A stretch of DNA of 62,345 nt from Candidatus Rifleibacteriota bacterium (GTDB lineage Bacteria; Muiribacteriota; Ozemobacteria; Ozemobacterales; Ozemobacteraceae), in the NCBI GenBank assembly GCA_012517355.1, contig JAAYVD010000167.1:1-62345 (forward strand). The letters are read 5' to 3'. The notes beneath the pieces are model-generated. The model did no database searches. It was not told the origin of the DNA and worked only from the letters and a program-made list of their open reading frames with translations. The translations under genes and the position numbers were made by a program. Position 1 is the stretch's first letter. Each line of letters opens with the position of its first letter. This document shows positions 1 through 62,345 of the stretch, piece after piece.

Positions 1-650
1 AGACGCCGGTCTCCACGCACATCACCCTCACCGCCCTGACGGACGGCGCCCACACCCTCGACGTCATCGGCCGCGACGCCCTCGGCAACTGGCAGAGCAC
101 CCCCACCACCTTCGCCTGGACGATCGACACCACCGCCCCGGGCGCGGTGCTCAGCACCACCCCCCCCAACCCGACGAACCTTACAACCACCGACATCACG
201 GTCGGCGGCACCGACGTCACCGCGTACAAGTATTCGCTCGACGGTGGCGCCTACAGTGCCGAGACGCCGGTCACCACGCACATCGCCCTCTCGGCCCTCA
301 CCGACGGCGCCCACACCCTCGACGTCATCGGCCGAGACGCCCTCGGCAACTGGCAGAGCACCCCCACCACCTTCGCCTGGACCATCGACACCGCCGCCCC
401 GGCCGTGGTGCTCAGCACCACCCCTGCCAACCCCACGAACCTCACCACCGCTGACATCACCGTCGCCGGCACCGACGTCACCGCGTACAAGTATTCGGTC
501 GATGGTGGCGCCTACAGTGCCGAGACGCCGGTCTCCACGCACATCACCCTCACCACCCTGACGGACGGCGCCCACACCCTCGACGTCATCGGCCGAGACG
601 CCCTCGGCAACTGGCAGAGCACCCCCACCACCTTCGCCTGGACCGTCGAC
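1..650 (+). repeat. Tandem 261-bp coding repeats
   Basis: The segment starting AGACGCCGG recurs at 1, 262 and 523, a period of exactly 261 bases (87 codons). The units differ only by scattered substitutions. The array extends leftward out of the window. Near-identity at DNA level points to recent duplication or gene conversion; units can be gained or lost without shifting the frame. Confidence 0.9.
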
Positions 651-3407
651 ACCACGCCTCCTCTCGTCACCGCTCCGACGGGGGTGGCCCAGACTCTGAA
701 GGCCGGAGGCACCTCCACTTCGAGCGTCCAGTCATCCGAAGACGGCAACATCTACATGGTCCTGCGTCTCGAACCCGCCGGCACCCAGACAGAGATCGAT
801 GCGGCCATTCTCGCCAACAAGGCATTCCTGGTGACTTCCGGAATGGCGGGAGTCCCCAATCTGGTTTCCCTTCCCATGGGGCCCATCGATGGCCTCTACG
901 ACGTCGTGGCCGTCGATGGGGTCGGCAACGTTTCGACCATTTTGCCCGGTTGGCTGACGGTGGACAACACCGCTCCCACCGCCGACCTTGCCGACGACCA
1001 TGCCGACGTCCTCGTTCGTGATGCCGACACGGTAATCATCACGACCACCTTCACCGAAGCGGACCTGATCGATGAAGCCACCCCCCCGACCATCTCCATC
1101 GGCACCGCCTTGTCCAATGCGCCCATGGCCAAGTCCACCAACCTGATCTGGACCTATTCATGGGATGTTCCCGCAGGTCTCGATGGAAACCATGCGGTGA
1201 CGATCACCGCCACTGACCGGGCGGGGAATCCCTGTCCCGCGCCCACGGGGAAAACCTCCTACACCATCGACAACACCGGCCCGACCGTGACGCTGTCGGA
1301 TGACCACGGGGACGCCATCGTTCATGATACGGACTCGGTGACGATCACGGTCAAGTTCACGGATGCCGACCAGATCGATGAAACCACTCCTCCCACCATC
1401 ACCATCGGGACCGTCGTGACGGACGCCCCCCTGACCCGGTCGACCAACATCGATTGGATCTACGTCTGGGACGTCCCCTCCAGCGGCGACGGGGTGCAGA
1501 ACGTGACGATCACCGCCACCGACCGGGCGGGGAATCCGAGTGCGGCACCCACGGGAAAGACCTCCTACACCATCGACAACACGGGGCCCATCGTCAGCGC
1601 CCCTGACGCCACCCCTCAGATGCTGAAAAGCGGTGACACCTCGACGTCGACGGTCCAATCGAACGAACAGGGCAACATCTACCTGGTCCTCAATCTCGAA
1701 CCGGCCGCCACGCAGGCCGAGATCGATGCAGCCATTCTCGCCAACAAAGCCTTTCTCGGCGCCACCGTGGTGTTCCCCGACACACCGTATACCGTCACCC
1801 TACCCGGGGGCCTGGTCGATGGAACGTATGACATCGTCGGGGTTGATGGGGAAGGGAATGTCTCGACGATCGTTCCAGGTTGGCTGATCGTCGACAACAC
1901 GGCTCCCGTCGCCACCCTGTCTGGCACCCCGGCCGACCCGACGAACTACACTACGACGGATATTGCCGTCTATTCGGATGACCCGACGGTAACGGAGTAC
2001 CGGTACAGCCTCGATGGTGGGGCATACAGCACGCCTGCCCTGGTTTCCACGAATCTGCAACTGTTCGCCCTCTCCGAGGGTTCGCATACGCTCCGGGTCA
2101 TCGTCAGGGACGGTGCCGGCAACTGGCAGACCGATGCCAACGCAACCGTCTTCACCTGGTCCGTCGACTCCACCTGGCCCACCGTCAGTGCCAAAATTCC
2201 TTCCGGGGCCGTTCTGGCGACCGCCACACCAGAGATCCGGGTGACCTTCAGCGAACCGATGGCGCTGGGTTCGGTCGATGCAGGAACCTTCGCGGTGGAC
2301 AACGGGGTGACCGGAACCTACTCGACCAGCGGCAATGACGTCATCATGACCGTCACCAGCGGCCCCCTGCCCTGCAACACGACGTTCCAGGTCACCCTTT
2401 CCACCGGGTTGCGTGACGTGGCGGGGAACTCCCTGGCGACCCCCTATTCCTGGAATTTCACCACGGTCCCCTCGGGTGGCATTACCTGGACGCAAGCGCC
2501 GGCCCCGGGATTCTCCGCCAGGCATTGGTTTCCTTCGGTGGTCTTCGATGCCGGCACCGGTCCCCGGATGTGGGTCATCGGGGGATATGACGGCGGCACG
2601 TTCAAGAACGACATCTGGTCATCTGCCGATGGTGCCACCTGGGCCCAGGAGACCGGAGCGGCAAACTATCCAACCCGGATCCGCCACTCCGCGGTGGTTT
2701 TCGATGCCGGCACGGGCCCGCGGATGTGGATCATCGGCGGATACGGAAACGGTGGCGTCTACCTGAACGATGTGTGGTCCTCGAGCGACGGCATCACCTG
2801 GGTCCAGGAAACTGGAGCCGCGGCCTTTCCGGCGAGGATGCTCCACTCATCGGTGGTCTACGATGCCGGAACGGGACCACGCATGTGGGTCATCGGCGGA
2901 GCTGCCCCAGGCGATGTGTGTTTGGGCGATGTCTGGTCATCCAGCGATGGGGTCAACTGGGTCCAGGCGACCTCGGCCGCCGCGTTTTCCGCCAGGGATG
3001 TTCACACCTCGGTGGTGTTCGATGCCGGCACCGGTCCGAAAATGTGGGTCATCGGTGGATGGGATGGCTCCTACAAGAATGACGTGTGGTCTTCCAGTGA
3101 TGGCATTGTCTGGACCCAGGAAACCGCCGCCGCTGCCTTCCCCGCGAGGAGTGAACATACCTCGGTGGTCTTCGATGGAGATACGGGCCCGAGAATGTGG
3201 GTCATTGGGGGAACGGACGGGTCTATAAAGAATGATGTCTGGTCATCCGGCGATGGGGTCAACTGGGTGCAGGCGACGCCCGCCCCCGCCTTCCCAGCCA
3301 GGTTCCAACACTCCTCCGTGGTTTTCGATCCTGGGACCGGGCCGAAGATGTGGGTCATCGGCGGCTACACGACAGTCCCCATCAACGATACCTGGTTTTC
3401 GCCGTGA
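1..3407 (+). CDS. Large secreted Ig-like repeat protein with C-terminal kelch propeller (5' end outside window)
   Basis: The reading frame is open from base 3, so this is the 3' part of a longer gene; the GTG at 147 is internal. From the N-side there are at least three near-identical 87-residue Ig-like repeats (each with NPTNLTT and LDVIGRDALGNWQ), then two alternating Ig-like types with TDRAGNP and DGVGNVS motifs. Next comes a Big_5/SbsA-like domain (about nt 2167-2475, with VTFSEPM and WNFTTV). It ends in six kelch-type repeats (nt 2490-3400), each with FDAGTGPRMWVIGG and NDVWSSSDG. The first strand and the last NDTWFSP could close a six-bladed propeller. There is no visible anchor or sorting motif at the C-terminus. 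Likely a surface or secreted adhesion/binding protein; the ligand is unknown. Confidence 0.85.
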   Translation, partial: TPVSTHITLTALTDGAHTLDVIGRDALGNWQSTPTTFAWTIDTTAPGAVLSTTPPNPTNLTTTDITVGGTDVTAYKYSLDGGAYSAETPVTTHIALSALTDGAHTLDVIGRDALGNWQSTPTTFAWTIDTAAPAVVLSTTPANPTNLTTADITVAGTDVTAYKYSVDGGAYSAETPVSTHITLTTLTDGAHTLDVIGRDALGNWQSTPTTFAWTVDTTPPLVTAPTGVAQTLKAGGTSTSSVQSSEDGNIYMVLRLEPAGTQTEIDAAILANKAFLVTSGMAGVPNLVSLPMGPIDGLYDVVAVDGVGNVSTILPGWLTVDNTAPTADLADDHADVLVRDADTVIITTTFTEADLIDEATPPTISIGTALSNAPMAKSTNLIWTYSWDVPAGLDGNHAVTITATDRAGNPCPAPTGKTSYTIDNTGPTVTLSDDHGDAIVHDTDSVTITVKFTDADQIDETTPPTITIGTVVTDAPLTRSTNIDWIYVWDVPSSGDGVQNVTITATDRAGNPSAAPTGKTSYTIDNTGPIVSAPDATPQMLKSGDTSTSTVQSNEQGNIYLVLNLEPAATQAEIDAAILANKAFLGATVVFPDTPYTVTLPGGLVDGTYDIVGVDGEGNVSTIVPGWLIVDNTAPVATLSGTPADPTNYTTTDIAVYSDDPTVTEYRYSLDGGAYSTPALVSTNLQLFALSEGSHTLRVIVRDGAGNWQTDANATVFTWSVDSTWPTVSAKIPSGAVLATATPEIRVTFSEPMALGSVDAGTFAVDNGVTGTYSTSGNDVIMTVTSGPLPCNTTFQVTLSTGLRDVAGNSLATPYSWNFTTVPSGGITWTQAPAPGFSARHWFPSVVFDAGTGPRMWVIGGYDGGTFKNDIWSSADGATWAQETGAANYPTRIRHSAVVFDAGTGPRMWIIGGYGNGGVYLNDVWSSSDGITWVQETGAAAFPARMLHSSVVYDAGTGPRMWVIGGAAPGDVCLGDVWSSSDGVNWVQATSAAAFSARDVHTSVVFDAGTGPKMWVIGGWDGSYKNDVWSSSDGIVWTQETAAAAFPARSEHTSVVFDGDTGPRMWVIGGTDGSIKNDVWSSGDGVNWVQATPAPAFPARFQHSSVVFDPGTGPKMWVIGGYTTVPINDTWFSP

Positions 3408-3566
3408 TCACGTGACGAGGGGCAGGGCCGAGCCCCCCCAACCCGCTTGCCGGCAATTTGGGGCAGGGCCCCGCCATCTCCCCGACCTCCCAGAGAGGCC
3501 TTTGTCCCCTCCCTTCTCCGCCAGGAGGTCGGGGGAAAACCTCCCGCGATCAGGGCTTCCCGTGGT
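3408..3566. other. Intergenic region with GC-rich inverted repeats
   Basis: This gap after the kelch protein holds GGGGCAGGG/CCCTGCCCC-type inverted repeats at about 3419-3475. Read on the minus strand it contains CCGGCAAGCGGGTTG, close to CCGCCAAGCGGGTTG at 28772-28786, so it may be a diverged member of the composite hairpin repeats at 28.8 and 38.6 kb. No open reading frame here looks real. Confidence 0.4.
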
Positions 3567-3595
3567 TTGACTCCCCGGAAGGGAGGTGTTAGATT
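3567..3595 (+). promoter_or_regulatory. Sigma-70-type promoter of the LPS precursor operon
   Basis: TTGACT at 3567-3572, a 17-base spacer and TAGATT at 3590-3595. Transcription would start near 3602, giving a leader of about 17 bases before the ATG at 3619. This placement rules out the in-frame GTG at 3586 as a start. Confidence 0.65.
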
Positions 3596-3618
3596 GCCCC
3601 TTTCGGAGCGGAACCGGC

Positions 3619-4554
3619 ATGAAACGACGCATCACCACGTATCCCATGGCCCAGCGGCAGAACCTCGTGAAGCTGGCCGATTTCGGCCGGCTGCCCGCCG
3701 CCGGGTACTCGATCAAGCCCTTCCTCGACGCCCTGCCCGGCATCCACTCGGGCACCACCTTCCGGCAGATCGTGGCCGCCATGGCCACCGCCCGCCGGGC
3801 CGGGCGGCCGGTCGTGCTGGGCATGGGGGCCCACGTCATCAAGTGCGGCCTGGCACCGTTTCTCATCGCCCTGATCGAGAAGAAGGGCCTGACCGCCCTC
3901 GCCCTGAACGGGGCCGGCTCCATCCATGATTTCGAACTCGCCGCCTTCGGCGAGACCTCCGAGGATGTGGCGAAGGAGCTGAAGGCCGGCCGGTTCGGCT
4001 GCGTCGAGGAGACCGGGGCCTGGATGGGCGAAGCGGTCAGCGCCGGCGCGGCCGCCGGGCAGGGGCTCGGGGAAGCGCTCTACCGCTACATCGACGCCCG
4101 GCCCGACCGCTTCCCCCACCGGGAGACCAGCCTGCTGTGGCAGTGCGGCCGGCTCGGCGTCCCCTGCAGCGTGCACGTCGCCATCGGCACCGACTTCATC
4201 CACCTGCACCCGGCCTGTGACGGGGCGGCGCTCGGAGCCACCACCTTCCGCGATTTCGAGCTGTTCTGCGACCAGGTCGAACAGCTCGACCACGGCGTCT
4301 ACTGGAACCTCGGCTCGGCCGTGCTCCTGCCCGAGGTGTTCCTCAAGGCCGTCTCCCGCGCCCACAACCTCGGCCGCACCCTCGAAGGCATGACCACCGT
4401 CAACACCGACCAGATCATGCACTACCGCGCCCTCACCAACGTCGTCAAACGGCCCAGCCTGGGCGTCGGCGCCGGCTTCCATCTCACCGGCCACCACGAA
4501 CTGCTGGTTCCCCTCATCTCGCTCGCCCTCCTGGAGGACCTCCCCCCATGCTGA
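3619..4554 (+). CDS. Conserved protein of unknown function, possibly deoxyhypusine-synthase-like fold
   Basis: A 311-residue cytoplasmic protein with no signal peptide or membrane segment. ATG 3619 is preceded by GGAG at 3605 and lies just after the predicted transcription start. Conserved-looking stretches are [29 protein letters not shown] and [10 protein letters not shown]. The alternating strand/Gly-rich pattern recalls the NAD-binding deoxyhypusine synthase family, but the usual active-site lysine context is not obvious, so this is only a fold guess. It is first in the operon and overlaps the heptose kinase gene by 7 bases (ATGCTGA), so translation is coupled and a role in heptose or LPS precursor supply is plausible. 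No specific reaction can be assigned. Confidence 0.8.
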
Positions 4555-5564
4555 CCCGCACCCGCCTGAAGAAGCTGCTGACCCAGTTCGCCGGCCACCG
4601 GCTCGCCGTCCTCGGCGACGTCATGCTCGACGAGTTCGTCTGGGGCCGCGTCGACCGCATCTCGCCCGAAGCCCCCGTGCCCGTCGTCCAGGTGAAGAAG
4701 GAGACCTGGCGCGCCGGCGGCGCCGCCAACGTGGCGTCCAACCTGCGCTCGTTCGGGGCCCGGGCCCATATCTTCGGGGTGATCGGCGACGACGGGAACG
4801 GCCGCAAGCTGGCCGAGACCCTGCGCGCCGAAGGCATCGACACCGCCGGCCTCGTCACCGATTCCGGCCGCCGCACCTCCGTCAAGACCCGCATCCTCGG
4901 CCAGAACCAGCAGATGATCCGTATCGACCGCGAGGCGACCGAGGCCATCGATTACGAACGGCAGAAGGCCATCCTCGACCACCTGACCCGCCTGCTGCCC
5001 GAACTCGACGGCGTCATCGTCTCCGACTACGCCAAAGGGGTGGTGGTCGGCGACCTGCTGACCCTCGTCATCGAGCGGTTCAAGAAGGCCGGCAAGTTCG
5101 TCGCCGTCGATCCCAAGCTGAAGAATTACCCCTTGTACAAGAAGGCCTCGATCATCACCCCCAACACCCGCGAAGCCGAGGCGGCCCTGGGCCGGGTCTT
5201 CGAGAACGAGGCCGACGTCCTGCAGGGCGGCGCCGACCTGCTCGAGCAGTTCCGCACCGACGCCGTCCTCATCACGCGCGGGGAGCACGGCATGAGCCTG
5301 TTCGAGAAGGGGAAGAAGCCGATCACCATCCCCACCCAGGCCATCGAGGTGTTCGACGTCACCGGCGCCGGCGACACCGTCATCGCCACCTTCAGCCTGG
5401 CCCTGGCCGGCGGCTGCACCATGCCCGAGGCCGCCGAGATCGCCAACCTCGCCGCCGGCGTGGTGGTGGGCATCGTCGGCACCGCCACCGCCTCGGCCGA
5501 CAGCGTGCTGGCCCACTTCGACCGCATCTCCCTGCCCGAACGCCACGCCACCGACCAGGGCTGA
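4548..5564 (+). CDS. hldA: D-glycero-beta-D-manno-heptose-7-phosphate kinase
   Basis: A PfkB/ribokinase-family sugar kinase of 338 residues, the length of the kinase half of HldE (RfaE). It phosphorylates D,D-heptose 7-phosphate at C1 in the ADP-heptose pathway. Evidence: [12 protein letters not shown] near the N-terminus, [36 protein letters not shown] and the PfkB signature DVTGAGDT with catalytic Asp at about residue 276. In E. coli this domain is fused to the adenylyltransferase; here it is free-standing and the adenylyltransferase is fused to the isomerase in the next gene. The start overlaps the preceding stop. Confidence 0.92.
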
Positions 5565-5581
5565 GAAAGGAACGCACCGCC

Positions 5582-6641
5582 ATGACCCACCCCCGCTTCC
5601 TGGCGGATGCCGCCGCCCTCCGCCGCCTGCTCGGCTCCGACCTGCGCCCCCTCCAGGACGGCTTCACCCGCGCCCTCGGACTGCTGACCGCCGCCCTCAA
5701 GGCGGGCGGCAAGGTCCTGGCCATGGGCAACGGCGGGTCGGCCGCCGACGCCGAGCACCTCGTCGCCGAGCTGGTCGGCCGGTTCGGCTACGACCGGCCC
5801 TCGCTGCCGGGCCTCGCCCTGACCGCCCCTTCCCCCACCTTCACCGCCATCGCCAACGACTACGGCTTCGACCAGGTGTTCGCCCGCCAGGTGCGCGGCC
5901 TCGGCCGCCCCGGCGACATCGTCTTCGCCATCTCCACCTCCGGCAACTCCCCCAACGTCCTGCGCGCCGTCGAGGCCGCCCGCGAGCTCGGCCTGCCCAC
6001 CATCGGCCTGACCGGCGGGAAGGATTCCCAGCTGGCCACCCTGGCCGAGGTCACCCTCCGGGTGCCGTCCACGCAGACGCCCCGCGTCCAGGAGATCCAC
6101 GCCCTCCTGATCCACAGCCTCTGCCGCGGCATCGAAGAGGAACTGTTCCCGCGCGAGGGGGTGCCGGTGCTTCCCCCCGGCAAGCTCGTGCCGCCGGACC
6201 GCATCGACGAGCTGGCCCGCGCCATCGCCCCCTTCCGCAGCGTCTTCACCAACGGCTGCTTCGACGTGCTCCACCCCGGCCACGTCGCCCTGCTGCAGGA
6301 CGCCCGCGCCACCGGCGACCTGCTGGTGCTGGGCCTGAATACCGACGAGTCGGTGCGGCGTCTGAAGGGCCCCAGCCGGCCGCTGCACGCCTTCGCCGAC
6401 CGGGCCGCCGTCCTGGCGGCCCTCGAGGCGGTCGACTTCGTGGTCGGGTTCGGCGAGGACACCCCGCTCGAGCTGATCCGGCGCCTGTCCCCGAAAGTCC
6501 TGGTCAAGGGCGGCGACTACACCCGCGACACCATCGTCGGCGCCGACTGGGTCGAGACGCACGGCGGCGAGGTAAAGGTCTTCCCTTTGCTGGGAACCCA
6601 TTCCACGACCCGCATCCTCCAGGGCCACGGCAGCAAACAAG

Positions 6642-6649
<8 letters not shown>
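5582..6649 (+). CDS. Bifunctional sedoheptulose-7-phosphate isomerase / heptose-1-phosphate adenylyltransferase fusion
   Basis: 355 residues, two enzymes in one chain. Residues 1 to about 190 are a SIS-domain GmhA-type isomerase ([21 protein letters not shown] from residue 48, STSGNSPNV, and the TPRVQEIH helix), which makes D-glycero-D-manno-heptose 7-phosphate. Residues from about 215 are an RfaE2/HldC nucleotidyltransferase ([14 protein letters not shown] with the HxGH site at 231-234, [19 protein letters not shown]), which makes ADP-heptose. With the separate kinase gene this covers the isomerase, kinase and adenylyltransferase steps; a gmhB-type phosphatase gene is not in the window. AGAAAGGA-like bases upstream of ATG 5582 serve as the ribosome site. 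Confidence 0.93.
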
Positions 6650-9175
<2,526 letters not shown>

Positions 9176-9187
9176 GGAGGATCGCCC

Positions 9188-9541
9188 ATGCTCTTCCGCC
9201 ACCATCAGGCCGTCCCGGCCGTTCCCCTGACCATGCCACCCGCCGCCCCGCCGGCCAACCAGCCTCCCCAGGCAACCCGGGCCGCCGCCCTGAAACCCAC
9301 TGCCGGAGCCGCTCAGGCCAATGTTCCGGGAAGGCCGGTCGAATGCGGCCCGGACCTCACCTTTCGGCAGGAAGGCCCCACTCCGGTCGTGGCACCCGCT
9401 TCCGCGACGGTCGCCACCGCCCCCCTCGACCAGGCCCGGTTCGCCGTCGGCCCCGACGGCCGGCTGATCCTGCCCGACGGCCCGCCGCCGCCGCCCGTCG
9501 CCCCAAACCCCGGCCTCCCGCCGGATCGGAAGCCCTCGTGA
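9188..9541 (+). CDS. Small Pro/Ala-rich hypothetical protein
   Basis: 117 residues, low complexity, with no domain recognised. It has AGGAGG at 9175-9180 before the ATG and its TGA overlaps the GTG start of kdsA (GTGA at 9538-9541), so it sits in the operon as a coupled cistron. Proline and alanine runs dominate; a short stretch with FAVGPDGRLILPDG is the only ordered-looking part. It may be a linker-like peptide remnant or a real small protein. The similar Pro-rich leaders on kdsB and kdsA suggest that low-complexity sequence accumulates at gene junctions in this operon. Confidence 0.55.
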   Translation: MLFRHHQAVPAVPLTMPPAAPPANQPPQATRAAALKPTAGAAQANVPGRPVECGPDLTFRQEGPTPVVAPASATVATAPLDQARFAVGPDGRLILPDGPPPPPVAPNPGLPPDRKPS

Positions 9542-10473
9542 CCCCGCGTCCGCGCGGCCCTTCACCGGGGGGAAGACCCGCCGCTCCCTCCCGCTCCGCT
9601 ACGCCTTCCCGCGCCGCTACCCGGGGCGCCAAGGGGGCCGCTCCGACCCCGTATGGAACGAAACGCCTTTCCCTGGCCGACCTGCTGGGTGGCCCCTTCT
9701 TCGTCATGGCCGGCCCCTGCGTCCTGCAGGACCGCGACGAAGCCCTGCTGATCGCCCGCACCGTGCGGGACGTGGCCGCCCGCCTGGGCCTGCCGGCCGT
9801 GTTCAAGGCCAGCTTCGACAAGGCCAACCGCACTTCGGGACGCGGATTCCGCGGCCCCGGCCTCGCCGCCGGCCTCGCCATCCTGCGCGAGGTGCGGGAA
9901 ACGGTCGGCCTGCCCCTCGTCACCGACGTGCACCTGCCCGAACAGGCCGAACCGGCCGCCCACCTCTGCGACATCCTGCAGATCCCGGCCTTCCTCTGCC
10001 GGCAGACCGACCTGGTGCTGGCCGCCGCGCGGGCCGCCGCCATCGTCAACGTCAAGAAGGGCCAGTTCCTCTCGCCATGGGACACCCGCAACATCGTGGA
10101 GAAGATCCGGGCGGCCTCCCCCGCCAAGGTGATGCTGACCGAGCGCGGCGCCTCGTTCGGCTACGGGAACCTGGTCGTCGACATGCGCAGCTTCCCCGTC
10201 ATGAAAGGCTGGGCCGACGCCGTCGTCTTCGATGCCACCCATTCCCTGCAATTGCCGGGCGGGGCGGGCGACAAGACCGGCGGCCAGCGCGAGTTCATCC
10301 CGCACCTGGCCCGCGCCGCCATGGCCACCGGCTGCGTCGACGGGCTGTTCCTCGAGGTCCATCCCGAGCCCGCGCGCTCGCCCTCCGACGCCGAGAACAT
10401 CCTTCCCCTCGACCGCCTCGAAGGTCTGCTGACGGAACTGAAGGCGATCCGCCTGGCCCTGCCCCGCCAATGA
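9538..10473 (+). CDS. kdsA: 3-deoxy-8-phosphooctulonate synthase (Kdo-8-phosphate synthase)
   Basis: Condenses arabinose 5-phosphate with PEP to make Kdo 8-phosphate. Signatures: KASFDKANRTSGRGFRGPGL, FLCRQTDLV, NVKKGQFLSPWD, FDATHSLQLPGG and LEVHPEP. The Cys in VMAGPCVL (about residue 61), where E. coli KdsA has Asn, marks the metal-dependent class. GTG 9538 is the only plausible in-frame start before the conserved core and is coupled to the upstream stop; it adds about 45 extra residues rich in Pro, Arg and Ser. An ATG at 9653 is out of frame. Length 311 residues against about 270-285 for the family. Confidence 0.92.
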   Translation: MTPRPRGPSPGGRPAAPSRSATPSRAATRGAKGAAPTPYGTKRLSLADLLGGPFFVMAGPCVLQDRDEALLIARTVRDVAARLGLPAVFKASFDKANRTSGRGFRGPGLAAGLAILREVRETVGLPLVTDVHLPEQAEPAAHLCDILQIPAFLCRQTDLVLAAARAAAIVNVKKGQFLSPWDTRNIVEKIRAASPAKVMLTERGASFGYGNLVVDMRSFPVMKGWADAVVFDATHSLQLPGGAGDKTGGQREFIPHLARAAMATGCVDGLFLEVHPEPARSPSDAENILPLDRLEGLLTELKAIRLALPRQ

Positions 10474-10724
10474 GACCGGCCCCCCGGGGGACAACCCGGT
10501 GACCGGGCGAACGGCCCCGACCCGCGCTTGAGGCCTTTCCCGCCCTGGGTTGGCCCCGCGGATGCAGCCTGGCCCGCGGGAGATGTCCAGACAGGGAACC
10601 GCCCTCCAATAGACCGGGTTCCCCTGGTCCGGAAGGGCCGAATGACCCCGGCGGGTTCCATGGAGATCTGCGAACAAAGCCGCTCGGCATGCCGCGAACG
10701 GAACCCACCCAAGCGTTTCCCGGG
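10474..10724. other. Intergenic gap between kdsA and ilvE
   Basis: This stretch holds GC-rich inverted repeats right after the kdsA stop (CCCCCGGGGG at about 10482-10491, then CCCGGTGACCGGG at 10494-10506) that may act as a weak or Rho-assisted end of transcription; there is no T-tract. No convincing coding sequence is present. The rest leads into the ilvE promoter. Confidence 0.4.
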
Positions 10725-10753
10725 TTGCGTGGGGGGAGGGGGGGGCGTATAAT
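10725..10753 (+). promoter_or_regulatory. Promoter of the ilvE-cysQ pair with an all-G spacer
   Basis: TTGCGT at 10725-10730, exactly 17 bases, then a perfect TATAAT at 10748-10753. The spacer is GGGGGGAGGGGGGGGCG, almost pure G on the coding strand. Confidence 0.75.
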
Positions 10754-10810
10754 GGACTCCGGCCGGAGCGTCAATACAGGCGATACCGCCGGAACAAGGA
10801 AAGGACGGAT

Positions 10811-11905
10811 ATGAAAATCCGGATCCAACCCCTCAAGAAGGGGGAGCTCAAGCCTCTCTTCACCAACCCCAACGAACTGGGTTTCTGCAAGCTGTTCACC
10901 GACCGCATGTTCGTCATGCCCTACACCGAGGTCGACGGGTGGCACAACCCCGAGATCAAGAAACTGGGCCCGATCCCCATGGAGCCGTCGACCATCGTAC
11001 TCCATTATGCCCAGGAGATCTTCGAAGGCTTGAAGGCCTTCCGCACGAAAAAGGGCGAGATCAACCTCTTCCGCCCCGAGATGAACGCCAAGCGCTTCAA
11101 CCGCTCGGCGGCGCGCATGTGCATGCCGACCATCCCTGAATCTGATTTTCTGGCCAGCATCGAGATGATGGTGCGCCTCGAGGAACGCTGGGTTCCCTCG
11201 ACCTCGGGGGCCTCGCTCTACATCCGGCCGTTCATGATCGCCGCCGACACCACGCTCGGCGTCAGGGCCGCCTCGAGCTACCTCTATCTCGTCATCCTGA
11301 GCCCCGTCGGGCCCTACTATGCCGAAGGGTTCAACCCCATCAGCCTCTACGTGTCCGATGAATACACCCGCGCCTCCCGGGGGGGCACCGGCGAAGCCAA
11401 GACCGGCGGCAACTATGCCGCCAGCCTGCTGGCCGGGCGGACCGCCCGCGAGAAGGGGTGCGCGCAGGTTCTTTGGCTCGACGGCCAGGAACACCGGTAC
11501 GTCGAGGAGGTCGGCGCCATGAACATCTTCTTCGTCTTCGGCGACCGGCTGGTCACTCCCGCCCTGAACGGCAGCATCCTGCCGGGCATCACCCGCGACA
11601 GCGTGCTCGCCCTGGCCAAGGACATGGGCCTGAAGACCGAGGAACGGGCCGTCTCCATCGACGAGGTGTGCGGCGGCATCACGACAGGATCGGTCACCGA
11701 GATCTTCGGGGCGGGCACCGCCGCCAGCATCTCGCCGGTCGGCAGCCTGCGCTACCGCGAACAGGACTACGTGGTGGGCAACCGCAAGGTGGGCCCGCTC
11801 AGCAAGAAAATGTACGACACCCTCCGGGGCATCCAATACGGCGAACTGGAAGACCGCTTCCACTGGACCACCAAAGTCCCCCTGGAAAAGCCCGCCGAAG
11901 CCTGA
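10811..11905 (+). CDS. ilvE: Branched-chain amino acid aminotransferase
   Basis: 364 residues, fold-type IV PLP aminotransferase of the long (BCAT II, bacterial/eukaryotic) type. It interconverts Leu, Ile and Val with their 2-oxo acids. Evidence: HYAQEIFEGLKAFR, FRPEMNAKRFNRSA, YIRPFMI, the PLP lysine in GEAKTGGNYAAS (K197), VEEVGAMNIFFV, LPGITRDSVL and GAGTAASISPVG. ATG 10811 has AAGGAAAGGA just upstream. The gene is followed with a one-base TGATG overlap by the cysQ-like gene. Confidence 0.95.
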   Translation: MKIRIQPLKKGELKPLFTNPNELGFCKLFTDRMFVMPYTEVDGWHNPEIKKLGPIPMEPSTIVLHYAQEIFEGLKAFRTKKGEINLFRPEMNAKRFNRSAARMCMPTIPESDFLASIEMMVRLEERWVPSTSGASLYIRPFMIAADTTLGVRAASSYLYLVILSPVGPYYAEGFNPISLYVSDEYTRASRGGTGEAKTGGNYAASLLAGRTAREKGCAQVLWLDGQEHRYVEEVGAMNIFFVFGDRLVTPALNGSILPGITRDSVLALAKDMGLKTEERAVSIDEVCGGITTGSVTEIFGAGTAASISPVGSLRYREQDYVVGNRKVGPLSKKMYDTLRGIQYGELEDRFHWTTKVPLEKPAEA

Positions 11906-12717
11906 TGTCGACGCCCTCCATCCACCCCGACCTCGCATTCGTGGTCGGGGTGGTCCTTTCCGCGGGGGAGGAGATCCTCCGGATCTACCGCTCCGGGTTC
12001 GATGTCTCCTACAAGAAGGGCGAGGAACCGGTGACGCAGGCCGACCAGGCGGCCGACCGGCTCATCGTCTCCGCTCTCCTGGAGCGGTTCCCGACCGATG
12101 CCACCCTGAGCGAGGAGCAGGGCCTGCGCAACTGGTGCCCCGGTGAAGACCAGCGCACGTGGTTCATCGACCCGATCGACGGCACCAAGGAGTTCATCAA
12201 GCGGAACGGGGAGTTCGCCATCCAGGTCGGCCTGGCCCGGGAAGGCCGGCTCGAACTGGCGGTCGTGCTGCAACCGACGACGCCGTGCCTGTTCGTCGCG
12301 GCGAAGGGAAAGGGCTGCTTCCGGCAATCCGGTGACGGAGGGTGGGCGAGGATCGTCATCCCTCCCCGCACCGGCCCGCCCGTGCTGGCACTCAGCCGCT
12401 CCCATCCCAGCCGGCTCGCCCAGGACGTCGTCGCCCGTCTGGGCTCGGGCGGCATCCTGCAGCGGGGCGGGGTCGGCCTCAAGCTGATGGCCATCGCCGG
12501 CGGGGAGGCGCACTTCTACGTCAACGACTCCAATTCGACCAAGGCCTGGGACATCGCCGGCCCGGAACTCCTGTTCACCGAGGCGGGCGGGGAAGTGAGC
12601 GACCTGCTGGGGCACCCCTTCACCTACGATCCGAAGCACCCCCTGCACCACCACGGCCTGCTCGCCTCAGCCGACAAGGCCCTCCACCAGGCGATCCTGC
12701 AGTCCATCCCCCGCTGA
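11905..12717 (+). CDS. cysQ: 3'(2'),5'-bisphosphate nucleotidase / inositol-monophosphatase family phosphatase
   Basis: 270 residues of the FIG/IMPase superfamily. Metal-binding motifs are present: EEPVTQADQAAD, SEEQG, FIDPIDGTKEFI and the C-terminal AWDIAGPELLFTEAGG. The DGTKEF form is typical of CysQ, which hydrolyses 3'-phosphoadenosine 5'-phosphate from sulfate assimilation; an inositol phosphatase role is possible but less likely. The start ATG 11905 shares one base with the ilvE stop, so the two are one transcription unit. No other sulfate genes are near. Confidence 0.85.
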   Translation: MSTPSIHPDLAFVVGVVLSAGEEILRIYRSGFDVSYKKGEEPVTQADQAADRLIVSALLERFPTDATLSEEQGLRNWCPGEDQRTWFIDPIDGTKEFIKRNGEFAIQVGLAREGRLELAVVLQPTTPCLFVAAKGKGCFRQSGDGGWARIVIPPRTGPPVLALSRSHPSRLAQDVVARLGSGGILQRGGVGLKLMAIAGGEAHFYVNDSNSTKAWDIAGPELLFTEAGGEVSDLLGHPFTYDPKHPLHHHGLLASADKALHQAILQSIPR

Positions 12718-12838
12718 TTCATTCACCACGCGGCTCCCGGGTCCCACTCGGCCCGTGCCCCGTATTTCCCGCTTGTCACCTCTCAACAGAACCTCGCATC
12801 CTCCCGATAAGGGAGGCAACACTCCCGCGAGGTGAACC

Positions 12839-13051
12839 ATGATCGATCTCCTGGCCTATCTCAAAGAACAGAACAAAGTCGTCGATCCCAACCGCGACCC
12901 CCCCACCGCCGCCAGCATCCTGCCGGGCCGCCGCCGCCTGGTGGAACAGGCCCAGGGCGCCATCCGCCAACACCTGGAACAGCAGCTTCTGGAGGCTATC
13001 CGGCGGTTCGAGGATGATTCCCCCCCCCGATTCTCCGAGGGTATTTATTGA
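12839..13051 (+). CDS. Small hypothetical protein, helical
   Basis: 70 residues beginning MIDLLAYLKEQNK, with a central amphipathic helix (RRRLVEQAQGAIRQHLEQQL). GAGGTG lies 5 bases before the ATG, a good ribosome site. No known family is recognised and there are no cysteines or membrane segments. It stands alone between cysQ and the next small gene and may be coexpressed with cysQ. Confidence 0.5.
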   Translation: MIDLLAYLKEQNKVVDPNRDPPTAASILPGRRRLVEQAQGAIRQHLEQQLLEAIRRFEDDSPPRFSEGIY

Positions 13052-13204
13052 ATGGTCGACTACTGGGAAGTTCCGACCCCTGCCAGGATCAAAATTCCAT
13101 GAGGGCACGAAAAAATCCTCCCGTTTGCGTCAAGGCCGTGGGAAACCCCCTGCCCATTCTCGTCAAACCCGCATCAAAAGCCGGTAAAAAAGTTTCCTCC
13201 GCGT

Positions 13205-13233
13205 TTGCCAAGATCCCGTGCATTCCTTATAAT
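13205..13233 (+). promoter_or_regulatory. Strong sigma-70 promoter of the small Cys/His protein gene
   Basis: TTGCCA at 13205-13210, 17-base spacer, perfect TATAAT at 13228-13233. It is one of the best promoters in the window and lies 52 bases before the ATG at 13285. Confidence 0.75.
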
Positions 13234-13284
13234 AGCCCCACTTTTCCGCTACCCTGAACCCTACCCCCCCCCAGCGAGGTATTC

Positions 13285-13569
13285 ATGACCACTGCCCAAC
13301 CCATGCAGGCTGTGCATTCCGGCTCCGTTGCTCCCGCCCATCCCGAACCCGTCGCTGAAAAGCCCAAACTCACGCTGGTTCCCACCCCGGAGCAGGGCCC
13401 CGGAATCCAGGAAATCCTGCAGGTGTATCAAACCCAGAAACGGGAATGCTGGTTGTGCGAAAAGATCGCTGGTGCCCTCCTCAGTGGAAAAGAGGCCAAC
13501 GAGGACGAAAAGTGGCATTTCACCACCTGCGTCCTGAGCTGGGAAAACCTGGGCCAACCCGCCCGCTGA
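13285..13569 (+). CDS. Small protein with possible C2HC zinc site
   Basis: 94 residues. A flexible Pro-rich first half is followed by CWLCEK (C55, C58) and HFTTC (H78, C82), a spacing that could bind one zinc ion. There is no signal peptide. The gene is a self-contained unit: near-consensus promoter, AGCGAGG before the ATG, and a strong terminator 17 bases after the stop. That arrangement suggests a highly expressed small protein, perhaps regulatory; no family is recognised. Confidence 0.75.
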   Translation: MTTAQPMQAVHSGSVAPAHPEPVAEKPKLTLVPTPEQGPGIQEILQVYQTQKRECWLCEKIAGALLSGKEANEDEKWHFTTCVLSWENLGQPAR

Positions 13570-13586
13570 CCCCGACCCCGACCTCC

Positions 13587-13620
13587 CCGGGCACCCGTTT
13601 GGGTGCCCGGTTCCTTTTCC
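13587..13620 (+). terminator. Rho-independent terminator
   Basis: A perfect 10-bp stem CCGGGCACCC / GGGTGCCCGG with a GTTT loop, followed by TTCCTTTTCC. It ends the 13285-13569 gene. Confidence 0.85.
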
Positions 13621-13745
13621 CCGGTTTCCTGGTGAGACCGCCAGTTGCCTTCCATTGTTTTTCCGTGCCACCTAAGAAAAAGGGAAAAAGCCGTCGATAG
13701 GGGGGATGAACTGCATTTTCCTCATTCTCCAAGGGAGGAACGACG

Positions 13746-14816
13746 TTGGGACGCCGAATCGCACTGGTAGCCATGACCTGCTTGCTGGGGTTCTGTGGAG
13801 TGTCGGCGCACGGAGCCATCTATTCCTATCGCGACGACAAAGGCAGGTTGTTCCTGACCGACAATCCACCCAACAAAAAGTACAAGATCGTCGTCACCAC
13901 CAAGAAGGACCGCGCCGGGCCCGATCTTCCGACCGTCGGGGGATCCATCCAGATCCTCGCCGAAATGGCTCCACAAAAGGTCCTGCTGCCCAATGACGAG
14001 ACCTTCAGCTCCCACATCAACCAGGCCGCCCGGCTCTACGGGCTCGACCCCTACCTGATCAAGTCGGTGGTCAAGGTCGAATCGGATTTCGACCCCACCG
14101 TCGTCTCCTCCAAAGGAGCCCGCGGGTTGATGCAGCTGATCCCCTCGACCGCCCGCCTGGTCGGCTGCCATGACCCCTTCGACCCGCTCGACAACATCAA
14201 GGGCGGTGCCCGCTACCTCCGCATGATGCTCGACCGTTTCGCCGGCAACCTCGACCATGCCTTGGCCGCCTACAATGCCGGTCCCGGCCGGGTCGACCAG
14301 TATCGTGGGGTGCCCCCTTTCCGCGAGACGAAAAACTACGTGAACAAGGTCAGGCACTACTACAACCAGTATCGCAACGGCCTGCCGGAGTACCGCACCA
14401 CCTACAAGAAGGTCGCCAAGGCGATGCCCGTCATCCCTTCCGCCCTCTCCCAGAAACTGAATGCCGCCTACCGGCTGTTCCAGAACCAGGATGTGGAGGG
14501 AGCCATCCGGGCCTACCAGGATGTCCTCAACATCTACCCCCGCAACACGCAGGCCCTCTACAACCTGGCCTGCCTCCTCGACCTGGAGCGACGCTATGAC
14601 GAGGCGATCGACGCCTACCAGGCCTCCCTGCGGGAGGACCCCTTCCTGGACAAGGCCATCTACAACCTGGCCATCATCTACGAACGCCTGGGCCAGCACC
14701 AGGAGGCCATCGCCTCCTGGCGGAAATACATGATGGCCACCAAGGACGAGGAAAAGATCACCATGGCCGAACGGTATGTCAAGGAACTCGAGGAGTTCGC
14801 GGCCATCAACAACTGA
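13746..14816 (+). CDS. Secreted lytic transglycosylase with TPR repeats
   Basis: 356 residues. A signal peptide (IALVAMTCLLGFCGVSAHGA) is followed by a DUF4124-like start (IYSYRDDKGRLFLTDNPP). A soluble lytic transglycosylase (SLT, GH23) domain covers about residues 95-215, with catalytic Glu112 in VVKVESDFD, GARGLMQLIPSTA and ALAAYNAGPGRV. Residues 240-345 form about three TPR repeats (NTQALYNLACLLDLERRYDEA). It cleaves peptidoglycan glycan strands in the periplasm. TTG 13746 has GGGAGGA seven bases upstream and is preferred over ATG 13773, which would cut into the signal peptide. It precedes the pseudopilin-like genes and may open the wall for that apparatus. Confidence 0.9.
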   Translation: MGRRIALVAMTCLLGFCGVSAHGAIYSYRDDKGRLFLTDNPPNKKYKIVVTTKKDRAGPDLPTVGGSIQILAEMAPQKVLLPNDETFSSHINQAARLYGLDPYLIKSVVKVESDFDPTVVSSKGARGLMQLIPSTARLVGCHDPFDPLDNIKGGARYLRMMLDRFAGNLDHALAAYNAGPGRVDQYRGVPPFRETKNYVNKVRHYYNQYRNGLPEYRTTYKKVAKAMPVIPSALSQKLNAAYRLFQNQDVEGAIRAYQDVLNIYPRNTQALYNLACLLDLERRYDEAIDAYQASLREDPFLDKAIYNLAIIYERLGQHQEAIASWRKYMMATKDEEKITMAERYVKELEEFAAINN

Positions 14817-14853
14817 ACAGGCGCCGGGCCCCAGGCCCATCGCGAGGAGACGC

Positions 14854-15231
14854 ATGAAGGAACAAGGCCGCACGACATTCGAATGGTTGTTGTATGTCGG
14901 CATCCTGACCTTCTTCCTCTGGCCGTTCATCCAGCTGTGGTCGATCCAGGCCCTCCCCATGGTCGATACCGATTCGCACCAGCGGGCCGCCGTCGCCCTG
15001 GGCAACCTGATGGCCGAAGCCCTCGCCCGACCTGGTGCCGGCACCCTGCCCAACCAGCCCTTCGTCCCCATCCCCGGCGGCGAGGACCTGTCGCTCGAAG
15101 GCAGCATCGAGTACCAACCCCATCTCGAGATTCCCAACCTGACCCTCGTCCGGGCCCAGGTCCGCTGGGGGGTCTCGGTCTTCCGCAAATACCTGACCCT
15201 GGAAACCCTGGTGGGAAGGACCCGCCCATGA
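14854..15231 (+). CDS. Type IV pilin-like / minor pseudopilin protein
   Basis: 125 residues. After a five-residue leader (MKEQG) comes RTTFE, giving a prepilin peptidase site with the required Gly at -1 and Glu at +5. A hydrophobic helix follows (WLLYVGILTFFLWPFIQLW), then a short globular domain. GAGGAG precedes ATG 14854. The stop overlaps the next start (ATGA), so it is coupled to a second pseudopilin-like gene. Likely a minor component of a type II secretion or type IV pilus-like filament; the exact subunit (I, J or H type) cannot be set. Confidence 0.7.
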   Translation: MKEQGRTTFEWLLYVGILTFFLWPFIQLWSIQALPMVDTDSHQRAAVALGNLMAEALARPGAGTLPNQPFVPIPGGEDLSLEGSIEYQPHLEIPNLTLVRAQVRWGVSVFRKYLTLETLVGRTRP

Positions 15232-15818
15232 GTCTGTTCCGCCTCACGACGCCCCGCCTCACGACCACCCGCCTCCGGACGGCCCACCCCCATCCGCCGG
15301 TCGCCCCCCGCCGCGGGCTCGCGGTCTGGGAGATGGGCCTGTTCATCTTCTTCCTGGCCATCGCGGGCGGGGCTTCCATCTTCTTCTTCTTCCTGTCCTC
15401 GCGCGACATGCGCGCCGCCCAGTCCCAGGCCGCCTGGTTGCAACGGATCGACCTGGTGCTCGACCAGGTGGTCCGGGACCTCGAGAACGCCGTCTCCCTG
15501 GCCGGGCCGTTCGCCGGCCCCGACAAGGCCTGCGTCTTCCGGCGGGCCGCCCCCAGCGGCTCGCTGCCCCCCTCGCTCGAAGAGGAGGGCTTCGAGTTCG
15601 CCGATGGCGGCCTGGTCCACGTCGTCCGCACCGCCTCCGGCACCCTGGTGCCCCGGCCCCTGGGGCCCCTCGAAAACCCCCTCGTGCCGGGCCTCCAGGC
15701 CGGGACCTTCGAACGCCTCGGCCCCAGCCTGCTCCGGATCACCTGCAAGGTCCCCACCCCCATGGATCCCGGCACCACCAGGACCTTCCGTCGCACGATT
15801 TTCCTGAGGAACCTATAG
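15228..15818 (+). CDS. Minor pseudopilin-like protein (GspJ-like architecture)
   Basis: 196 residues. A basic leader of about 30 residues ends in RRG, then LAVWE, a prepilin-type cleavage site with Glu at +5. The membrane helix is GLFIFFLAIAGGASIFFFFL. The remainder has the LVLDQVVRDLENAVSLAG pattern seen near the N-terminus of GspJ-like pseudopilins. It is translationally coupled to the gene before it and seven bases from the gene after it. Function inferred from architecture and context. Confidence 0.7.
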   Translation: MSLFRLTTPRLTTTRLRTAHPHPPVAPRRGLAVWEMGLFIFFLAIAGGASIFFFFLSSRDMRAAQSQAAWLQRIDLVLDQVVRDLENAVSLAGPFAGPDKACVFRRAAPSGSLPPSLEEEGFEFADGGLVHVVRTASGTLVPRPLGPLENPLVPGLQAGTFERLGPSLLRITCKVPTPMDPGTTRTFRRTIFLRNL

Positions 15819-15824
15819 GACCCT

Positions 15825-17588
15825 ATGAGAGTGCCCCTGGCGATGCGCGATTCCACCTTCCCGGTCATGGTGATGGTGGCCTTCACCGTCCTGCTGGTCG
15901 CCGCCCTGGGTGTCCGGGTCTACCTCGCCGACCGCGATCTCGCCCAGGAGCGCATCTCCCAGATGCAGGCCGCCCTCGCCGCCGAAAGCGGCCTGCAGGC
16001 CACCGTCCAGGCCATGCACGACGCCCTCGCCGCCACCTTCCCCTCCCCCGACTCGCCGGACGAACTCATCCAGACCTTCCTGGCGCGGGTCCCCATGGAC
16101 CGTTGGACCGGCGCGGGACTGCGCGGCGACGCCGCCTTCCGGATCACCCAGATCAAAAGGGTGCCCGAACTCGACCGCCCCGAAACCCCGCTCCACGACG
16201 AGGGCGGCCTGTTCTCGATCACCGCCGAGGGTCGGGCGGGCCGCTTCCGGTTCCGCTCCACCGGTGTGGTCGCGGTCACCAACCTGGGCCGGCAGTTCGC
16301 CGTGGTCAACAGCCTGAACCAGCACTTCTACGGCATGCCGCTCCTGCCCTGGATCACCCTGGCCAAGGGGCTCGAAAAATTCGTCAAGGCCAACGCCGCC
16401 CTGTTCGCCGCGGGCGACCTCACCCCCACCGGGCTCTGCCATTCGCCGGGCCTTCTGTACCAGATGTTCATGCCCGAGGGGAAGGATCCGTTCGCCCCCC
16501 CCGCCGGCACCTCCGGCCTCACCGGCAACTACGGACGCTCCTGGTCACGCAGCGGCGTCTCCCCCTGCTACGGCCCGCTCTACTGCCTGACCCCGCTCGT
16601 CGTCGACACGTATACCTTCTGGGGGCCCGTCCAGACCGCCCTCTACCTCTACCGCCGCACCAACGGCAAGCCCCAGATCCAGACCCCCGACGCCGTCCTG
16701 GCGCTCCATTCCAGCCGGCGCGTGCAGGCCGCCGCCGACAGCCGTGAAGGGGAGAATCCCCCCGACTGGTTCGTCGACCGCGACGCGCAACCCGCCACCG
16801 CCTACCGGCAGCCGTGGCGCCCCGACTTCGCCGCCCTGCGCACCTTCGCCCGGCACCAGGGCATCTACGTCGATGCCTCCGGGAAGGGCTATCTGCGCGG
16901 CGAACCGCTGGAGGTGGACTTCCACCCCGGCACCCACAAGGAATACTCCGAAAGCTACCTGACCCCCACCTCGGTCCTGCCCGAACAGGACGTCGAGGAC
17001 GACCGGCACATCGTCCTGTCCACCGCCCCCCGCTTCCAGGAGGTCAACAACCTCGACACCGCCTCCCTGAAAGGGGCACGGATCCTGTTCTCCGAGAGTT
17101 CCATCTACCTGCGCGGCGAGATCGGCGGCGACCTGGTCATCGTCACCCCCCGCCATATCTTCCTCACCGGCTCGGTCAACCCGGACACCCACTTCCACGT
17201 CTTCCTCGTCGCGGGAGAGGGCGTCGGTCTGTCGACCACCGACCTCGAAAAGGTCATCGAGGAGCAGAAAGCCGGCCCCGACTTCGCCGCGGCGGCCGGC
17301 TACTGGCTGATCAACGCATCTTTGTACAAACCAGGGGCGGGATGGTATGGCACCTGGTCGAAACCCGCCGGCAGCGGCGCCCCCGTCGAACCCGGCGGCG
17401 TCCTGACCCGCAGCCCGCTGCGCCTCGAGATCACCGGCGCCTGCCTGGAGGGCAACCTCCAGCGATGGCTGAACTACGCCGGCCGCGACGGCGTCCAGGT
17501 CAAGTGGACACCGGCCGCCCTCGACCGCCTGCCCGTGATCCCCTACAGCGTCAACCTCTTCCGCACCCGCACCCTCCCCGCCGACTGA
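15825..17588 (+). CDS. PilX/GspK-like large minor pilin protein, unknown
   Basis: 587 residues. One N-terminal membrane helix (VMVMVAFTVLLVAALGVRVYL) is followed by the ALAAESGLQATVQAMHD type of segment common after the helix in PilX and GspK proteins. There is no clear Gly/Glu prepilin site. The rest is a large globular region without a recognised domain, with VDTYTFWGPVQTALYL and a late beta-rich part (ARILFSESSIYLRGEIGGDLVIVT). AGGAC precedes the ATG. The position after two pseudopilin-like genes supports a filament-tip or assembly role; not proven. Confidence 0.65.
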   Translation: MRVPLAMRDSTFPVMVMVAFTVLLVAALGVRVYLADRDLAQERISQMQAALAAESGLQATVQAMHDALAATFPSPDSPDELIQTFLARVPMDRWTGAGLRGDAAFRITQIKRVPELDRPETPLHDEGGLFSITAEGRAGRFRFRSTGVVAVTNLGRQFAVVNSLNQHFYGMPLLPWITLAKGLEKFVKANAALFAAGDLTPTGLCHSPGLLYQMFMPEGKDPFAPPAGTSGLTGNYGRSWSRSGVSPCYGPLYCLTPLVVDTYTFWGPVQTALYLYRRTNGKPQIQTPDAVLALHSSRRVQAAADSREGENPPDWFVDRDAQPATAYRQPWRPDFAALRTFARHQGIYVDASGKGYLRGEPLEVDFHPGTHKEYSESYLTPTSVLPEQDVEDDRHIVLSTAPRFQEVNNLDTASLKGARILFSESSIYLRGEIGGDLVIVTPRHIFLTGSVNPDTHFHVFLVAGEGVGLSTTDLEKVIEEQKAGPDFAAAAGYWLINASLYKPGAGWYGTWSKPAGSGAPVEPGGVLTRSPLRLEITGACLEGNLQRWLNYAGRDGVQVKWTPAALDRLPVIPYSVNLFRTRTLPAD

Positions 17589-17759
17589 CCGCCGCCCGCC
17601 AAGCCCACCCCCGCTTCCCGGAAACCACGATGCCCTCGCGGGGAGCCCCCTTTTCGGCGACCCCGCTGCCAAAGGCCCACCCCACGGTCTGGCGTTCCCC
17701 TCGTGGACCGACACCCCAACCCCTTCCCCGGGAGGCTCCGTTCCCGGGGTCCGTTCCGG

Positions 17760-17789
17760 TTGCCCGACCGCCGGGATTGGCGGTATGAT
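17760..17789 (+). promoter_or_regulatory. Promoter of yggS-yggT
   Basis: TTGCCC at 17760-17765, 18-base spacer, TATGAT at 17784-17789, 42 bases before the yggS ATG. Confidence 0.5.
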
Positions 17790-17830
17790 GGGGCCGTCCG
17801 CTTCCCATTCCACCCAGGAGCCGCCGATCC

Positions 17831-18520
17831 ATGGAACTCGCCGCCAACCTCCGCCAGGTCCGGGAACGCATCGCCGAAGCCGCCCGCCGGGCCGGCCGCG
17901 ATCCCGCCGGGATCCGCCTGGTGGCCGTCAGCAAGACGGTCGAGGCCGACGTGATCCGGGCCCTGGTCGCGGCCGGCCACACCCTGTGCGGCGAAAGCCG
18001 GCCCCAGGTGCTGCGCGACAAGGCACGGCTGCTGGCCGACACCCCGGTGCGGTGGCACTTCATCGGGCCGCTCCAGTCGAACAAGATCAAGTACGTCTAC
18101 CCGGTGGCGGAACTGGTGCACTCGATCGACCGCCCCGACCTGCTCGACGCCTTCGCCGAATGGGCCCGCAGGACCGGCCGGCGATGCCCCTGCCTGCTCG
18201 AGGTGCACATCTCCGACGAGGCGACCAAGCAGGGGTTCGACCCCCAGGAGGTCCTCGGGGTCATCGAGCGCATCCGCGACAACCCCGACCTCGACGTGCA
18301 GGGACTGATGGGCATGGCCCCCTTCGTCCCCGAGGAAGCCCCGGTGCGGGCCGCCTTCCGGCGCCTGGCCGGGTTGTTCGAGGCCAGCCGCGCCCTCGAG
18401 GGGCGGGGCTACCGGGCCCGCGAACTGTCGATGGGCATGACCGACGATTTCCCTCTGGCCGTCGAGGAAGGGGCCACCATCGTCCGCATCGGCCGCGCCG
18501 TCTTCGGCGACCACCCCTGA
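17831..18520 (+). CDS. yggS: PLP homeostasis protein, YggS/PROSC family
   Basis: 229 residues. PLP-binding fold-type III barrel without known catalysis, involved in pyridoxal phosphate balance. Evidence: LVAVSKTVEAD with PLP lysine K35, GESRPQVLRDK (the family usually has GENyvQE, here altered), WHFIGPLQSNKIKYV, HSIDRPDL, GLMGMAPF, LSMGMTDDFPLAVEEGATIVRIG. It is followed by yggT, the widespread yggS-yggT pairing. Confidence 0.94.
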   Translation: MELAANLRQVRERIAEAARRAGRDPAGIRLVAVSKTVEADVIRALVAAGHTLCGESRPQVLRDKARLLADTPVRWHFIGPLQSNKIKYVYPVAELVHSIDRPDLLDAFAEWARRTGRRCPCLLEVHISDEATKQGFDPQEVLGVIERIRDNPDLDVQGLMGMAPFVPEEAPVRAAFRRLAGLFEASRALEGRGYRARELSMGMTDDFPLAVEEGATIVRIGRAVFGDHP

Positions 18521-18550
18521 CCGCCGGCCGACTGCCGCAGGAGAAACCCC

Positions 18551-18826
18551 ATGTCACACCTTGCCCTCGTCCTGTTGCACGCCCTTCGCCTCCTGCAGCT
18601 GGCCGTCCTGGCCCGGGTCATCCTCAGCTGGATCGATCCCTTTCCCCGACACCCGGTGGTGCGGAAGTTCACCGGCTTCATCGATGCCCTCGCCCGGCCG
18701 TTCAAGGTGGTGATCCCGATGGGCCCGGGGATGGGCCTCGACCTGGGGCCCCTGTTCCTCCTGCTGGTCATCGAAGCGGTCCAACAGCTGGTCGCCCGCC
18801 TCGCCCTCCTGCTGGTTCTCGGCTGA
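18551..18826 (+). CDS. YggT family membrane protein
   Basis: 91 residues, two membrane helices (LALVLLHALRLLQLAVLARVI and LDLGPLFLLLVIEAVQQLVA) with the family loop SWIDPFPRHPVVRKFTGFIDALARPF and a P-G-rich turn. YggT proteins are usually about 90-190 residues; this is the single-repeat form. GCAGGAG sits before ATG 18551 and the gene is 30 bases after yggS. The family function is unsettled, with links to osmotic stress and cell division. Confidence 0.88.
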   Translation: MSHLALVLLHALRLLQLAVLARVILSWIDPFPRHPVVRKFTGFIDALARPFKVVIPMGPGMGLDLGPLFLLLVIEAVQQLVARLALLLVLG

Positions 18827-18921
18827 CGACTGCGCTTTCCACCCGCTCCACGAAGGGGCCATCCGCCTGGACAGGGCCTGTTCTGGACGACGCCGGCAGG
18901 CCCCGCAGCGGGCCGCCGCGC

Positions 18922-20310
18922 CTACAAGGCTGATTCCGCCAGATCGGCGAGCACGCTGGCCAGGGAATCGTCGAAGGCCAGTTGGGCCGCCTCCTCCAGG
19001 GGACACTGGCGGCCCAGGCCGGCGAGCAGGTCGCGCATGGCGGGCAGGCCTTTCGCGGTGAGCAGGGTCTGCACCGCCAGCAGGGACTGCGCGTAAAGCC
19101 GCTCCGCCACCTCGCGGGAAGGGGCGTGGGCGAACGAACCGGCCAGCTCGCCCAGCGGGCGCAGACGAAGGGTGCCATCGGCCCGGGCCAGCAGGCGCCT
19201 GGCCCGCGCCGGGTCGGCCCCTTCCATCACCTGCGCCAGGCCTTCGTTGAGCCAGGTGGGACAGTTGCCGTGGGTGAGGACATGCACGAGGTGGTGGCAG
19301 TATTCGTGCGCGATGGCCGCCGTCAGCTGTTCGGGGGTGGCCGTGAGGGAAGGCACCGGCAGGCGGATCTTCCCGTCGTAGACCCCGCCCGCCCATTCCG
19401 GCAGGGCCTTGGCCTTGTGCAGATCGCGGGCCGCGTAGACGATCACCTGCACCCGCTGCGCGGGCCGGACGCCCAGGAACTCGCCGCCGCGTTCGTGGGC
19501 CTCCTCGAAGACCTCGAGCAGTTCGCGGGCCCACTCGCGGGAGAAGACCGTCTGGAAGGTCAGGGAAAAGTGCACGCTGGCGTCGCGGTCGAAGGTCGAC
19601 TCGAGCGGTTCCTCGCGGTCGAGGGTCTGGCGGAAGGTCAGGGCCTCGCGGCAACCCGGCTCGATGTCGAGGGCCTGGTCGAGGTGGAACCGGGCCTCGG
19701 ACAGGTTGCCCCGGCGATACTGCAGGCGGGCCATCTCGAGGCGGGCCCCGGCATGGCGGGGATGCCGCTCCAGCACGGTTTCCAGCACCCCCAACGCGGC
19801 CTCGTCGTCCTCGATCCGCTGCATGGCCAGCGCCACCTGCAGGGCGAGATCGGGGTCGGCGGGGCGGATCGCCAGCAGTTTGCGGGCTTCACGGTCGGCG
19901 GTCTCCAGGTCGCGCACGCCCACCAGGGCGGCCAGCAGGTTCAGCCGGATCTGGATGTCCTCGGGCTTCTGGGCGGAGGCGGCGCGGAAATGCCGGATCG
20001 CCTCGTGGTGCCGGTGCTCCTTCACCAGGAACACCCCGATGTTGTTGTGGGTGCAGGCCAGGTTGGTCAGGGCGGTGTCGTCGAACGGGTTCAGCCGGCA
20101 GGCCTCTTCGAGGGCGGCGAGGGCCCCCTGCCAGTCCCCCGACTGGGCCAACCGGACCCCTTCCCGGTTCTGGATGCGGGCTTCGTCCTCCCGGGCCCCC
20201 CAGGCAGGCGTGACCACCGCACCGGCAACCAGCAGGAAAAGCGCGAGCGGGACGGCCGCCGTCCAACGGGAACGGCGTCCCGGCTTGGGCTGGCGGGAAA
20301 AGACCGGCAT
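18922..20310 (-). CDS. Secreted TPR protein with C-terminal HExxH metallopeptidase domain
   Basis: 462 residues. A basic start and hydrophobic stretch (AAVPLALFLLVAGAVVTPAWGA) form a signal peptide. Several TPR repeats follow (residues about 40-210, for example NIGVFLVKEHRHHEAIRHFRA). The C-terminal part is a peptidase MA-like gluzincin domain with HEYCHH (HExxH at 335-339) and WLNEG carrying the likely third ligand Glu. AAGGAGGG about nine bases upstream fixes the start at 20310; the same frame stays open upstream but without a ribosome site. Probably periplasmic or surface proteolysis or scaffold; substrate unknown. Confidence 0.82.
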   Translation of the reverse strand: MPVFSRQPKPGRRSRWTAAVPLALFLLVAGAVVTPAWGAREDEARIQNREGVRLAQSGDWQGALAALEEACRLNPFDDTALTNLACTHNNIGVFLVKEHRHHEAIRHFRAASAQKPEDIQIRLNLLAALVGVRDLETADREARKLLAIRPADPDLALQVALAMQRIEDDEAALGVLETVLERHPRHAGARLEMARLQYRRGNLSEARFHLDQALDIEPGCREALTFRQTLDREEPLESTFDRDASVHFSLTFQTVFSREWARELLEVFEEAHERGGEFLGVRPAQRVQVIVYAARDLHKAKALPEWAGGVYDGKIRLPVPSLTATPEQLTAAIAHEYCHHLVHVLTHGNCPTWLNEGLAQVMEGADPARARRLLARADGTLRLRPLGELAGSFAHAPSREVAERLYAQSLLAVQTLLTAKGLPAMRDLLAGLGRQCPLEEAAQLAFDDSLASVLADLAESAL

Positions 20311-20662
20311 GGGGCGATGCCCTCCTTGCGGTCCGGGGTGGAAATCTGACGGGGGGGGCGGGCCCCGGACAGGCACTGCATCGGCAAAAACACGGCTTTC
20401 GTCCACCCGGAAATCGCCCGCCGTCCTGCCATCATCCACCCTGCCCAGATCGAGTCCTCTCCCTTGGGACCCGTCACCAACAGGCACCTCCTCCTCCACC
20501 TCCATCCGCGTTGCCCCCGGCTCACCGGCGGCGATCCTTCCTTCCACGCCGATACGAGGTCGGCCACACCCCCTTGCCGCCACCGGTGGCGGCGCGATAC
20601 GGCAGATTCGCGCATCGCAAAGGGGCGGGGTCCGCTCCCGCCGAAGCGAGTCGGGCTGGGGA
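20311..20662. other. Intergenic gap with a 70-base palindromic repeat copy and a long GC hairpin
   Basis: There is no supported gene. It holds repeat copy C (see 20551-20635) and an inverted repeat GTCCGGGG (20331-20338) / CCCCGGAC (20363-20370) enclosing a run of G residues, just upstream of the metallopeptidase gene on the minus strand. Confidence 0.5.
20551..20635 (-). repeat. 70-base palindromic intergenic repeat, copy C
   Basis: Core CGATACGGCAGATTCG at 20595-20610, flanked by GGTGGCGGC and GAGGTCGGCCACACC. It aligns along its length with the copies at 21679, 27569 and 50848; this is a degenerate copy of the core palindrome. Confidence 0.7.
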
Positions 20663-21709
20663 TCAGCGATTTGGTCGGGGCGGGGCCCCGGCGGCCAGCA
20701 GGCGGGCGAACACCTGGAGGGCAGCCTCCATGTTCTGCGGACGACGATGGAAGCCGCCGTGGTCGCCCGCCTCGTCGGCGAGGAACAGATCGACGGTGCC
20801 GCCGTGGCGCGTCACCCAAGCCGCAGCCTCCCGCATGCCGGGAATGCCGTCGCGGTCGGGATGAGGGTCGCGGCCGCCTCCGTAGAGGATCCAGTGCGTG
20901 CCGGCGAAAGGCGAAGCGCCGAACCGCCCCCGGTCGATCTCCCGGTTGACGGGGAAGTCGGCCGCCGCCTGGCCGGCGTTGGCCACGGTGGCGAGAAAGA
21001 ACCGGTTGCCGGTATGCCGGTCGAAGGCGGTCACCCCGTAGATGTTGGCCGAACCCCGGCTGAAGCCGTGCAGCAAGGTGCGCCCGGCCGGGATGCCCTC
21101 CCGGCGCAGGATCTGGTCGAAGATCCTGTAGATCTCGTGGGGACGGTAATAATCACCTGGCCCTTCGCCGGTGCCCAGCCACCACTGGAGGGCCACGATG
21201 CCATACCCGCGGGCGGCTGCCGCCTGCTGCCACAGGAAGAATTCGTCGAACGCCCAGCTGCCATGCCCGCTGAGGGTGGCGATCATCGGCGGCCGGCCCG
21301 GGCTGCCGCCGGGCGGCCCTTTGGCAGGGGGCGAATCGGGCGGTTCCCGCCGGCGGCCCTGGCGGCCAAGGGGCCGTGCCGGACTCGCTTCCGACGGGTT
21401 CCCGGCGGGGGGATACCACAGGAGACAGAAACTGCGCCCATCGGGCGTCGGCAGGCAACGGACCCCCTGCCGGCGGGCGAAGGCCACCCGCGCGGGAACC
21501 GCTCGGCAGGCCTGCCGGAACAGCGGGTGGTTGTCAACGGCTCCCCAGCCGGATTCCCCATTCTCCGGGGTGCCCCCCGCCGCCCGCGCACCTCCGCCCG
21601 CCGCCAACCAGGCGAGGATCAGCAGCAGACCCCACCAGAGACGCGTGGGAGATCCCGCGGAAGGGTGGGCCCCTTTGCGGTGCGCGAATCGGACGTTTCG
21701 CGGCGCCAT
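20663..21709 (-). CDS. Secreted alpha/beta hydrolase (esterase or depolymerase-like)
   Basis: 348 residues from ATG 21709. A membrane/signal segment (WWGLLLILAWLAAGGGARA) lies 33 residues in, so the true start may be a little further in or at GTG 21757; no clear ribosome site is visible. Hydrolase signs: ATLSGHGSWAFDEFF, the nucleophile elbow HGFSRGSANIYG (GFSRG), HWILYGGGRDPHPD for the acid, and a late DHGGFHRRPQ for the His. The layout recalls PHB depolymerase/feruloyl esterase-like hydrolases. A Pro/Gly/Arg-rich insert interrupts the chain before ATLSGHG. The start region lies inside palindromic repeat copy B. Substrate unknown. Confidence 0.72.
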   Translation of the reverse strand: MAPRNVRFAHRKGAHPSAGSPTRLWWGLLLILAWLAAGGGARAAGGTPENGESGWGAVDNHPLFRQACRAVPARVAFARRQGVRCLPTPDGRSFCLLWYPPAGNPSEASPARPLGRQGRRREPPDSPPAKGPPGGSPGRPPMIATLSGHGSWAFDEFFLWQQAAAARGYGIVALQWWLGTGEGPGDYYRPHEIYRIFDQILRREGIPAGRTLLHGFSRGSANIYGVTAFDRHTGNRFFLATVANAGQAAADFPVNREIDRGRFGASPFAGTHWILYGGGRDPHPDRDGIPGMREAAAWVTRHGGTVDLFLADEAGDHGGFHRRPQNMEAALQVFARLLAAGAPPRPNR

Positions 21710-21748
21710 CCGGCGGCAAAGGGGCACATCCGACGTGGTGGCGGGCGG
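21679..21748 (+). repeat. 70-base palindromic repeat, copy B (overlaps gene start)
   Basis: Core CGAATCGGACGTTTCG at 21685-21700, followed by GGCGCCATCCGGCGGCAAA. It is in the opposite orientation to copies A, C and D and covers the 5' end of the hydrolase gene. Confidence 0.75.
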
Positions 21749-21761
21749 TTCCCGCACCTGG

Positions 21762-22091
21762 TCAGGCCTTCAAATCGATGAGGCGGCCGCGCACCTGGTC
21801 TTTCGCCTGGGGGGCGGGCTCCTCTTCGGGATCGCCCTCCTTTTTGGGCGGGCGGGGTTTCTGATCGGGGGCACCCTTCTCTTTCTCGGCGCCCTCGTCT
21901 TCCTTGCGGATGTTCTTGTGTTCGGAGGCCTGGGAGTTCTGGATGGTCTCCAGTTTTTCCTGGCCCCGGTCCTGGTTCTGGGCAGCAAACTGCGACTGGC
22001 CGGCCTCGTTCGCCTTGGCATCCTCGCGGAGCCGGCTGGCGTCGTTGTTGACCATCAGCGTGGTCTTCATGTCGATCGGTTTGATGCTCAT
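21762..22091 (-). CDS. Small highly charged conserved hypothetical protein
   Basis: 109 residues starting MSIKPIDMKTTLMVNNDASRL, then a long Glu/Lys/Gln-rich, mostly disordered region and a short ending RGRLIDLKA. No signal peptide or cysteine. The MSIKPIDM start looks like a conserved motif. The upstream DNA is locally AT-rich with a TTGCGC-16-TATATT pair ending close to the ATG, so the transcript may have almost no leader; no ribosome site is visible. Function unknown. Confidence 0.65.
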   Translation of the reverse strand: MSIKPIDMKTTLMVNNDASRLREDAKANEAGQSQFAAQNQDRGQEKLETIQNSQASEHKNIRKEDEGAEKEKGAPDQKPRPPKKEGDPEEEPAPQAKDQVRGRLIDLKA

Positions 22092-22133
22092 GAGCTAAAT
22101 ATATCCAAATATGCTGTCAGCGCAAACCCGCGG

Positions 22134-22168
22134 CGAAAAACGAGGCGGGGATCGTCTCCCCGCCCCGT
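22134..22168 (-). terminator. Rho-independent terminator of the phosphohexomutase gene
   Basis: Stem GGCGGGGA (22144-22151) / TCCCCGCC (22157-22164), extended by flanking pairs. On the minus strand it is followed by five T residues (AAAAA at 22136-22140 on the plus strand). It lies just downstream of the stop at 22190. Confidence 0.8.
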
Positions 22169-22189
22169 TTTCCAGCCATCGTCGATGGG

Positions 22190-23605
22190 TCACCCCTTCA
22201 GCATCTTTTCTCCGAAGGCGCAGAGCTTCTCCAGGTCCTGGGGGTTGCGCGCCTCGGCGTAGAAGCGGACCACCGGCTCCGTTCCCGAGAACCGCAGCAG
22301 GACCCAGGCGTCATTCTCGAGGAGGAACTTGGTGCCGTCGACCTTGACGGTGTTGCCAACCTTGAACCCGGCGATCTCCTTGAACGGCTCGCGGATCTTC
22401 TGCTCGGCGCGCACCTTCTGCTCGGGGGTCAACTTGAAGTTCAGGCGCCGCGTGACGTAGGTGCCGACCTTCTTGTACAGGTCTTCGAGGATGGTCCCGA
22501 GGGGTTTCTTCTGCATGGCCACCATCTCGGCAACCAGCAGGCAGGCAATGATGCCGTCCTTCTCGGGGACGTGTCCCTTGATGCTCATGCCGGCCGATTC
22601 CTCGCCGCCCATCAGGATCTTGTCCCGGGAGATGAGGTCACCCACGAACTTGAACCCCACGGGAGTCTCGAAGATCTCGATGCCATGGTGACGCGCCACC
22701 GCGTCGATCAGGTGGGTGGTGGCGACCGACCGCGCCACGCCGCCCGCCCAGCCACGGGTCGTCTTGAGGTGGTCGAGCATCATGCCCAGGATCTGGTTCG
22801 GCTCGAAGAACCGGCCCTCGGGCCCCAGGATGCCGAACCGGTCGGCATCGCCGTCGGTGGCCAGGCCGAGGTCGAACTTCCCTTCCTTCATCCGGGCGAT
22901 CATGTCGGGAATGTGGCTCTCGGAGGGCTCGGGCGGCTGGTTCCCGAAAAACGGGTCGAGGTGGTCGTTCATCACCGTCACCTGGCAGCCGGCCTCGCGC
23001 AGGATGCGGTCGAGGTAGCCGCGCGCCGTTCCGTAGAGCGGGTTCACCAGGATCTTCAACCCCGCCTTTCTGATCTCGTCGAGGCGGACCTTGTCGCGCA
23101 GGGTGGCCAGGTAGGGGTCCATCGGGTCGATCTTCTCGATGAGCCCCTTCTGGAGGCCAGCGGCCAGGTCCATGTCCTTGGGGGCGGGGCCGCTCTTCAG
23201 CATCTGGTTGGCCCGCCGCTCGATGTCGGAGGTGGTCTCGGGAAGGGCCGGCCCGCCCCAGTCGGGCGAGAACTTCAGGCCCTGGTATTCGGGCGGATTG
23301 TGGCTGGCGGTGAAATTGATGCCGCCGGCCGCCTTCCGACGCAGGATCTCGAAACTGATCACCGGCGTCGGGGTGTCGCGCACGCACAGGAAGGCCTTGA
23401 TGCCGTTGGCGGCCAGCACGCGGGCCGCCGTCTCCATGAACCGCGTCGACAGGAAGCGCGTGTCGCTGCCGATGACCACCCCGCCCGTCTTGCCCGCCGC
23501 CAGCAGGTGGTCGGCGATGGCCTGGATGCAGATGCGCACGTTCTGGAAGGTGAACCCGTCGGCGATGATGTCCCGCCAACCCGACGTTCCGAATTTGATC
23601 TCCAT
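22190..23605 (-). CDS. Phosphoglucomutase/phosphomannomutase (alpha-D-phosphohexomutase family)
   Basis: 471 residues. Interconverts hexose 1- and 6-phosphates (exact sugar not resolvable). The four family loops are present: phosphoserine loop TASHNPPEYQG (S101), metal loop DGDADRFGI, sugar loop GGEESAGMS, and phosphate loop RFSGTEPVVR. The start ATG 23605 has AAGGGAGGA upstream, and MEIKFGTSGWRDI is the normal family N-terminus. It likely feeds nucleotide-sugar synthesis for LPS or glycans. Confidence 0.94.
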   Translation of the reverse strand: MEIKFGTSGWRDIIADGFTFQNVRICIQAIADHLLAAGKTGGVVIGSDTRFLSTRFMETAARVLAANGIKAFLCVRDTPTPVISFEILRRKAAGGINFTASHNPPEYQGLKFSPDWGGPALPETTSDIERRANQMLKSGPAPKDMDLAAGLQKGLIEKIDPMDPYLATLRDKVRLDEIRKAGLKILVNPLYGTARGYLDRILREAGCQVTVMNDHLDPFFGNQPPEPSESHIPDMIARMKEGKFDLGLATDGDADRFGILGPEGRFFEPNQILGMMLDHLKTTRGWAGGVARSVATTHLIDAVARHHGIEIFETPVGFKFVGDLISRDKILMGGEESAGMSIKGHVPEKDGIIACLLVAEMVAMQKKPLGTILEDLYKKVGTYVTRRLNFKLTPEQKVRAEQKIREPFKEIAGFKVGNTVKVDGTKFLLENDAWVLLRFSGTEPVVRFYAEARNPQDLEKLCAFGEKMLKG

Positions 23606-23631
23606 ACATTCCTCCCTTGTGGACTGTGCCC

Positions 23632-23660
23632 ATGTTACCTCCCGCCGGACCCTGCCGCAA
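23632..23660 (-). promoter_or_regulatory. Promoter of the phosphohexomutase gene
   Basis: On the minus strand: TTGCGG (23660-23655), 17-base spacer, TAACAT (23637-23632), about 27 bases before the ATG. Confidence 0.55.
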
Positions 23661-23988
23661 CCGGAACGGCGCCACCCAGGATCCGCGGTGAATTCCGCCG
23701 AAGGTGCCCCGGCCTGGCTTCCAGCAGCCATGCGCCGAACGTAGGGCGACCCCACGAGCCTGCCCCCTGCCGGGATGTGGCGGACCGGTCTTCCTGGAAC
23801 CATCGCGGATCCTGGGTCCCTTGGCGGGTTTTCAGAGCGGCTGCCGAAAGGCCTCTGGGAGGGCTCAGGTCAACCACGGAACGAACCCAACCCGGGGACG
23901 GTCAAGGCTGCCTGATCGCCCATGCCGGTTCCTGCTCTCCACGATACATCACGAACGGGCCAGGCCTGGGGGTCCGGCCGCACCCCGG
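23661..23988. other. Intergenic gap, no gene seen
   Basis: The stretch lies upstream of the phosphohexomutase promoter and downstream of the 23989-25476 stop. Open frames here are shadows without ribosome sites or recognisable domains. No terminator was recognised. Confidence 0.4.
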
Positions 23989-25476
23989 TCAGGAAGGAAC
24001 GGCGGGGGCGATGGGGGGCAGCAGGCCGAGGTGGACGCCGGCCTGGGCCAGTTGCGTTTCGGGAACCCGGTCGACGGTGGCACCGCCCTGCCAGCGGTCG
24101 ATCCACAGGATCCGCGACCGGGGGGCCTGCCGCCGCAGGGCTGCCAGGCCATGGGTCCAGGCCTGCCGCATCGCCCGGTCCTCGGCTTCCTCTGCCGCTT
24201 TGAGGGAGCCCTTTTCTCCCTGGGTGGCGACCAACCGCACCAACCGGACCGCCAGTTCCTCGTCGGCCGAGAAGCGGGCCAGCACCAGGAACGGGGCATC
24301 CCGCCAGGCCAGGGCGAAGGGGATTCCCTGGTCGAGGAACCGCGGCAACTGGCCGACCCGGTCCGGCGGCAGGAGGATCCCCTCCCAGGCGGCCAGGGCG
24401 GGCCCCAGCCAGGCGATCGCCGCCTGCCGGGCTTGTCGCTCGACTCCAACCCCCACGACCGACTCGATCTCCCGCAGAAGCCGGCTCAACTCCCCCTGGC
24501 TGGTGGCCGGAGCCGACTGCAAGGCGGCGATCGCCTCGTGGAGCGGGTCACCGGCGGGAACCAGGGTCATCAGGGCCTGCACCTGACGGCGGGTGACCCA
24601 GCCCAGGGTTTCCGACTCGGCCTGCATGCGAAGCAGCCGACGGATCTCGGCATGGAGATCCTCGAGGACCGGAAGATCGGTGGCCGCCACCGATTCCTCG
24701 AACAGGCTCTTCAGGCGGGGGTAGGCGGGATGGGCCTTGAGCCGCGCCGCCCAGGCCCGGCAGAACCGCAGGTCCTCGCGGATGATCGCGGACTCGGAGG
24801 CCTCGTCTCCGCCTCCCACGGCCAGGACGGCCAATCTGCGGTTCGCCTCCATGAGCTTCTGGTTCACCGCGGCCATCTCGCCGGGCGGGGTTCCGGCCCA
24901 GCGATGGAGGTGGTCCGCCAGGGTCCCCAGGTCGGGGGCACCGGCTTCGGCCCGCTCGCGGACAACGGCGAGCAGGTCGGCATTCCGGCCCAGGAAATAC
25001 GAGAAGATCCAGGCGGTCCCGCTCTGCTCGGCCACCGCCCGGGCCGCGTCCAGGACGAACCCGTCCAGGGTTTCCCGCGCGGCGAACACGTCGGGCCAGC
25101 CGAACGTCCCCGTCGCCAGGCGCTCCAGCAGCCGCGCCCCTTGCTCGTTCCAGCTTCGGAGACGGTCGGTGAGCAGGGCCAGGTTCGGCCCGGCCACAGG
25201 ATTCCGGGCAAGCCAGGCTCCCAGACAGTCGGCAATCCCCTGCCAGCGCGCTTCCACCTCGGCTGCGAGGTCGGGGGTCCACCCCGGCCAGGGCGCCCCG
25301 GACACCGCGGCCAGCCGCCCGAGCCAGGCTCCCAGCAAGACCGGCAGTCGCAGCAGGTCGTCGAGCGTGGGGGCCGGATCCACCGCCGCAGGAGCTCGTC
25401 CCGCTGGCCCCCGATCGATCCCGACAACGAGGGGAAGGGGGGTGGCGATGAGAGCACTGCCCTGGGGTTCAGCCAT
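23989..25476 (-). CDS. Hypothetical protein, divergent from the FHA gene
   Basis: 495 residues, no signal peptide, rich in Ala, Leu and Arg and predominantly helical by appearance. No known domain is recognised. Notable segments are LLRLPVLLGAWLGRLAAV, AESETLGWVTRRQVQALMTL and a C-terminal alpha/beta-looking part (FLVLARFSADEELAVRLVR, SRILWIDRW). GGAGGG is two bases from ATG 25482 but six from ATG 25476, so the latter is chosen. Only 38 bases separate it from the divergent zinc-ribbon/FHA gene, which suggests shared control. It may be a partner in an FHA-dependent assembly, but this is inference. Confidence 0.7.
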   Translation of the reverse strand: MAEPQGSALIATPLPLVVGIDRGPAGRAPAAVDPAPTLDDLLRLPVLLGAWLGRLAAVSGAPWPGWTPDLAAEVEARWQGIADCLGAWLARNPVAGPNLALLTDRLRSWNEQGARLLERLATGTFGWPDVFAARETLDGFVLDAARAVAEQSGTAWIFSYFLGRNADLLAVVRERAEAGAPDLGTLADHLHRWAGTPPGEMAAVNQKLMEANRRLAVLAVGGGDEASESAIIREDLRFCRAWAARLKAHPAYPRLKSLFEESVAATDLPVLEDLHAEIRRLLRMQAESETLGWVTRRQVQALMTLVPAGDPLHEAIAALQSAPATSQGELSRLLREIESVVGVGVERQARQAAIAWLGPALAAWEGILLPPDRVGQLPRFLDQGIPFALAWRDAPFLVLARFSADEELAVRLVRLVATQGEKGSLKAAEEAEDRAMRQAWTHGLAALRRQAPRSRILWIDRWQGGATVDRVPETQLAQAGVHLGLLPPIAPAVPS

Positions 25477-25514
25477 TTGCATCCCTCCGCGCTTTCCGGT
25501 AGAAAGAAGGCATC

Positions 25515-25934
25515 ATGCCCGCCCAACCCCCGCCGCCCGCCCACTGCCCGGACTGCGAAACGCCGGTCACCCCCGCCCAGGGCCTGTGCCCGCGCTGCCT
25601 GGCCGACCTGTGGCGGCCCTCCCGGCCGGCCGCCGCCACCGGGCCCACCCTCCGGCTGACCGGACCGGGCTTCACCCTCGAACTGGCGGGGGAAACGGTG
25701 GTCGGCCGCAACAGCACGGGCCGCGAGGTGCTGTCCAGGTTCACCGAGGTCTCCCGCCAGCACGTCCGCCTGACCCGGGAACCCGCCGGCTGGTTCGTGG
25801 AGGATATGCACAGCCGCAACGGCACCAGTCTGAACGACGTCGGGCTGACCCCCGGGCGGAGGATCCGCCTGGCGCGCGGCGACCGGCTGGGCCTGGCCAA
25901 CGAGGTCGAACTGGTGGTGGACATCCAGCCCTGA
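25515..25934 (+). CDS. Zinc-ribbon plus FHA domain protein
   Basis: 139 residues. N-terminal zinc ribbon with CPDC (11-14) and CPRC (25-28). A complete FHA domain occupies about residues 46-138: VVGRNS (Arg65), TEVSRQHVRL (Ser80, His83), and SRNGTSLND (Asn102, Gly103). FHA domains bind phosphothreonine peptides, so this protein should read Thr phosphorylation by a Ser/Thr kinase, though no such kinase is in the window. AGAAAGAAGG precedes the ATG. It lies between an unknown protein and the HEPN/macro-like protein. Confidence 0.88.
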   Translation: MPAQPPPPAHCPDCETPVTPAQGLCPRCLADLWRPSRPAAATGPTLRLTGPGFTLELAGETVVGRNSTGREVLSRFTEVSRQHVRLTREPAGWFVEDMHSRNGTSLNDVGLTPGRRIRLARGDRLGLANEVELVVDIQP

Positions 25935-26069
25935 TCTTCCCGCAGGCCGATCGGAACCGCGGCACCGAACCGCCGTGCCGCTCCCCCCGCCCCCGTCACC
26001 CGCCCCGGTTTCGCCATCCCGGCCATTGTAGCCGTTCCCCCCTGCCCCGGCAAATCCCCCGGGAACGGC

Positions 26070-26098
26070 TTGCCGGCGGCCGCGACCGCTGGTACAAT
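26070..26098 (+). promoter_or_regulatory. Promoter of the HEPN/macro-like gene
   Basis: TTGCCG at 26070-26075, 17-base spacer, TACAAT at 26093-26098, 40 bases before the ATG at 26139. The gene is therefore probably transcribed separately from the FHA gene. Confidence 0.6.
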
Positions 26099-26138
26099 GG
26101 ATCCCAGGCGACTTCGCCCCGCACCCGCAGGAGGGAAA

Positions 26139-27560
26139 ATGACCGACCGGCCCGCCGACCACGCGCCCTTCCCCTACCCCTATCCGGTGGCCGCCATGCT
26201 GCACCACCTCGACGGCGCGACCGACCCCATCGCCCGGTTCATCCAGGTCGGGAACCTGTTCGAGGTCACCCTGAGATATCTCGCCGCCCTCACCCTGGGG
26301 TGGTATGTCCAATTGCCACGGTCCGGGGCCGCCGAGATCCACCCCCGCGTCCTGGCCGGGCTGGCCAGGCCTTCCCCGGGCCACTGGTGCCAGGTGGTGC
26401 ATGCGCTGCCCCCGCGCCTCGCCAAGGCAGGACCGGCCCCGATCCCGGAACTCCTGACCCTCGACCGGGCCGAGGAGCGGGGGGCTGGCTGGAACGCCGC
26501 CTACCGGAGCATCCAGGATTTCCTGGGCCGGGAGAACGAGGGCCTGCCGCGCCGCCTGTCGGTGGGTGGGCTGTTCGACCTGCACGTCGCCTTCCGCAAC
26601 AAGACCAAGGCCCACGGCGCCATCCAGCACGAACTCGCCCGGCGGCTGACCCCGGCCCTGGAGACCTCGCTGCGGGAGTCCCTGGAGGCCATCCCCCTCC
26701 TGCGGCGGTACGGGTTGGGAATGGTGCCCGCCGGCAGCGGCGGTTCCCCCATGGCCTTCGACTTCTCCCATCCACCCGCCGACCCCGTCGGCGCCCTGTG
26801 GGTGCTCGGCCCCGACGGTCACCCCCTTCTTCCCTTGCATCCGGCCATGACCTGGACCGACGGCGAGCCATGGTTCCTGAACGGGTGGACCTCCCCGAGC
26901 CAGGTCGAGTTCCTCAGCTACCTCACCGGCCGGATCAGGACCGCCCCCTGCCCCGACATCGTCCACCTCCTCCCCGACTCCGCTCCGGCCGGCCGGGCAT
27001 CCTGGCTCCAGGGCATCCGGTGGGCGGTCACCACCCGCGACCCCTGGGACGTCCCCGCCGACGCGGCGATCATGGCCCAGGACCGCCACCGGGTGTTCGG
27101 GCCGGTCCGGGAGGTGGCCGGGGAGCCACCCGCCGACGGGGCGATCGGGCAGGCCCTGGCGGCCGTCAGCGGCGGTCAGCCGGACGCCAGGGCCGGCGAG
27201 GTCCTGGTGTCCCGGCGCCCCTGGTGCGCCGCACGCTTCCTCCTGGAAGCCGTCGTCTACGACCTCGACCGCCAGGCCATCCTCGACGAGGACGCCCTGG
27301 CCATCGCGCTGCCGGAGGCCTTGCGACAGGCCGGCGACCTCGGCGCGGAAACCATCGCCCTGGGCCCCCTCGGCACCGAATACGGGGTGATCGCCCCCGA
27401 CCGTTTCGCCACCCTGCTGGTCACCGCTCTCGAGCAGGCCCACCCCCGCCTGCCCACCCTTGACCGCCTGATCGTGGCCACCCGGGAACCCGCTCTGGCC
27501 GCCCACCTCCGGAAGGCCCTCACCCACGCCCTTGGCCTTCCGGTCACGGCGGACGACTGA
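26139..27560 (+). CDS. Unknown protein with HEPN-like R-x5-H motif and macro-domain-like C-terminus
   Basis: 473 residues, cytoplasmic. The N-terminal 160 residues are helical with RFIQVGNLFEVTLRYLAAL, like Swt1-type HEPN domains, and contain RNKTKAH (R153 to H159), matching the R-x4-6-H active site of HEPN ribonucleases. A middle region (about 205-265) has a beta pattern with LLPLHPAMTW and EPWFLNGW. The C-terminal 120 residues look macro-domain-like: GEVLVSRRPWCAARFLLEAV, EALRQAGDLGAETIALGPLG, DRFATLLVTAL and LDRLIVA. Macro domains bind or hydrolyse ADP-ribose. AGGAGGG precedes ATG 26139. Domain calls are from pattern only; a defence or stress role is inference. Confidence 0.72.
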   Translation: MTDRPADHAPFPYPYPVAAMLHHLDGATDPIARFIQVGNLFEVTLRYLAALTLGWYVQLPRSGAAEIHPRVLAGLARPSPGHWCQVVHALPPRLAKAGPAPIPELLTLDRAEERGAGWNAAYRSIQDFLGRENEGLPRRLSVGGLFDLHVAFRNKTKAHGAIQHELARRLTPALETSLRESLEAIPLLRRYGLGMVPAGSGGSPMAFDFSHPPADPVGALWVLGPDGHPLLPLHPAMTWTDGEPWFLNGWTSPSQVEFLSYLTGRIRTAPCPDIVHLLPDSAPAGRASWLQGIRWAVTTRDPWDVPADAAIMAQDRHRVFGPVREVAGEPPADGAIGQALAAVSGGQPDARAGEVLVSRRPWCAARFLLEAVVYDLDRQAILDEDALAIALPEALRQAGDLGAETIALGPLGTEYGVIAPDRFATLLVTALEQAHPRLPTLDRLIVATREPALAAHLRKALTHALGLPVTADD

Positions 27561-27568
27561 CCCAGGCC

Positions 27569-27640
27569 CCCGACCGAAACGAGGTCGGAACTGCCGCCTT
27601 GAGGCCACGGAGTCCGTCGCGAAACGGCCGTTTCGCCCCC
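27569..27640 (-). repeat. 70-base palindromic repeat, copy D (perfect core)
   Basis: Core CGAAACGGCCGTTTCG at 27620-27635 is a perfect 16-base palindrome. The flanks CCCGACCGAAACGAGGTCGG at one end and GTCGC next to the core match the other copies. It lies between the HEPN/macro-like gene and the next gene. Confidence 0.8.
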
Positions 27641-27720
27641 TGTCCAGAGGTCGTCCCCGCATAGAACGTGTTACGGATTCCCCGCCACCCCCGCCCCCGG
27701 GCCGGTGGCCGTCTGCTCCT

Positions 27721-27750
27721 TGTTGGGGGCGGTGTTCCAGGCGTATCTTG
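27721..27750 (+). promoter_or_regulatory. Possible promoter of the 27821 gene
   Basis: TTGTTG at 27721-27726, 18-base spacer, TATCTT at 27745-27750, about 70 bases before the ATG. Confidence 0.4.
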
Positions 27751-27820
27751 GAATGGGGGGTCGACCGTCCCCCCCGCGGGTTTGGCGCCCGCGAGACAGG
27801 ATCGACGGATGGAGGAACAC

Positions 27821-28543
27821 ATGAATTCCCTGCGGTTGCCGGCTCTGGTTCTCGCTCTCCTCGTGGCTTTCGCACCTTTCGCGATGGCCGATGGCATCGA
27901 ACAGACCTTCGAGCACAAGCTCGGCATGAGCCAGGGGGCCACGAGCTGGGAACACCGGATCGACCTCCCCGAGGCCCTGGTCGCCCAGGGGCACGTTTTC
28001 CACAAGCGCACCTTCGCCCTGACCGGTCGCCTGGTCGTCGAGCGCGAGGAACTCGCCCGCACGTACTACTATGTCAAGGTCCGCCTGCCGAAATACCAGC
28101 TGCTGCCGATGAGCGGCGCCATCAAGATCTCCCTCGAGACAACCCAGACCCCGGTCGCCCCCACCGCGCTCCCCGCCCCCACGAAACTCTACATGACCAA
28201 CCCCGCTGATGCCCCCGGCTTCGGCTGGGAAGGCACGGGTTCCTTCGCCAACATCACCCTCCTCGAGCGCTCCTCGGGCAAGACCATCTGGGAACGGGTC
28301 CTCGCTGACCGGAAGCACTGCCACCTCGACGAGGATGTCCTGCAGTATTACGGCCGCTACATCTGGGCCGTCCGGCAGGGCGACGAGACCGCGACCTGGA
28401 GCCCCGCCGCCGAGTTCCGCTTCCGCATCGAGAAGCGGGTCGAGATCTGCCCCACCTGCCACGGGACCCCCACCCAGCCCCCGTGCACCACCTGCCACGG
28501 CACCGGCCATGTGACCGTGCCCGTGCTCTACCTCGACAACTGA
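27821..28543 (+). CDS. Secreted protein with C-terminal double CxxCxG motif
   Basis: 240 residues. Signal peptide LRLPALVLALLVAFAPFAMADG. The middle is beta-rich with YYYVKVRLPKYQLLPMSG and a fibronectin-like stretch (FGWEGTGSF..., IWAVRQGDETATWSPAAEFRF). The C-terminal 30 residues carry CPTCHGT and CTTCHGTG, half of a DnaJ-type zinc finger, so one zinc site is likely. GGAGGA precedes ATG 27821; upstream in-frame starts lack a ribosome site. No known family; probably periplasmic or secreted. Confidence 0.8.
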   Translation: MNSLRLPALVLALLVAFAPFAMADGIEQTFEHKLGMSQGATSWEHRIDLPEALVAQGHVFHKRTFALTGRLVVEREELARTYYYVKVRLPKYQLLPMSGAIKISLETTQTPVAPTALPAPTKLYMTNPADAPGFGWEGTGSFANITLLERSSGKTIWERVLADRKHCHLDEDVLQYYGRYIWAVRQGDETATWSPAAEFRFRIEKRVEICPTCHGTPTQPPCTTCHGTGHVTVPVLYLDN

Positions 28544-29043
28544 CCCTGACCGACGGTCGGCCGCTTCCGGCCGGCCCCCCGCCTCGTCCGGCCCCCGCCT
28601 GGTGACCCGCGTCACCGGCGGGGGTTGGTCTTTTCCGGAACTTCACCGGCGCCCGCGGAACCCATGAAACCGCCTGATACCCGCCTCCGGGGCGGGGGGA
28701 AGGCGAGGTTCCCATAGGCGGATGCAGACCCGAAACCTCCATGGTCTGCAGAGCCCCACGGCCTGGGCGTCCCGCCAAGCGGGTTGCCGCCAGCCGAACG
28801 CGCCGCGTTCGGCTGGAAACCGAAAGGGGTCCAAGGGCCCCAGGCCCCTGGCGAGGTGGTCGGGAGGAGCGGAGCTCCTCCCGCGCTGACAGCGGTGCCA
28901 AGGGTTGCCTTTGCCCTGCGCGTTTCCCCTTCTGCCGAGCGGCCTCCCCGGAAACGTGGTATCATCACCGTGGAACCCCTGCCGACGTGAAGAAGAGCCC
29001 CCTCGGGCCTGGAGAGTTCCCCAACGAGGTTCCTTGAGAGAAC
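28544..29043. other. 500-base intergenic region carrying a composite hairpin repeat
   Basis: It holds the triple-hairpin repeat at 28769-28896 and a TATCAT (28960-28965) that may be the -10 of the sensor kinase gene, with no good -35. No open frame looks coding; the longest overlap the hairpins. Confidence 0.5.
28769..28896 (+). repeat. Composite three-hairpin repeat, copy 1
   Basis: Three inverted repeats in a row: CCAGCCGAACGCG/CGCGTTCGGCTGG (28790-28816), then GGGGTCC...GGGCC/GGCCCC around 28826-28850, then GGGAGGAGC/GCTCCTCCC (28862-28882), followed by GCGCTGACAGCG. The same order of hairpins and spacers occurs at 38627-38735. Confidence 0.7.
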
Positions 29044-31443
29044 GTGAGAAAATCGCCGAAACAGTCCACCCTTTCCCCGGCTTCCCCGAAGCCGGGTCGC
29101 CTTCCTGATCCCGCCGCCCTCCCCCTCCGGACCCCGCAATGGTTCCGGTTCTTTCTCGACCGGCTCCAGGTGGGGTGCCTCATCTCCGACAGCGAAGGGC
29201 GGGTCCTGGCCGCCAACCCGGCCCTGATCGCCCTGGCGGGCTGCCGGGATCTCGCCGAACTCCAGGGGTTGGGGGCGACCGCCTTCTATGTCGACCAGGC
29301 CGACCGGCAGAAGATCCTGGCGGAACTGCACGCCCGGGGCAGCGTCCACCACCTGGAAGTCAGGTTGCAGCGGGCCACCGGCGAGCAGGTCTGGGCCCAC
29401 ATGAGCGGGTTCCTCCTGCGGGACGGCGGCGATGCCTCACCCCTGCTGTTCTCCCTCGTCGAGGACATCACCTCCCAGAAGAGCGCCCAACAACTCCTCG
29501 AATCCCAGCAGGAGCTGCTGCACAGCATCGGAGCCAATCTCCCCGACGGCGCGGTCTACCGCCTCGTCCATGCCCCCGACGGCCGTCGTTTCTTCGACTA
29601 TACCAGTGCGGGATTCGACGACCTGTTCGGCCTCCCCCCCGGGGCCGCCCGCCAGGACGCCGGCGTCGTGTATTCCCGCGTCCATCCCGAAGACGTGGAG
29701 GCCGCCATCCGCGCCGAAGCCGAAGCGGTGCGCACGGGTTCCCCCTACCGTCACGAGTGCCGGTTCGTCCTGCCCGGCAACCGGATCCGGTGGGTTCGTT
29801 GGCATTCGTTGCCGCGCCCCGCCCCCGACGGCGGCACCATCTGGAGCGGCCTCCTCCTCGACGTGACGGCCCGCCGGGAAGCCGAAGACCGTTTGCGGGA
29901 GAGCGAGGAGACCTTCCGCGGTCTGGTGGAGGTCTCTCCCGATGGCATCTCCCTGACCGATGGGGAAGGCCGGTTCCTGGCCATCAATCACCGATTCTCC
30001 GAACTGTTCGGCTACCAGGACGTCCATGAGATGAACGCCATCGGCCTCCACACCCACGATCTGGTCGATCCCTCGTCGGCCGGCGCCCTCGCCGAGTTCG
30101 CCCGGCTCCTGCAGGAACAAAAAGCCGCCCACTCTTTCCTGCTGCGCGTCCGCCGCCGCGACGGCTCGGTCTTTCCCGCCGAACTGAGCGCCACCCTGCG
30201 GGGCGACGCAGAGCAGGGCCAGATCTTCGTCCAGACGATCATCCGCGACGTGTCCGAACGGGAAAGGGAGCTCGAGGATCGGCGCCGCCTGGAGCTGCAG
30301 GTGCAGCAGGCCCAGAAGATGGACAGCCTGGGCCAGCTCGCCAGCGGGGTCGCCCACGACTTCAACAACCTGTTGTCGGTGATCCTCGGCAACACCGATC
30401 TCGCCCTGCGTGAGGTGCCCGAAGGGTCCCCCGTCCGGCAGCGACTGACCGAGATCTCCCGGGTCGTCCACCGCGCCGCCGACCTGTGCGGGCAGATGCT
30501 CGCCTACTCGGGGCGGGGCAGCCTGACGCTCGTTCCCCTCGACCTGTCGGCCCTGGTGCGGGAAATGTCCCGGATGCTCGAAGTGGCCATCTCCCGCAAG
30601 GTCACCCTCCAGATGGACCTCCCGGCCGGCCTGCCCCTGTTCGAAGGCGACCCCACCCAGATCCGGCAGGTGGTCATGAATCTCATCCTCAACGGCAGCG
30701 AGGCCATCGGGGAAACGGCGGGGGCCATCTCGGTCACCACCGGCACCGGCCGGCCGCCGGGCCGGCTGGCCACCGACTTCACCTGGTTCGGCGCAACCCC
30801 CACCGGACCGACGGTCTTTCTCGAAGTGGCCGATACCGGCCACGGCATAGACGGGGTGACCATCCAGAAGATCTTCGATCCCTTCTTCTCGACCAAGTTC
30901 TCGGGCCGCGGCCTCGGGCTGGCCACCGTCCTGGGCATCGTCCACAGTCACCACGGCGCGATCGGGGTGGCCAGCGCTCCCGGCTCCGGCACGACCTTCC
31001 GGACCCTTCTGCCCGCCCCGCCGGGGCTGACCAGGACCGCCGCGTCGCCGGAGCGGAAGCCACCGGCCTGGCAGGGCCATGGGACCATCCTGGTCGCCGA
31101 GGACGAAGAGGGAATCCGCTCCCTCCTGCAGGAGATGCTCGAGCCCATCGGTTTCTCCGTCCTGGGCGCGGCCGACGGTCGCCAGGCCCTGGATCTCTTT
31201 CGCCGGCACCGGGAGGAGATCCGCGGCGTCATCCTCGACCTGACGATGCCCCGGCTCGACGGCGCCGAGACCTTCCGCGAGATGGCCCGGATCGACCCGA
31301 AGGTCAAGGCCCTGTTCATCAGCGGGCTGGCCCTGCCGAAAGGCGGCCCCGAACCCCGCCTGCCGCCGGGCGCCCGTTCCCTGAGCAAACCGTTCACCGT
31401 GGAACGGCTCGTCCAGACCCTGAAACAGACCCTGGAAGGCTGA
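29044..31443 (+). CDS. Soluble PAS hybrid histidine kinase with receiver domain
   Basis: 799 residues, no membrane segment. Three PAS domains (about 35-150, 155-275, 290-400), a HisKA dimerisation helix with the phospho-His in LASGVAHDFNNLLSVI, and a HATPase domain (NLILNGSEA for the N box, DTGHGID, IFDPFFSTK, GRGLGLATV). The chain ends in a receiver domain with acidic ILVAEDEEG, phospho-Asp in ILDLTMPRLDG and Lys in SLSKPF. The H box with HDFNNLL is the type found in hybrid kinases such as those linked to NtrB-like subfamilies. GTG 29044 is the start; the ribosome site is weak. It has no paired regulator nearby, so the output target is unknown. Confidence 0.9.
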   Translation: MRKSPKQSTLSPASPKPGRLPDPAALPLRTPQWFRFFLDRLQVGCLISDSEGRVLAANPALIALAGCRDLAELQGLGATAFYVDQADRQKILAELHARGSVHHLEVRLQRATGEQVWAHMSGFLLRDGGDASPLLFSLVEDITSQKSAQQLLESQQELLHSIGANLPDGAVYRLVHAPDGRRFFDYTSAGFDDLFGLPPGAARQDAGVVYSRVHPEDVEAAIRAEAEAVRTGSPYRHECRFVLPGNRIRWVRWHSLPRPAPDGGTIWSGLLLDVTARREAEDRLRESEETFRGLVEVSPDGISLTDGEGRFLAINHRFSELFGYQDVHEMNAIGLHTHDLVDPSSAGALAEFARLLQEQKAAHSFLLRVRRRDGSVFPAELSATLRGDAEQGQIFVQTIIRDVSERERELEDRRRLELQVQQAQKMDSLGQLASGVAHDFNNLLSVILGNTDLALREVPEGSPVRQRLTEISRVVHRAADLCGQMLAYSGRGSLTLVPLDLSALVREMSRMLEVAISRKVTLQMDLPAGLPLFEGDPTQIRQVVMNLILNGSEAIGETAGAISVTTGTGRPPGRLATDFTWFGATPTGPTVFLEVADTGHGIDGVTIQKIFDPFFSTKFSGRGLGLATVLGIVHSHHGAIGVASAPGSGTTFRTLLPAPPGLTRTAASPERKPPAWQGHGTILVAEDEEGIRSLLQEMLEPIGFSVLGAADGRQALDLFRRHREEIRGVILDLTMPRLDGAETFREMARIDPKVKALFISGLALPKGGPEPRLPPGARSLSKPFTVERLVQTLKQTLEG

Positions 31444-31620
31444 CGCGCCCTGGCCTGGGCAGGCCGGCGTGTCCCCGACCAGCCCGGCAACGAAACGCTG
31501 GCTTTGCCGTGGGGCCTGTGCTTCCGGGGAGCCACGACCCCAGACGACCCCATCGGGGAAAGGGGCCAGGTGACGTGGTTCCGACCTCCAGGCCCGACGG
31601 GTCCCTGGGAGCCCCCCCGC
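31444..31620. other. Convergent intergenic gap
   Basis: It lies between the ends of the sensor kinase and pilB genes. It holds GGCCTGGGCAGGCC (31452-31465), a GC hairpin without a T-tract. No gene is seen. Confidence 0.35.
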
Positions 31621-33438
31621 TCAGTGCTCGCCCAGGGTGACCCGCACCACCTCTTCGATGGTCGTCTGGCCCAAAAGGGCCTTCCGCAGGGCCGACTCGC
31701 GCAGCGACAGCATGCCGTCCTCGACCGCCTGCCGGCGGATGTCGTCGGTGGAGCCGCCGTTGAGGATCAGTTCCCGCAGACGCTCGGTCATCGCCAGCAC
31801 CTCGTAGACGCCCACCCGCCCGCGCAGGCCGGCATTGTTGCAGGCCTCGCACCCTTTGCCGCGGTAGAACAGCAGGTTGCGCTCGTTGAGGTGGGGAAGG
31901 TCGAGCCGCCGCAGTAGTTCGGGCGTGATGCCGAGCTGGGCGAGCTGCTCGGCGCGGGGCTTGATCTCGGTCTTGCACTCCTTGCAGATGCGCCGCACCA
32001 GCCGCTGGGCCTGCACCAGCAGGACCGACGTCGTGATCATGAACGGCTCGATGCCCATGTTGGTCAGGCGGCCGATCGTGCCGGGAGCATCGTTGGTGTG
32101 CAGCGTCGACAGCACCAGGTGGCCGGTCATCGAGGCCTTGATGGCGATCTCGGCCGTCTCGAAATCGCGGATCTCCCCGACCATGATGATGTTCGGGTCC
32201 TGGCGCAGGAAGGACCGCAACGCCCCGGCGAAGGTGAGCCCGATCTCGGACCGGCACTGCAGCTGGTTGATGCCCGGCAGCATGTACTCGACCGGATCCT
32301 CGGCGGTCAGCACGTTCCGCTCGGCGGTGTTCAGGGTCGCCAGGGCCGAGTAGAGCGTCGTCGTCTTGCCCGACCCGGTGGGCCCCGTCACCAGCACGAT
32401 GCCGTAGGGCGCGGCGATGCCGGCCTTGAACCGGGCCAGGGTGCCAGGCTCGAAGCCGAGATCCTCGAGTTTGACCTTCAGGCTCGACTGGTCGAGGATG
32501 CGCATGACGATCTTTTCCCCCCACATCACCGGGATGATCGACACCCGCAGGTCGATGTTGCGCTGGTGCACCTTCAGCTTGATCCGGCCGTCCTGCGGCA
32601 ACCGCTTCTCGGCGATGTTCAGCGAGGCCATGATCTTGATGCGCGAGGCGATCGCCGCCGCCGCCTTCTTGGGAGGCTGCATCACCGTCTGCAACATGCC
32701 GTCCTGCCGGTACCGGACCCGCAGGTCCTTCTCGTGCGGCTCGATGTGGATGTCGGAGGCCCCGCTCTGGACGGCCTGGGCGATGACCAGGTGGCAGAGC
32801 CGGATGATCGGGGCGTCGTTCTCGTCGAAGTCCTGGCTCAGGTCGAGGTTGGCGGGATCCTCGGCGTCCTTGCTCATGGTGGTGATGTCGTCGATCAGCC
32901 GCTCGGTGAGGGTCCCTTCCCCGTGCGCCTCCTGCTGCGCCTTCGCCACCCCGGTCGGGGTGCCCACCACCGGCTTGACCATCAGCCCGGTGATGATGGC
33001 GACGTCGTCGATCGCGATGATGTTGAGCGGGTCGACCATGGCCACCGTCAGCTTGTTGCCCACCTTGTTGATGGGCACCAGCTGGTGCCGCCGCGCCAGG
33101 TGCTCGGGCACGAGCCGGGCGATGATCGGGTCGACCAGGTAGTTGCCCAGGTCGACGAACGGGATCCGCAGTTGCCGGCTCAAGACCTGGGCGATCTCGT
33201 TCTCGGTCACCAGGTGCATCTCGACCAGGATCGTGCCGAGCCTTTTCCCATGCTTCTTCTGCAACTCGAGCGCCTGGCGCAGCTGCTCCTCGGTGATCAG
33301 GCCGTCCTGCAGGAGGGCATCCCCCAGCCGGACCTTCCGGCCCGAGTCGGCAGGGGCGGCCAGGCCCCCCGGGGAAGCGGCGGAGGCCGGGGCGGATGGG
33401 GAAGCCGGGTTCGCCGGCGGCAGAATGGTGACGTTCAT
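31621..33438 (-). CDS. pilB: Type IV pilus assembly / type II secretion ATPase (PilB/GspE family)
   Basis: 605 residues. After a Pro/Ala-rich leader, an MshEN N-terminal domain (LGDALLQDGLITEEQLRQAL, residues about 35-185) precedes the hexameric ATPase: SGASDIHIEPHEKDLRVRYR, Walker A GPTGSGKTTTLYSAL (about 350), Asp box TAEDPVEY, Walker B NIIMVGEIRDFETAEIA and the His box TGHLVLSTLHTN. A tetracysteine zinc site (CKEC, CEAC) is kept. AGGAG precedes ATG 33438. It powers pilus extension or pseudopilus assembly at the inner membrane. The pseudopilin-like genes at 14.8-17.6 kb could be clients. PilT, PilC and PilD are not in the window. Confidence 0.92.
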   Translation of the reverse strand: MNVTILPPANPASPSAPASAASPGGLAAPADSGRKVRLGDALLQDGLITEEQLRQALELQKKHGKRLGTILVEMHLVTENEIAQVLSRQLRIPFVDLGNYLVDPIIARLVPEHLARRHQLVPINKVGNKLTVAMVDPLNIIAIDDVAIITGLMVKPVVGTPTGVAKAQQEAHGEGTLTERLIDDITTMSKDAEDPANLDLSQDFDENDAPIIRLCHLVIAQAVQSGASDIHIEPHEKDLRVRYRQDGMLQTVMQPPKKAAAAIASRIKIMASLNIAEKRLPQDGRIKLKVHQRNIDLRVSIIPVMWGEKIVMRILDQSSLKVKLEDLGFEPGTLARFKAGIAAPYGIVLVTGPTGSGKTTTLYSALATLNTAERNVLTAEDPVEYMLPGINQLQCRSEIGLTFAGALRSFLRQDPNIIMVGEIRDFETAEIAIKASMTGHLVLSTLHTNDAPGTIGRLTNMGIEPFMITTSVLLVQAQRLVRRICKECKTEIKPRAEQLAQLGITPELLRRLDLPHLNERNLLFYRGKGCEACNNAGLRGRVGVYEVLAMTERLRELILNGGSTDDIRRQAVEDGMLSLRESALRKALLGQTTIEEVVRVTLGEH

Positions 33439-33598
33439 GCGATCGCTCCTTTCGACACTCGACCTGCACATTCGGGGCTCGCGCGTTCGGCGTCTTCCGA
33501 AAGCCCCCCACCATCGTCATCGCATCCGCCGTGCCGACGACGCGGATCGGCCTGGGAAGCGGATCGACCGGTCCCTGGCCGCCAGACGACGAAAAGGG

Positions 33599-33604
33599 TA
33601 TACT
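33599..33604 (+). promoter_or_regulatory. -10-like element upstream of rtcR
   Basis: TATACT at 33599-33604, inside an AT-rich patch just before the rtcR ribosome site GAGGAG. A -35 match is weak (CTGGCC, 18 bases away). Confidence 0.35.
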
Positions 33605-33646
33605 ATTTCTACTATGAACATCTGATTTTTCTGAGGAGTCGGCCAG

Positions 33647-35299
33647 ATGACCCAGCCCTTGAGCGGTTTTTCGCTCCTCGACAACGAGCAGGACAAGGCG
33701 GCGGCCACCACCGTCCGGCGGTGGCGGCTGTTCCGGTCGACGGTGGCCTTCGCCCTCCAGGAGACCTTCCCCCTCACCACCCTGACCATCCTCTGGCAGC
33801 CAGGCCTGCGGGGGCAGGAAGCCCTGCTCGCCCGCGTCTGCGACGACATCCGCCGCCGCCTGGCCGAGCGCCGCCGGTCCCTCGACCTGCGGCTCCTCCC
33901 CGTCACCTTCGCCGACCCCTTCGACCTGCAGGACTGCTTCCAGGTCCTGTGGGACGCGGTGGAAGCCGACCACGCGGCCGCCGGCCCCGCCTTCTTCAAC
34001 CTGGGCAACGGCACCCACACCATGCAGATGGCCATGCTCCTGCTGGCCCGCTACCCGCCCGAGGGGCGGCCCCTCCACCTGCTGCAGGTCAGCCGCGACC
34101 GCGCCACCGCCGACCCCCTGGCCGCCACCACCTGGAAGGCGCAGGCCCGCCGCCTCGACCTCCGCTGGGAGAACCTCCGCCCCCTCGAACGCCGGGTCCG
34201 GCGCGAGAAGGGCGAGATCCTGCGCGCCGTGGCCCTGAAGCGGTCGCGCCACCCCGCCGCCGAACGCCTCTACCGCGAGATCGTCGAGATCGGCTGCTAC
34301 ACCGACGACCCCCTCCTCCTCACCGGCCCCACCGGCACCGGCAAGAGCCGCATCGCCCAGGAGATCCACCACGGCTGGGCCCGCCGGGCCGGCCGGCCCC
34401 AGGCCCCCTTCCTCGAGCTGAACGCCGCCGGCCTGTCGGGCGACCTGATCCGCTCCACCCTGTTCGGCCACACCCGCGGCGCCTTCACCGGGGCCACCGC
34501 CGACCGCGACGGCTTCCTGCTCGCCGCCGACCGCGGCACCCTCTTCCTCGACGAGATCGGCGAACTCGACCTGCGCTCCCAGGCCGAGCTGCTGCTGGCC
34601 CTCGAGACCCGCACCTTCTACCCGGTGGGCTCGACCCAGCGCAGGACCAGCGACTTCCGGCTGCTGTGCGCCACCAACCAGGACCTCCGCCGCATGGTGC
34701 AGGCGGGCACCTTCCGCGAGGACCTCTACACGCGGATCCGTTGCTGGGAGTTCCGGTTGCCCGGCATCCGCGACCTGCCGCGGGATTTCGAGGGCCACGT
34801 CGACCACGAGATCCGGCTGTTCAATGCCGCCGAGTTCCGCAAGGACAACCCGCAGCCGTTCCAGGTCGTCTTCGAGCCCGAGGCCAAGGCGGCCTACCTC
34901 GCCTTCGGCACCTCACCCGCCGCGCTCTGGGCCGGCAACTTCCGCGACCTGAAGTTCTCGGTGCGCCGGATGGCCATCAAGGCCCGTCTCCGCGAGACCC
35001 CCATCACGCCCGCCCTCGTCGCCGAAGAGATCGCCCATCTCGAAGGCCTGTGGGCCCCGGCCGCCCGGCCGCCGGCCGCCGACCTCGACGACACGCTGGC
35101 CCGCCTGGAGGAGCACGCCCGCCGCCGCCACCCCGCCATGCATCTGCTCGACGCCGTGGAGGCCACCCTCCTGACACGGGGCTACGAACGCGAGGGGAAC
35201 AAGGCCCGCGTCGCCCGGTGGCTGTACGAGTCGCCGGGCCAGACGCTGGCCAACCCCTCCAACCGCTTCCGGGAGCGCTTCAAGAGCCTCTTCCCCTGA
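33647..35299 (+). CDS. rtcR: RtcR-type sigma-54 activator with CARF-like sensor domain
   Basis: 550 residues. The N-terminal about 185 residues match the RtcR/CARF regulatory domain (TILWQPGLRGQEALLARV, FFNLGNGTHTMQMAMLLLA). A sigma-54 AAA+ domain follows: GPTGTGKS (227-234), the sigma-54 contact loop GAFTGA (278-283), FLDEIGEL Walker B, and LYTRIRCWEFRLPG. A C-terminal helix-turn-helix follows. RtcR normally activates rtcBA RNA-repair operons in response to RNA ends or cyclic nucleotides. No rtcA, rtcB or other repair gene lies in the window; the gene is divergent from pilB and the gene after it is on the other strand. GAGGAG precedes ATG 33647. Confidence 0.88.
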   Translation: MTQPLSGFSLLDNEQDKAAATTVRRWRLFRSTVAFALQETFPLTTLTILWQPGLRGQEALLARVCDDIRRRLAERRRSLDLRLLPVTFADPFDLQDCFQVLWDAVEADHAAAGPAFFNLGNGTHTMQMAMLLLARYPPEGRPLHLLQVSRDRATADPLAATTWKAQARRLDLRWENLRPLERRVRREKGEILRAVALKRSRHPAAERLYREIVEIGCYTDDPLLLTGPTGTGKSRIAQEIHHGWARRAGRPQAPFLELNAAGLSGDLIRSTLFGHTRGAFTGATADRDGFLLAADRGTLFLDEIGELDLRSQAELLLALETRTFYPVGSTQRRTSDFRLLCATNQDLRRMVQAGTFREDLYTRIRCWEFRLPGIRDLPRDFEGHVDHEIRLFNAAEFRKDNPQPFQVVFEPEAKAAYLAFGTSPAALWAGNFRDLKFSVRRMAIKARLRETPITPALVAEEIAHLEGLWAPAARPPAADLDDTLARLEEHARRRHPAMHLLDAVEATLLTRGYEREGNKARVARWLYESPGQTLANPSNRFRERFKSLFP

Positions 35300-35524
35300 C
35301 CTGCCCCGTCTTCCCCGGCCCCTGCTTCCCCTGGGCCGACCCTCCGCGCCGGACCAATCGACCGCCCGCGGCCGAGGTCCTTGGGAGCCCACTGGATGAG
35401 CAAGCAGGCGGCACCGTCAGCCTGCCAGAACCCTGCGCCCTGGCAAATTCGCGGGGTCGTCAGGGACCTTTTCGCGACCTGACCATGACGGGAGCTCCTG
35501 CGTCCGCGACCGTCCCCGTGGCCG

Positions 35525-37411
35525 TCAGGGCAGGTGCCAGGATTTGAAGAACGAGTAGGAACCCTTGTTCCCCGGGTTGATCTGCCAGACCGAGCACTCG
35601 CGCGGCTCCAGCGGCAGGGTGATCAGGCCCGCGCCCACCTGGCATGTCCGCCCCGTGAACACCTCCCGCAGCTCCACTTCCGAGAACAGCCAGCCCCAGG
35701 GGACGGTCAGCGTCACCGGCCGGGCCTGCGACGCGTCGTTCCAGGCCACCAGCGTGAACCGCTGCGGATCCTCGGGCAGCACCCGGAAGAACGCCACCAG
35801 GTCGGCCACCCCGTCGGTGAAGACCGGCTCCCACCGGCCCGCCCGCAGCTCGGGCGAGGCCTGGCGCAGCCGGATCAGCTCCTGCAGCTCGCGGGCGTCA
35901 GGTTCCAGACGCCGGGCCGGCCAGGTCTCCCACGGGACGGTCGCGCGGTTGTCGGGGTCCTTGGCCCCTTCCAGGCCGAACTCCTCGCCGTAGTAGACCA
36001 TCGGGATGCCCGGCAGCGTGAACTGCAGCCGCCGCGCCGCCCGCAGGAAGGCGGGGTCGGTGGCGAACTCGGTGCGCGCGCGCGGGATGTCGTGGGACGA
36101 CAGCATCTGGAACTGCCGGTAGGCCCCGCCCCCGTAGGCCATCTGCATGTTGCGCTGGAACTGGCCGTGGGAGATCGACTTCTGCCAGAGGGCCTTCAGC
36201 GAGGCGGTGAAGAAGTAGCTCTGCGTGCCGTCGAGCGCGTCCAGCCAGGGGGCCGAGTAGTTGCAGATCTCCCCGAGCACCGCCGCATCCGGGAAGCGGG
36301 CCTTCACCGCCTCGCTGATCCGGCGGCAGAGGGGGAAGGTCAGGTCGTTGGCGCAGTCGAGCCGCACCCCGTCGAACCCCTTCCCCAGCCAGAAAGCGAG
36401 CACGCTGTCCTCGCCCAGGAAGAGTTCGTCGAGCAGGTCGGGGTGGTCGAGCTGCAGCTCGGGCATGTGACCGTACCCCCACCAGCACAGGTATTTCCCG
36501 TCTTCCAGGAACCGGAAATACTGGCGCTCGCGGGCGCCCGCCCCGCCAGCGGCCGCCGCCCGGAACCACGGATGGTCGCGCGACACGTGGTTGAGCGCCA
36601 CGTCGAAGACCAGCCGGAGGCCCCGGGCGTGAGCCTGCCGCACCAGTTCGGCCAGGTCGTCCCAGGTGCCCAGGAGCGGATCGAGCGCCCGGAAGTCGGT
36701 GGTGTCGTAGCGGTGGTACGAGGGTGCGCGGTTGATCGGGGTCAGCAGGATGGCATCGGCCCCCAGTTCGCGGATGTGGTCCAGCCGCCCCGTCAATCCA
36801 CGCAGGTTGCCCCCGAAAAACTCGCGCCCCCCACGCCCACTGGCCCCCGGCCGGGCGGACCACGGCTGCAGAGGGATACCTTCAGGGACCGCCTCTGGGC
36901 CAGCCGTCTGACGATCCGAAGGGCCTCCGGCCGACAACGGTCGGCGGGGCGGGGTTTCCGCTCCACGCCGGTCCACCGCGCCAATCGACGCGGGGTCGGG
37001 AGGCTTCCCGTGAAGACGCGAAGACGCGACGGGAAGAGGGTCGAGGGGACCAGGGGTGGATGGGGGAAAGGGTGCTCCGCCCGAACCTGCGGCGGAATCC
37101 TCTGGCCGGCCCGGCTGGTCGGGCGCCGCCCCCGTTTCCCGCGGGCACCGGGAACCCTCCTCGCGGGCGAACCGGTCGGGAACGACCTGGTAGAACACGG
37201 CAGCGGACAGCCAGGCGGGGGCGGGGCCCGGCCCGCTCCCCTCCTCCCACCGGACCGGAGTCCGACCCGCGCCAGCAGCCGGGGCCCGCCCCGGCGCGGA
37301 CGCGACGGCCCGCCCCGCGGCCCCTTCCCCGGCAAGCCCGTTCTCCACGCCCGCCTGGCGGGCGGATGCACCGATCTGGCCGGTCGGGCCGGCCTGGGGA
37401 AATGCGCTCAT
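35525..37411 (-). CDS. GH13 alpha-amylase-family glycosidase (neopullulanase/maltodextrinase-like)
   Basis: 628 residues, no signal peptide, so cytoplasmic. GH13 signs: VFYQVVPDRFA, FFGGNLRGLTGRLDHIRELG, LTPINRAPSYHRYDTTDF, region I DVALNHVS, nucleophile D352 in GVRLDCAN, acid E381 in VLGEI and D441 in LSSHDIPR. It probably cleaves maltodextrins. The family has a short loop between PDRFA and FFGG; here it is about 110 residues of Pro, Gly, Arg and Ala. The ATG has AGGAGGA upstream and overlaps the stop of the TrmB-like gene (ATGA), so the regulator and enzyme are cotranscribed and coupled. Confidence 0.92.
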   Translation of the reverse strand: MSAFPQAGPTGQIGASARQAGVENGLAGEGAAGRAVASAPGRAPAAGAGRTPVRWEEGSGPGPAPAWLSAAVFYQVVPDRFAREEGSRCPRETGAAPDQPGRPEDSAAGSGGAPFPPSTPGPLDPLPVASSRLHGKPPDPASIGAVDRRGAETPPRRPLSAGGPSDRQTAGPEAVPEGIPLQPWSARPGASGRGGREFFGGNLRGLTGRLDHIRELGADAILLTPINRAPSYHRYDTTDFRALDPLLGTWDDLAELVRQAHARGLRLVFDVALNHVSRDHPWFRAAAAGGAGARERQYFRFLEDGKYLCWWGYGHMPELQLDHPDLLDELFLGEDSVLAFWLGKGFDGVRLDCANDLTFPLCRRISEAVKARFPDAAVLGEICNYSAPWLDALDGTQSYFFTASLKALWQKSISHGQFQRNMQMAYGGGAYRQFQMLSSHDIPRARTEFATDPAFLRAARRLQFTLPGIPMVYYGEEFGLEGAKDPDNRATVPWETWPARRLEPDARELQELIRLRQASPELRAGRWEPVFTDGVADLVAFFRVLPEDPQRFTLVAWNDASQARPVTLTVPWGWLFSEVELREVFTGRTCQVGAGLITLPLEPRECSVWQINPGNKGSYSFFKSWHLP

Positions 37412-38220
37412 GGGTTCCTCCTGCGGCAGCGGACGTTCTTCTCGTGGAGCGAGCCGAGCAGGAACTCCCGCCGCACCGGGTCCCGCCCGAGACGCTCCTG
37501 CATGCGGGCCAGGTAGACATCGTGATGGAAGTGCTCGGCCAGCACCGTGATCAGCAACGGGTTCCGGCTGGCCACGCCGAGGAACCGGCCCTCGGCATCC
37601 CGGCCACCGGTCAGGCAGAAGCGCTGGTCGAACACCCCCTGGATCCGTTCCTGCAGGGCCACCGACTCCAGGTTCAGCTCGCGCACGAACCACTCGTCGC
37701 CAGAGCCGGACAGGCCGGCCTCGGTCGTGAAACCGATGACCCGCACCCCGCGCCGGCGCGCGGCCGCGATCACGTCCCCGAAGGTGGCGACGGCCTCGGC
37801 GCTCACCGTCAGGCAGATCTCGTGACGCGCTTGCCGGAACGCCTCGCGCACCTCGTCCGCAAACCGGTCGGGGTCGGAGAAGTTGATCACCTGCTCGGCG
37901 GCCGGGTGCGGCACCAGGTGTTTCAACCCCTCGGCGATCGCCTCCAGGCAGTCGCTGCTGGTCCGCCGCAACTGCTGCACCAGCTGCCGGTAGGGAACGG
38001 CCTCGTAGACCTGCGGGTTGCCGGGGATCAGCCAGACCGCCCCCTTCCCGGCCAGGGCGTGCAGGGTCCCGTAGACCGAGGCCCGGGTCAGGACCAGGCG
38101 CCGGGCCAGTTCCGACCCGTTGGCCTTCCCCCCCTCCAGCAGGGCCACGTAGACCCGCGTCTCGAGGGCGGAAAACCCGAAGGCGGCGAACGCTTCCTGC
38201 AGGGACGGCTGGTTGCTCAT
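37408..38220 (-). CDS. TrmB-family transcriptional regulator
   Basis: 270 residues. N-terminal winged helix (LQEAFAAFGFSALETRVYVALL, GSELARRLVLTRASVYGTLHAL) and a PLD-like TrmB middle domain (residues about 105-240, with FADEVREAFRQARHEICLTVS). TrmB proteins are sugar-responsive regulators of maltodextrin genes in archaea and bacteria, which fits the cotranscribed amylase. ATG 38220 is chosen because the in-frame TTG at 38256 is part of the -35 box. The promoter places transcription start at or next to the ATG, so the message is probably leaderless. Probable autoregulation through the palindrome at 38223-38242. Confidence 0.88.
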   Translation of the reverse strand: MSNQPSLQEAFAAFGFSALETRVYVALLEGGKANGSELARRLVLTRASVYGTLHALAGKGAVWLIPGNPQVYEAVPYRQLVQQLRRTSSDCLEAIAEGLKHLVPHPAAEQVINFSDPDRFADEVREAFRQARHEICLTVSAEAVATFGDVIAAARRRGVRVIGFTTEAGLSGSGDEWFVRELNLESVALQERIQGVFDQRFCLTGGRDAEGRFLGVASRNPLLITVLAEHFHHDVYLARMQERLGRDPVRREFLLGSLHEKNVRCRRRNP

Positions 38221-38222
38221 AT

Positions 38223-38256
38223 GTTGTATACTATAATACAACTTATTTCGTGTCAA
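38223..38256 (-). promoter_or_regulatory. TrmB operon promoter with overlapping palindromic operator
   Basis: On the minus strand a perfect -35 TTGACA (38256-38251) is followed by TATAGT (15-base spacer) or TAGTAT (17). The -10 lies inside the 20-base inverted repeat GTTGTATACTATAATACAAC (38223-38242, plus-strand reading; perfect 7-base arms GTTGTAT/ATACAAC). A bound regulator would block the polymerase. The repeat ends two bases before the ATG. Confidence 0.75.
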
Positions 38257-38726
38257 CCACCCCGCCCAAGCACGGCAGGTGCCGATCCTTGACGCTGATC
38301 AAGGGCTGGAGAGGAAGGGGGCTGGCGCGATTCCCCGAAGGGGGCGAAGACGGGGTGCCCGCGACGGGAGATCTTCCAAGGGAACCTCCGGGAGGCTTCG
38401 GGAACCGTTGCTCCGGGAAGATGAACCCCGAAACCTGTGATGAGCCCGGCCGGATACGCGTCGGGACAGCTTCTGCGCAACCCTGGACGTTTCCCCGGGT
38501 GCCCCCCCTGGCCGCCCGGCCGGGATGGGGCTGACATGCTTTCGCAGAGCCATCGCCCATCTTGGGTGAATCCTCCCGCCTGTCCTGCGGGCAGATTGAT
38601 CGGCAAAGGCACCTGGCAAGTCCCCCGCCCCGGAAACGCGAAGCGTTCCCGGGGCATGCAGACGGGGTCCAGGGGCCGCGGCCCCTGGGCGGGTGGTCCG
38701 GAGGGGCGCCGCCCCTCCGGACGGCG
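38257..38726. other. Intergenic region before the hydrogenase-like operon end
   Basis: The left part has no recognisable gene. The right part holds copy 2 of the composite hairpin repeat (38627-38735), which touches the stop of the ferredoxin/NuoB-like gene. Short open frames lack ribosome sites and domains. Confidence 0.45.
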
Positions 38727-38735
38727 TCAGCGGGA
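38627..38735 (+). repeat. Composite three-hairpin repeat, copy 2
   Basis: GCCCCGGAAACGC/GCGTTCCCGGGGC (38627-38655), then CAGGGGCC/GGCCCCTG (38670-38687), then GTCCGGAGGGGC/GCCCCTCCGGAC (38697-38721), followed by GGCGTCAGCG. GGGGTCC, GGGTGGTCC and the order of stems match copy 1 at about three quarters of positions. The last stem lies just past the stop of the minus-strand operon and may help terminate it. Confidence 0.7.
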
Positions 38736-39500
38736 CGGCGTCTCCGGGGGCAGCCGGCCGATCAGCCGCAGCAGGCCGTCCAGGATGGTCAGGGGATGCG
38801 GGGGGCAGCCCGGCACATACAGGTCGACGGGCAGCAACCCGCCCACCCCGTCGTGCTGTTCGGGGTGGCCGCGGAACGGCCCCCCGCTGATGGCGCACGC
38901 CCCCACCGCCACGACCAGCCGGGGCGGCGGCACCCCCTCGAAGGTCTTGCCGACCGCCAGCCGCATGTTCTCCGTGACCGGCCCCGTCACGATCAGGCCG
39001 TCGGCATGACGCGGCGAGGCCACGATCTTCAGCCCGAACCGCCCGAGATCGAAGACCACCGTCGTGAGCACGTTGATGTCGACCTCGCAGCCGTTGCAGC
39101 CCCCGGCGCTGACCTGCCGGAACTGCAGCGACCGGCCGAACACCCGGAGCATCTCCGCGTCGAGGGCCGCTGCCAGCCGGGGGCCGTCCCGCCCGGCCAC
39201 CAGGTCCTCCCGGCGGCGCGTGGCCAGCCGGAAATCGTTGCCGAACCGCAACGCCCCCGTCGGGCAGGCCTCCGCGCACCGCCCGCAGAACAGGCAGCGG
39301 CCGAGGTCCATCCGCAAGGCGCCTTCCCAGGTCAGGGCCTCGACCGGGCAGGCGTCGAGGCAGGCCCGGCAACCCATCCGGCAGGCGGCCTCGTCGAGGA
39401 CCGGCCGGCCGCGCAGCCGGTCCGGCACGACGGCCGGGGAGTCCGGCCACCCGATGGTCCGGAACCCTTGATGATGACGGGCCTTCAGAATGTCGAACAT
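38727..39500 (-). CDS. Fused ferredoxin and NuoB/HyfI-like small subunit of the Ehr complex
   Basis: 257 residues. The N-terminal half has two cluster motifs: CRMGCRACLDACP (first spacing C-x3-C rather than C-x2-C) and a regular CLFCGRCAEACP. The second half is the hydrogenase small subunit/NuoB fold with all four ligands of the proximal [4Fe-4S] cluster: GGCNGCEVD, VGACAISGG and VPGCPPHP. In E. coli hydrogenase-4 these are separate proteins (HyfH and HyfI). AGGA precedes ATG 39500. It is last in the operon and should pass electrons from a soluble donor to the large subunit. Confidence 0.9.
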   Translation of the reverse strand: MFDILKARHHQGFRTIGWPDSPAVVPDRLRGRPVLDEAACRMGCRACLDACPVEALTWEGALRMDLGRCLFCGRCAEACPTGALRFGNDFRLATRRREDLVAGRDGPRLAAALDAEMLRVFGRSLQFRQVSAGGCNGCEVDINVLTTVVFDLGRFGLKIVASPRHADGLIVTGPVTENMRLAVGKTFEGVPPPRLVVAVGACAISGGPFRGHPEQHDGVGGLLPVDLYVPGCPPHPLTILDGLLRLIGRLPPETPSR

Positions 39501-39519
39501 GTTTTCCTGTCTTGTACCA

Positions 39520-41142
39520 TCATAAATCGAACCCGCAGTAGGACAGGTTGAAACTCTTGTTGCACAGCGGGAAGTCCGAGATCTGCTGGTTCCGCAGCGC
39601 CATCCCCAATCCGATCCAGTTGTGGAACGAGGGGTCGACCACCTTGTAGCGGGCGAAGGTCCCCCGCGCGTCGGTGACCGCCACGTGGCAGATCTCCCCA
39701 CGCCAGCCCTCCACCAACGAGACGGCCAGCATGTCGGGGGGCAGGGGGGTGCCCGTCTCCAGGCCCACTGCCGCCCCCGACCCGCCCGCCAGGCCCGTCA
39801 CCCCGCCTCCAGGCAGCCTCGCCAGAAGATCCAGCAGGAAACGCAGGGAATTCTCAATCTCGGTGGCCCGCACCACCGCCCGCGCCAGCACGTCCCCACC
39901 CCGCAGTTCGGGGTCGGGAAGGGGCGGCACCCCCGACCGCGCATACTGCCCGGCCGGAAAGTTCCAGCGCACGTCCCGCTCCGCCCCGCAGGCCCGTGCC
40001 GCCGGCCCGACCAGGCCCAGGGCCCGGCAGGCCTCCCGCGACACCGTTCCCGTCCGCTCGAACCGGGCCATCACGCCGGGGGTCTCCCACAGCAGCTGGA
40101 TGGCCGACCGCGTGTCCGCCCGCCCCCGCTCCAGGCCGGTGATCAGCTTCTGGAGCCGCTCCTCCGTGTCGAGGTCATACCCGACCCCACCGGGCCGCAC
40201 CAGCCCGCGCCCCAGCCGGCTGCCGCACAGCAGGGCGGAAAGGTTCAAAAAGTCGCCCCGGATGCGGCCGCAGAAGGCCGAAGTAGGCAGGAACCCGACA
40301 TCCCCCGCCAGGGCCCCCAGGTCGCCCGTGTGATTGGCCAGCCGCTCCAGCTCGAGCCCGACCGCGCGCAGGGCCTCGGCCCGCGGAGGGACCGTCCAGC
40401 CCCGCAGGGTCTCGATGATCTGGGCGTAGGCGGTCGTGTGCCCGACCGTGGTGTCGCCGGCGATCGCCTCGACCTGGAACAGGGTGCGCGGATGCGGCCC
40501 GCCCAGCAGGGCCCGCTCGATGCCACGGTGCTGGTAGCCAAGCGAGATCTCCAGGTGGAAGACGTCCTCGCCATGGCACTGGAACCGGAAATGCCCCGGC
40601 TCGATGACCCCGGCGTGGACCGGCCCGACGGCCACCTCGTGCACCCCCTCCCCCTCCAGCCGGAAGAAATCCGCCACCCCGGGCAGTCCCCGGGGGCTTC
40701 CCGCCAGGGGCGGATCCGACTGACCTGCCCCGGCGGTGCCACGCGAGGCAGCCTCCGGCAGGCCATCCCTGCCGCCCCCCAGGGGCGGCTGGAACCGGAC
40801 GGGCCGCGGCCAGGGATGCCCTTCCGGCACGACCCCGAACTGCTCGGCGAGTTCCCGTTCGAACAGGTGCGCCTGCGGACAGTCGGGCGTGAGAGCCTGA
40901 AAGCGCGGCCCCACCTCGGTCGACAGCACCTCCAGGTCACCACGGGCATCGTCGGCCAGCACCGCGAACACGGGCAGCGGCCCGGCCCCCGGCGCGACCG
41001 CCGGCAGGCCGAACAGCGCCGCGATCCGCTTCCCTTCCCCCACCGCCTCGAGCACCCGGGCCCGGAATCCGTCGAAGGCGAGCCGGGGAACCCGGCCCAG
41101 CGTCGTGGCCCGGCCGTTCCGCAGCAGGCACGTCCCGCTCAC
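39520..41142 (-). CDS. NuoCD/HyfG-like large subunit lacking nickel ligands
   Basis: 540 residues. An N-terminal NuoC-like domain (LTPDCPQAHLFERELAEQFGV, GHPWPRPVRF) is joined to a NuoD/hydrogenase large-subunit domain (HFRFQCHGEDVFHLEISLGYQHRGIE, VGLELERLANHTGDLGALAGD). Where group 4 NiFe hydrogenases have CGICxxxH, this protein has GDTTVGHTTAY, and the C-terminal DPCxxC is replaced by FPLCNKSFNLSYCGFDL. It therefore cannot hold the NiFe site. This matches Ehr complexes, whose reaction is still debated. GTG 41142 has GCGGAGG upstream and overlaps the preceding small ORF (GTGA). Confidence 0.9.
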   Translation of the reverse strand: MSGTCLLRNGRATTLGRVPRLAFDGFRARVLEAVGEGKRIAALFGLPAVAPGAGPLPVFAVLADDARGDLEVLSTEVGPRFQALTPDCPQAHLFERELAEQFGVVPEGHPWPRPVRFQPPLGGGRDGLPEAASRGTAGAGQSDPPLAGSPRGLPGVADFFRLEGEGVHEVAVGPVHAGVIEPGHFRFQCHGEDVFHLEISLGYQHRGIERALLGGPHPRTLFQVEAIAGDTTVGHTTAYAQIIETLRGWTVPPRAEALRAVGLELERLANHTGDLGALAGDVGFLPTSAFCGRIRGDFLNLSALLCGSRLGRGLVRPGGVGYDLDTEERLQKLITGLERGRADTRSAIQLLWETPGVMARFERTGTVSREACRALGLVGPAARACGAERDVRWNFPAGQYARSGVPPLPDPELRGGDVLARAVVRATEIENSLRFLLDLLARLPGGGVTGLAGGSGAAVGLETGTPLPPDMLAVSLVEGWRGEICHVAVTDARGTFARYKVVDPSFHNWIGLGMALRNQQISDFPLCNKSFNLSYCGFDL

Positions 41143-41288
41143 CGGCCACCTCCGCAGGCGGGAACCCGCCCCGGCGGCACGACGACGGCCGTTCCCCCGG
41201 CCACGCCCCCGCCGCCCCGGGACAGGCACGCTCCCCGCACGAACTGGGCCTCAGCCGGGGCGACGACGGAAAGACAGGGTCCGTTCAT
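41139..41288 (-). CDS. Possible small translationally coupled ORF
   Basis: A 49-codon frame between the membrane subunit and the large subunit. Its ATG overlaps the upstream TGA (ATGA at 41288-41285) and its own TGA overlaps the next GTG (GTGA at 41142-41139), so a ribosome could pass through all three frames. The peptide (MNGPCLSVVAPAEAQFVRGA then Gly/Val-rich, with three Cys in all) resembles no family. It may be a real small protein, a coupling device, or chance. Confidence 0.4.
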   Translation of the reverse strand: MNGPCLSVVAPAEAQFVRGACLSRGGGGVAGGTAVVVPPGRVPACGGGR

Positions 41289-42790
41289 CGGCCCCCTCCG
41301 GGCAACACGGCCGACCCGTGCTGGACGATGGCCGCCGCCTGCTCCAGCACGCCGCGGCAGGGACCGGGCATCCACACACCCAAGAGGAGAAGCACGACGA
41401 GAGGCCCCGCCACGAGCAGGACGTCGAGCCCGCCCGCCGGGGCAGGGACGACCGCCGGCGACGGCTTCCCCAGCGCCAGGGGCAGGGCGTGGCCGAGCGC
41501 GCCCAGGAAGACCGCGCCGGTGCCGGCCAGGAAGAGGGCCACCACCGCGTAGTTCCCGCCGTCGACGGCCGCCTTCAAAATCTGCAGCTCGCTCATGAAC
41601 AGGCAGAACGGCGCCATGCCGATCAGCGCCAGCAGGCTGCCGAGAAGGCCGATCCCCCAGACCGGCGCCACCGTGCAGCTGCCGCCCATCCGCTCCATGT
41701 CGTGGGTGCCGTAGACCTGGCCCAGCCGGCCGGCCGCGAAGAACGACAGCGTCTTGCACAGCGAATGGTTGAAGGTGTGGAACAGCGCCGCGAAGGTGCC
41801 CAGCCCGCCGAGGCCGAAGCCCAGCGCGATGATGCCGAGGTGCTCGACGCTGTGGTAGGCCAGCAGCCGCTTGAGATCGTGCTGCCACAGGATGAAGGCG
41901 GCCGCCACGAGGATGGAGAACAGCCCGAACCCGGTCAGCAGGCGCAGCGCCCACCCGGTGTGGCCGGTCGCCCCCTCCACCAGCGGCACGTAGCGGAGCA
42001 CGCAGTAGAGCGCGGTGTTCAGCATGAACCCCGAGAACACCGCCGAGACCGGCGCCGGAGCCTTGCTGTGCGCGTCCGGCAGCCAGGTGTGCAGCGGGGC
42101 CAGCCCCGCCTTGGTGCCGTACCCGACCAGCACGAACAGGAAGGCCGCCTTGACCAGCGACGGGGCCAGGGCCCCGGTGTTGGCCAGCAGATTCGTCCAC
42201 AGCAGGGCCTGGTTGGGATCAAGCGGCAGGTCCTTGGCCGCGACCCTGATCATCAGCGTGCCCAGGAAGGCGAAACCGATCCCCACCGAGCAGATCAGCA
42301 TGTACTTCCACATCGCCTCGAGCGACCCGCGGGTCATGTGGACACAGATCAGAAACGAGGTGACCAGCGTCGTGGCCTCCATGCCCACCCACATGATGCC
42401 CAGGTTGTTCGAAACGACGACCAGGACCATGGCCCCCAGCGCCGGCGGCCACAAGCCCGCGAAGGTTCGCACCTGGGCCAGGGTCAGCCGGCCCTCCCGC
42501 ACCTCCTCCCCGAAGTAGCGCAGGGCGAAGAGGGAACTGAGGGTGAAGACCACGAGCATCACCGCGAGGTGGTAGGCCGAGAGCGCGTCGAGGAACAACC
42601 AGCGGGAAAAACCGAACAGCGGCCCGGCGCTGAACACCTTGCCGATGGCCAAGGCCCCGAGCCCCGCCGTGACCAGGACACCCCCGACGGCCGTCTCCAG
42701 TTCCGCCTCGCGCGAGGTGAAGACCTGCGACAGCAGTCCGGCCAGGACCGGCACCACCACCAGCGAGGCGAGCAGCCAACCGTGTTCCAC
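41285..42790 (-). CDS. Antiporter-like membrane subunit (HyfF/NuoM-NuoN-like) of the Ehr complex
   Basis: 501 residues, about 14 membrane helices. Proton-antiporter signs: the conserved Glu in IMWVGMEATTLVTSFLI, the lysine helix LVKAAFLFVLVGYGTKAGLAPLHTWLPDAHSKAPAPVSA, and WQHDLKRLLAYHSVEHLGIIALG with lysine and histidines in the broken helix. It pumps protons or sodium ions across the inner membrane. The start is GTG 42790 with AGGGGAAG upstream, seven bases after the HyfE-like stop. The stop overlaps the small ORF start. Confidence 0.93.
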   Translation of the reverse strand: MEHGWLLASLVVVPVLAGLLSQVFTSREAELETAVGGVLVTAGLGALAIGKVFSAGPLFGFSRWLFLDALSAYHLAVMLVVFTLSSLFALRYFGEEVREGRLTLAQVRTFAGLWPPALGAMVLVVVSNNLGIMWVGMEATTLVTSFLICVHMTRGSLEAMWKYMLICSVGIGFAFLGTLMIRVAAKDLPLDPNQALLWTNLLANTGALAPSLVKAAFLFVLVGYGTKAGLAPLHTWLPDAHSKAPAPVSAVFSGFMLNTALYCVLRYVPLVEGATGHTGWALRLLTGFGLFSILVAAAFILWQHDLKRLLAYHSVEHLGIIALGFGLGGLGTFAALFHTFNHSLCKTLSFFAAGRLGQVYGTHDMERMGGSCTVAPVWGIGLLGSLLALIGMAPFCLFMSELQILKAAVDGGNYAVVALFLAGTGAVFLGALGHALPLALGKPSPAVVPAPAGGLDVLLVAGPLVVLLLLGVWMPGPCRGVLEQAAAIVQHGSAVLPGGGR

Positions 42791-42796
42791 CTTCCC

Positions 42797-43432
42797 CTAC
42801 CCCTTCAGGTGCTGCAACTGGTCGGTGTCGATGTGGTGGAATGCCCGGTCCAGGTACCGGATGAGCACCGTCCAGATCAACACCGCCACGAACATGTCGA
42901 GCAGCACCCCGATCTCGACGAGAAACGGGGCATAGTACAAGGTGCCCACGCCCAGCAAAAACGCCCCGTTTTCCATGGCCAGGAACCCGACCACCTGCGA
43001 CAGGGCCTTCTTCCGACTGACGATCAGCAACTGCCCGCAGAACACCGAGAACAGCGTCGCCGGAACCACCAGCCGCGACATGTCCCCGCCCGGGATGTGC
43101 AGCCGGGTGCCGAGCCAGAGCGAGACGACCAGGGCGACCATGCCGAGGAGGGTCGAGCCCATGGGCCCGACATAGGGGTCGACCTCCTGGCTCACGTGAA
43201 CGACGTTGGCCACCGGCCGCAGCAGCCAGGGGAAGACGAACCCCTTCAGCACCAGCGCCACCAAGCCGACCACGAAGACGTCGGCGGTGAGATGCACCCA
43301 GCGTGCATGCAGGGCGAACAGGCCCAACAGAACGCCCTGCACGCCGATCCAGGTGATCAGGGACTCGATCCGGCTGGTCGACAGCAACCGGATGTTCGAC
43401 AACACCACCAGGATGATCAGCAGGTCGTTCAT
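42797..43432 (-). CDS. HyfE-like membrane subunit
   Basis: 211 residues with about seven membrane helices, matching HyfE (216 residues in E. coli), which combines NuoK-like and NuoJ-like character. Evidence: LLIILVVLSNIRLLSTSRIESLITWIGVQG at the N-terminus, LVALVLKGFVFPWLL and FLAMENGAFLLGVGTLYYAPFLVEIGVLLDMFV near the end, where the Glu in AMEN and VEIG mark the NuoK-like ion path. ATG 43432 overlaps the upstream stop (ATGA). Confidence 0.92.
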   Translation of the reverse strand: MNDLLIILVVLSNIRLLSTSRIESLITWIGVQGVLLGLFALHARWVHLTADVFVVGLVALVLKGFVFPWLLRPVANVVHVSQEVDPYVGPMGSTLLGMVALVVSLWLGTRLHIPGGDMSRLVVPATLFSVFCGQLLIVSRKKALSQVVGFLAMENGAFLLGVGTLYYAPFLVEIGVLLDMFVAVLIWTVLIRYLDRAFHHIDTDQLQHLKG

Positions 43433-44331
43433 TGGATCAGAAACCCCAGCAGGGCCAGGGAACAGGCCCCGATCAGCAGGTGCGGCACCTGCACGAGACG
43501 CAGCCGCACCAATGTCGACTCGATGATGCCGACCAGCACGGCCAGCCCCGCCAGGCCGGCCACCATGGCCGCCAGGTCGATGGCCACCTCCCCCGTGCGC
43601 ACCGGCAGCGCGATGCCGGTGATGAGCGCCCCGAGGATCCAGAGTTTGAGCGCGGCGGCATACTCGACGAAGGCGAAGTCGGGGCCGCCGTGGTCGAGGA
43701 CCATCACCTCGTGGATCATCGTCAACTCCAGGTGGGTGGTCGGGTCGTCGACCGGGATCCGCGAATTCTCGGCGAGAAAGACCAGGAACAGGCCGGCCAG
43801 CACCAGCAGCAACGTGGCCCCGTGGGCCGCCCAGTCGCCGACATCGATCGGCCGGATCAGCCCTTCCAGCGACAGCCGGCCGGTCTGCCGGGCCACCGCC
43901 ACCAGGCCGAACAGCAGGGCGGGCTCGGCCAGCGCGGCGAAGGCCATTTCGCGACTGGCCCCCATGCCCTCGAAGGCGCTGCCCGTGTCCATGGCGGCGA
44001 TGACGGTCAGGAACCGGGCCAGCGCGAGCAGGTAGATGACGAAGACCAGGTCGCCCTCGAACGAGAAGGGGGCCGGCAGGTTGCCGAGAGGCAGGAACAG
44101 CAGGCACAGGGCGGCAACGCCCACTCCCGCCGCCGGCCCGAGCCGGAACACCCAGCTGGTCGTGCCGCTGTAGACCGCCCCTTTCCGAAGCAGCTTGGCG
44201 ATGTCGTAGTAGGGTTGCAGCAGGGGGGGGCCGCGCCGCCCCGCGAACCAGGCCTTGGTGCGGGTGATGATCCCCTGCAGGAGAGGCGCGCCGGCCAACG
44301 CCAGCACGGGGGGCAGGATGGCCGCGCTCAC
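43429..44331 (-). CDS. HyfC/NuoH-like membrane subunit
   Basis: 300 residues, eight or so helices. It anchors the hydrophilic arm. Evidence: GRRGPPLLQPYYDIAKLLRKG, the acidic loop DTGSAFEGMGASREMAFAAL, and LAENSRIPVDDPTTHLELTMIHEVMVLDHGG, all hallmarks of HyfC/HycD/NuoH. GTG 44331 overlaps the TGA of the upstream gene and has GGAGGG before it. The following stop overlaps the HyfE-like start. Confidence 0.94.
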   Translation of the reverse strand: MSAAILPPVLALAGAPLLQGIITRTKAWFAGRRGPPLLQPYYDIAKLLRKGAVYSGTTSWVFRLGPAAGVGVAALCLLFLPLGNLPAPFSFEGDLVFVIYLLALARFLTVIAAMDTGSAFEGMGASREMAFAALAEPALLFGLVAVARQTGRLSLEGLIRPIDVGDWAAHGATLLLVLAGLFLVFLAENSRIPVDDPTTHLELTMIHEVMVLDHGGPDFAFVEYAAALKLWILGALITGIALPVRTGEVAIDLAAMVAGLAGLAVLVGIIESTLVRLRLVQVPHLLIGACSLALLGFLIQ

Positions 44332-46376
44332 CACAGCCCTCCGATCAGCAGGACCACGAGAGTGATCGTGATGTAGAGCACGTACGCCTGCACCACCCCG
44401 TTCTGGAAGGCGGTCAGCCGCCCCAGCCCCGCCCCGATCCCGTGGAACAGGGGCTGGAAGAAGCGGCGCAGGAACAGGTCGCCCGTGTGCGAGGCGAACC
44501 GGGCGCGCACCGGGAAATACCCGTCGATCCCGTGCACGTGCGCCTCGGTCTGCAGCACCGGGTGGAAGAGCTCGACCAGCGGCTGGGCGAACGAGGAACC
44601 GGTATACTGCATGCGCGCGGTCGGGCCGGCGTAGCCGCAGTCCCAGGTGACGGTCGCCCCGACCTCCCGCCCCGCCAGCAGGTGGCGGCGCCAGGCCAGC
44701 ACCCCCCCCACCAGCGCCGCCAGCAGGAAGGAACCCCAGACGATGGCCGTGAAGGGCGTGGCCGCCCGCGCCAGGTGCCGCAGGGATCCGGCCGGCACGG
44801 GAACGAACGGCCCCATCCCCGGCCCCGGCACCCCGATCGTGGAGGCGCCGGCCGGGGCGAAGGCGGGGTGGACGTCCACCACCCGCGCCAGCATCTCGAG
44901 GCCGAAGGGGGCGGCGAGGGCGATCAACAGGCAGAGCAGGGCCAAAGCCGCCATCGCCAGGCGCATGGGCAGGGCCACTTCCCCGGCCGCGGCGGCCGCC
45001 GCGCTCCGGGGGCTGCCCAGGAAGACCACGCTGAAGGCCTTGGCGAAGCAGGCGGCGGCCAGGCCCCCGATGAGGGACAGACCGACGATGAGCAGCAACC
45101 CCGCCACGGTCAGCGGCAGGGGGCCGGCCATCACCGCGAGCAGCGCCCCGAAATAGATCAAGAACTCGCTGACGAAGCCGTTGAAGGGCGGCAGCCCCGA
45201 GATGGACAGGCAGCCGACCAGGAAGGTGCCGCCCGTCCAGGGCATCCGCTTCAGCAGCCCGCCCTGGCGGTCGAGGTCGCGGGTGCCGGTCTCGGCGAGC
45301 ACCGCCCCCGCGCCCAGGAACAGCAGCCCCTTGAAGACGGCGTGGTTGAGCACGTGCAGCAACCCGCCGGCCAGGCCGAGGGCGGCCACCGCCGGCTGCC
45401 CCGCGCCCAGGCCGAGCAGGCCGAGCCCGAGGCCGAGGGCGATGATGCCGATGTTCTCGACGCTGTGATAGGCCAGCAACCGCTTGAGATCGTGCTGGGC
45501 CAGGGCGAACAGCACCCCGAGGATGCCCGAGACGAGGCCGATCCCCAGCAGCGTCCAGCCCCACCACGCCGCCGGGTGGCCCAGGAAGAACACCACCCGC
45601 ACCAACCCGTAGATGCCGGTCTTGATCATCACCCCGGACATCAGCGCCGATACCTGGCTGGGCGCGGCCGGGTGCGCCTCGGGCAGCCAGACGTGGAGCG
45701 GCAGGAACCCGGCCTTGGTCCCGAACCCGACCACCGCGAGCAGGAACAGGGCCCCTTTCAGCCCGTCCGGCAGGCCGGCCGCCGCCCCGAACCCGCCGAA
45801 CGCCAGCGACCCGGTCTCCCGCCCCAGCAGCAGGAACAGCACCAGCAGGAAACCGGTTCCCAGGTGCGAGGCGGACAGATACAGCCAGCCGGCGTGCCGG
45901 TTGGCCTCGTCGTCACCGCCCAGGATCACCAGCGCGGCCGAGGCCAGAACGGTCAGCTCCCAGGCGACCAGGAACAGCAGCCCGTCCGCCGCCAGAACCA
46001 CCACGACCATGCTCGCCATCAACAGGTGGAAGGCCGACCACGCCAGGCCCAGGTTCTTCGGCGCGACCGCGTGGGCCAGGTAGGTGGAGCCGTAGAGGGC
46101 CGTCAGGGCCCCCAACAGGAACACCGGCACCAGGAAAAAGGCCGACAGCGCGTCGAGCCGCAGAGCCAGCTCACCGAGCGGCATCGCCCAGGGGGCGTGG
46201 AAGGTGGCCACCGCCCCCCCCGCCAGCACTCCTGCGCAAGGCCACAACCCCAGAAGCGCAGCCACCAGCCCGACACCGGTCGACATCCAGGCACAGGCGA
46301 CCGGTCGGCTCCCGAGCGCGAAAGCCAGCACCGCCCCCGCCAGGGTCAACCCCAGGGCCGCCAGCAGCCACGTCAT
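44328..46376 (-). CDS. HyfB/NuoL-like antiporter subunit, first gene of the Ehr operon
   Basis: 682 residues, close to E. coli HyfB (672). More than 14 helices. Key antiporter features: LVAWELTVLASAALVILGG (helix Glu), LLAVVGFGTKAGFLPLHVWLPEAHPAAPSQVSALMSGVMIKTGIYG, LAQHDLKRLLAYHSVENIGIIALG, HAVFKGLLFLGAG, and the late VTWDCGY and MQYTGSSFAQP typical of HyfB. ATG 46376 matches the usual N-terminus; its ribosome site is weak. It begins a six-gene operon (B, C, E, F, G, fused H-I); no separate HyfD is present. Confidence 0.94.
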   Translation of the reverse strand: MTWLLAALGLTLAGAVLAFALGSRPVACAWMSTGVGLVAALLGLWPCAGVLAGGAVATFHAPWAMPLGELALRLDALSAFFLVPVFLLGALTALYGSTYLAHAVAPKNLGLAWSAFHLLMASMVVVVLAADGLLFLVAWELTVLASAALVILGGDDEANRHAGWLYLSASHLGTGFLLVLFLLLGRETGSLAFGGFGAAAGLPDGLKGALFLLAVVGFGTKAGFLPLHVWLPEAHPAAPSQVSALMSGVMIKTGIYGLVRVVFFLGHPAAWWGWTLLGIGLVSGILGVLFALAQHDLKRLLAYHSVENIGIIALGLGLGLLGLGAGQPAVAALGLAGGLLHVLNHAVFKGLLFLGAGAVLAETGTRDLDRQGGLLKRMPWTGGTFLVGCLSISGLPPFNGFVSEFLIYFGALLAVMAGPLPLTVAGLLLIVGLSLIGGLAAACFAKAFSVVFLGSPRSAAAAAAGEVALPMRLAMAALALLCLLIALAAPFGLEMLARVVDVHPAFAPAGASTIGVPGPGMGPFVPVPAGSLRHLARAATPFTAIVWGSFLLAALVGGVLAWRRHLLAGREVGATVTWDCGYAGPTARMQYTGSSFAQPLVELFHPVLQTEAHVHGIDGYFPVRARFASHTGDLFLRRFFQPLFHGIGAGLGRLTAFQNGVVQAYVLYITITLVVLLIGGLW

Positions 46377-47183
46377 CGCCAACCCCGCCCGTCGCCAGGG
46401 CCCGGGTCGGCGACCGGATGGCCCCGGTTCCCCGCACACCGACCAGGATGGCCATGGACGGCGCCATCGGTCCTCCCGTTGGCGGGCCACAAAAAAACCT
46501 GGCAGAAAGCTGCTCCGGTCCGCTCCTTCTCCCTCCCGGTCGAAGACCGGGAGGGGAAAGGGGGGCCGCCCCGTCGGTGCTGGGCCGAGGAAACCGTTGC
46601 CATGGGCCTTCCCAAGGAATCCGGCCGGTCGTCCTGGAGGGCGGTATGTCCCTCCGCGCGGCGACGTTGGCGCGGATTATCTACCACCGCCAGGCCTCCC
46701 GGGTCAAATTCCCCGACGGGGTGGACATGCCCCGACCTTCCCTGGATGGTACGACATGCCCACGGTCACCGATGACTTTCCAGGTGGTGGACGGATTGCC
46801 CGGACTCCGCGCCGGAACCTGGAACGAATGCCCTTGCCGCGGAAACAAGCGGAAATTCGACACTCCAGCATTTCGACTGACTCATCAATCCAGGTTCTTC
46901 ATCCACCCATCGATGCTGATTACGCAGATCGTGCCGGCGACTCCCTTCGCCATTTCCCCCCCTTATCCTCCCTTTCCCCTGCCGCCCTCGAGGTTTCTGT
47001 CGAAATGCGAAAGTCTCGGAAACTCGCGGAAATCAACCTTTCTCCTCCGCGTCGAGCCGCCCCCATCCGCGGCAACCCTGTTCCCATCAGGCAGCTCCAA
47101 TGTCCGAAGATGCCAAAGGACCAGCCTGTCGGCCATTCACCAATCCGACGGATGAGATGGATCTCCTGAGGTGAAGGAAGGGA
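46377..47183. other. 800-base intergenic region, no gene supported
   Basis: Lower GC than its surroundings, especially 46850-47100. Open frames cross it on both strands without ribosome sites or recognisable domains. A possible promoter for the Ehr operon lies at 46678-46707. The segment around 46917-46965, read on the minus strand (GATCTGCGTAATCAGCATCG), resembles the dispersed ATCTGCGTAATCTGCG-type sequence seen in many bacterial genomes. It may contain a decayed gene, but none can be reconstructed. Confidence 0.4.
46678..46707 (-). promoter_or_regulatory. Possible promoter of the Ehr operon
   Basis: Minus strand: TTGACC (46707-46702), 18-base spacer, TAGATA (46683-46678). It would give a leader of about 300 bases before the HyfB-like ATG. 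Weak support. Confidence 0.3.
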
Positions 47184-48719
47184 TCAGGGCTCCTGGTGGA
47201 GTTCCTCGAACCGCCGCACCGCGTCCGCGTCCGGGCTCGCCCCCGCGGGGCGGACATCCAGCTGGAACGGCACGGTCGGCCACTTCTTCTCGTTGGCCGG
47301 CATCGACAGCGGGCCACGGTGGGCGATCACGACCAGCAGATCGTCATACCCCCCGGCGGGAACTTCCGCTTCGGTCTCGCCGGCGTTGTCGCGAAGGGTC
47401 ATCCAGGACACCTGCGGGGCCAGCTTCCCTTGCCGGTCGACGAACAACAGCCCGACGTCGAAGAAGTTGCGCCCCCGCTTGCCCTCGAACGACCGGCCGG
47501 CGAACGACACGCACACCGGCCGGGGGGTGGCGGGCAGCCGGAACCGGACCGCTCCCGCCGACCACATCTTCGTCCTTCCCTTCACCTTGCCCAATGGGGA
47601 GGGGAAGCTCCGCATCGGCTTGAGCGGGCTGTTCTTCGAGGCGGCCAGGCCCTTCGCGACGTGGGGGTCGAACCCCAGCGTTCCGGCGGGGCCCTCGAGG
47701 CTCGCCCCCAGGTGGAGGGCGGCGGCGAAGGTGCGGAAGACCTCGTTGAAGGTCAGGGGAACACCACCCTGCTGCAACGCCTCGGTGATGCCGCCGATGC
47801 TGGTGCGGCGGCTGGCGACCACCGCCCGCACGAGCCGCCGGCGGCCCGCCTCGTCGGTCGCCGCGGCCCGCACCAGGTGGTTCATGAACAGGTAGACGTT
47901 GCCGTAGTGCGACCATTCGACGGTGTCATCCCAGTCGATCAGGCACCGCTGCGGGTTCTTCAGGAAAAACTCGACGGTGAAGGGAAAGTGCCGGTACAGG
48001 CTCCCCGCATACATCGAGCAGGCCTCGTCCACCCAGGTGGCCTCGCGCGGGTCGTGGCTCCAGTGGATCATGTGCTGGAACTCGTGCGCCAGCAGGTCGG
48101 CCGTGAAGTCCGCCATGTCCTCCAGGCGGCTGATGGCCAGCACCACCATCTCGCGCTCGTTGCTGGTCGGGCATTTCTCCCGCGTGTATTCGTCCTCGGG
48201 GTCGAAGTACCCGTCACAACTGGCCAGCCCGTCGACCAGAAGCAGGGTGATCCGCGGGTCGCCGTCGATGCCGGGGGTCCATTCCGAACCGAACCACACG
48301 GTGCACAGCGGATACACCGACTCGTCGAACGCCTTTGCCACGGCCGTCACCTTGGCCCGGTCGACCTCCTGGCCCTTTTCGACATAGACGTAACACCGCC
48401 GGCCGATCAACCGCAACACCGCCGGAATCGGGGTCTTCGTGCCGGTATCATCCTTGTCGAGGAAGAAGGACTCCTCGTCGCCCACCTGCGGCGGCTTCCG
48501 GTCGGCTTCCTGCACCCCGCCCCGCTCGCGCCGCGCCACCTCGGCCCGGCTTTCGCGGGCAAACCGCTCGGCCAGCAGCCGCCCCTTCTCGCGCAGGCGG
48601 GAGGGGCCCGGCCGCAGGGTGGCGCCCTGCAGCATCCCGACGCCCACGAACGACCAGACCAGCACGAGAACCAGGGCGACACCCGGAGCCCGCCGGACCG
48701 AAGGATGGCGATCTTCCAT
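47184..48719 (-). CDS. Secreted zinc metallopeptidase (M30/immune-inhibitor-like)
   Basis: 511 residues. Signal peptide after a basic start (VALVLVLVWSFVGVGMLQGA). The catalytic region has DLLAHEFQHMIHW (HEFQH at 212-216) and WVDEACSMYAG (Glu232 as likely third ligand), with YVYVEKGQEVDRAKV and ITLLLVDGL before it, the layout of M30/hyicolysin-like peptidases. The C-terminal part has beta strands typical of a binding module (VCVSFAGRS...). ATG 48719 is the only in-frame ATG giving a normal signal peptide. It is divergent from a second secreted metallopeptidase gene. Confidence 0.85.
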   Translation of the reverse strand: MEDRHPSVRRAPGVALVLVLVWSFVGVGMLQGATLRPGPSRLREKGRLLAERFARESRAEVARRERGGVQEADRKPPQVGDEESFFLDKDDTGTKTPIPAVLRLIGRRCYVYVEKGQEVDRAKVTAVAKAFDESVYPLCTVWFGSEWTPGIDGDPRITLLLVDGLASCDGYFDPEDEYTREKCPTSNEREMVVLAISRLEDMADFTADLLAHEFQHMIHWSHDPREATWVDEACSMYAGSLYRHFPFTVEFFLKNPQRCLIDWDDTVEWSHYGNVYLFMNHLVRAAATDEAGRRRLVRAVVASRRTSIGGITEALQQGGVPLTFNEVFRTFAAALHLGASLEGPAGTLGFDPHVAKGLAASKNSPLKPMRSFPSPLGKVKGRTKMWSAGAVRFRLPATPRPVCVSFAGRSFEGKRGRNFFDVGLLFVDRQGKLAPQVSWMTLRDNAGETEAEVPAGGYDDLLVVIAHRGPLSMPANEKKWPTVPFQLDVRPAGASPDADAVRRFEELHQEP

Positions 48720-48848
48720 TGCCGACAAATTCCCCTTCCCTTGCGGAATGGTATGTAACGATTTTACTGAAAAAGCCTCCTCCCCGGAACCTCCCCTCTG
48801 CGACCAGTTGCAGGACTGAGGCGAAGTCATGGGTTACCGGGACGGTAA

Positions 48849-50806
<1,958 letters not shown>

Positions 50807-50847
50807 ACCAGGCCCTCCTCCCTCTCTGCCAGCCCTGCTCCAGATAC

Positions 50848-50920
50848 CCGACCGACACGATATCGGCCATACCCTTTTGCCGCCCACGGATGCCGGCGCG
50901 AAACGTCCGTTTCGCACCCC
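50848..50920 (-). repeat. 70-base palindromic repeat, copy A
   Basis: Core CGAAACGTCCGTTTCG at 50899-50914 (seven-base arms), flanks CCGACCGACACGATATCGG and CGCCCACGGATGCCGG. It lies between two convergent genes. Confidence 0.8.
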
Positions 50921-50950
50921 GCATCACCGCCGGCCGTCGAGGCCAGGCAA

Positions 50951-51694
50951 CTACAGGTTGAACCCACCGTCGATGCCGATCACCTGGCCGGTCAGGAACG
51001 TCACGTCGGGGGCCAGCAGGTGCGCGGCCAGCGCAGCGACCTCGGCGGGTTGCGCCAGGCGCCGCAACGCCACCCGCCGAAGAACCTCGTCCCCCGCCAG
51101 CGCCATGACGTCCTGCGTCATGCGCGATTCCACGGGCCCGGGGGCGATGGCGTTGACCAGCACCCCGCGCGGCGCCAGGTCGGCCGCCAGGCTGCGCACG
51201 AACCCTTCCAGGCCCGCCTTGGCCGCCGCATAGTTGGCCTGCCCCCGCCCCCCCTGCCGGCCGGCCACCGAGCTGACGAACAGCATCCGCCCGGCCTTGC
51301 GCTTGAAAAATCCTTTGCCGAACGCCCGCCCCACCCGGAACCCCCCGGTCAGGCCAACCTCGAGCACCCGCTGCCAGTCCTCGTCGGACATGCCCAGCAC
51401 CGGGTTGTCCCGGACGATTCCCGCATTGTAGACCAGGGCATCCACCGGGCCGCCGGCGGTCACCGCCGACACCAGCGACTGTACCGACTCTTCCCGGGTG
51501 ACGTCGGTGGTGACGCATGACAACGAGGCCCCGGCGGCGGGGAAGGCCTCGACCAGGCGCTCCGGATGCTCGTGCGCCGTCGCCGTCACCCGCGCCCCCT
51601 CGGCCAGGAACCGGGCCACCATCGCCCGCCCCAGGTCGCCCGAACCGCCCACCACCACGATCTGCTGCCCCGCCAACATGCCGAAAGCACTCAT
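50951..51694 (-). CDS. Short-chain dehydrogenase, 3-oxoacyl-ACP reductase (FabG)-like
   Basis: 247 residues of the classical SDR family. GGSGDLGRAMV is the cofactor-binding glycine motif, NAGI the central Asn motif, then VSSVAGRQGGRGQANYAAAKAG with catalytic Ser, Tyr155 and Lys159, and the end TFLTGQVIGIDGGFNL typical of FabG. It reduces 3-oxoacyl-ACP or a related ketone with NADPH. GGGAGG precedes ATG 51694. It stands alone, without other fatty acid genes, so the substrate is not certain. Confidence 0.9.
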   Translation of the reverse strand: MSAFGMLAGQQIVVVGGSGDLGRAMVARFLAEGARVTATAHEHPERLVEAFPAAGASLSCVTTDVTREESVQSLVSAVTAGGPVDALVYNAGIVRDNPVLGMSDEDWQRVLEVGLTGGFRVGRAFGKGFFKRKAGRMLFVSSVAGRQGGRGQANYAAAKAGLEGFVRSLAADLAPRGVLVNAIAPGPVESRMTQDVMALAGDEVLRRVALRRLAQPAEVAALAAHLLAPDVTFLTGQVIGIDGGFNL

Positions 51695-51867
51695 GCCACC
51701 ACCTCCCGCTCAGGTACGGAGAACCCGGCCCGTCTCTTTTCACGGGCCCGGCCCAGCCGTTTCCCCATGTCGGGCCCATTCTAGCCGTTCCCCCACCACG
51801 ATGCCACCTCCCGCCACGCCCCACCGCGCCGGCCCACCCCTCGCGAAGGGGCCAAGGGTACGACTCC

Positions 51868-51887
51868 GTACATTATGTATACTGTAC
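51868..51887. promoter_or_regulatory. Near-palindromic AT-rich element, possible operator or promoter
   Basis: GTACATTATGTATACTGTAC, with GTACA/TGTAC arms. Read on the minus strand it includes CATAAT and TATACA, usable as -10 elements toward the FabG-like gene. Confidence 0.35.
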
Positions 51888-52053
51888 CTTGCACGGAAAT
51901 GCTCCGCTGACCTTCTTCCAGGGCCGCCGGCACAGCCGCTTTCCCCGCCGCCCCGCGCCCCGGCCCGGAGGGTACCCCGGGCAAACGGCGCACAAGCCAC
52001 GGCGTTCATCCCGGAAAGGAAACTTCGTCCTTCTCCGGCCCTTCCAATCGATG

Positions 52054-52062
52054 TGCTATCAT
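52054..52062 (+). promoter_or_regulatory. Extended -10 promoter of the 52095 gene
   Basis: TGC followed by TATCAT (52057-52062), an extended -10 arrangement, 32 bases before the ATG. There is no convincing -35. Confidence 0.4.
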
Positions 52063-52094
52063 GGAAAAAACGCCCTCCCGGGAGGTATTTCCCC

Positions 52095-53822
52095 ATGGCT
52101 CGATGCTCCCGTTCCGCCCTGGTCCTCGTCATGATCCTCGCGACCGCCCTCGCCGCCGCCGCCGGCCAGGATGACCTGTCCCGCGTCATCCGCGACCGGG
52201 GCAGCCTGCCCGGCCTCACCGAAAGCATCCAGGGCGCCCTCGCCTACCTCGAGGACACGCAGGTCCGCAACCGCCCCGGCAAGGGCCCCCTGCTCTGCGA
52301 CAGCTCCGACGAAGGTGACGGGTGCAAGAACCAGTTGACCCTGAACCTTCCCTTCCGCGAGAACATCGGCCTGTCCGTCCCCCCCCTGCTGAAAGCCCGC
52401 AACCGCTCCGGGGAATGGGCCAGCCACGTGCACTTCCTTCCCAAGAAACTCGGCCTGAAGGGCCGCGACTTCTTCTCCGTCCAGGATTCCAACCTGTTCA
52501 TGACCTCCTTCATCGGGTATCCCCTCTTCCTGCTCGACGAATCCGCCTTCCGCGAGGAACACCGCATCATCGCTCCGATGCTGCGCCTCGCCATGAAGAA
52601 CGTCGAAAGCTTCCGCCGCGGCGACGCCTACAACTTCTGGGCCGAACTGCCCGGCGTCCGCGGCACCGTTCCCCGCACCGGGCCGTTCAATATCCCCGTC
52701 GAAATGATCGAGAAGCTGGGCGGGGCCTACCTCAACCCGAAATTCGCCCGCTTCTTCGCCATCCTCTCCCGCGGCCAGCAGGTGCCGCCCCCCTTCTGGA
52801 TCGAGGCCTGCCTCGACCCGAAGGGCAACCCCACGGGCGCCGACGCCCTGTTCAACATCCCCAACGACACCGACGACACCTCGACCGCCGTGGCCTTCCA
52901 GCATCTCTACCGGCTGCGGTTCCCCAACGACGGGGTCGCCCCCGACCGCGCCGCCCTGGCCGTCTTCCGGAACTTCCGTGACCTCCACCGCGACAAGGAG
53001 GACGGCCGCGACGCCTGGAAGGGCAAGAACACCGGCGCCTTCCTGACCTGGCTGAAGGACGAGAGCCGGCCCACCTTCGAGCGCGCCGAGATCGGCGTCA
53101 TCCCCCTCGCCGTCAACAACGTCGACGCCGTGGTCAACTCCAACGCCGCCTTCGCCCTCGCCCTCACCGGCATGCGCCACCTGCCCGGCTACCGCGACTG
53201 CCTGCGCCTGATCGCCGATGCCATCCACAAGCAGGCCTGGCCCCAGGCCGGCCTCTACTACCCCCAGTTCATGATCTTCCCCTACGCCGCCAGCCGCGCC
53301 TGGCGCGACGGCGGAGCCCGCGAAGGGGAGATGGGCGAAGCCATGGACAAGCTGCTGCTCGACCTGCTCGACATCCAGCAGGGCTGGGCGAAGCGGGAAC
53401 CCAAGCACCTGGGCGCCTTCCCCGGCGGCGAAGACCGCAGCGACCACCTGTCGACCGCCCTCGGCCTCACCACCCTGCTCAACCTCGGCCGGGAACGGGC
53501 CGTCCGCCTCGCCGTGGCCGACCGGTTCGACCGGGCCGTCACCGCCGCCGCCCGCTACCTGATCGCCGTGCGCCAGGACCGCGCCCCGATCAACCCCAGC
53601 ACCCGAGCCCGCTTCGCCGCCGGCTCGGGCAAGGTCGCGGTCTGGGATTCCGGCCTGTTCTTCTCCGCCAGCTTCTGGGATCTCGGCCACTGGCGCTCCC
53701 AGGCCTTCACCGTGGCCATGGCCCTGGAGGCCCTGACCAAGTATGCCATCGCCTACGACCTCGACGACACCCCCTTCGGCAGCCGCCGCCTGAAGCTCGT
53801 CCCGGCCGTGCCGGCCCGCTGA
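52095..53822 (+). CDS. Secreted protein of unknown function
   Basis: 575 residues. Signal peptide SALVLVMILATALAAAAG. The mature protein looks mostly helical with short repeats around SNAAFALALTGM, YPQFMIFPYAASRAW, LSTALGLTTLLNLGR and AFTVAMALEALTKYAIAY, a pattern reminiscent of alpha/alpha-barrel (terpenoid-cyclase-like) proteins; this is only an impression. Motifs with acidic residues (NDTDDTSTAVAFQHLYRL) could bind metal. GGGAGG precedes ATG 52095. It is followed 37 bases later by another unknown gene. Confidence 0.75.
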   Translation: MARCSRSALVLVMILATALAAAAGQDDLSRVIRDRGSLPGLTESIQGALAYLEDTQVRNRPGKGPLLCDSSDEGDGCKNQLTLNLPFRENIGLSVPPLLKARNRSGEWASHVHFLPKKLGLKGRDFFSVQDSNLFMTSFIGYPLFLLDESAFREEHRIIAPMLRLAMKNVESFRRGDAYNFWAELPGVRGTVPRTGPFNIPVEMIEKLGGAYLNPKFARFFAILSRGQQVPPPFWIEACLDPKGNPTGADALFNIPNDTDDTSTAVAFQHLYRLRFPNDGVAPDRAALAVFRNFRDLHRDKEDGRDAWKGKNTGAFLTWLKDESRPTFERAEIGVIPLAVNNVDAVVNSNAAFALALTGMRHLPGYRDCLRLIADAIHKQAWPQAGLYYPQFMIFPYAASRAWRDGGAREGEMGEAMDKLLLDLLDIQQGWAKREPKHLGAFPGGEDRSDHLSTALGLTTLLNLGRERAVRLAVADRFDRAVTAAARYLIAVRQDRAPINPSTRARFAAGSGKVAVWDSGLFFSASFWDLGHWRSQAFTVAMALEALTKYAIAYDLDDTPFGSRRLKLVPAVPAR

Positions 53823-53859
53823 GGGACCGGGTTTCCCACCCTTCCGCCTGGAGTTGGCC

Positions 53860-54540
53860 ATGCTGGAAGCGTTGTTGCCGGTGTTCGTGCTCGTGGGGAT
53901 CGTCGCCCTGGTGTTCGCCCTCCTGCACCTGGCCCAGGCCTCTTCGAAAAAGCGGATCGAAGACTGGAAACAGGCAGCCGGTTCCCTGGGGCTGTCCTGG
54001 AAAGGCACCGACGAGAAGCTGGCCGAGCGGTTTCCCGGGTTCTACCTGTTCAAATGGGGCGACCGCCGCCGGGCCGACAACTGCCTGACCGGCACGCGTG
54101 ACGGCGTCCAGATCACGGTCGCTGATTACTCCTACACGGCCGGCACCGGCAAACAGCGCTCCACCACCGGCCAGTCGATCTGCCTCCTGACCGCCCCGGA
54201 CCTGGACCTGCCCCCCTTCCTCCTGCGCAAGGAATTCAAGCTGCTCGACGCCATCGGCAAGGCGATCGGGGGCAAAGACATAAACTTCCCTGACGACAAG
54301 GAGTTCTCGGATGCCTTCGTCCTCCAGGCCGAGGACGAGGCCGCCGTGCGACGGTTGTTCACGCGCCCCGTGCGGCGGGCCTTCCTGACCTTCAAGGGGA
54401 CGAACGTCCTCTACGAAGCACGCGGCCCGACCATGCTCTTCCACCGGCACGACCACGTCGGGGCAGACGACCTCAGGAAGATGGTCCACGACGGCTTCGA
54501 CATCCTGGCCGCCCTCCGGGAGAGCCGGAAGGACGCCTGA
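53860..54540 (+). CDS. Membrane-anchored hypothetical protein
   Basis: 226 residues. One N-terminal membrane helix (LLPVFVLVGIVALVFALLHLA) and a cytoplasmic or periplasmic domain with FPGFYLFKWGDRRRADNCLTG, VADYSYTAGTGKQ and PPFLLRKEFKLLDAIG. This order (aligned Asp-Tyr-x-Tyr, then Pro-Phe-Leu-Leu-Arg) is seen in a widespread uncharacterised family. ATG 53860 has GGAG six bases upstream; the TTG at 53854 does not. Function unknown. Confidence 0.75.
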   Translation: MLEALLPVFVLVGIVALVFALLHLAQASSKKRIEDWKQAAGSLGLSWKGTDEKLAERFPGFYLFKWGDRRRADNCLTGTRDGVQITVADYSYTAGTGKQRSTTGQSICLLTAPDLDLPPFLLRKEFKLLDAIGKAIGGKDINFPDDKEFSDAFVLQAEDEAAVRRLFTRPVRRAFLTFKGTNVLYEARGPTMLFHRHDHVGADDLRKMVHDGFDILAALRESRKDA

Positions 54541-54590
54541 CCCCACTCGCGCCACCACCGGTCGACCCCCGGCCACCCCCGCGCCCGCCT

Positions 54591-56456
54591 TCAGGAGCGG
54601 GAGGCATCCTCCCCGCGCGGGAGGTCCCCCGGCCTGGCCAGGAGGGTGTGGATGCCGATCAGCAGTGCGGCGGGAAGGGCGTAGGCGACGGTGAAGCTCC
54701 AACCGGCGCCCAGCATCCAGAGGGCGAGGACGGCCGCGGGCACCAGCGGCAGGATCTGCAGCCCCTGCGTCTTGGCATGGTACACCGGGTGGATGCCGAA
54801 CCCGGCCGCCGTGATGACCGTCGTGTCGGAATAGGGGATCATCAGCCCCCCCGCGATGGAGCCCGAGATGACCGCTCCCGCCACGAGGGGCAGGAGGGCC
54901 TCCCCGCCCGTGGCCATGGCCATCTGGAACCCGATCGGCATCACGATGGCCATCGAGCTCCAGCTGAACCCGGTCGCCACCGTGATCGCGAACGAGACCA
55001 GCAGCGTCGCGACCGGAATCGCGGGGGGGGAAAGCCGCTCGCCGAGCAGCGAGGTCAGCCAGGGGCCCGTCCCCAGGTCGGTCGACACCGCCGCCAGCCC
55101 CTTGGCCAGCAGGATGACCAGCGAGGTCGCCACCATCGCCCACACCCCCTTGCCCAGCCCCGCCCCGATCTCGCGCCAGGTCAGCAGGCCGTCCCGGCGC
55201 ACCAGCCAGAGACCGGCCGCCAGCGCGATGACCACCGCGGCCAGCAGGATGCGCACCGTGGGAAGGTCGGAACAGACCGAGACGATCGTCAGCCCCGTGT
55301 CCCAAGAGGCGACCGCGTTCCGGACCGCGAAGCCGACCAGCCCCGCGACCGCGACGACGACCAGCCCCCCTAACGGCACGAGCATGTGCCGCAGACCCAC
55401 CGCCCCCCTCGCGGAACCTGGCCCGCCGCCGAGGGAAACGCTTCCTTCCTCCGGCCCACCCCCGCGGGAGGAGCTTCCTTCCCCCGGCCCACCCCCGCGG
55501 GAGGAGCTTCCTTCCTCCGGCCGGTCGGTCCCGGAAAGGTGCGCCGTCCCCCGCTGTTCCTCGGGGGAAGCGGTCACCCCCGCGCTTTTCAGGTTCCGCA
55601 CGACCCGATCGGAACCTGGAGAGACCCTGACATCGTCGGGGGCGGCCGTCGGTTTCCCGGAAGCCATGACCTCAGCCAAGGCCCCGACGCTGGCAGGGGC
55701 CGGATTTGTGGGCGGACCGACGGGGGTCGCCGGGCCGGCCGACCTTTCCGACGGTCCCGCCCGGGCGGCGGCACCGACCCCGTCGTCGAGCCGGGCCCCG
55801 ATCCAGCGCCCTGTCCAGGCCGTCACCCCGGCCAACAGCAGGCCCAGGAAGGTCATCACGTGGTAGGGAACGGCGGCCAGGAACAGCGCCGACGAGCCGG
55901 CCTTCACCCCCAGCGGTTCGGCCGCGCCCGCCAGCAGCGAAGCCTCGAACCCGGCCCAGGTCGACAGCAGCACGACCGACACGATCGTGGCCGTCTGGTC
56001 GGTCAGGTAGGCCAGCAGCGCCGGCGAGAGGCGGTGGGCGCGGCCCATCGTCCGCATCGACGCCCCGCACACCAGCACGTTGGCGTAATCGTCGAAGAAG
56101 ACGCACAGGCTGAGCAGGAAGGTCGCCACCCGGGCCCGCCGCGGCGAGTCCAGCCACCCCGCGATGGCCGCCGCGAACCGCTCGTAGGCCCCGCTGCGGG
56201 CCACCACCTCGAGCAACCCGCCGACCAGCAGGATGAACAACGCGATCTCGAGCCGCTCCCGGTCGGCAAACGACAGGACGAGATACCCGAGGCTGCGCGA
56301 ACCACCCGCCCAGAACACCCCGCCCGCCACCGTGAAGGCCCCGGCCACGATGCCCAGAAACAGCGCCAGCGCCACCCGGTGCGTGGCGACGGCCACCACG
56401 ATGGTCACCAGCGCCGGCACCAGCGACCACCCCCCGAACAGGCCTGCCCCGCTCAT
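54591..56456 (-). CDS. NhaC-family Na+/H+ antiporter-like transporter with low-complexity insert
   Basis: 621 residues, about 11 membrane helices in two halves. Evidence: SLVPALVTIVVAVATHRVALALFLGIVAGA, LSLCVFFDDYANVLVCGASMRTM, LTDQTATIVSVVLLSTW, and the second-half ITVATGFSWSSMAIVMPI and GSIAGGLMIPYSDTTVI. This matches NhaC/arginine-ornithine type carriers, exchanging sodium for protons or similar. The loop between the halves (about residues 220-345) is a Gly/Ser/Pro/Glu-rich insert with tandem 11-residue repeats (EEGSSSRGGGP). It is 13 bases downstream of the decarboxylase gene, so an amino acid or amine exchange role is worth considering. Confidence 0.82.
   Translation of the reverse strand: MSGAGLFGGWSLVPALVTIVVAVATHRVALALFLGIVAGAFTVAGGVFWAGGSRSLGYLVLSFADRERLEIALFILLVGGLLEVVARSGAYERFAAAIAGWLDSPRRARVATFLLSLCVFFDDYANVLVCGASMRTMGRAHRLSPALLAYLTDQTATIVSVVLLSTWAGFEASLLAGAAEPLGVKAGSSALFLAAVPYHVMTFLGLLLAGVTAWTGRWIGARLDDGVGAAARAGPSERSAGPATPVGPPTNPAPASVGALAEVMASGKPTAAPDDVRVSPGSDRVVRNLKSAGVTASPEEQRGTAHLSGTDRPEEGSSSRGGGPGEGSSSRGGGPEEGSVSLGGGPGSARGAVGLRHMLVPLGGLVVVAVAGLVGFAVRNAVASWDTGLTIVSVCSDLPTVRILLAAVVIALAAGLWLVRRDGLLTWREIGAGLGKGVWAMVATSLVILLAKGLAAVSTDLGTGPWLTSLLGERLSPPAIPVATLLVSFAITVATGFSWSSMAIVMPIGFQMAMATGGEALLPLVAGAVISGSIAGGLMIPYSDTTVITAAGFGIHPVYHAKTQGLQILPLVPAAVLALWMLGAGWSFTVAYALPAALLIGIHTLLARPGDLPRGEDASRS
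55435..55520 (-). repeat. 33-base tandem repeat in the antiporter loop
   Basis: The CCGGCCC-CGCGGGAGGAGCTTCC unit recurs with a 33-base period (for example at 55451 and 55484), encoding 11 residues on the minus strand. The third, left-hand copy is diverged. Confidence 0.75.
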
Positions 56457-56469
56457 GAGCCCCTTCCCC

Positions 56470-58416
56470 TCAGCCCGTGCGGTTGTCCTTGATCTCGAAC
56501 CCGCGACGGACGAGGCTGGCCTCCTCCTCCACGGTCATCACCTTGACCAACCCCTCGTTCAACCCGTGGATCTCGACGTGGTGATCGCGGTACATCTGCA
56601 GGGCCGCGACGATCTCCTCGGTGATCACCTGCCCAGGCACCAGCAGCGGGATACCCGGCGGGTACGGCGTGACCATCCCCGTCGAGACCCGCCCCGCCCC
56701 CGCCCGCAGCGGCACCGGTTCCCCGTCGCAGTAGAAGGCATACCGCGGCTTGAACCGGATCGGCGACAGGCTCAGCCGGAAATCCTTCAACACCCCGTTG
56801 GCCGGCTGGTCGGCCAGGTTGCCGCACAGGCTCTCGATGTTCGCCAGCGCCAGATACAGACGGTTGAGCTTCGAGTAGGTGGCGCCGATGGTGATCAGCA
56901 CGGTCAGCGTGTTGAAGGTCGACTTCTCGATCTGGATGTTGTGCTTGCCCAACAACAGCCGCTCGACCTCCCGGCTGCTCAGGCCGCTCTTCGTCACGTC
57001 GATGGTGAGCTTGGTGGGGTCGAGCCGCACCTTGTCGATCCCGTTGCGCAGCTCGTCGGAGATCAGGTCGTCCAGGTCGAGCACCCGGAACTTCTCGAGC
57101 GAGTTGATCGCCTCGCGCAGCGACCTCGCCAACTCCAGCGTGCGCGCCAGCAGGCCGTATCCTTCCATCGCCATCTGTTTGCGGGCCGCGTCCAGTGACG
57201 CGATCATCGGATACTGCGGCGAGGTCGAGGTGTGCATGTTGAAGTTTTCCCAGAAGAAATCCTGGATCTTCTCGAAGTCGGGATCATTGACGTGGATCAT
57301 CGAGGCCTGGCTGAAGGCGCTCATCGTCTTGTGGGTCGATTGCGTGGCGTAGTCGGCCCCCGCCTCCATGGCACAGGGGTAGAACTCCGGGTGGAACCGC
57401 GCATAACCGTACCACGCCTCATCGACGATCACCTTGATGCCGCGCTGGTGGGCCTCCTGCACGATGTGGGCGATGTCGTAGGTCAGCCCGTCGTAGGTGC
57501 AGTTGGTCAGGATCAGCGCCTTCACCGGCTTGCGCGCCGCCAGGGCCCCGTCCATCGCCTCGAAGATGCGCTTCTTCGGAACCGGCCCGAAAATGCCGTA
57601 GACGTTGTTGACCGACGGCATCAGGTAGATCGGCTCCGCCCCGGCCAGCACCACGCCGTGGTGGACCGACTTGTGACAGTTGCGGTCGAGCAGGATCGCG
57701 TCGCCCGGCTTCAACAGCGTCTGCAGCAGGATCTTGTTCGAGGTCGAGGTGCCGTTCGTCGAAAAGAAGGTGTAGCGGGCGCTGAAGGCCCGCGCGGCCA
57801 GCTCCTCGGCCTCCTTGATGATGCCGGTCGGATGCAGCAGGGAATCGAGCATCGGCACCGACACCGAGACGTCCGACCGGAAGAGGTTGGGCCCGAAGAA
57901 GTCGTAGTAGTCCTTCACCCACGGCGAACTCTTGATCGAGAAGCCCGAGGCATGCCCCGGCGTATGCCAGGAATCCTTGGCCTTGTTGGCGTATTCGACC
58001 AGCTTCTCGAAGAACGGCGCCCGGTTCTTGCTGTTGGTCACCTCGTTGCGCACCTTGCGGACCACGTCGTCCCAGTCGCGGTCGCCCTTGTAGAAATACC
58101 CGTTGAGCAGGCCCCCGGTGGTGACGTTGGGCGCGTATTTCTCGTCGGTCAGCAGGAAGATGTTGACCTCATACCGCAGCTTCAAAAACGCCCGGATCAT
58201 CTCGGACCCTTCCAGCCGGCCGGAGCCCGCCTCGGTGTTGAACGGCAGTTCCCATTCGGTGAGGACGACATGGATCGCCCCGTCCTCGCGCAGGTGGGAA
58301 CAGGCCTCGTCGAAGGTGGTGGCCCCCACGATGTTCAGGCCCCGCTGGCCCAGTTCACGGCTGGAAATGTCGAGCGAAACCGGGTTCGGATCGAGCAGGA
58401 GGATCTTGTATTTCAT
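56470..58416 (-). CDS. Orn/Lys/Arg decarboxylase, PLP-dependent, with receiver-like N-terminal domain
   Basis: 648 residues. An N-terminal wing/receiver-like domain (YKILLLDPNPVSLDISS, residues 1-125) is followed by the fold-type I PLP domain: HTPGHASGF, FSTNGTSTSNKILLQTLL, DRNCHKSVHHG, VDEAWYGYARFHP and PLP lysine K363 in QSTHKTMSAFSQASMIH. The C-terminal part ends with TPYPPGIPLLVPGQ. Lys/Arg/Orn preference cannot be set from motifs alone; the size is shorter than E. coli AdiA/CadA (about 715-755). It yields a polyamine or its precursor and consumes protons. ATG 58416 has GGAG upstream. Confidence 0.92.
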   Translation of the reverse strand: MKYKILLLDPNPVSLDISSRELGQRGLNIVGATTFDEACSHLREDGAIHVVLTEWELPFNTEAGSGRLEGSEMIRAFLKLRYEVNIFLLTDEKYAPNVTTGGLLNGYFYKGDRDWDDVVRKVRNEVTNSKNRAPFFEKLVEYANKAKDSWHTPGHASGFSIKSSPWVKDYYDFFGPNLFRSDVSVSVPMLDSLLHPTGIIKEAEELAARAFSARYTFFSTNGTSTSNKILLQTLLKPGDAILLDRNCHKSVHHGVVLAGAEPIYLMPSVNNVYGIFGPVPKKRIFEAMDGALAARKPVKALILTNCTYDGLTYDIAHIVQEAHQRGIKVIVDEAWYGYARFHPEFYPCAMEAGADYATQSTHKTMSAFSQASMIHVNDPDFEKIQDFFWENFNMHTSTSPQYPMIASLDAARKQMAMEGYGLLARTLELARSLREAINSLEKFRVLDLDDLISDELRNGIDKVRLDPTKLTIDVTKSGLSSREVERLLLGKHNIQIEKSTFNTLTVLITIGATYSKLNRLYLALANIESLCGNLADQPANGVLKDFRLSLSPIRFKPRYAFYCDGEPVPLRAGAGRVSTGMVTPYPPGIPLLVPGQVITEEIVAALQMYRDHHVEIHGLNEGLVKVMTVEEEASLVRRGFEIKDNRTG

Positions 58417-58474
58417 GGTGTGACTCCGGTGGTGTGATGCTGCCCCGACGCCCCCGCGCGTCGCGGAAACGCCC

Positions 58475-58504
58475 ATCATACCACGAAACCACCCTTCCTG
58501 CGAA
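58475..58504 (-). promoter_or_regulatory. Promoter of the decarboxylase gene
   Basis: Minus strand: TTCGCA (58504-58499), 18-base spacer, TATGAT (58480-58475). The leader to ATG 58416 would be about 50 bases. Confidence 0.45.
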
Positions 58505-58586
58505 GACCTCGAAAACGCCGTCACCCCTCAACCCCACGCCCCGGAATGTCGATGGTTGTCCAAGAGATCATCCGGAGGCGAACCAC

Positions 58587-59015
58587 ATGGTTGGCGTTAC
58601 CCCCGTTGGCGTCATCACCGACAAACCGGCCGAGAGCCGGCACTTCTACGGCACCGTCATGGGCATCGAACGCGTCCAGACCCTGCGACGGCTGTTCATG
58701 GAAAACATGGAAGGGGTCATCCTGCGCCTCGAAAGCCCGGCCATCGAGGTCCTCGAGACCGAGACCAAGGTCCTCGAACGCCCCGTCAACCAGACCGTGC
58801 GGCGAGAGTTCCGCATGATCATGCGGCCCCGCGACATCGGCGGCGTCCTGTTCCGCCTGGCCAAGGAGGGCATCACCCCCCAGACCAGCCCCTACGGCTC
58901 CTTCGTCTTCGACGACCTGAACGGCATCTCCTGGGAGATCAAGACCGGCTTCCAGGGCATGGTCTTCGACAACCCCCTCTCAGACCACCCCGCCGGCGGT
59001 CGGCGACCGTCCTGA
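58587..59015 (+). CDS. VOC (glyoxalase/bleomycin resistance)-like protein
   Basis: 142 residues. The pattern VGVITDKPAESRHFYGTVMGIERV..., FMENMEGVILRLES..., FRLAKEGITPQTSPYGSFVFDDLNGISWEIK matches one VOC beta-alpha-beta-beta-beta pair, but the usual metal ligands are not all visible, so it may be a non-catalytic or metal-poor member. CCGGAGG precedes the ATG. Divergent from the decarboxylase. Function unknown. Confidence 0.65.
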   Translation: MVGVTPVGVITDKPAESRHFYGTVMGIERVQTLRRLFMENMEGVILRLESPAIEVLETETKVLERPVNQTVRREFRMIMRPRDIGGVLFRLAKEGITPQTSPYGSFVFDDLNGISWEIKTGFQGMVFDNPLSDHPAGGRRPS

Positions 59016-59231
59016 AACCTGCCCGGCCCGGCCTCCCGCAACCCGCGGCCGGCTCACGAGCATCCTGAGGCCCCCCGGGCCCCGACGCCCCGGTCCGCGG
59101 CCCGTCAACGGCAGCCGGGAACCCGATTGGCCCCGGCCTCCCCACGCCCGTCCCGGGGCCGGCCGGAAACCGCTTCGCCGGCCCGCCCGTCAGCCGCCGG
59201 CTCCGGCTACGGCCGGACCGGCCGGCAGAAC

Positions 59232-59762
59232 TCAGAACAACAGGCTCCAGGCGATCCCGCCGGTCAGGATGACCACGATGGGATGCACCTTCCCCTCCTT
59301 GCCGACCAGGACCCCAAAGGAAAGAACGGCCAGGGCCAGGGACCACCGGTCCACCACGACCGACGCTCCGAAGTTCCAGGTGGCATACAGGATCAGGCTG
59401 ACGACCCCCAGCTGCACCCCCCATCGGGCCGCCCGGCCACGGCCATCTTCCCCGAGCCGGTCCACGAAGAGCGCCAGGCCAACCAGTAGCGCCAGTCCGG
59501 GAAGCACGACCGCTCCCGTCGCCACCACCGCCCCGGCCAGGCCGCCCTGGGTGAAACCAACGAAGGTGGCGGCATTGACGGCGATCGGCCCCGGGGTCAT
59601 CTGGGCGATGGCGATGAGGCGGGAAAACTCGGAAAAGGTCAGCCAGTGCCCCTTGTCGACGATCTCGTGCTGGATGAGAGGGATGGTGACCATCCCCCCG
59701 CCATAGGCGCCCAGGCCGATCAGCAGGAAACTCTGGACAAGCTGCCACAGGCTAGGAGCCAT
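59232..59762 (-). CDS. chrA: Chromate transporter ChrA-type half protein (second)
   Basis: 176 residues, a single CHR domain (short-chain ChrA). Evidence: FLLIGLGAYGGGMVTIPLIQHEIV and AIAQMTPGPIAVNAATFVGF, the PGP motif of the family. About six helices. The GGGAGG site precedes ATG 59762; 33 bases separate it from the other half gene, so the two very likely form a heterodimeric transporter. Chromate efflux is the family function; sulfate-like anions may be natural substrates. Confidence 0.88.
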   Translation of the reverse strand: MAPSLWQLVQSFLLIGLGAYGGGMVTIPLIQHEIVDKGHWLTFSEFSRLIAIAQMTPGPIAVNAATFVGFTQGGLAGAVVATGAVVLPGLALLVGLALFVDRLGEDGRGRAARWGVQLGVVSLILYATWNFGASVVVDRWSLALAVLSFGVLVGKEGKVHPIVVILTGGIAWSLLF

Positions 59763-59795
59763 GGCGGCCTCCCGTCGATGCGGTGGAGGGCGGGG

Positions 59796-60404
59796 TCATT
59801 CCAGTTCCCCCGCGCCGGCGGCCGGCTCGCCCGGCCGAAAGAGCAGCAGGCCGAGCACGCCGGTGACCACGATGGTCCAGACCGGATGCAGGTGCAGGAC
59901 GAGGATGGCGACCAGGCCGGCCGCGCAAACCACGAAGCTGCGCCAGTCCCGCAGGAGCTTCCTCCCGAAGGCGTAACTGGCGAAGGCCAGCTGCCCGGCA
60001 ACGGCGACCGCGCATCCCTGGAAGAAGGTCGCCACCTTCGGACGGTCGAAGAACGGAACGGCAAACAGCGCCACCGCCAGGATGGTGAGGAAGGAAGGCA
60101 GCACGGTGCCTACGACCGCGGCCAGGGCCCCCATCCACCCGCGAAACCGGCGACCCTGCAGGAAGGCGAGGTTGACCGCGATGGGGCCGGGCACGACGGT
60201 GGCGCCGGCCATCTCGGCCAGGAACTCCTCGTCGGTGAGCCACCGCTGCTTCAACACCAGTTCGTGACGCATGACGGTGGCCATCGCCAGGCCGCCCCCC
60301 AGAGTGAAAGCCCCGATGCGGGCAAAGGCCCAGAAAATGGCGGTCAGCCGGATCGGACCGGGTGGAGGGGTGATGGTGGAGTCAGGATGCGGCAATTCGT
60401 TCAT
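59796..60404 (-). CDS. chrA: Chromate transporter ChrA-type half protein (first)
   Basis: 202 residues, CHR domain. Evidence: IFWAFARIGAFTLGGGLAMATVMRHELV, the MAGATVVPGPIAVNLAFLQGRRFRGW motif, and a C-terminal half of hydrophobic helices. A Pro-rich N-terminal stretch (HPDSTITPPPGP) precedes the first helix. No clear ribosome site is seen before ATG 60404; GTG 60449 is an alternative. It pairs with the gene at 59232-59762 on the same transcript. Confidence 0.85.
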   Translation of the reverse strand: MNELPHPDSTITPPPGPIRLTAIFWAFARIGAFTLGGGLAMATVMRHELVLKQRWLTDEEFLAEMAGATVVPGPIAVNLAFLQGRRFRGWMGALAAVVGTVLPSFLTILAVALFAVPFFDRPKVATFFQGCAVAVAGQLAFASYAFGRKLLRDWRSFVVCAAGLVAILVLHLHPVWTIVVTGVLGLLLFRPGEPAAGAGELE

Positions 60405-60534
60405 GACAAGGCAGGGGTCCCATGGTACTCCCACCACCCCAAAGCCCACAAGCGGGGGAAGGCAGGATCGCCAGACCGTTTTTGCCAGCGGCTCTGGGCG
60501 GGTTTTCGCAGCGGTCGGGGGAGCCCGACGGCAA

Positions 60535-60566
60535 GGCAGGCACGCCGGTGGGCGGGCGTGCCTGCC
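60535..60566 (-). terminator. Long-stem hairpin after the chagasin-like gene
   Basis: A 12-base perfect stem GGCAGGCACGCC (60535-60546) / GGCGTGCCTGCC (60555-60566) 29 bases past the stop at 60595. On the minus strand only short T's follow, so termination may need Rho or be partial. Confidence 0.5.
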
Positions 60567-60594
60567 GAAAGAGCCGGAAAACGGGCGGGGAAGA

Positions 60595-61422
60595 TCAGAG
60601 CTTGCCGGTCAGCTTCCCCATGGGTTCCCCGGTCGCGACATTGAAATACAGGCCGAGACCGGTGCCGACGAGGGTCACCTGGACGAACCCCGGCTGGGGG
60701 AATCCGCCCATCAAAAACGCCAGTTCCTTCGCCTGACCCTTCTTCCCGTAATGGTCGGCCAGGGCCTTGGCCATGGTCAACAGGGCCTGGTTGCTCATGG
60801 GCAGTTTGTCGTGGGGACACCTGGGCAGCCGCTTGGGATCGGTGATGACGATCAGGCCGACGTATTCCTTCGGCTGGGTGGCAGGCCGGAACTCGACCGC
60901 CGAGGTGGCTTTCAGTTCCTCCCCCTTCAGGGCGGAGAGCGCTTCGATGACCTCCTTCACGGTCTTGCCGAGGCTCATCACAGGGCCGGGGCGGGGGGAG
61001 ACCACGGGGCCTTCGTCGGCGTGCTGGCCGGCCTTGATGACCGTCACCTGGATCTTGAAGGTTTTGGCCGGGGCGACCGTTTCGGCCCAGGGGCGCTGGT
61101 AGGCGAGGCTGATGGTGCTCTCGCCGGCGCGCTTGGCCAGAAAACCGAAGACCTTGCTGCCACCCGATCCCACGCCGCTGCCGGGCTTGAAGACCGTGTC
61201 GAGCTGTTCGAGGACCTTGGGCTGGAACTCCTCGACGGTCCACCGGTACCCGGTGGAAGGATTTTCCGAGAGGCTCAAGGAAAGTGTCTGCCCCACGAAC
61301 AACTGGATGCTCTGCCCATTGGCGGAATCGTCCTTCTGGACTTCCTTGGGAATCATGGAAGTGGCAAAAGCCACGCACGAGATCAAGGCCAGGCCGAGAG
61401 CAAAAAAGAGCACTTTCTTCAC
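60595..61422 (-). CDS. Secreted chagasin-like (I42) cysteine protease inhibitor with extra C-terminal domain
   Basis: 275 residues. Signal peptide KKVLFFALGLALISCVAFA (the Cys16 is at a position that could also act as a lipobox, but the sequence around it is not a clear one). Residues about 35-140 carry the three inhibitor loops: NPSTGYRW (54-61), GSGGSKVF (85-92) and RPWAE (110-114). The C-terminal 130 residues have no recognised domain (IEALSALKGEELKATSAVEF..., CPHDKLPMSNQALLTMAKALADHYG). It likely inhibits papain-type proteases in the periplasm or outside. Its promoter is at 61548-61577. Confidence 0.85.
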   Translation of the reverse strand: MKKVLFFALGLALISCVAFATSMIPKEVQKDDSANGQSIQLFVGQTLSLSLSENPSTGYRWTVEEFQPKVLEQLDTVFKPGSGVGSGGSKVFGFLAKRAGESTISLAYQRPWAETVAPAKTFKIQVTVIKAGQHADEGPVVSPRPGPVMSLGKTVKEVIEALSALKGEELKATSAVEFRPATQPKEYVGLIVITDPKRLPRCPHDKLPMSNQALLTMAKALADHYGKKGQAKELAFLMGGFPQPGFVQVTLVGTGLGLYFNVATGEPMGKLTGKL

Positions 61423-61861
61423 GGGTTCCTCCTCGTCACTCCGAACGGGAAAACCCCCAGGGCGGGTCTTCCCCTGCCGAAATCCAGGCCAGTGCCCGGA
61501 GCCTAGGTCCCCGGCAGGACTGGGGCGCCTCGCTTCCAGGCGGTTTCATTCTCCCAGAAAGGGCCCGGCCGAGTCAAGGCCCGCCACCATCGACAAACCC
61601 TTCTCATCATGCGATCTGGAGAGGTTTTCCGGTCGGTTTCGGCCGGCCTTTCCGATGAAGACGGAGTCTGCCGGAATCGCCATCTTTCAGGGACGCCACG
61701 GAGGCTGAGAGAGAGTTCCTGGCCCTCGCCCCCATCCCCCCCTCTTTCTCCGCCTCTGGCCTCGTCCAGCTACCCTGAGGGCCAAGCCCCTGCCAGTCGT
61801 GGCGTCAGCGTTTCCAGGCGATCGGTCGGGGCAAGGCCCCTTTGGCCGCGCTCCCACACGG
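61423..61861. other. Intergenic gap of about 440 bases
   Basis: It holds the promoter of the chagasin-like gene and, further right, GC-rich sequence with GGGGCAAGGCCCC at 61830-61842 that may relate to the composite hairpin repeats. No gene is seen. Confidence 0.4.
61548..61577 (-). promoter_or_regulatory. Promoter of the chagasin-like gene
   Basis: Minus strand: TTGACT (61577-61572), 18-base spacer, GAGAAT (61553-61548). The leader before ATG 61422 would be about 120 bases. Confidence 0.5.
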
Positions 61862-62345
61862 TCACCGCTCCGGGCGGGGGCCTCCCCCTGCGGTTTCCAA
61901 AAACGGCCGCAGCAGGGAAAGGGTGCGCGCCAGCGCCCCCTGGTGCTGCGCCACCACCCCGGCCGCCCGCGCCACCATGCCCCGGGCCTCGGCACCACCG
62001 GCCGCCAGACCGGCCAGGTGCCGCTCGATCCCGGCCGGGTCCGCCGCCACCGCCAGCCCCTCCGCCTGCCGCAGGTCGGCCACCAGGTCGGCGAAGTTGC
62101 GGGCGTGCGGGCCGATCACCAGAGGCACCCCGTGGGCGATCACCTCGAGCGGGTTGTGCCCACCCACCGCCGGATCGAGGGTACCCCCCACGAAGGCGGC
62201 CCCCGCCAGGGCGTAGAGCGAGGCCAGGGCGGCGGCCCCGAGTACGAAGGGCCAGGCATGGGCGACCTCCACCGGGGCCACCGCCATACGGTCGGACAGG
62301 CCGAAGGTCACGAGGCGCATGGCCTCGTCCTTCTTACCGCCGGCG
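61862..62345 (-). CDS. C-terminal part of a Kdo-transferase-like (WaaA/KdtA) glycosyltransferase
   Basis: The frame is open to the right edge, so the 5' part lies outside the window. The visible part has LYALAGAAFVGGTLDPAVGGHNPLEVIAHGVPLVIGPHARNFADLV, the GGHNPLE signature that binds CMP-Kdo in WaaA. It ends in a helical tail (LAGLAAGGAEARGMVARAAGV). The preceding DTMGEL motif of typical WaaA reads PFVLGAAALASLYALA here, so it is a diverged member. It would transfer Kdo to lipid A on the cytoplasmic membrane, using the CMP-Kdo made by the kdsA/kdsB genes at 6.6-10.5 kb. Confidence 0.85.
   Translation of the reverse strand, partial: AGGKKDEAMRLVTFGLSDRMAVAPVEVAHAWPFVLGAAALASLYALAGAAFVGGTLDPAVGGHNPLEVIAHGVPLVIGPHARNFADLVADLRQAEGLAVAADPAGIERHLAGLAAGGAEARGMVARAAGVVAQHQGALARTLSLLRPFLETAGGGPRPER

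Follow-up and report, generated by a model that had tools for sequence, protein, structure and literature searches.

A probable HEPN ribonuclease gene linked to paralogues of a pilus motor and of the regulator RtcR in a Candidatus Rifleibacteriota bacterium

In one contig of a 7.1-Mb Candidatus Rifleibacteriota genome (G000), analysed here over its whole length of 62,345 nucleotides (the window), we found that a gene for a probable RNA-cutting HEPN protein has two conserved partners: pilB2, encoding a second PilB/GspE-type pilus motor, and rtcR2, encoding a paralogue of RtcR. The three genes are linked in two genera, in an order that both share. The placement of a duplicated RtcR gene facing a duplicated pilus motor gene, next to a probable HEPN RNase, raises the possibility that broken RNA controls a surface machine, perhaps one involved in motility, adhesion or DNA uptake or used as a phage receptor. 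If this is true, RNA-damage signalling is coupled to type IV pili.

The region around the HEPN gene contains the following features (window positions).

23989-25482, minus strand: 497-aa protein, a neighbour with relatives that adjoin Ser/Thr kinases (homologue search and neighbourhood)
25515-25934, plus strand: zinc-ribbon/FHA protein, a neighbour judged to lie outside the HEPN unit (Pfam and neighbourhood)
26030-26070, no strand: perfect 10-bp inverted repeat (AGCCGTTCCC/GGGAACGGCT) just upstream of the sigma70-like promoter, a possible operator (sequence)
26070-26098, plus strand: sigma70-like promoter TTGCCG-17-TACAAT, 5' of the HEPN gene (sequence)
26139-27560, plus strand: HEPN-macro-like protein, 473 aa, R153-NKTKA-H159 (reading frame and homologues)
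26163-26729, plus strand: predicted HEPN domain, about residues 9-197, with E42xxxR46 and R153-x5-H159 (motifs, alignment and model)
26775-27020, plus strand: middle beta-rich region, residues 213-294, WFLNGW...VEFLSYLTG, also recognisable in the relatives L101 and L102
27021-27482, plus strand: macro-like domain, residues 295-448, without ligand motifs (profile alignment)

The three open reading frames reported by the first-pass annotation are each present at their positions. The divergent gene described as encoding 495 residues lies on the minus strand, and its full reading frame encodes 497; the shorter length corresponds to a start at the second ATG, at a distance of 38 bases from the FHA start. 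In the adjacent protein, described as a zinc-ribbon/FHA reader, the FHA domain was confirmed (Pfam FHA, E=2e-12), and the zinc ribbon was seen only weakly. Apart from FHA and a weak macro match, none of the three proteins matched a named family in Pfam or NCBIfam, and the defence models of the PADLOC library gave no match to any of them.

Homologues of the HEPN-macro-like protein were found in three of the 40 phylum genomes searched: G000 itself, and G012 and G009, which belong to other genera. Identity to the window protein was 44% for G012 and 51%, over the fragment present, for G009; homologues at these identities in two other genera indicate that the 473-aa reading frame is a real gene. 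The homologue search found it in neither of the two other genomes of G000's genus. An alignment-based contig scan returned the same two metagenome-assembled genomes and no others, a contig scan with single-protein patterns gave no match, and neither did a plasmid tblastn search with the HEPN protein and its relative L102.

Two features are conserved in the HEPN superfamily, Rx4-6H and Ex3[KR] (PMC3710099), and the window protein carries both. The stretch FRNKTKAHGAI is kept entire in the G012 and G009 homologues. A profile of the N-terminal domain retrieved two further phylum proteins, L102 and L101, the latter consisting of a PCMT methyltransferase followed by a HEPN-like domain. Ex3[KR] and RNx4-6H, with a polar residue after the R, were invariant in all five relatives, as were E42, R153, N154 and H159 individually; the first-pass annotation had named R153 and H159 as the residues to check, and both are unchanged in the two homologues and the two more distant relatives. 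No Pfam model matched the window protein directly. L102 forms a bridge to a Pfam HEPN family, PF18735 (HEPN_RiboL-PSP), with E=4e-6 and 27.3 bits against a curated cut-off of 28.4.

We utilized AlphaFold2 to model the HEPN domain from a five-row alignment, and the predicted structure was all-helical (pLDDT 71.7, pTM 0.71). In this medium-confidence model E42xxx[KR] lies inside helix 22-54, R153 is near the end of helix 134-149 and H159 is in the following loop (model residues 145 and 151); the assignments to helix 2 and helix 3 are numbered by analogy. The predicted helix layout, in which the motif falls at the end of a helix, agrees with the HEPN assignment made earlier. A full-length prediction from three rows was unusable (pLDDT 38.7). 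Foldseek comparison of the domain model with the PDB and viral proteins returned nothing significant, HEPN or other, so the model is consistent with a HEPN fold, with no solved relative confirming it. The motifs, the Pfam bridge through L102 and the model's helix layout together support a HEPN domain, and the protein probably cuts RNA. It resembles HEPN RNases in its Rx4-6H motif with a polar residue, in Ex3[KR] within an earlier helix and in the motif's position at a helix end; it differs from them in having no direct Pfam match and in adding C-terminal beta-rich and macro-like regions.

The C-terminal part had been described as a macro-like ADP-ribose module, of which the remote homology to macro domains held up and the ADP-ribose-binding motifs proved to be missing. 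Residues 295-448 aligned with 14 macro domains of the phylum collinearly over 150 columns without rearrangement. The hhalign score was 30.0, at a probability of only 23% and a single-comparison E of 0.0009; the top score among 60 column shuffles was 22.5. Other matches were weak: NCBIfam macro at E=0.025, PDB 2dx6 as the top hit, and, as the best phylum match outside the family, a macro protein, confirmed by Pfam, that adjoins a DarT-like ORF. The Pfam Macro domain (PF01661) was not matched at its gathering threshold. Of the ADP-ribose motifs NxAN and GGG-V-D neither is present; MAQD replaces NAAN, and the glycine loop is absent. Because the ligand motifs are gone, we call this part macro-like rather than an ADP-ribose-binding macro domain; the sequence comparisons support it as a remote homologue only, apparently degenerate for ADP-ribose binding. 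HEPN is likewise joined with a macro domain in the pEK499_p136-type systems with ART and Macro genes (PMC3710099), which are separate operon genes; the window protein is a single polypeptide in which the macro-like domain is degenerate, and an ART gene was not recognised nearby. Elsewhere in the phylum, a DarT-like ORF and, immediately after it, a macro (DarG-like) ORF form a likely DarTG pair (L107:629-2295, G003 contig C19).

The two partners that are conserved with the HEPN gene lie 4-9 kb downstream of it, beyond the three genes of the first-pass annotation.

31621-33471, minus strand: PilB2, second PilB/GspE-type ATPase (T2SSE and MshEN), linked to the HEPN gene in G000 and G012
33521-33536, minus strand: sigma54-like box CGGCACGGCGGATGCG 5' of pilB2, with a perfect TGGCACGACGGTTGCA at the same place in G012
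33647-35299, plus strand: RtcR2, CARF and sigma54 activator, divergent from pilB2 (Pfam and motifs)

In G012, a convergent pilB comes 40 bases after the HEPN gene, and beyond it a divergent RtcR-like gene. Gene order in the window is identical, except that two genes are inserted between the HEPN gene and pilB2. The only clear orthologues shared by the 62-kb window and a 44-kb part of the G012 contig were HEPN-macro, PilB2 and RtcR2, with order and orientation both preserved. The remaining real-looking matches were distant and partial, except for a PAS histidine kinase (29044-31443) that has the same architecture as the kinase beside RtcR2 in G012, at 31% identity and in a different place. Orthologues of RtcR2 and PilB2 were found only in G000 and G012, and RtcR2 is absent from both other genomes of G000's genus. 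The G009 contig ends inside the HEPN gene, so that only its 5' side, which holds other genes, is visible and any downstream partners are not. The linkage sample is therefore two complete examples and one cut at a contig end. The literature searched held no description of this arrangement of a HEPN-macro-like gene with rtcR2 and pilB2, which is known to us from the two complete cases.

At 27821-28543 the window encodes a secreted-looking protein with a C-terminal CXXCXGXG region, from a family with up to six copies per genome. G000 and G009 each have a copy next to the HEPN gene, though on opposite sides of it. We rejected this gene as part of the unit because it belongs to a multi-copy family present in 18 of the 40 genomes. 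Farther along the window, the minus strand of 38300-46500 carries a cluster resembling a membrane-bound hydrogenase/complex I-like operon, and the AT skew over 40-46 kb is strong (0.25-0.35).

PilB2 is additional to the usual motor: in G000 and in G012 a canonical pilB is also present, within an operon that includes pilT, pilin and prepilin peptidase genes. The linked copies form their own clade (100/100) on long branches, which the PilB tree places unsurely.

RtcR is known to switch on RNA repair in response to broken tRNAs. Its CARF domain binds 5' tRNA fragments ending in 2',3'-cyclic phosphate, after which the protein oligomerises (PMC7790460). RtcR2 resembles the regulator of the RtcR-RtcBA repair operon (PMC7790460, PMC9650030) in combining a CARF domain (PF06956) with a GAFTGA-bearing sigma54 activator domain; it differs in facing pilB2 and in being only about 36% identical to the phylum's canonical RtcR, a divergence that may mean a different ligand. 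The PF06956 match scored 37.2 bits in the window and 49.6 bits in G012 (cut-off 23.1), and the GAFTGA, Walker A/B and CARF GTHxxQ motifs are intact. RtcR2 is 67% identical between G000 and G012. Canonical RtcR sits with rtcA and rtcB in G010, G011 and G022. RtcR2 does not adjoin these genes; G000's rtcB is on another contig, and no canonical rtcR from G000 was among the matches listed. On contig C183 of G000 (L143:7691-9266), rtcB adjoins an apparently shortened rtcA reading frame.

The sigma54 box before pilB2 in G012 is perfect and the sole exact match in 19.9 kb. Its window counterpart has three mismatches and a score that by itself is not above chance; the block GGCACG-CGG-TGC is the best conserved part of the intergenic alignment.

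Pairing of HEPN with CARF is shared with the CARF-HEPN RNases Csm6/Csx1, except that here the two domains are on separate proteins, of which the CARF-bearing one is an activator of transcription. At the locus itself no CRISPR genes were recognised. A CRISPR-like array, in which a 37-nt repeat (GTTTCAATCCCCGATGTGGTGGGGAAGTGAGGGGAAC) occurs 22 times about every 76 nt, lies on G000 contig C147 (L127:38-1686), the contig that also carries the PCMT-HEPN relative L101.

We tentatively propose that the three genes form a unit in which an RNase-competent HEPN protein signals through RtcR2 to pilB2, a reading that is possible and rather more likely to fail than to hold. The HEPN RNases leave 2',3'-cyclic phosphate ends (PMC3710099), and since the RtcR CARF domain is known to bind tRNA fragments that end in this way, they would switch on RtcR2; cleavage would thus be the signal, RtcR2 the reader and pilB2 the output. 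The degenerate C-terminal domain would act as a sensor or brake on HEPN; a stress signal read by this part would release cleavage, probably of tRNA; the resulting cyclic phosphate ends would activate RtcR2; and sigma54-dependent transcription of pilB2 would alter type IV pilus assembly. The sequence comparisons establish the domains and motifs, the linkage and co-occurrence of the three genes and the conserved sigma54-like box; the cleavage, the ligand, activation by the cleavage products and the effect on pili are all steps that we infer. In its full form, which we consider unlikely, the pathway would run from a HEPN RNase that carries its own macro-like sensor, through RNA ends read by an RtcR paralogue, to a dedicated pilus motor. 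Several observations count against the pathway: two other genes separate the HEPN gene from pilB2 in the window, the macro-like part has no ligand motifs, and the HEPN gene has its own sigma70-like promoter and no convincing sigma54 box upstream. The small number of linked cases, the mismatches in the window's sigma54 box, the empty Foldseek comparison and the low identity of RtcR2 to canonical RtcR weigh on the same side.

The HEPN-macro-like protein might instead work on its own as a stress or anti-phage effector, cutting RNA upon infection, and be adjacent to RtcR2-PilB2 through joint gain or common ancestry, with no joint function; we consider this alternative about as likely as the proposed unit. 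HEPN RNases are frequently suicide effectors, and HEPN and Macro genes occur in conflict operons (PMC3710099); the gene's own promoter and its sporadic presence, in three genomes and in neither genus mate, fit such a role. However, the PADLOC search was empty, no recognised defence genes adjoin the HEPN gene, and the linkage was kept in two genera while the remaining neighbourhood was exchanged. Less probably, both domains are non-catalytic and the protein, binding RNA or nucleotides but not cleaving them, serves RtcR2 or PilB2 as a regulator or scaffold. The degenerate macro-like part would suit this, and some HEPN domains do serve as binding modules (PMC3710099), but the invariance of R153, N154, H159 and E42 in five of five relatives argues for a kept active site.

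The first-pass annotation had read the 497-aa, FHA and HEPN-macro genes as one conflict locus combining RNA cleavage, ADP-ribose and phospho-signalling; their adjacency, seen in G000 only, favours this, but it is very improbable, since the genes are not adjacent in G012, other genes occupy the 5' side in G009, the FHA and 497-aa relatives occur in other settings and the HEPN gene has a separate promoter. In no other genome was the HEPN gene seen beside either neighbour. We also rejected an FHA-HEPN operon: the gap of about 205 bases and the HEPN gene's own promoter do not suggest one, and the adjacency is not conserved. Within 26025-26098, the sigma70-like TTGCCG-17-TACAAT occurs on both strands, flanking the perfect inverted repeat, and the minus-strand copy would fire toward the FHA gene.

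The two neighbours have relatives in a different context. Weak homologues of the 497-aa protein occur in two genomes (E=3e-8 and 5e-5), and its relatives in G003 and G010 adjoin Ser/Thr kinases of the same type; no kinase of that type was found within the 62-kb window. For the FHA protein, the closest relatives in G001, G002 and G003 have a radical-SAM gene, a ClpB-like AAA gene and a kinase in their vicinity, and those in G010 and G011 lie by a response regulator. As far as this evidence goes, the FHA and 497-aa genes appear to fall outside the HEPN unit and to resemble members of a separate kinase-linked system. A recurrent set in G003, G010, G001 and G002 (L136, L137, L138, L141, L142) comprises a GxEADIY-type Ser/Thr kinase, a zinc-ribbon-FHA protein, a ClpB-like AAA protein and a small radical-SAM protein, sometimes joined by the 497-aa family, and looks like a phospho-signalling system of the phylum.
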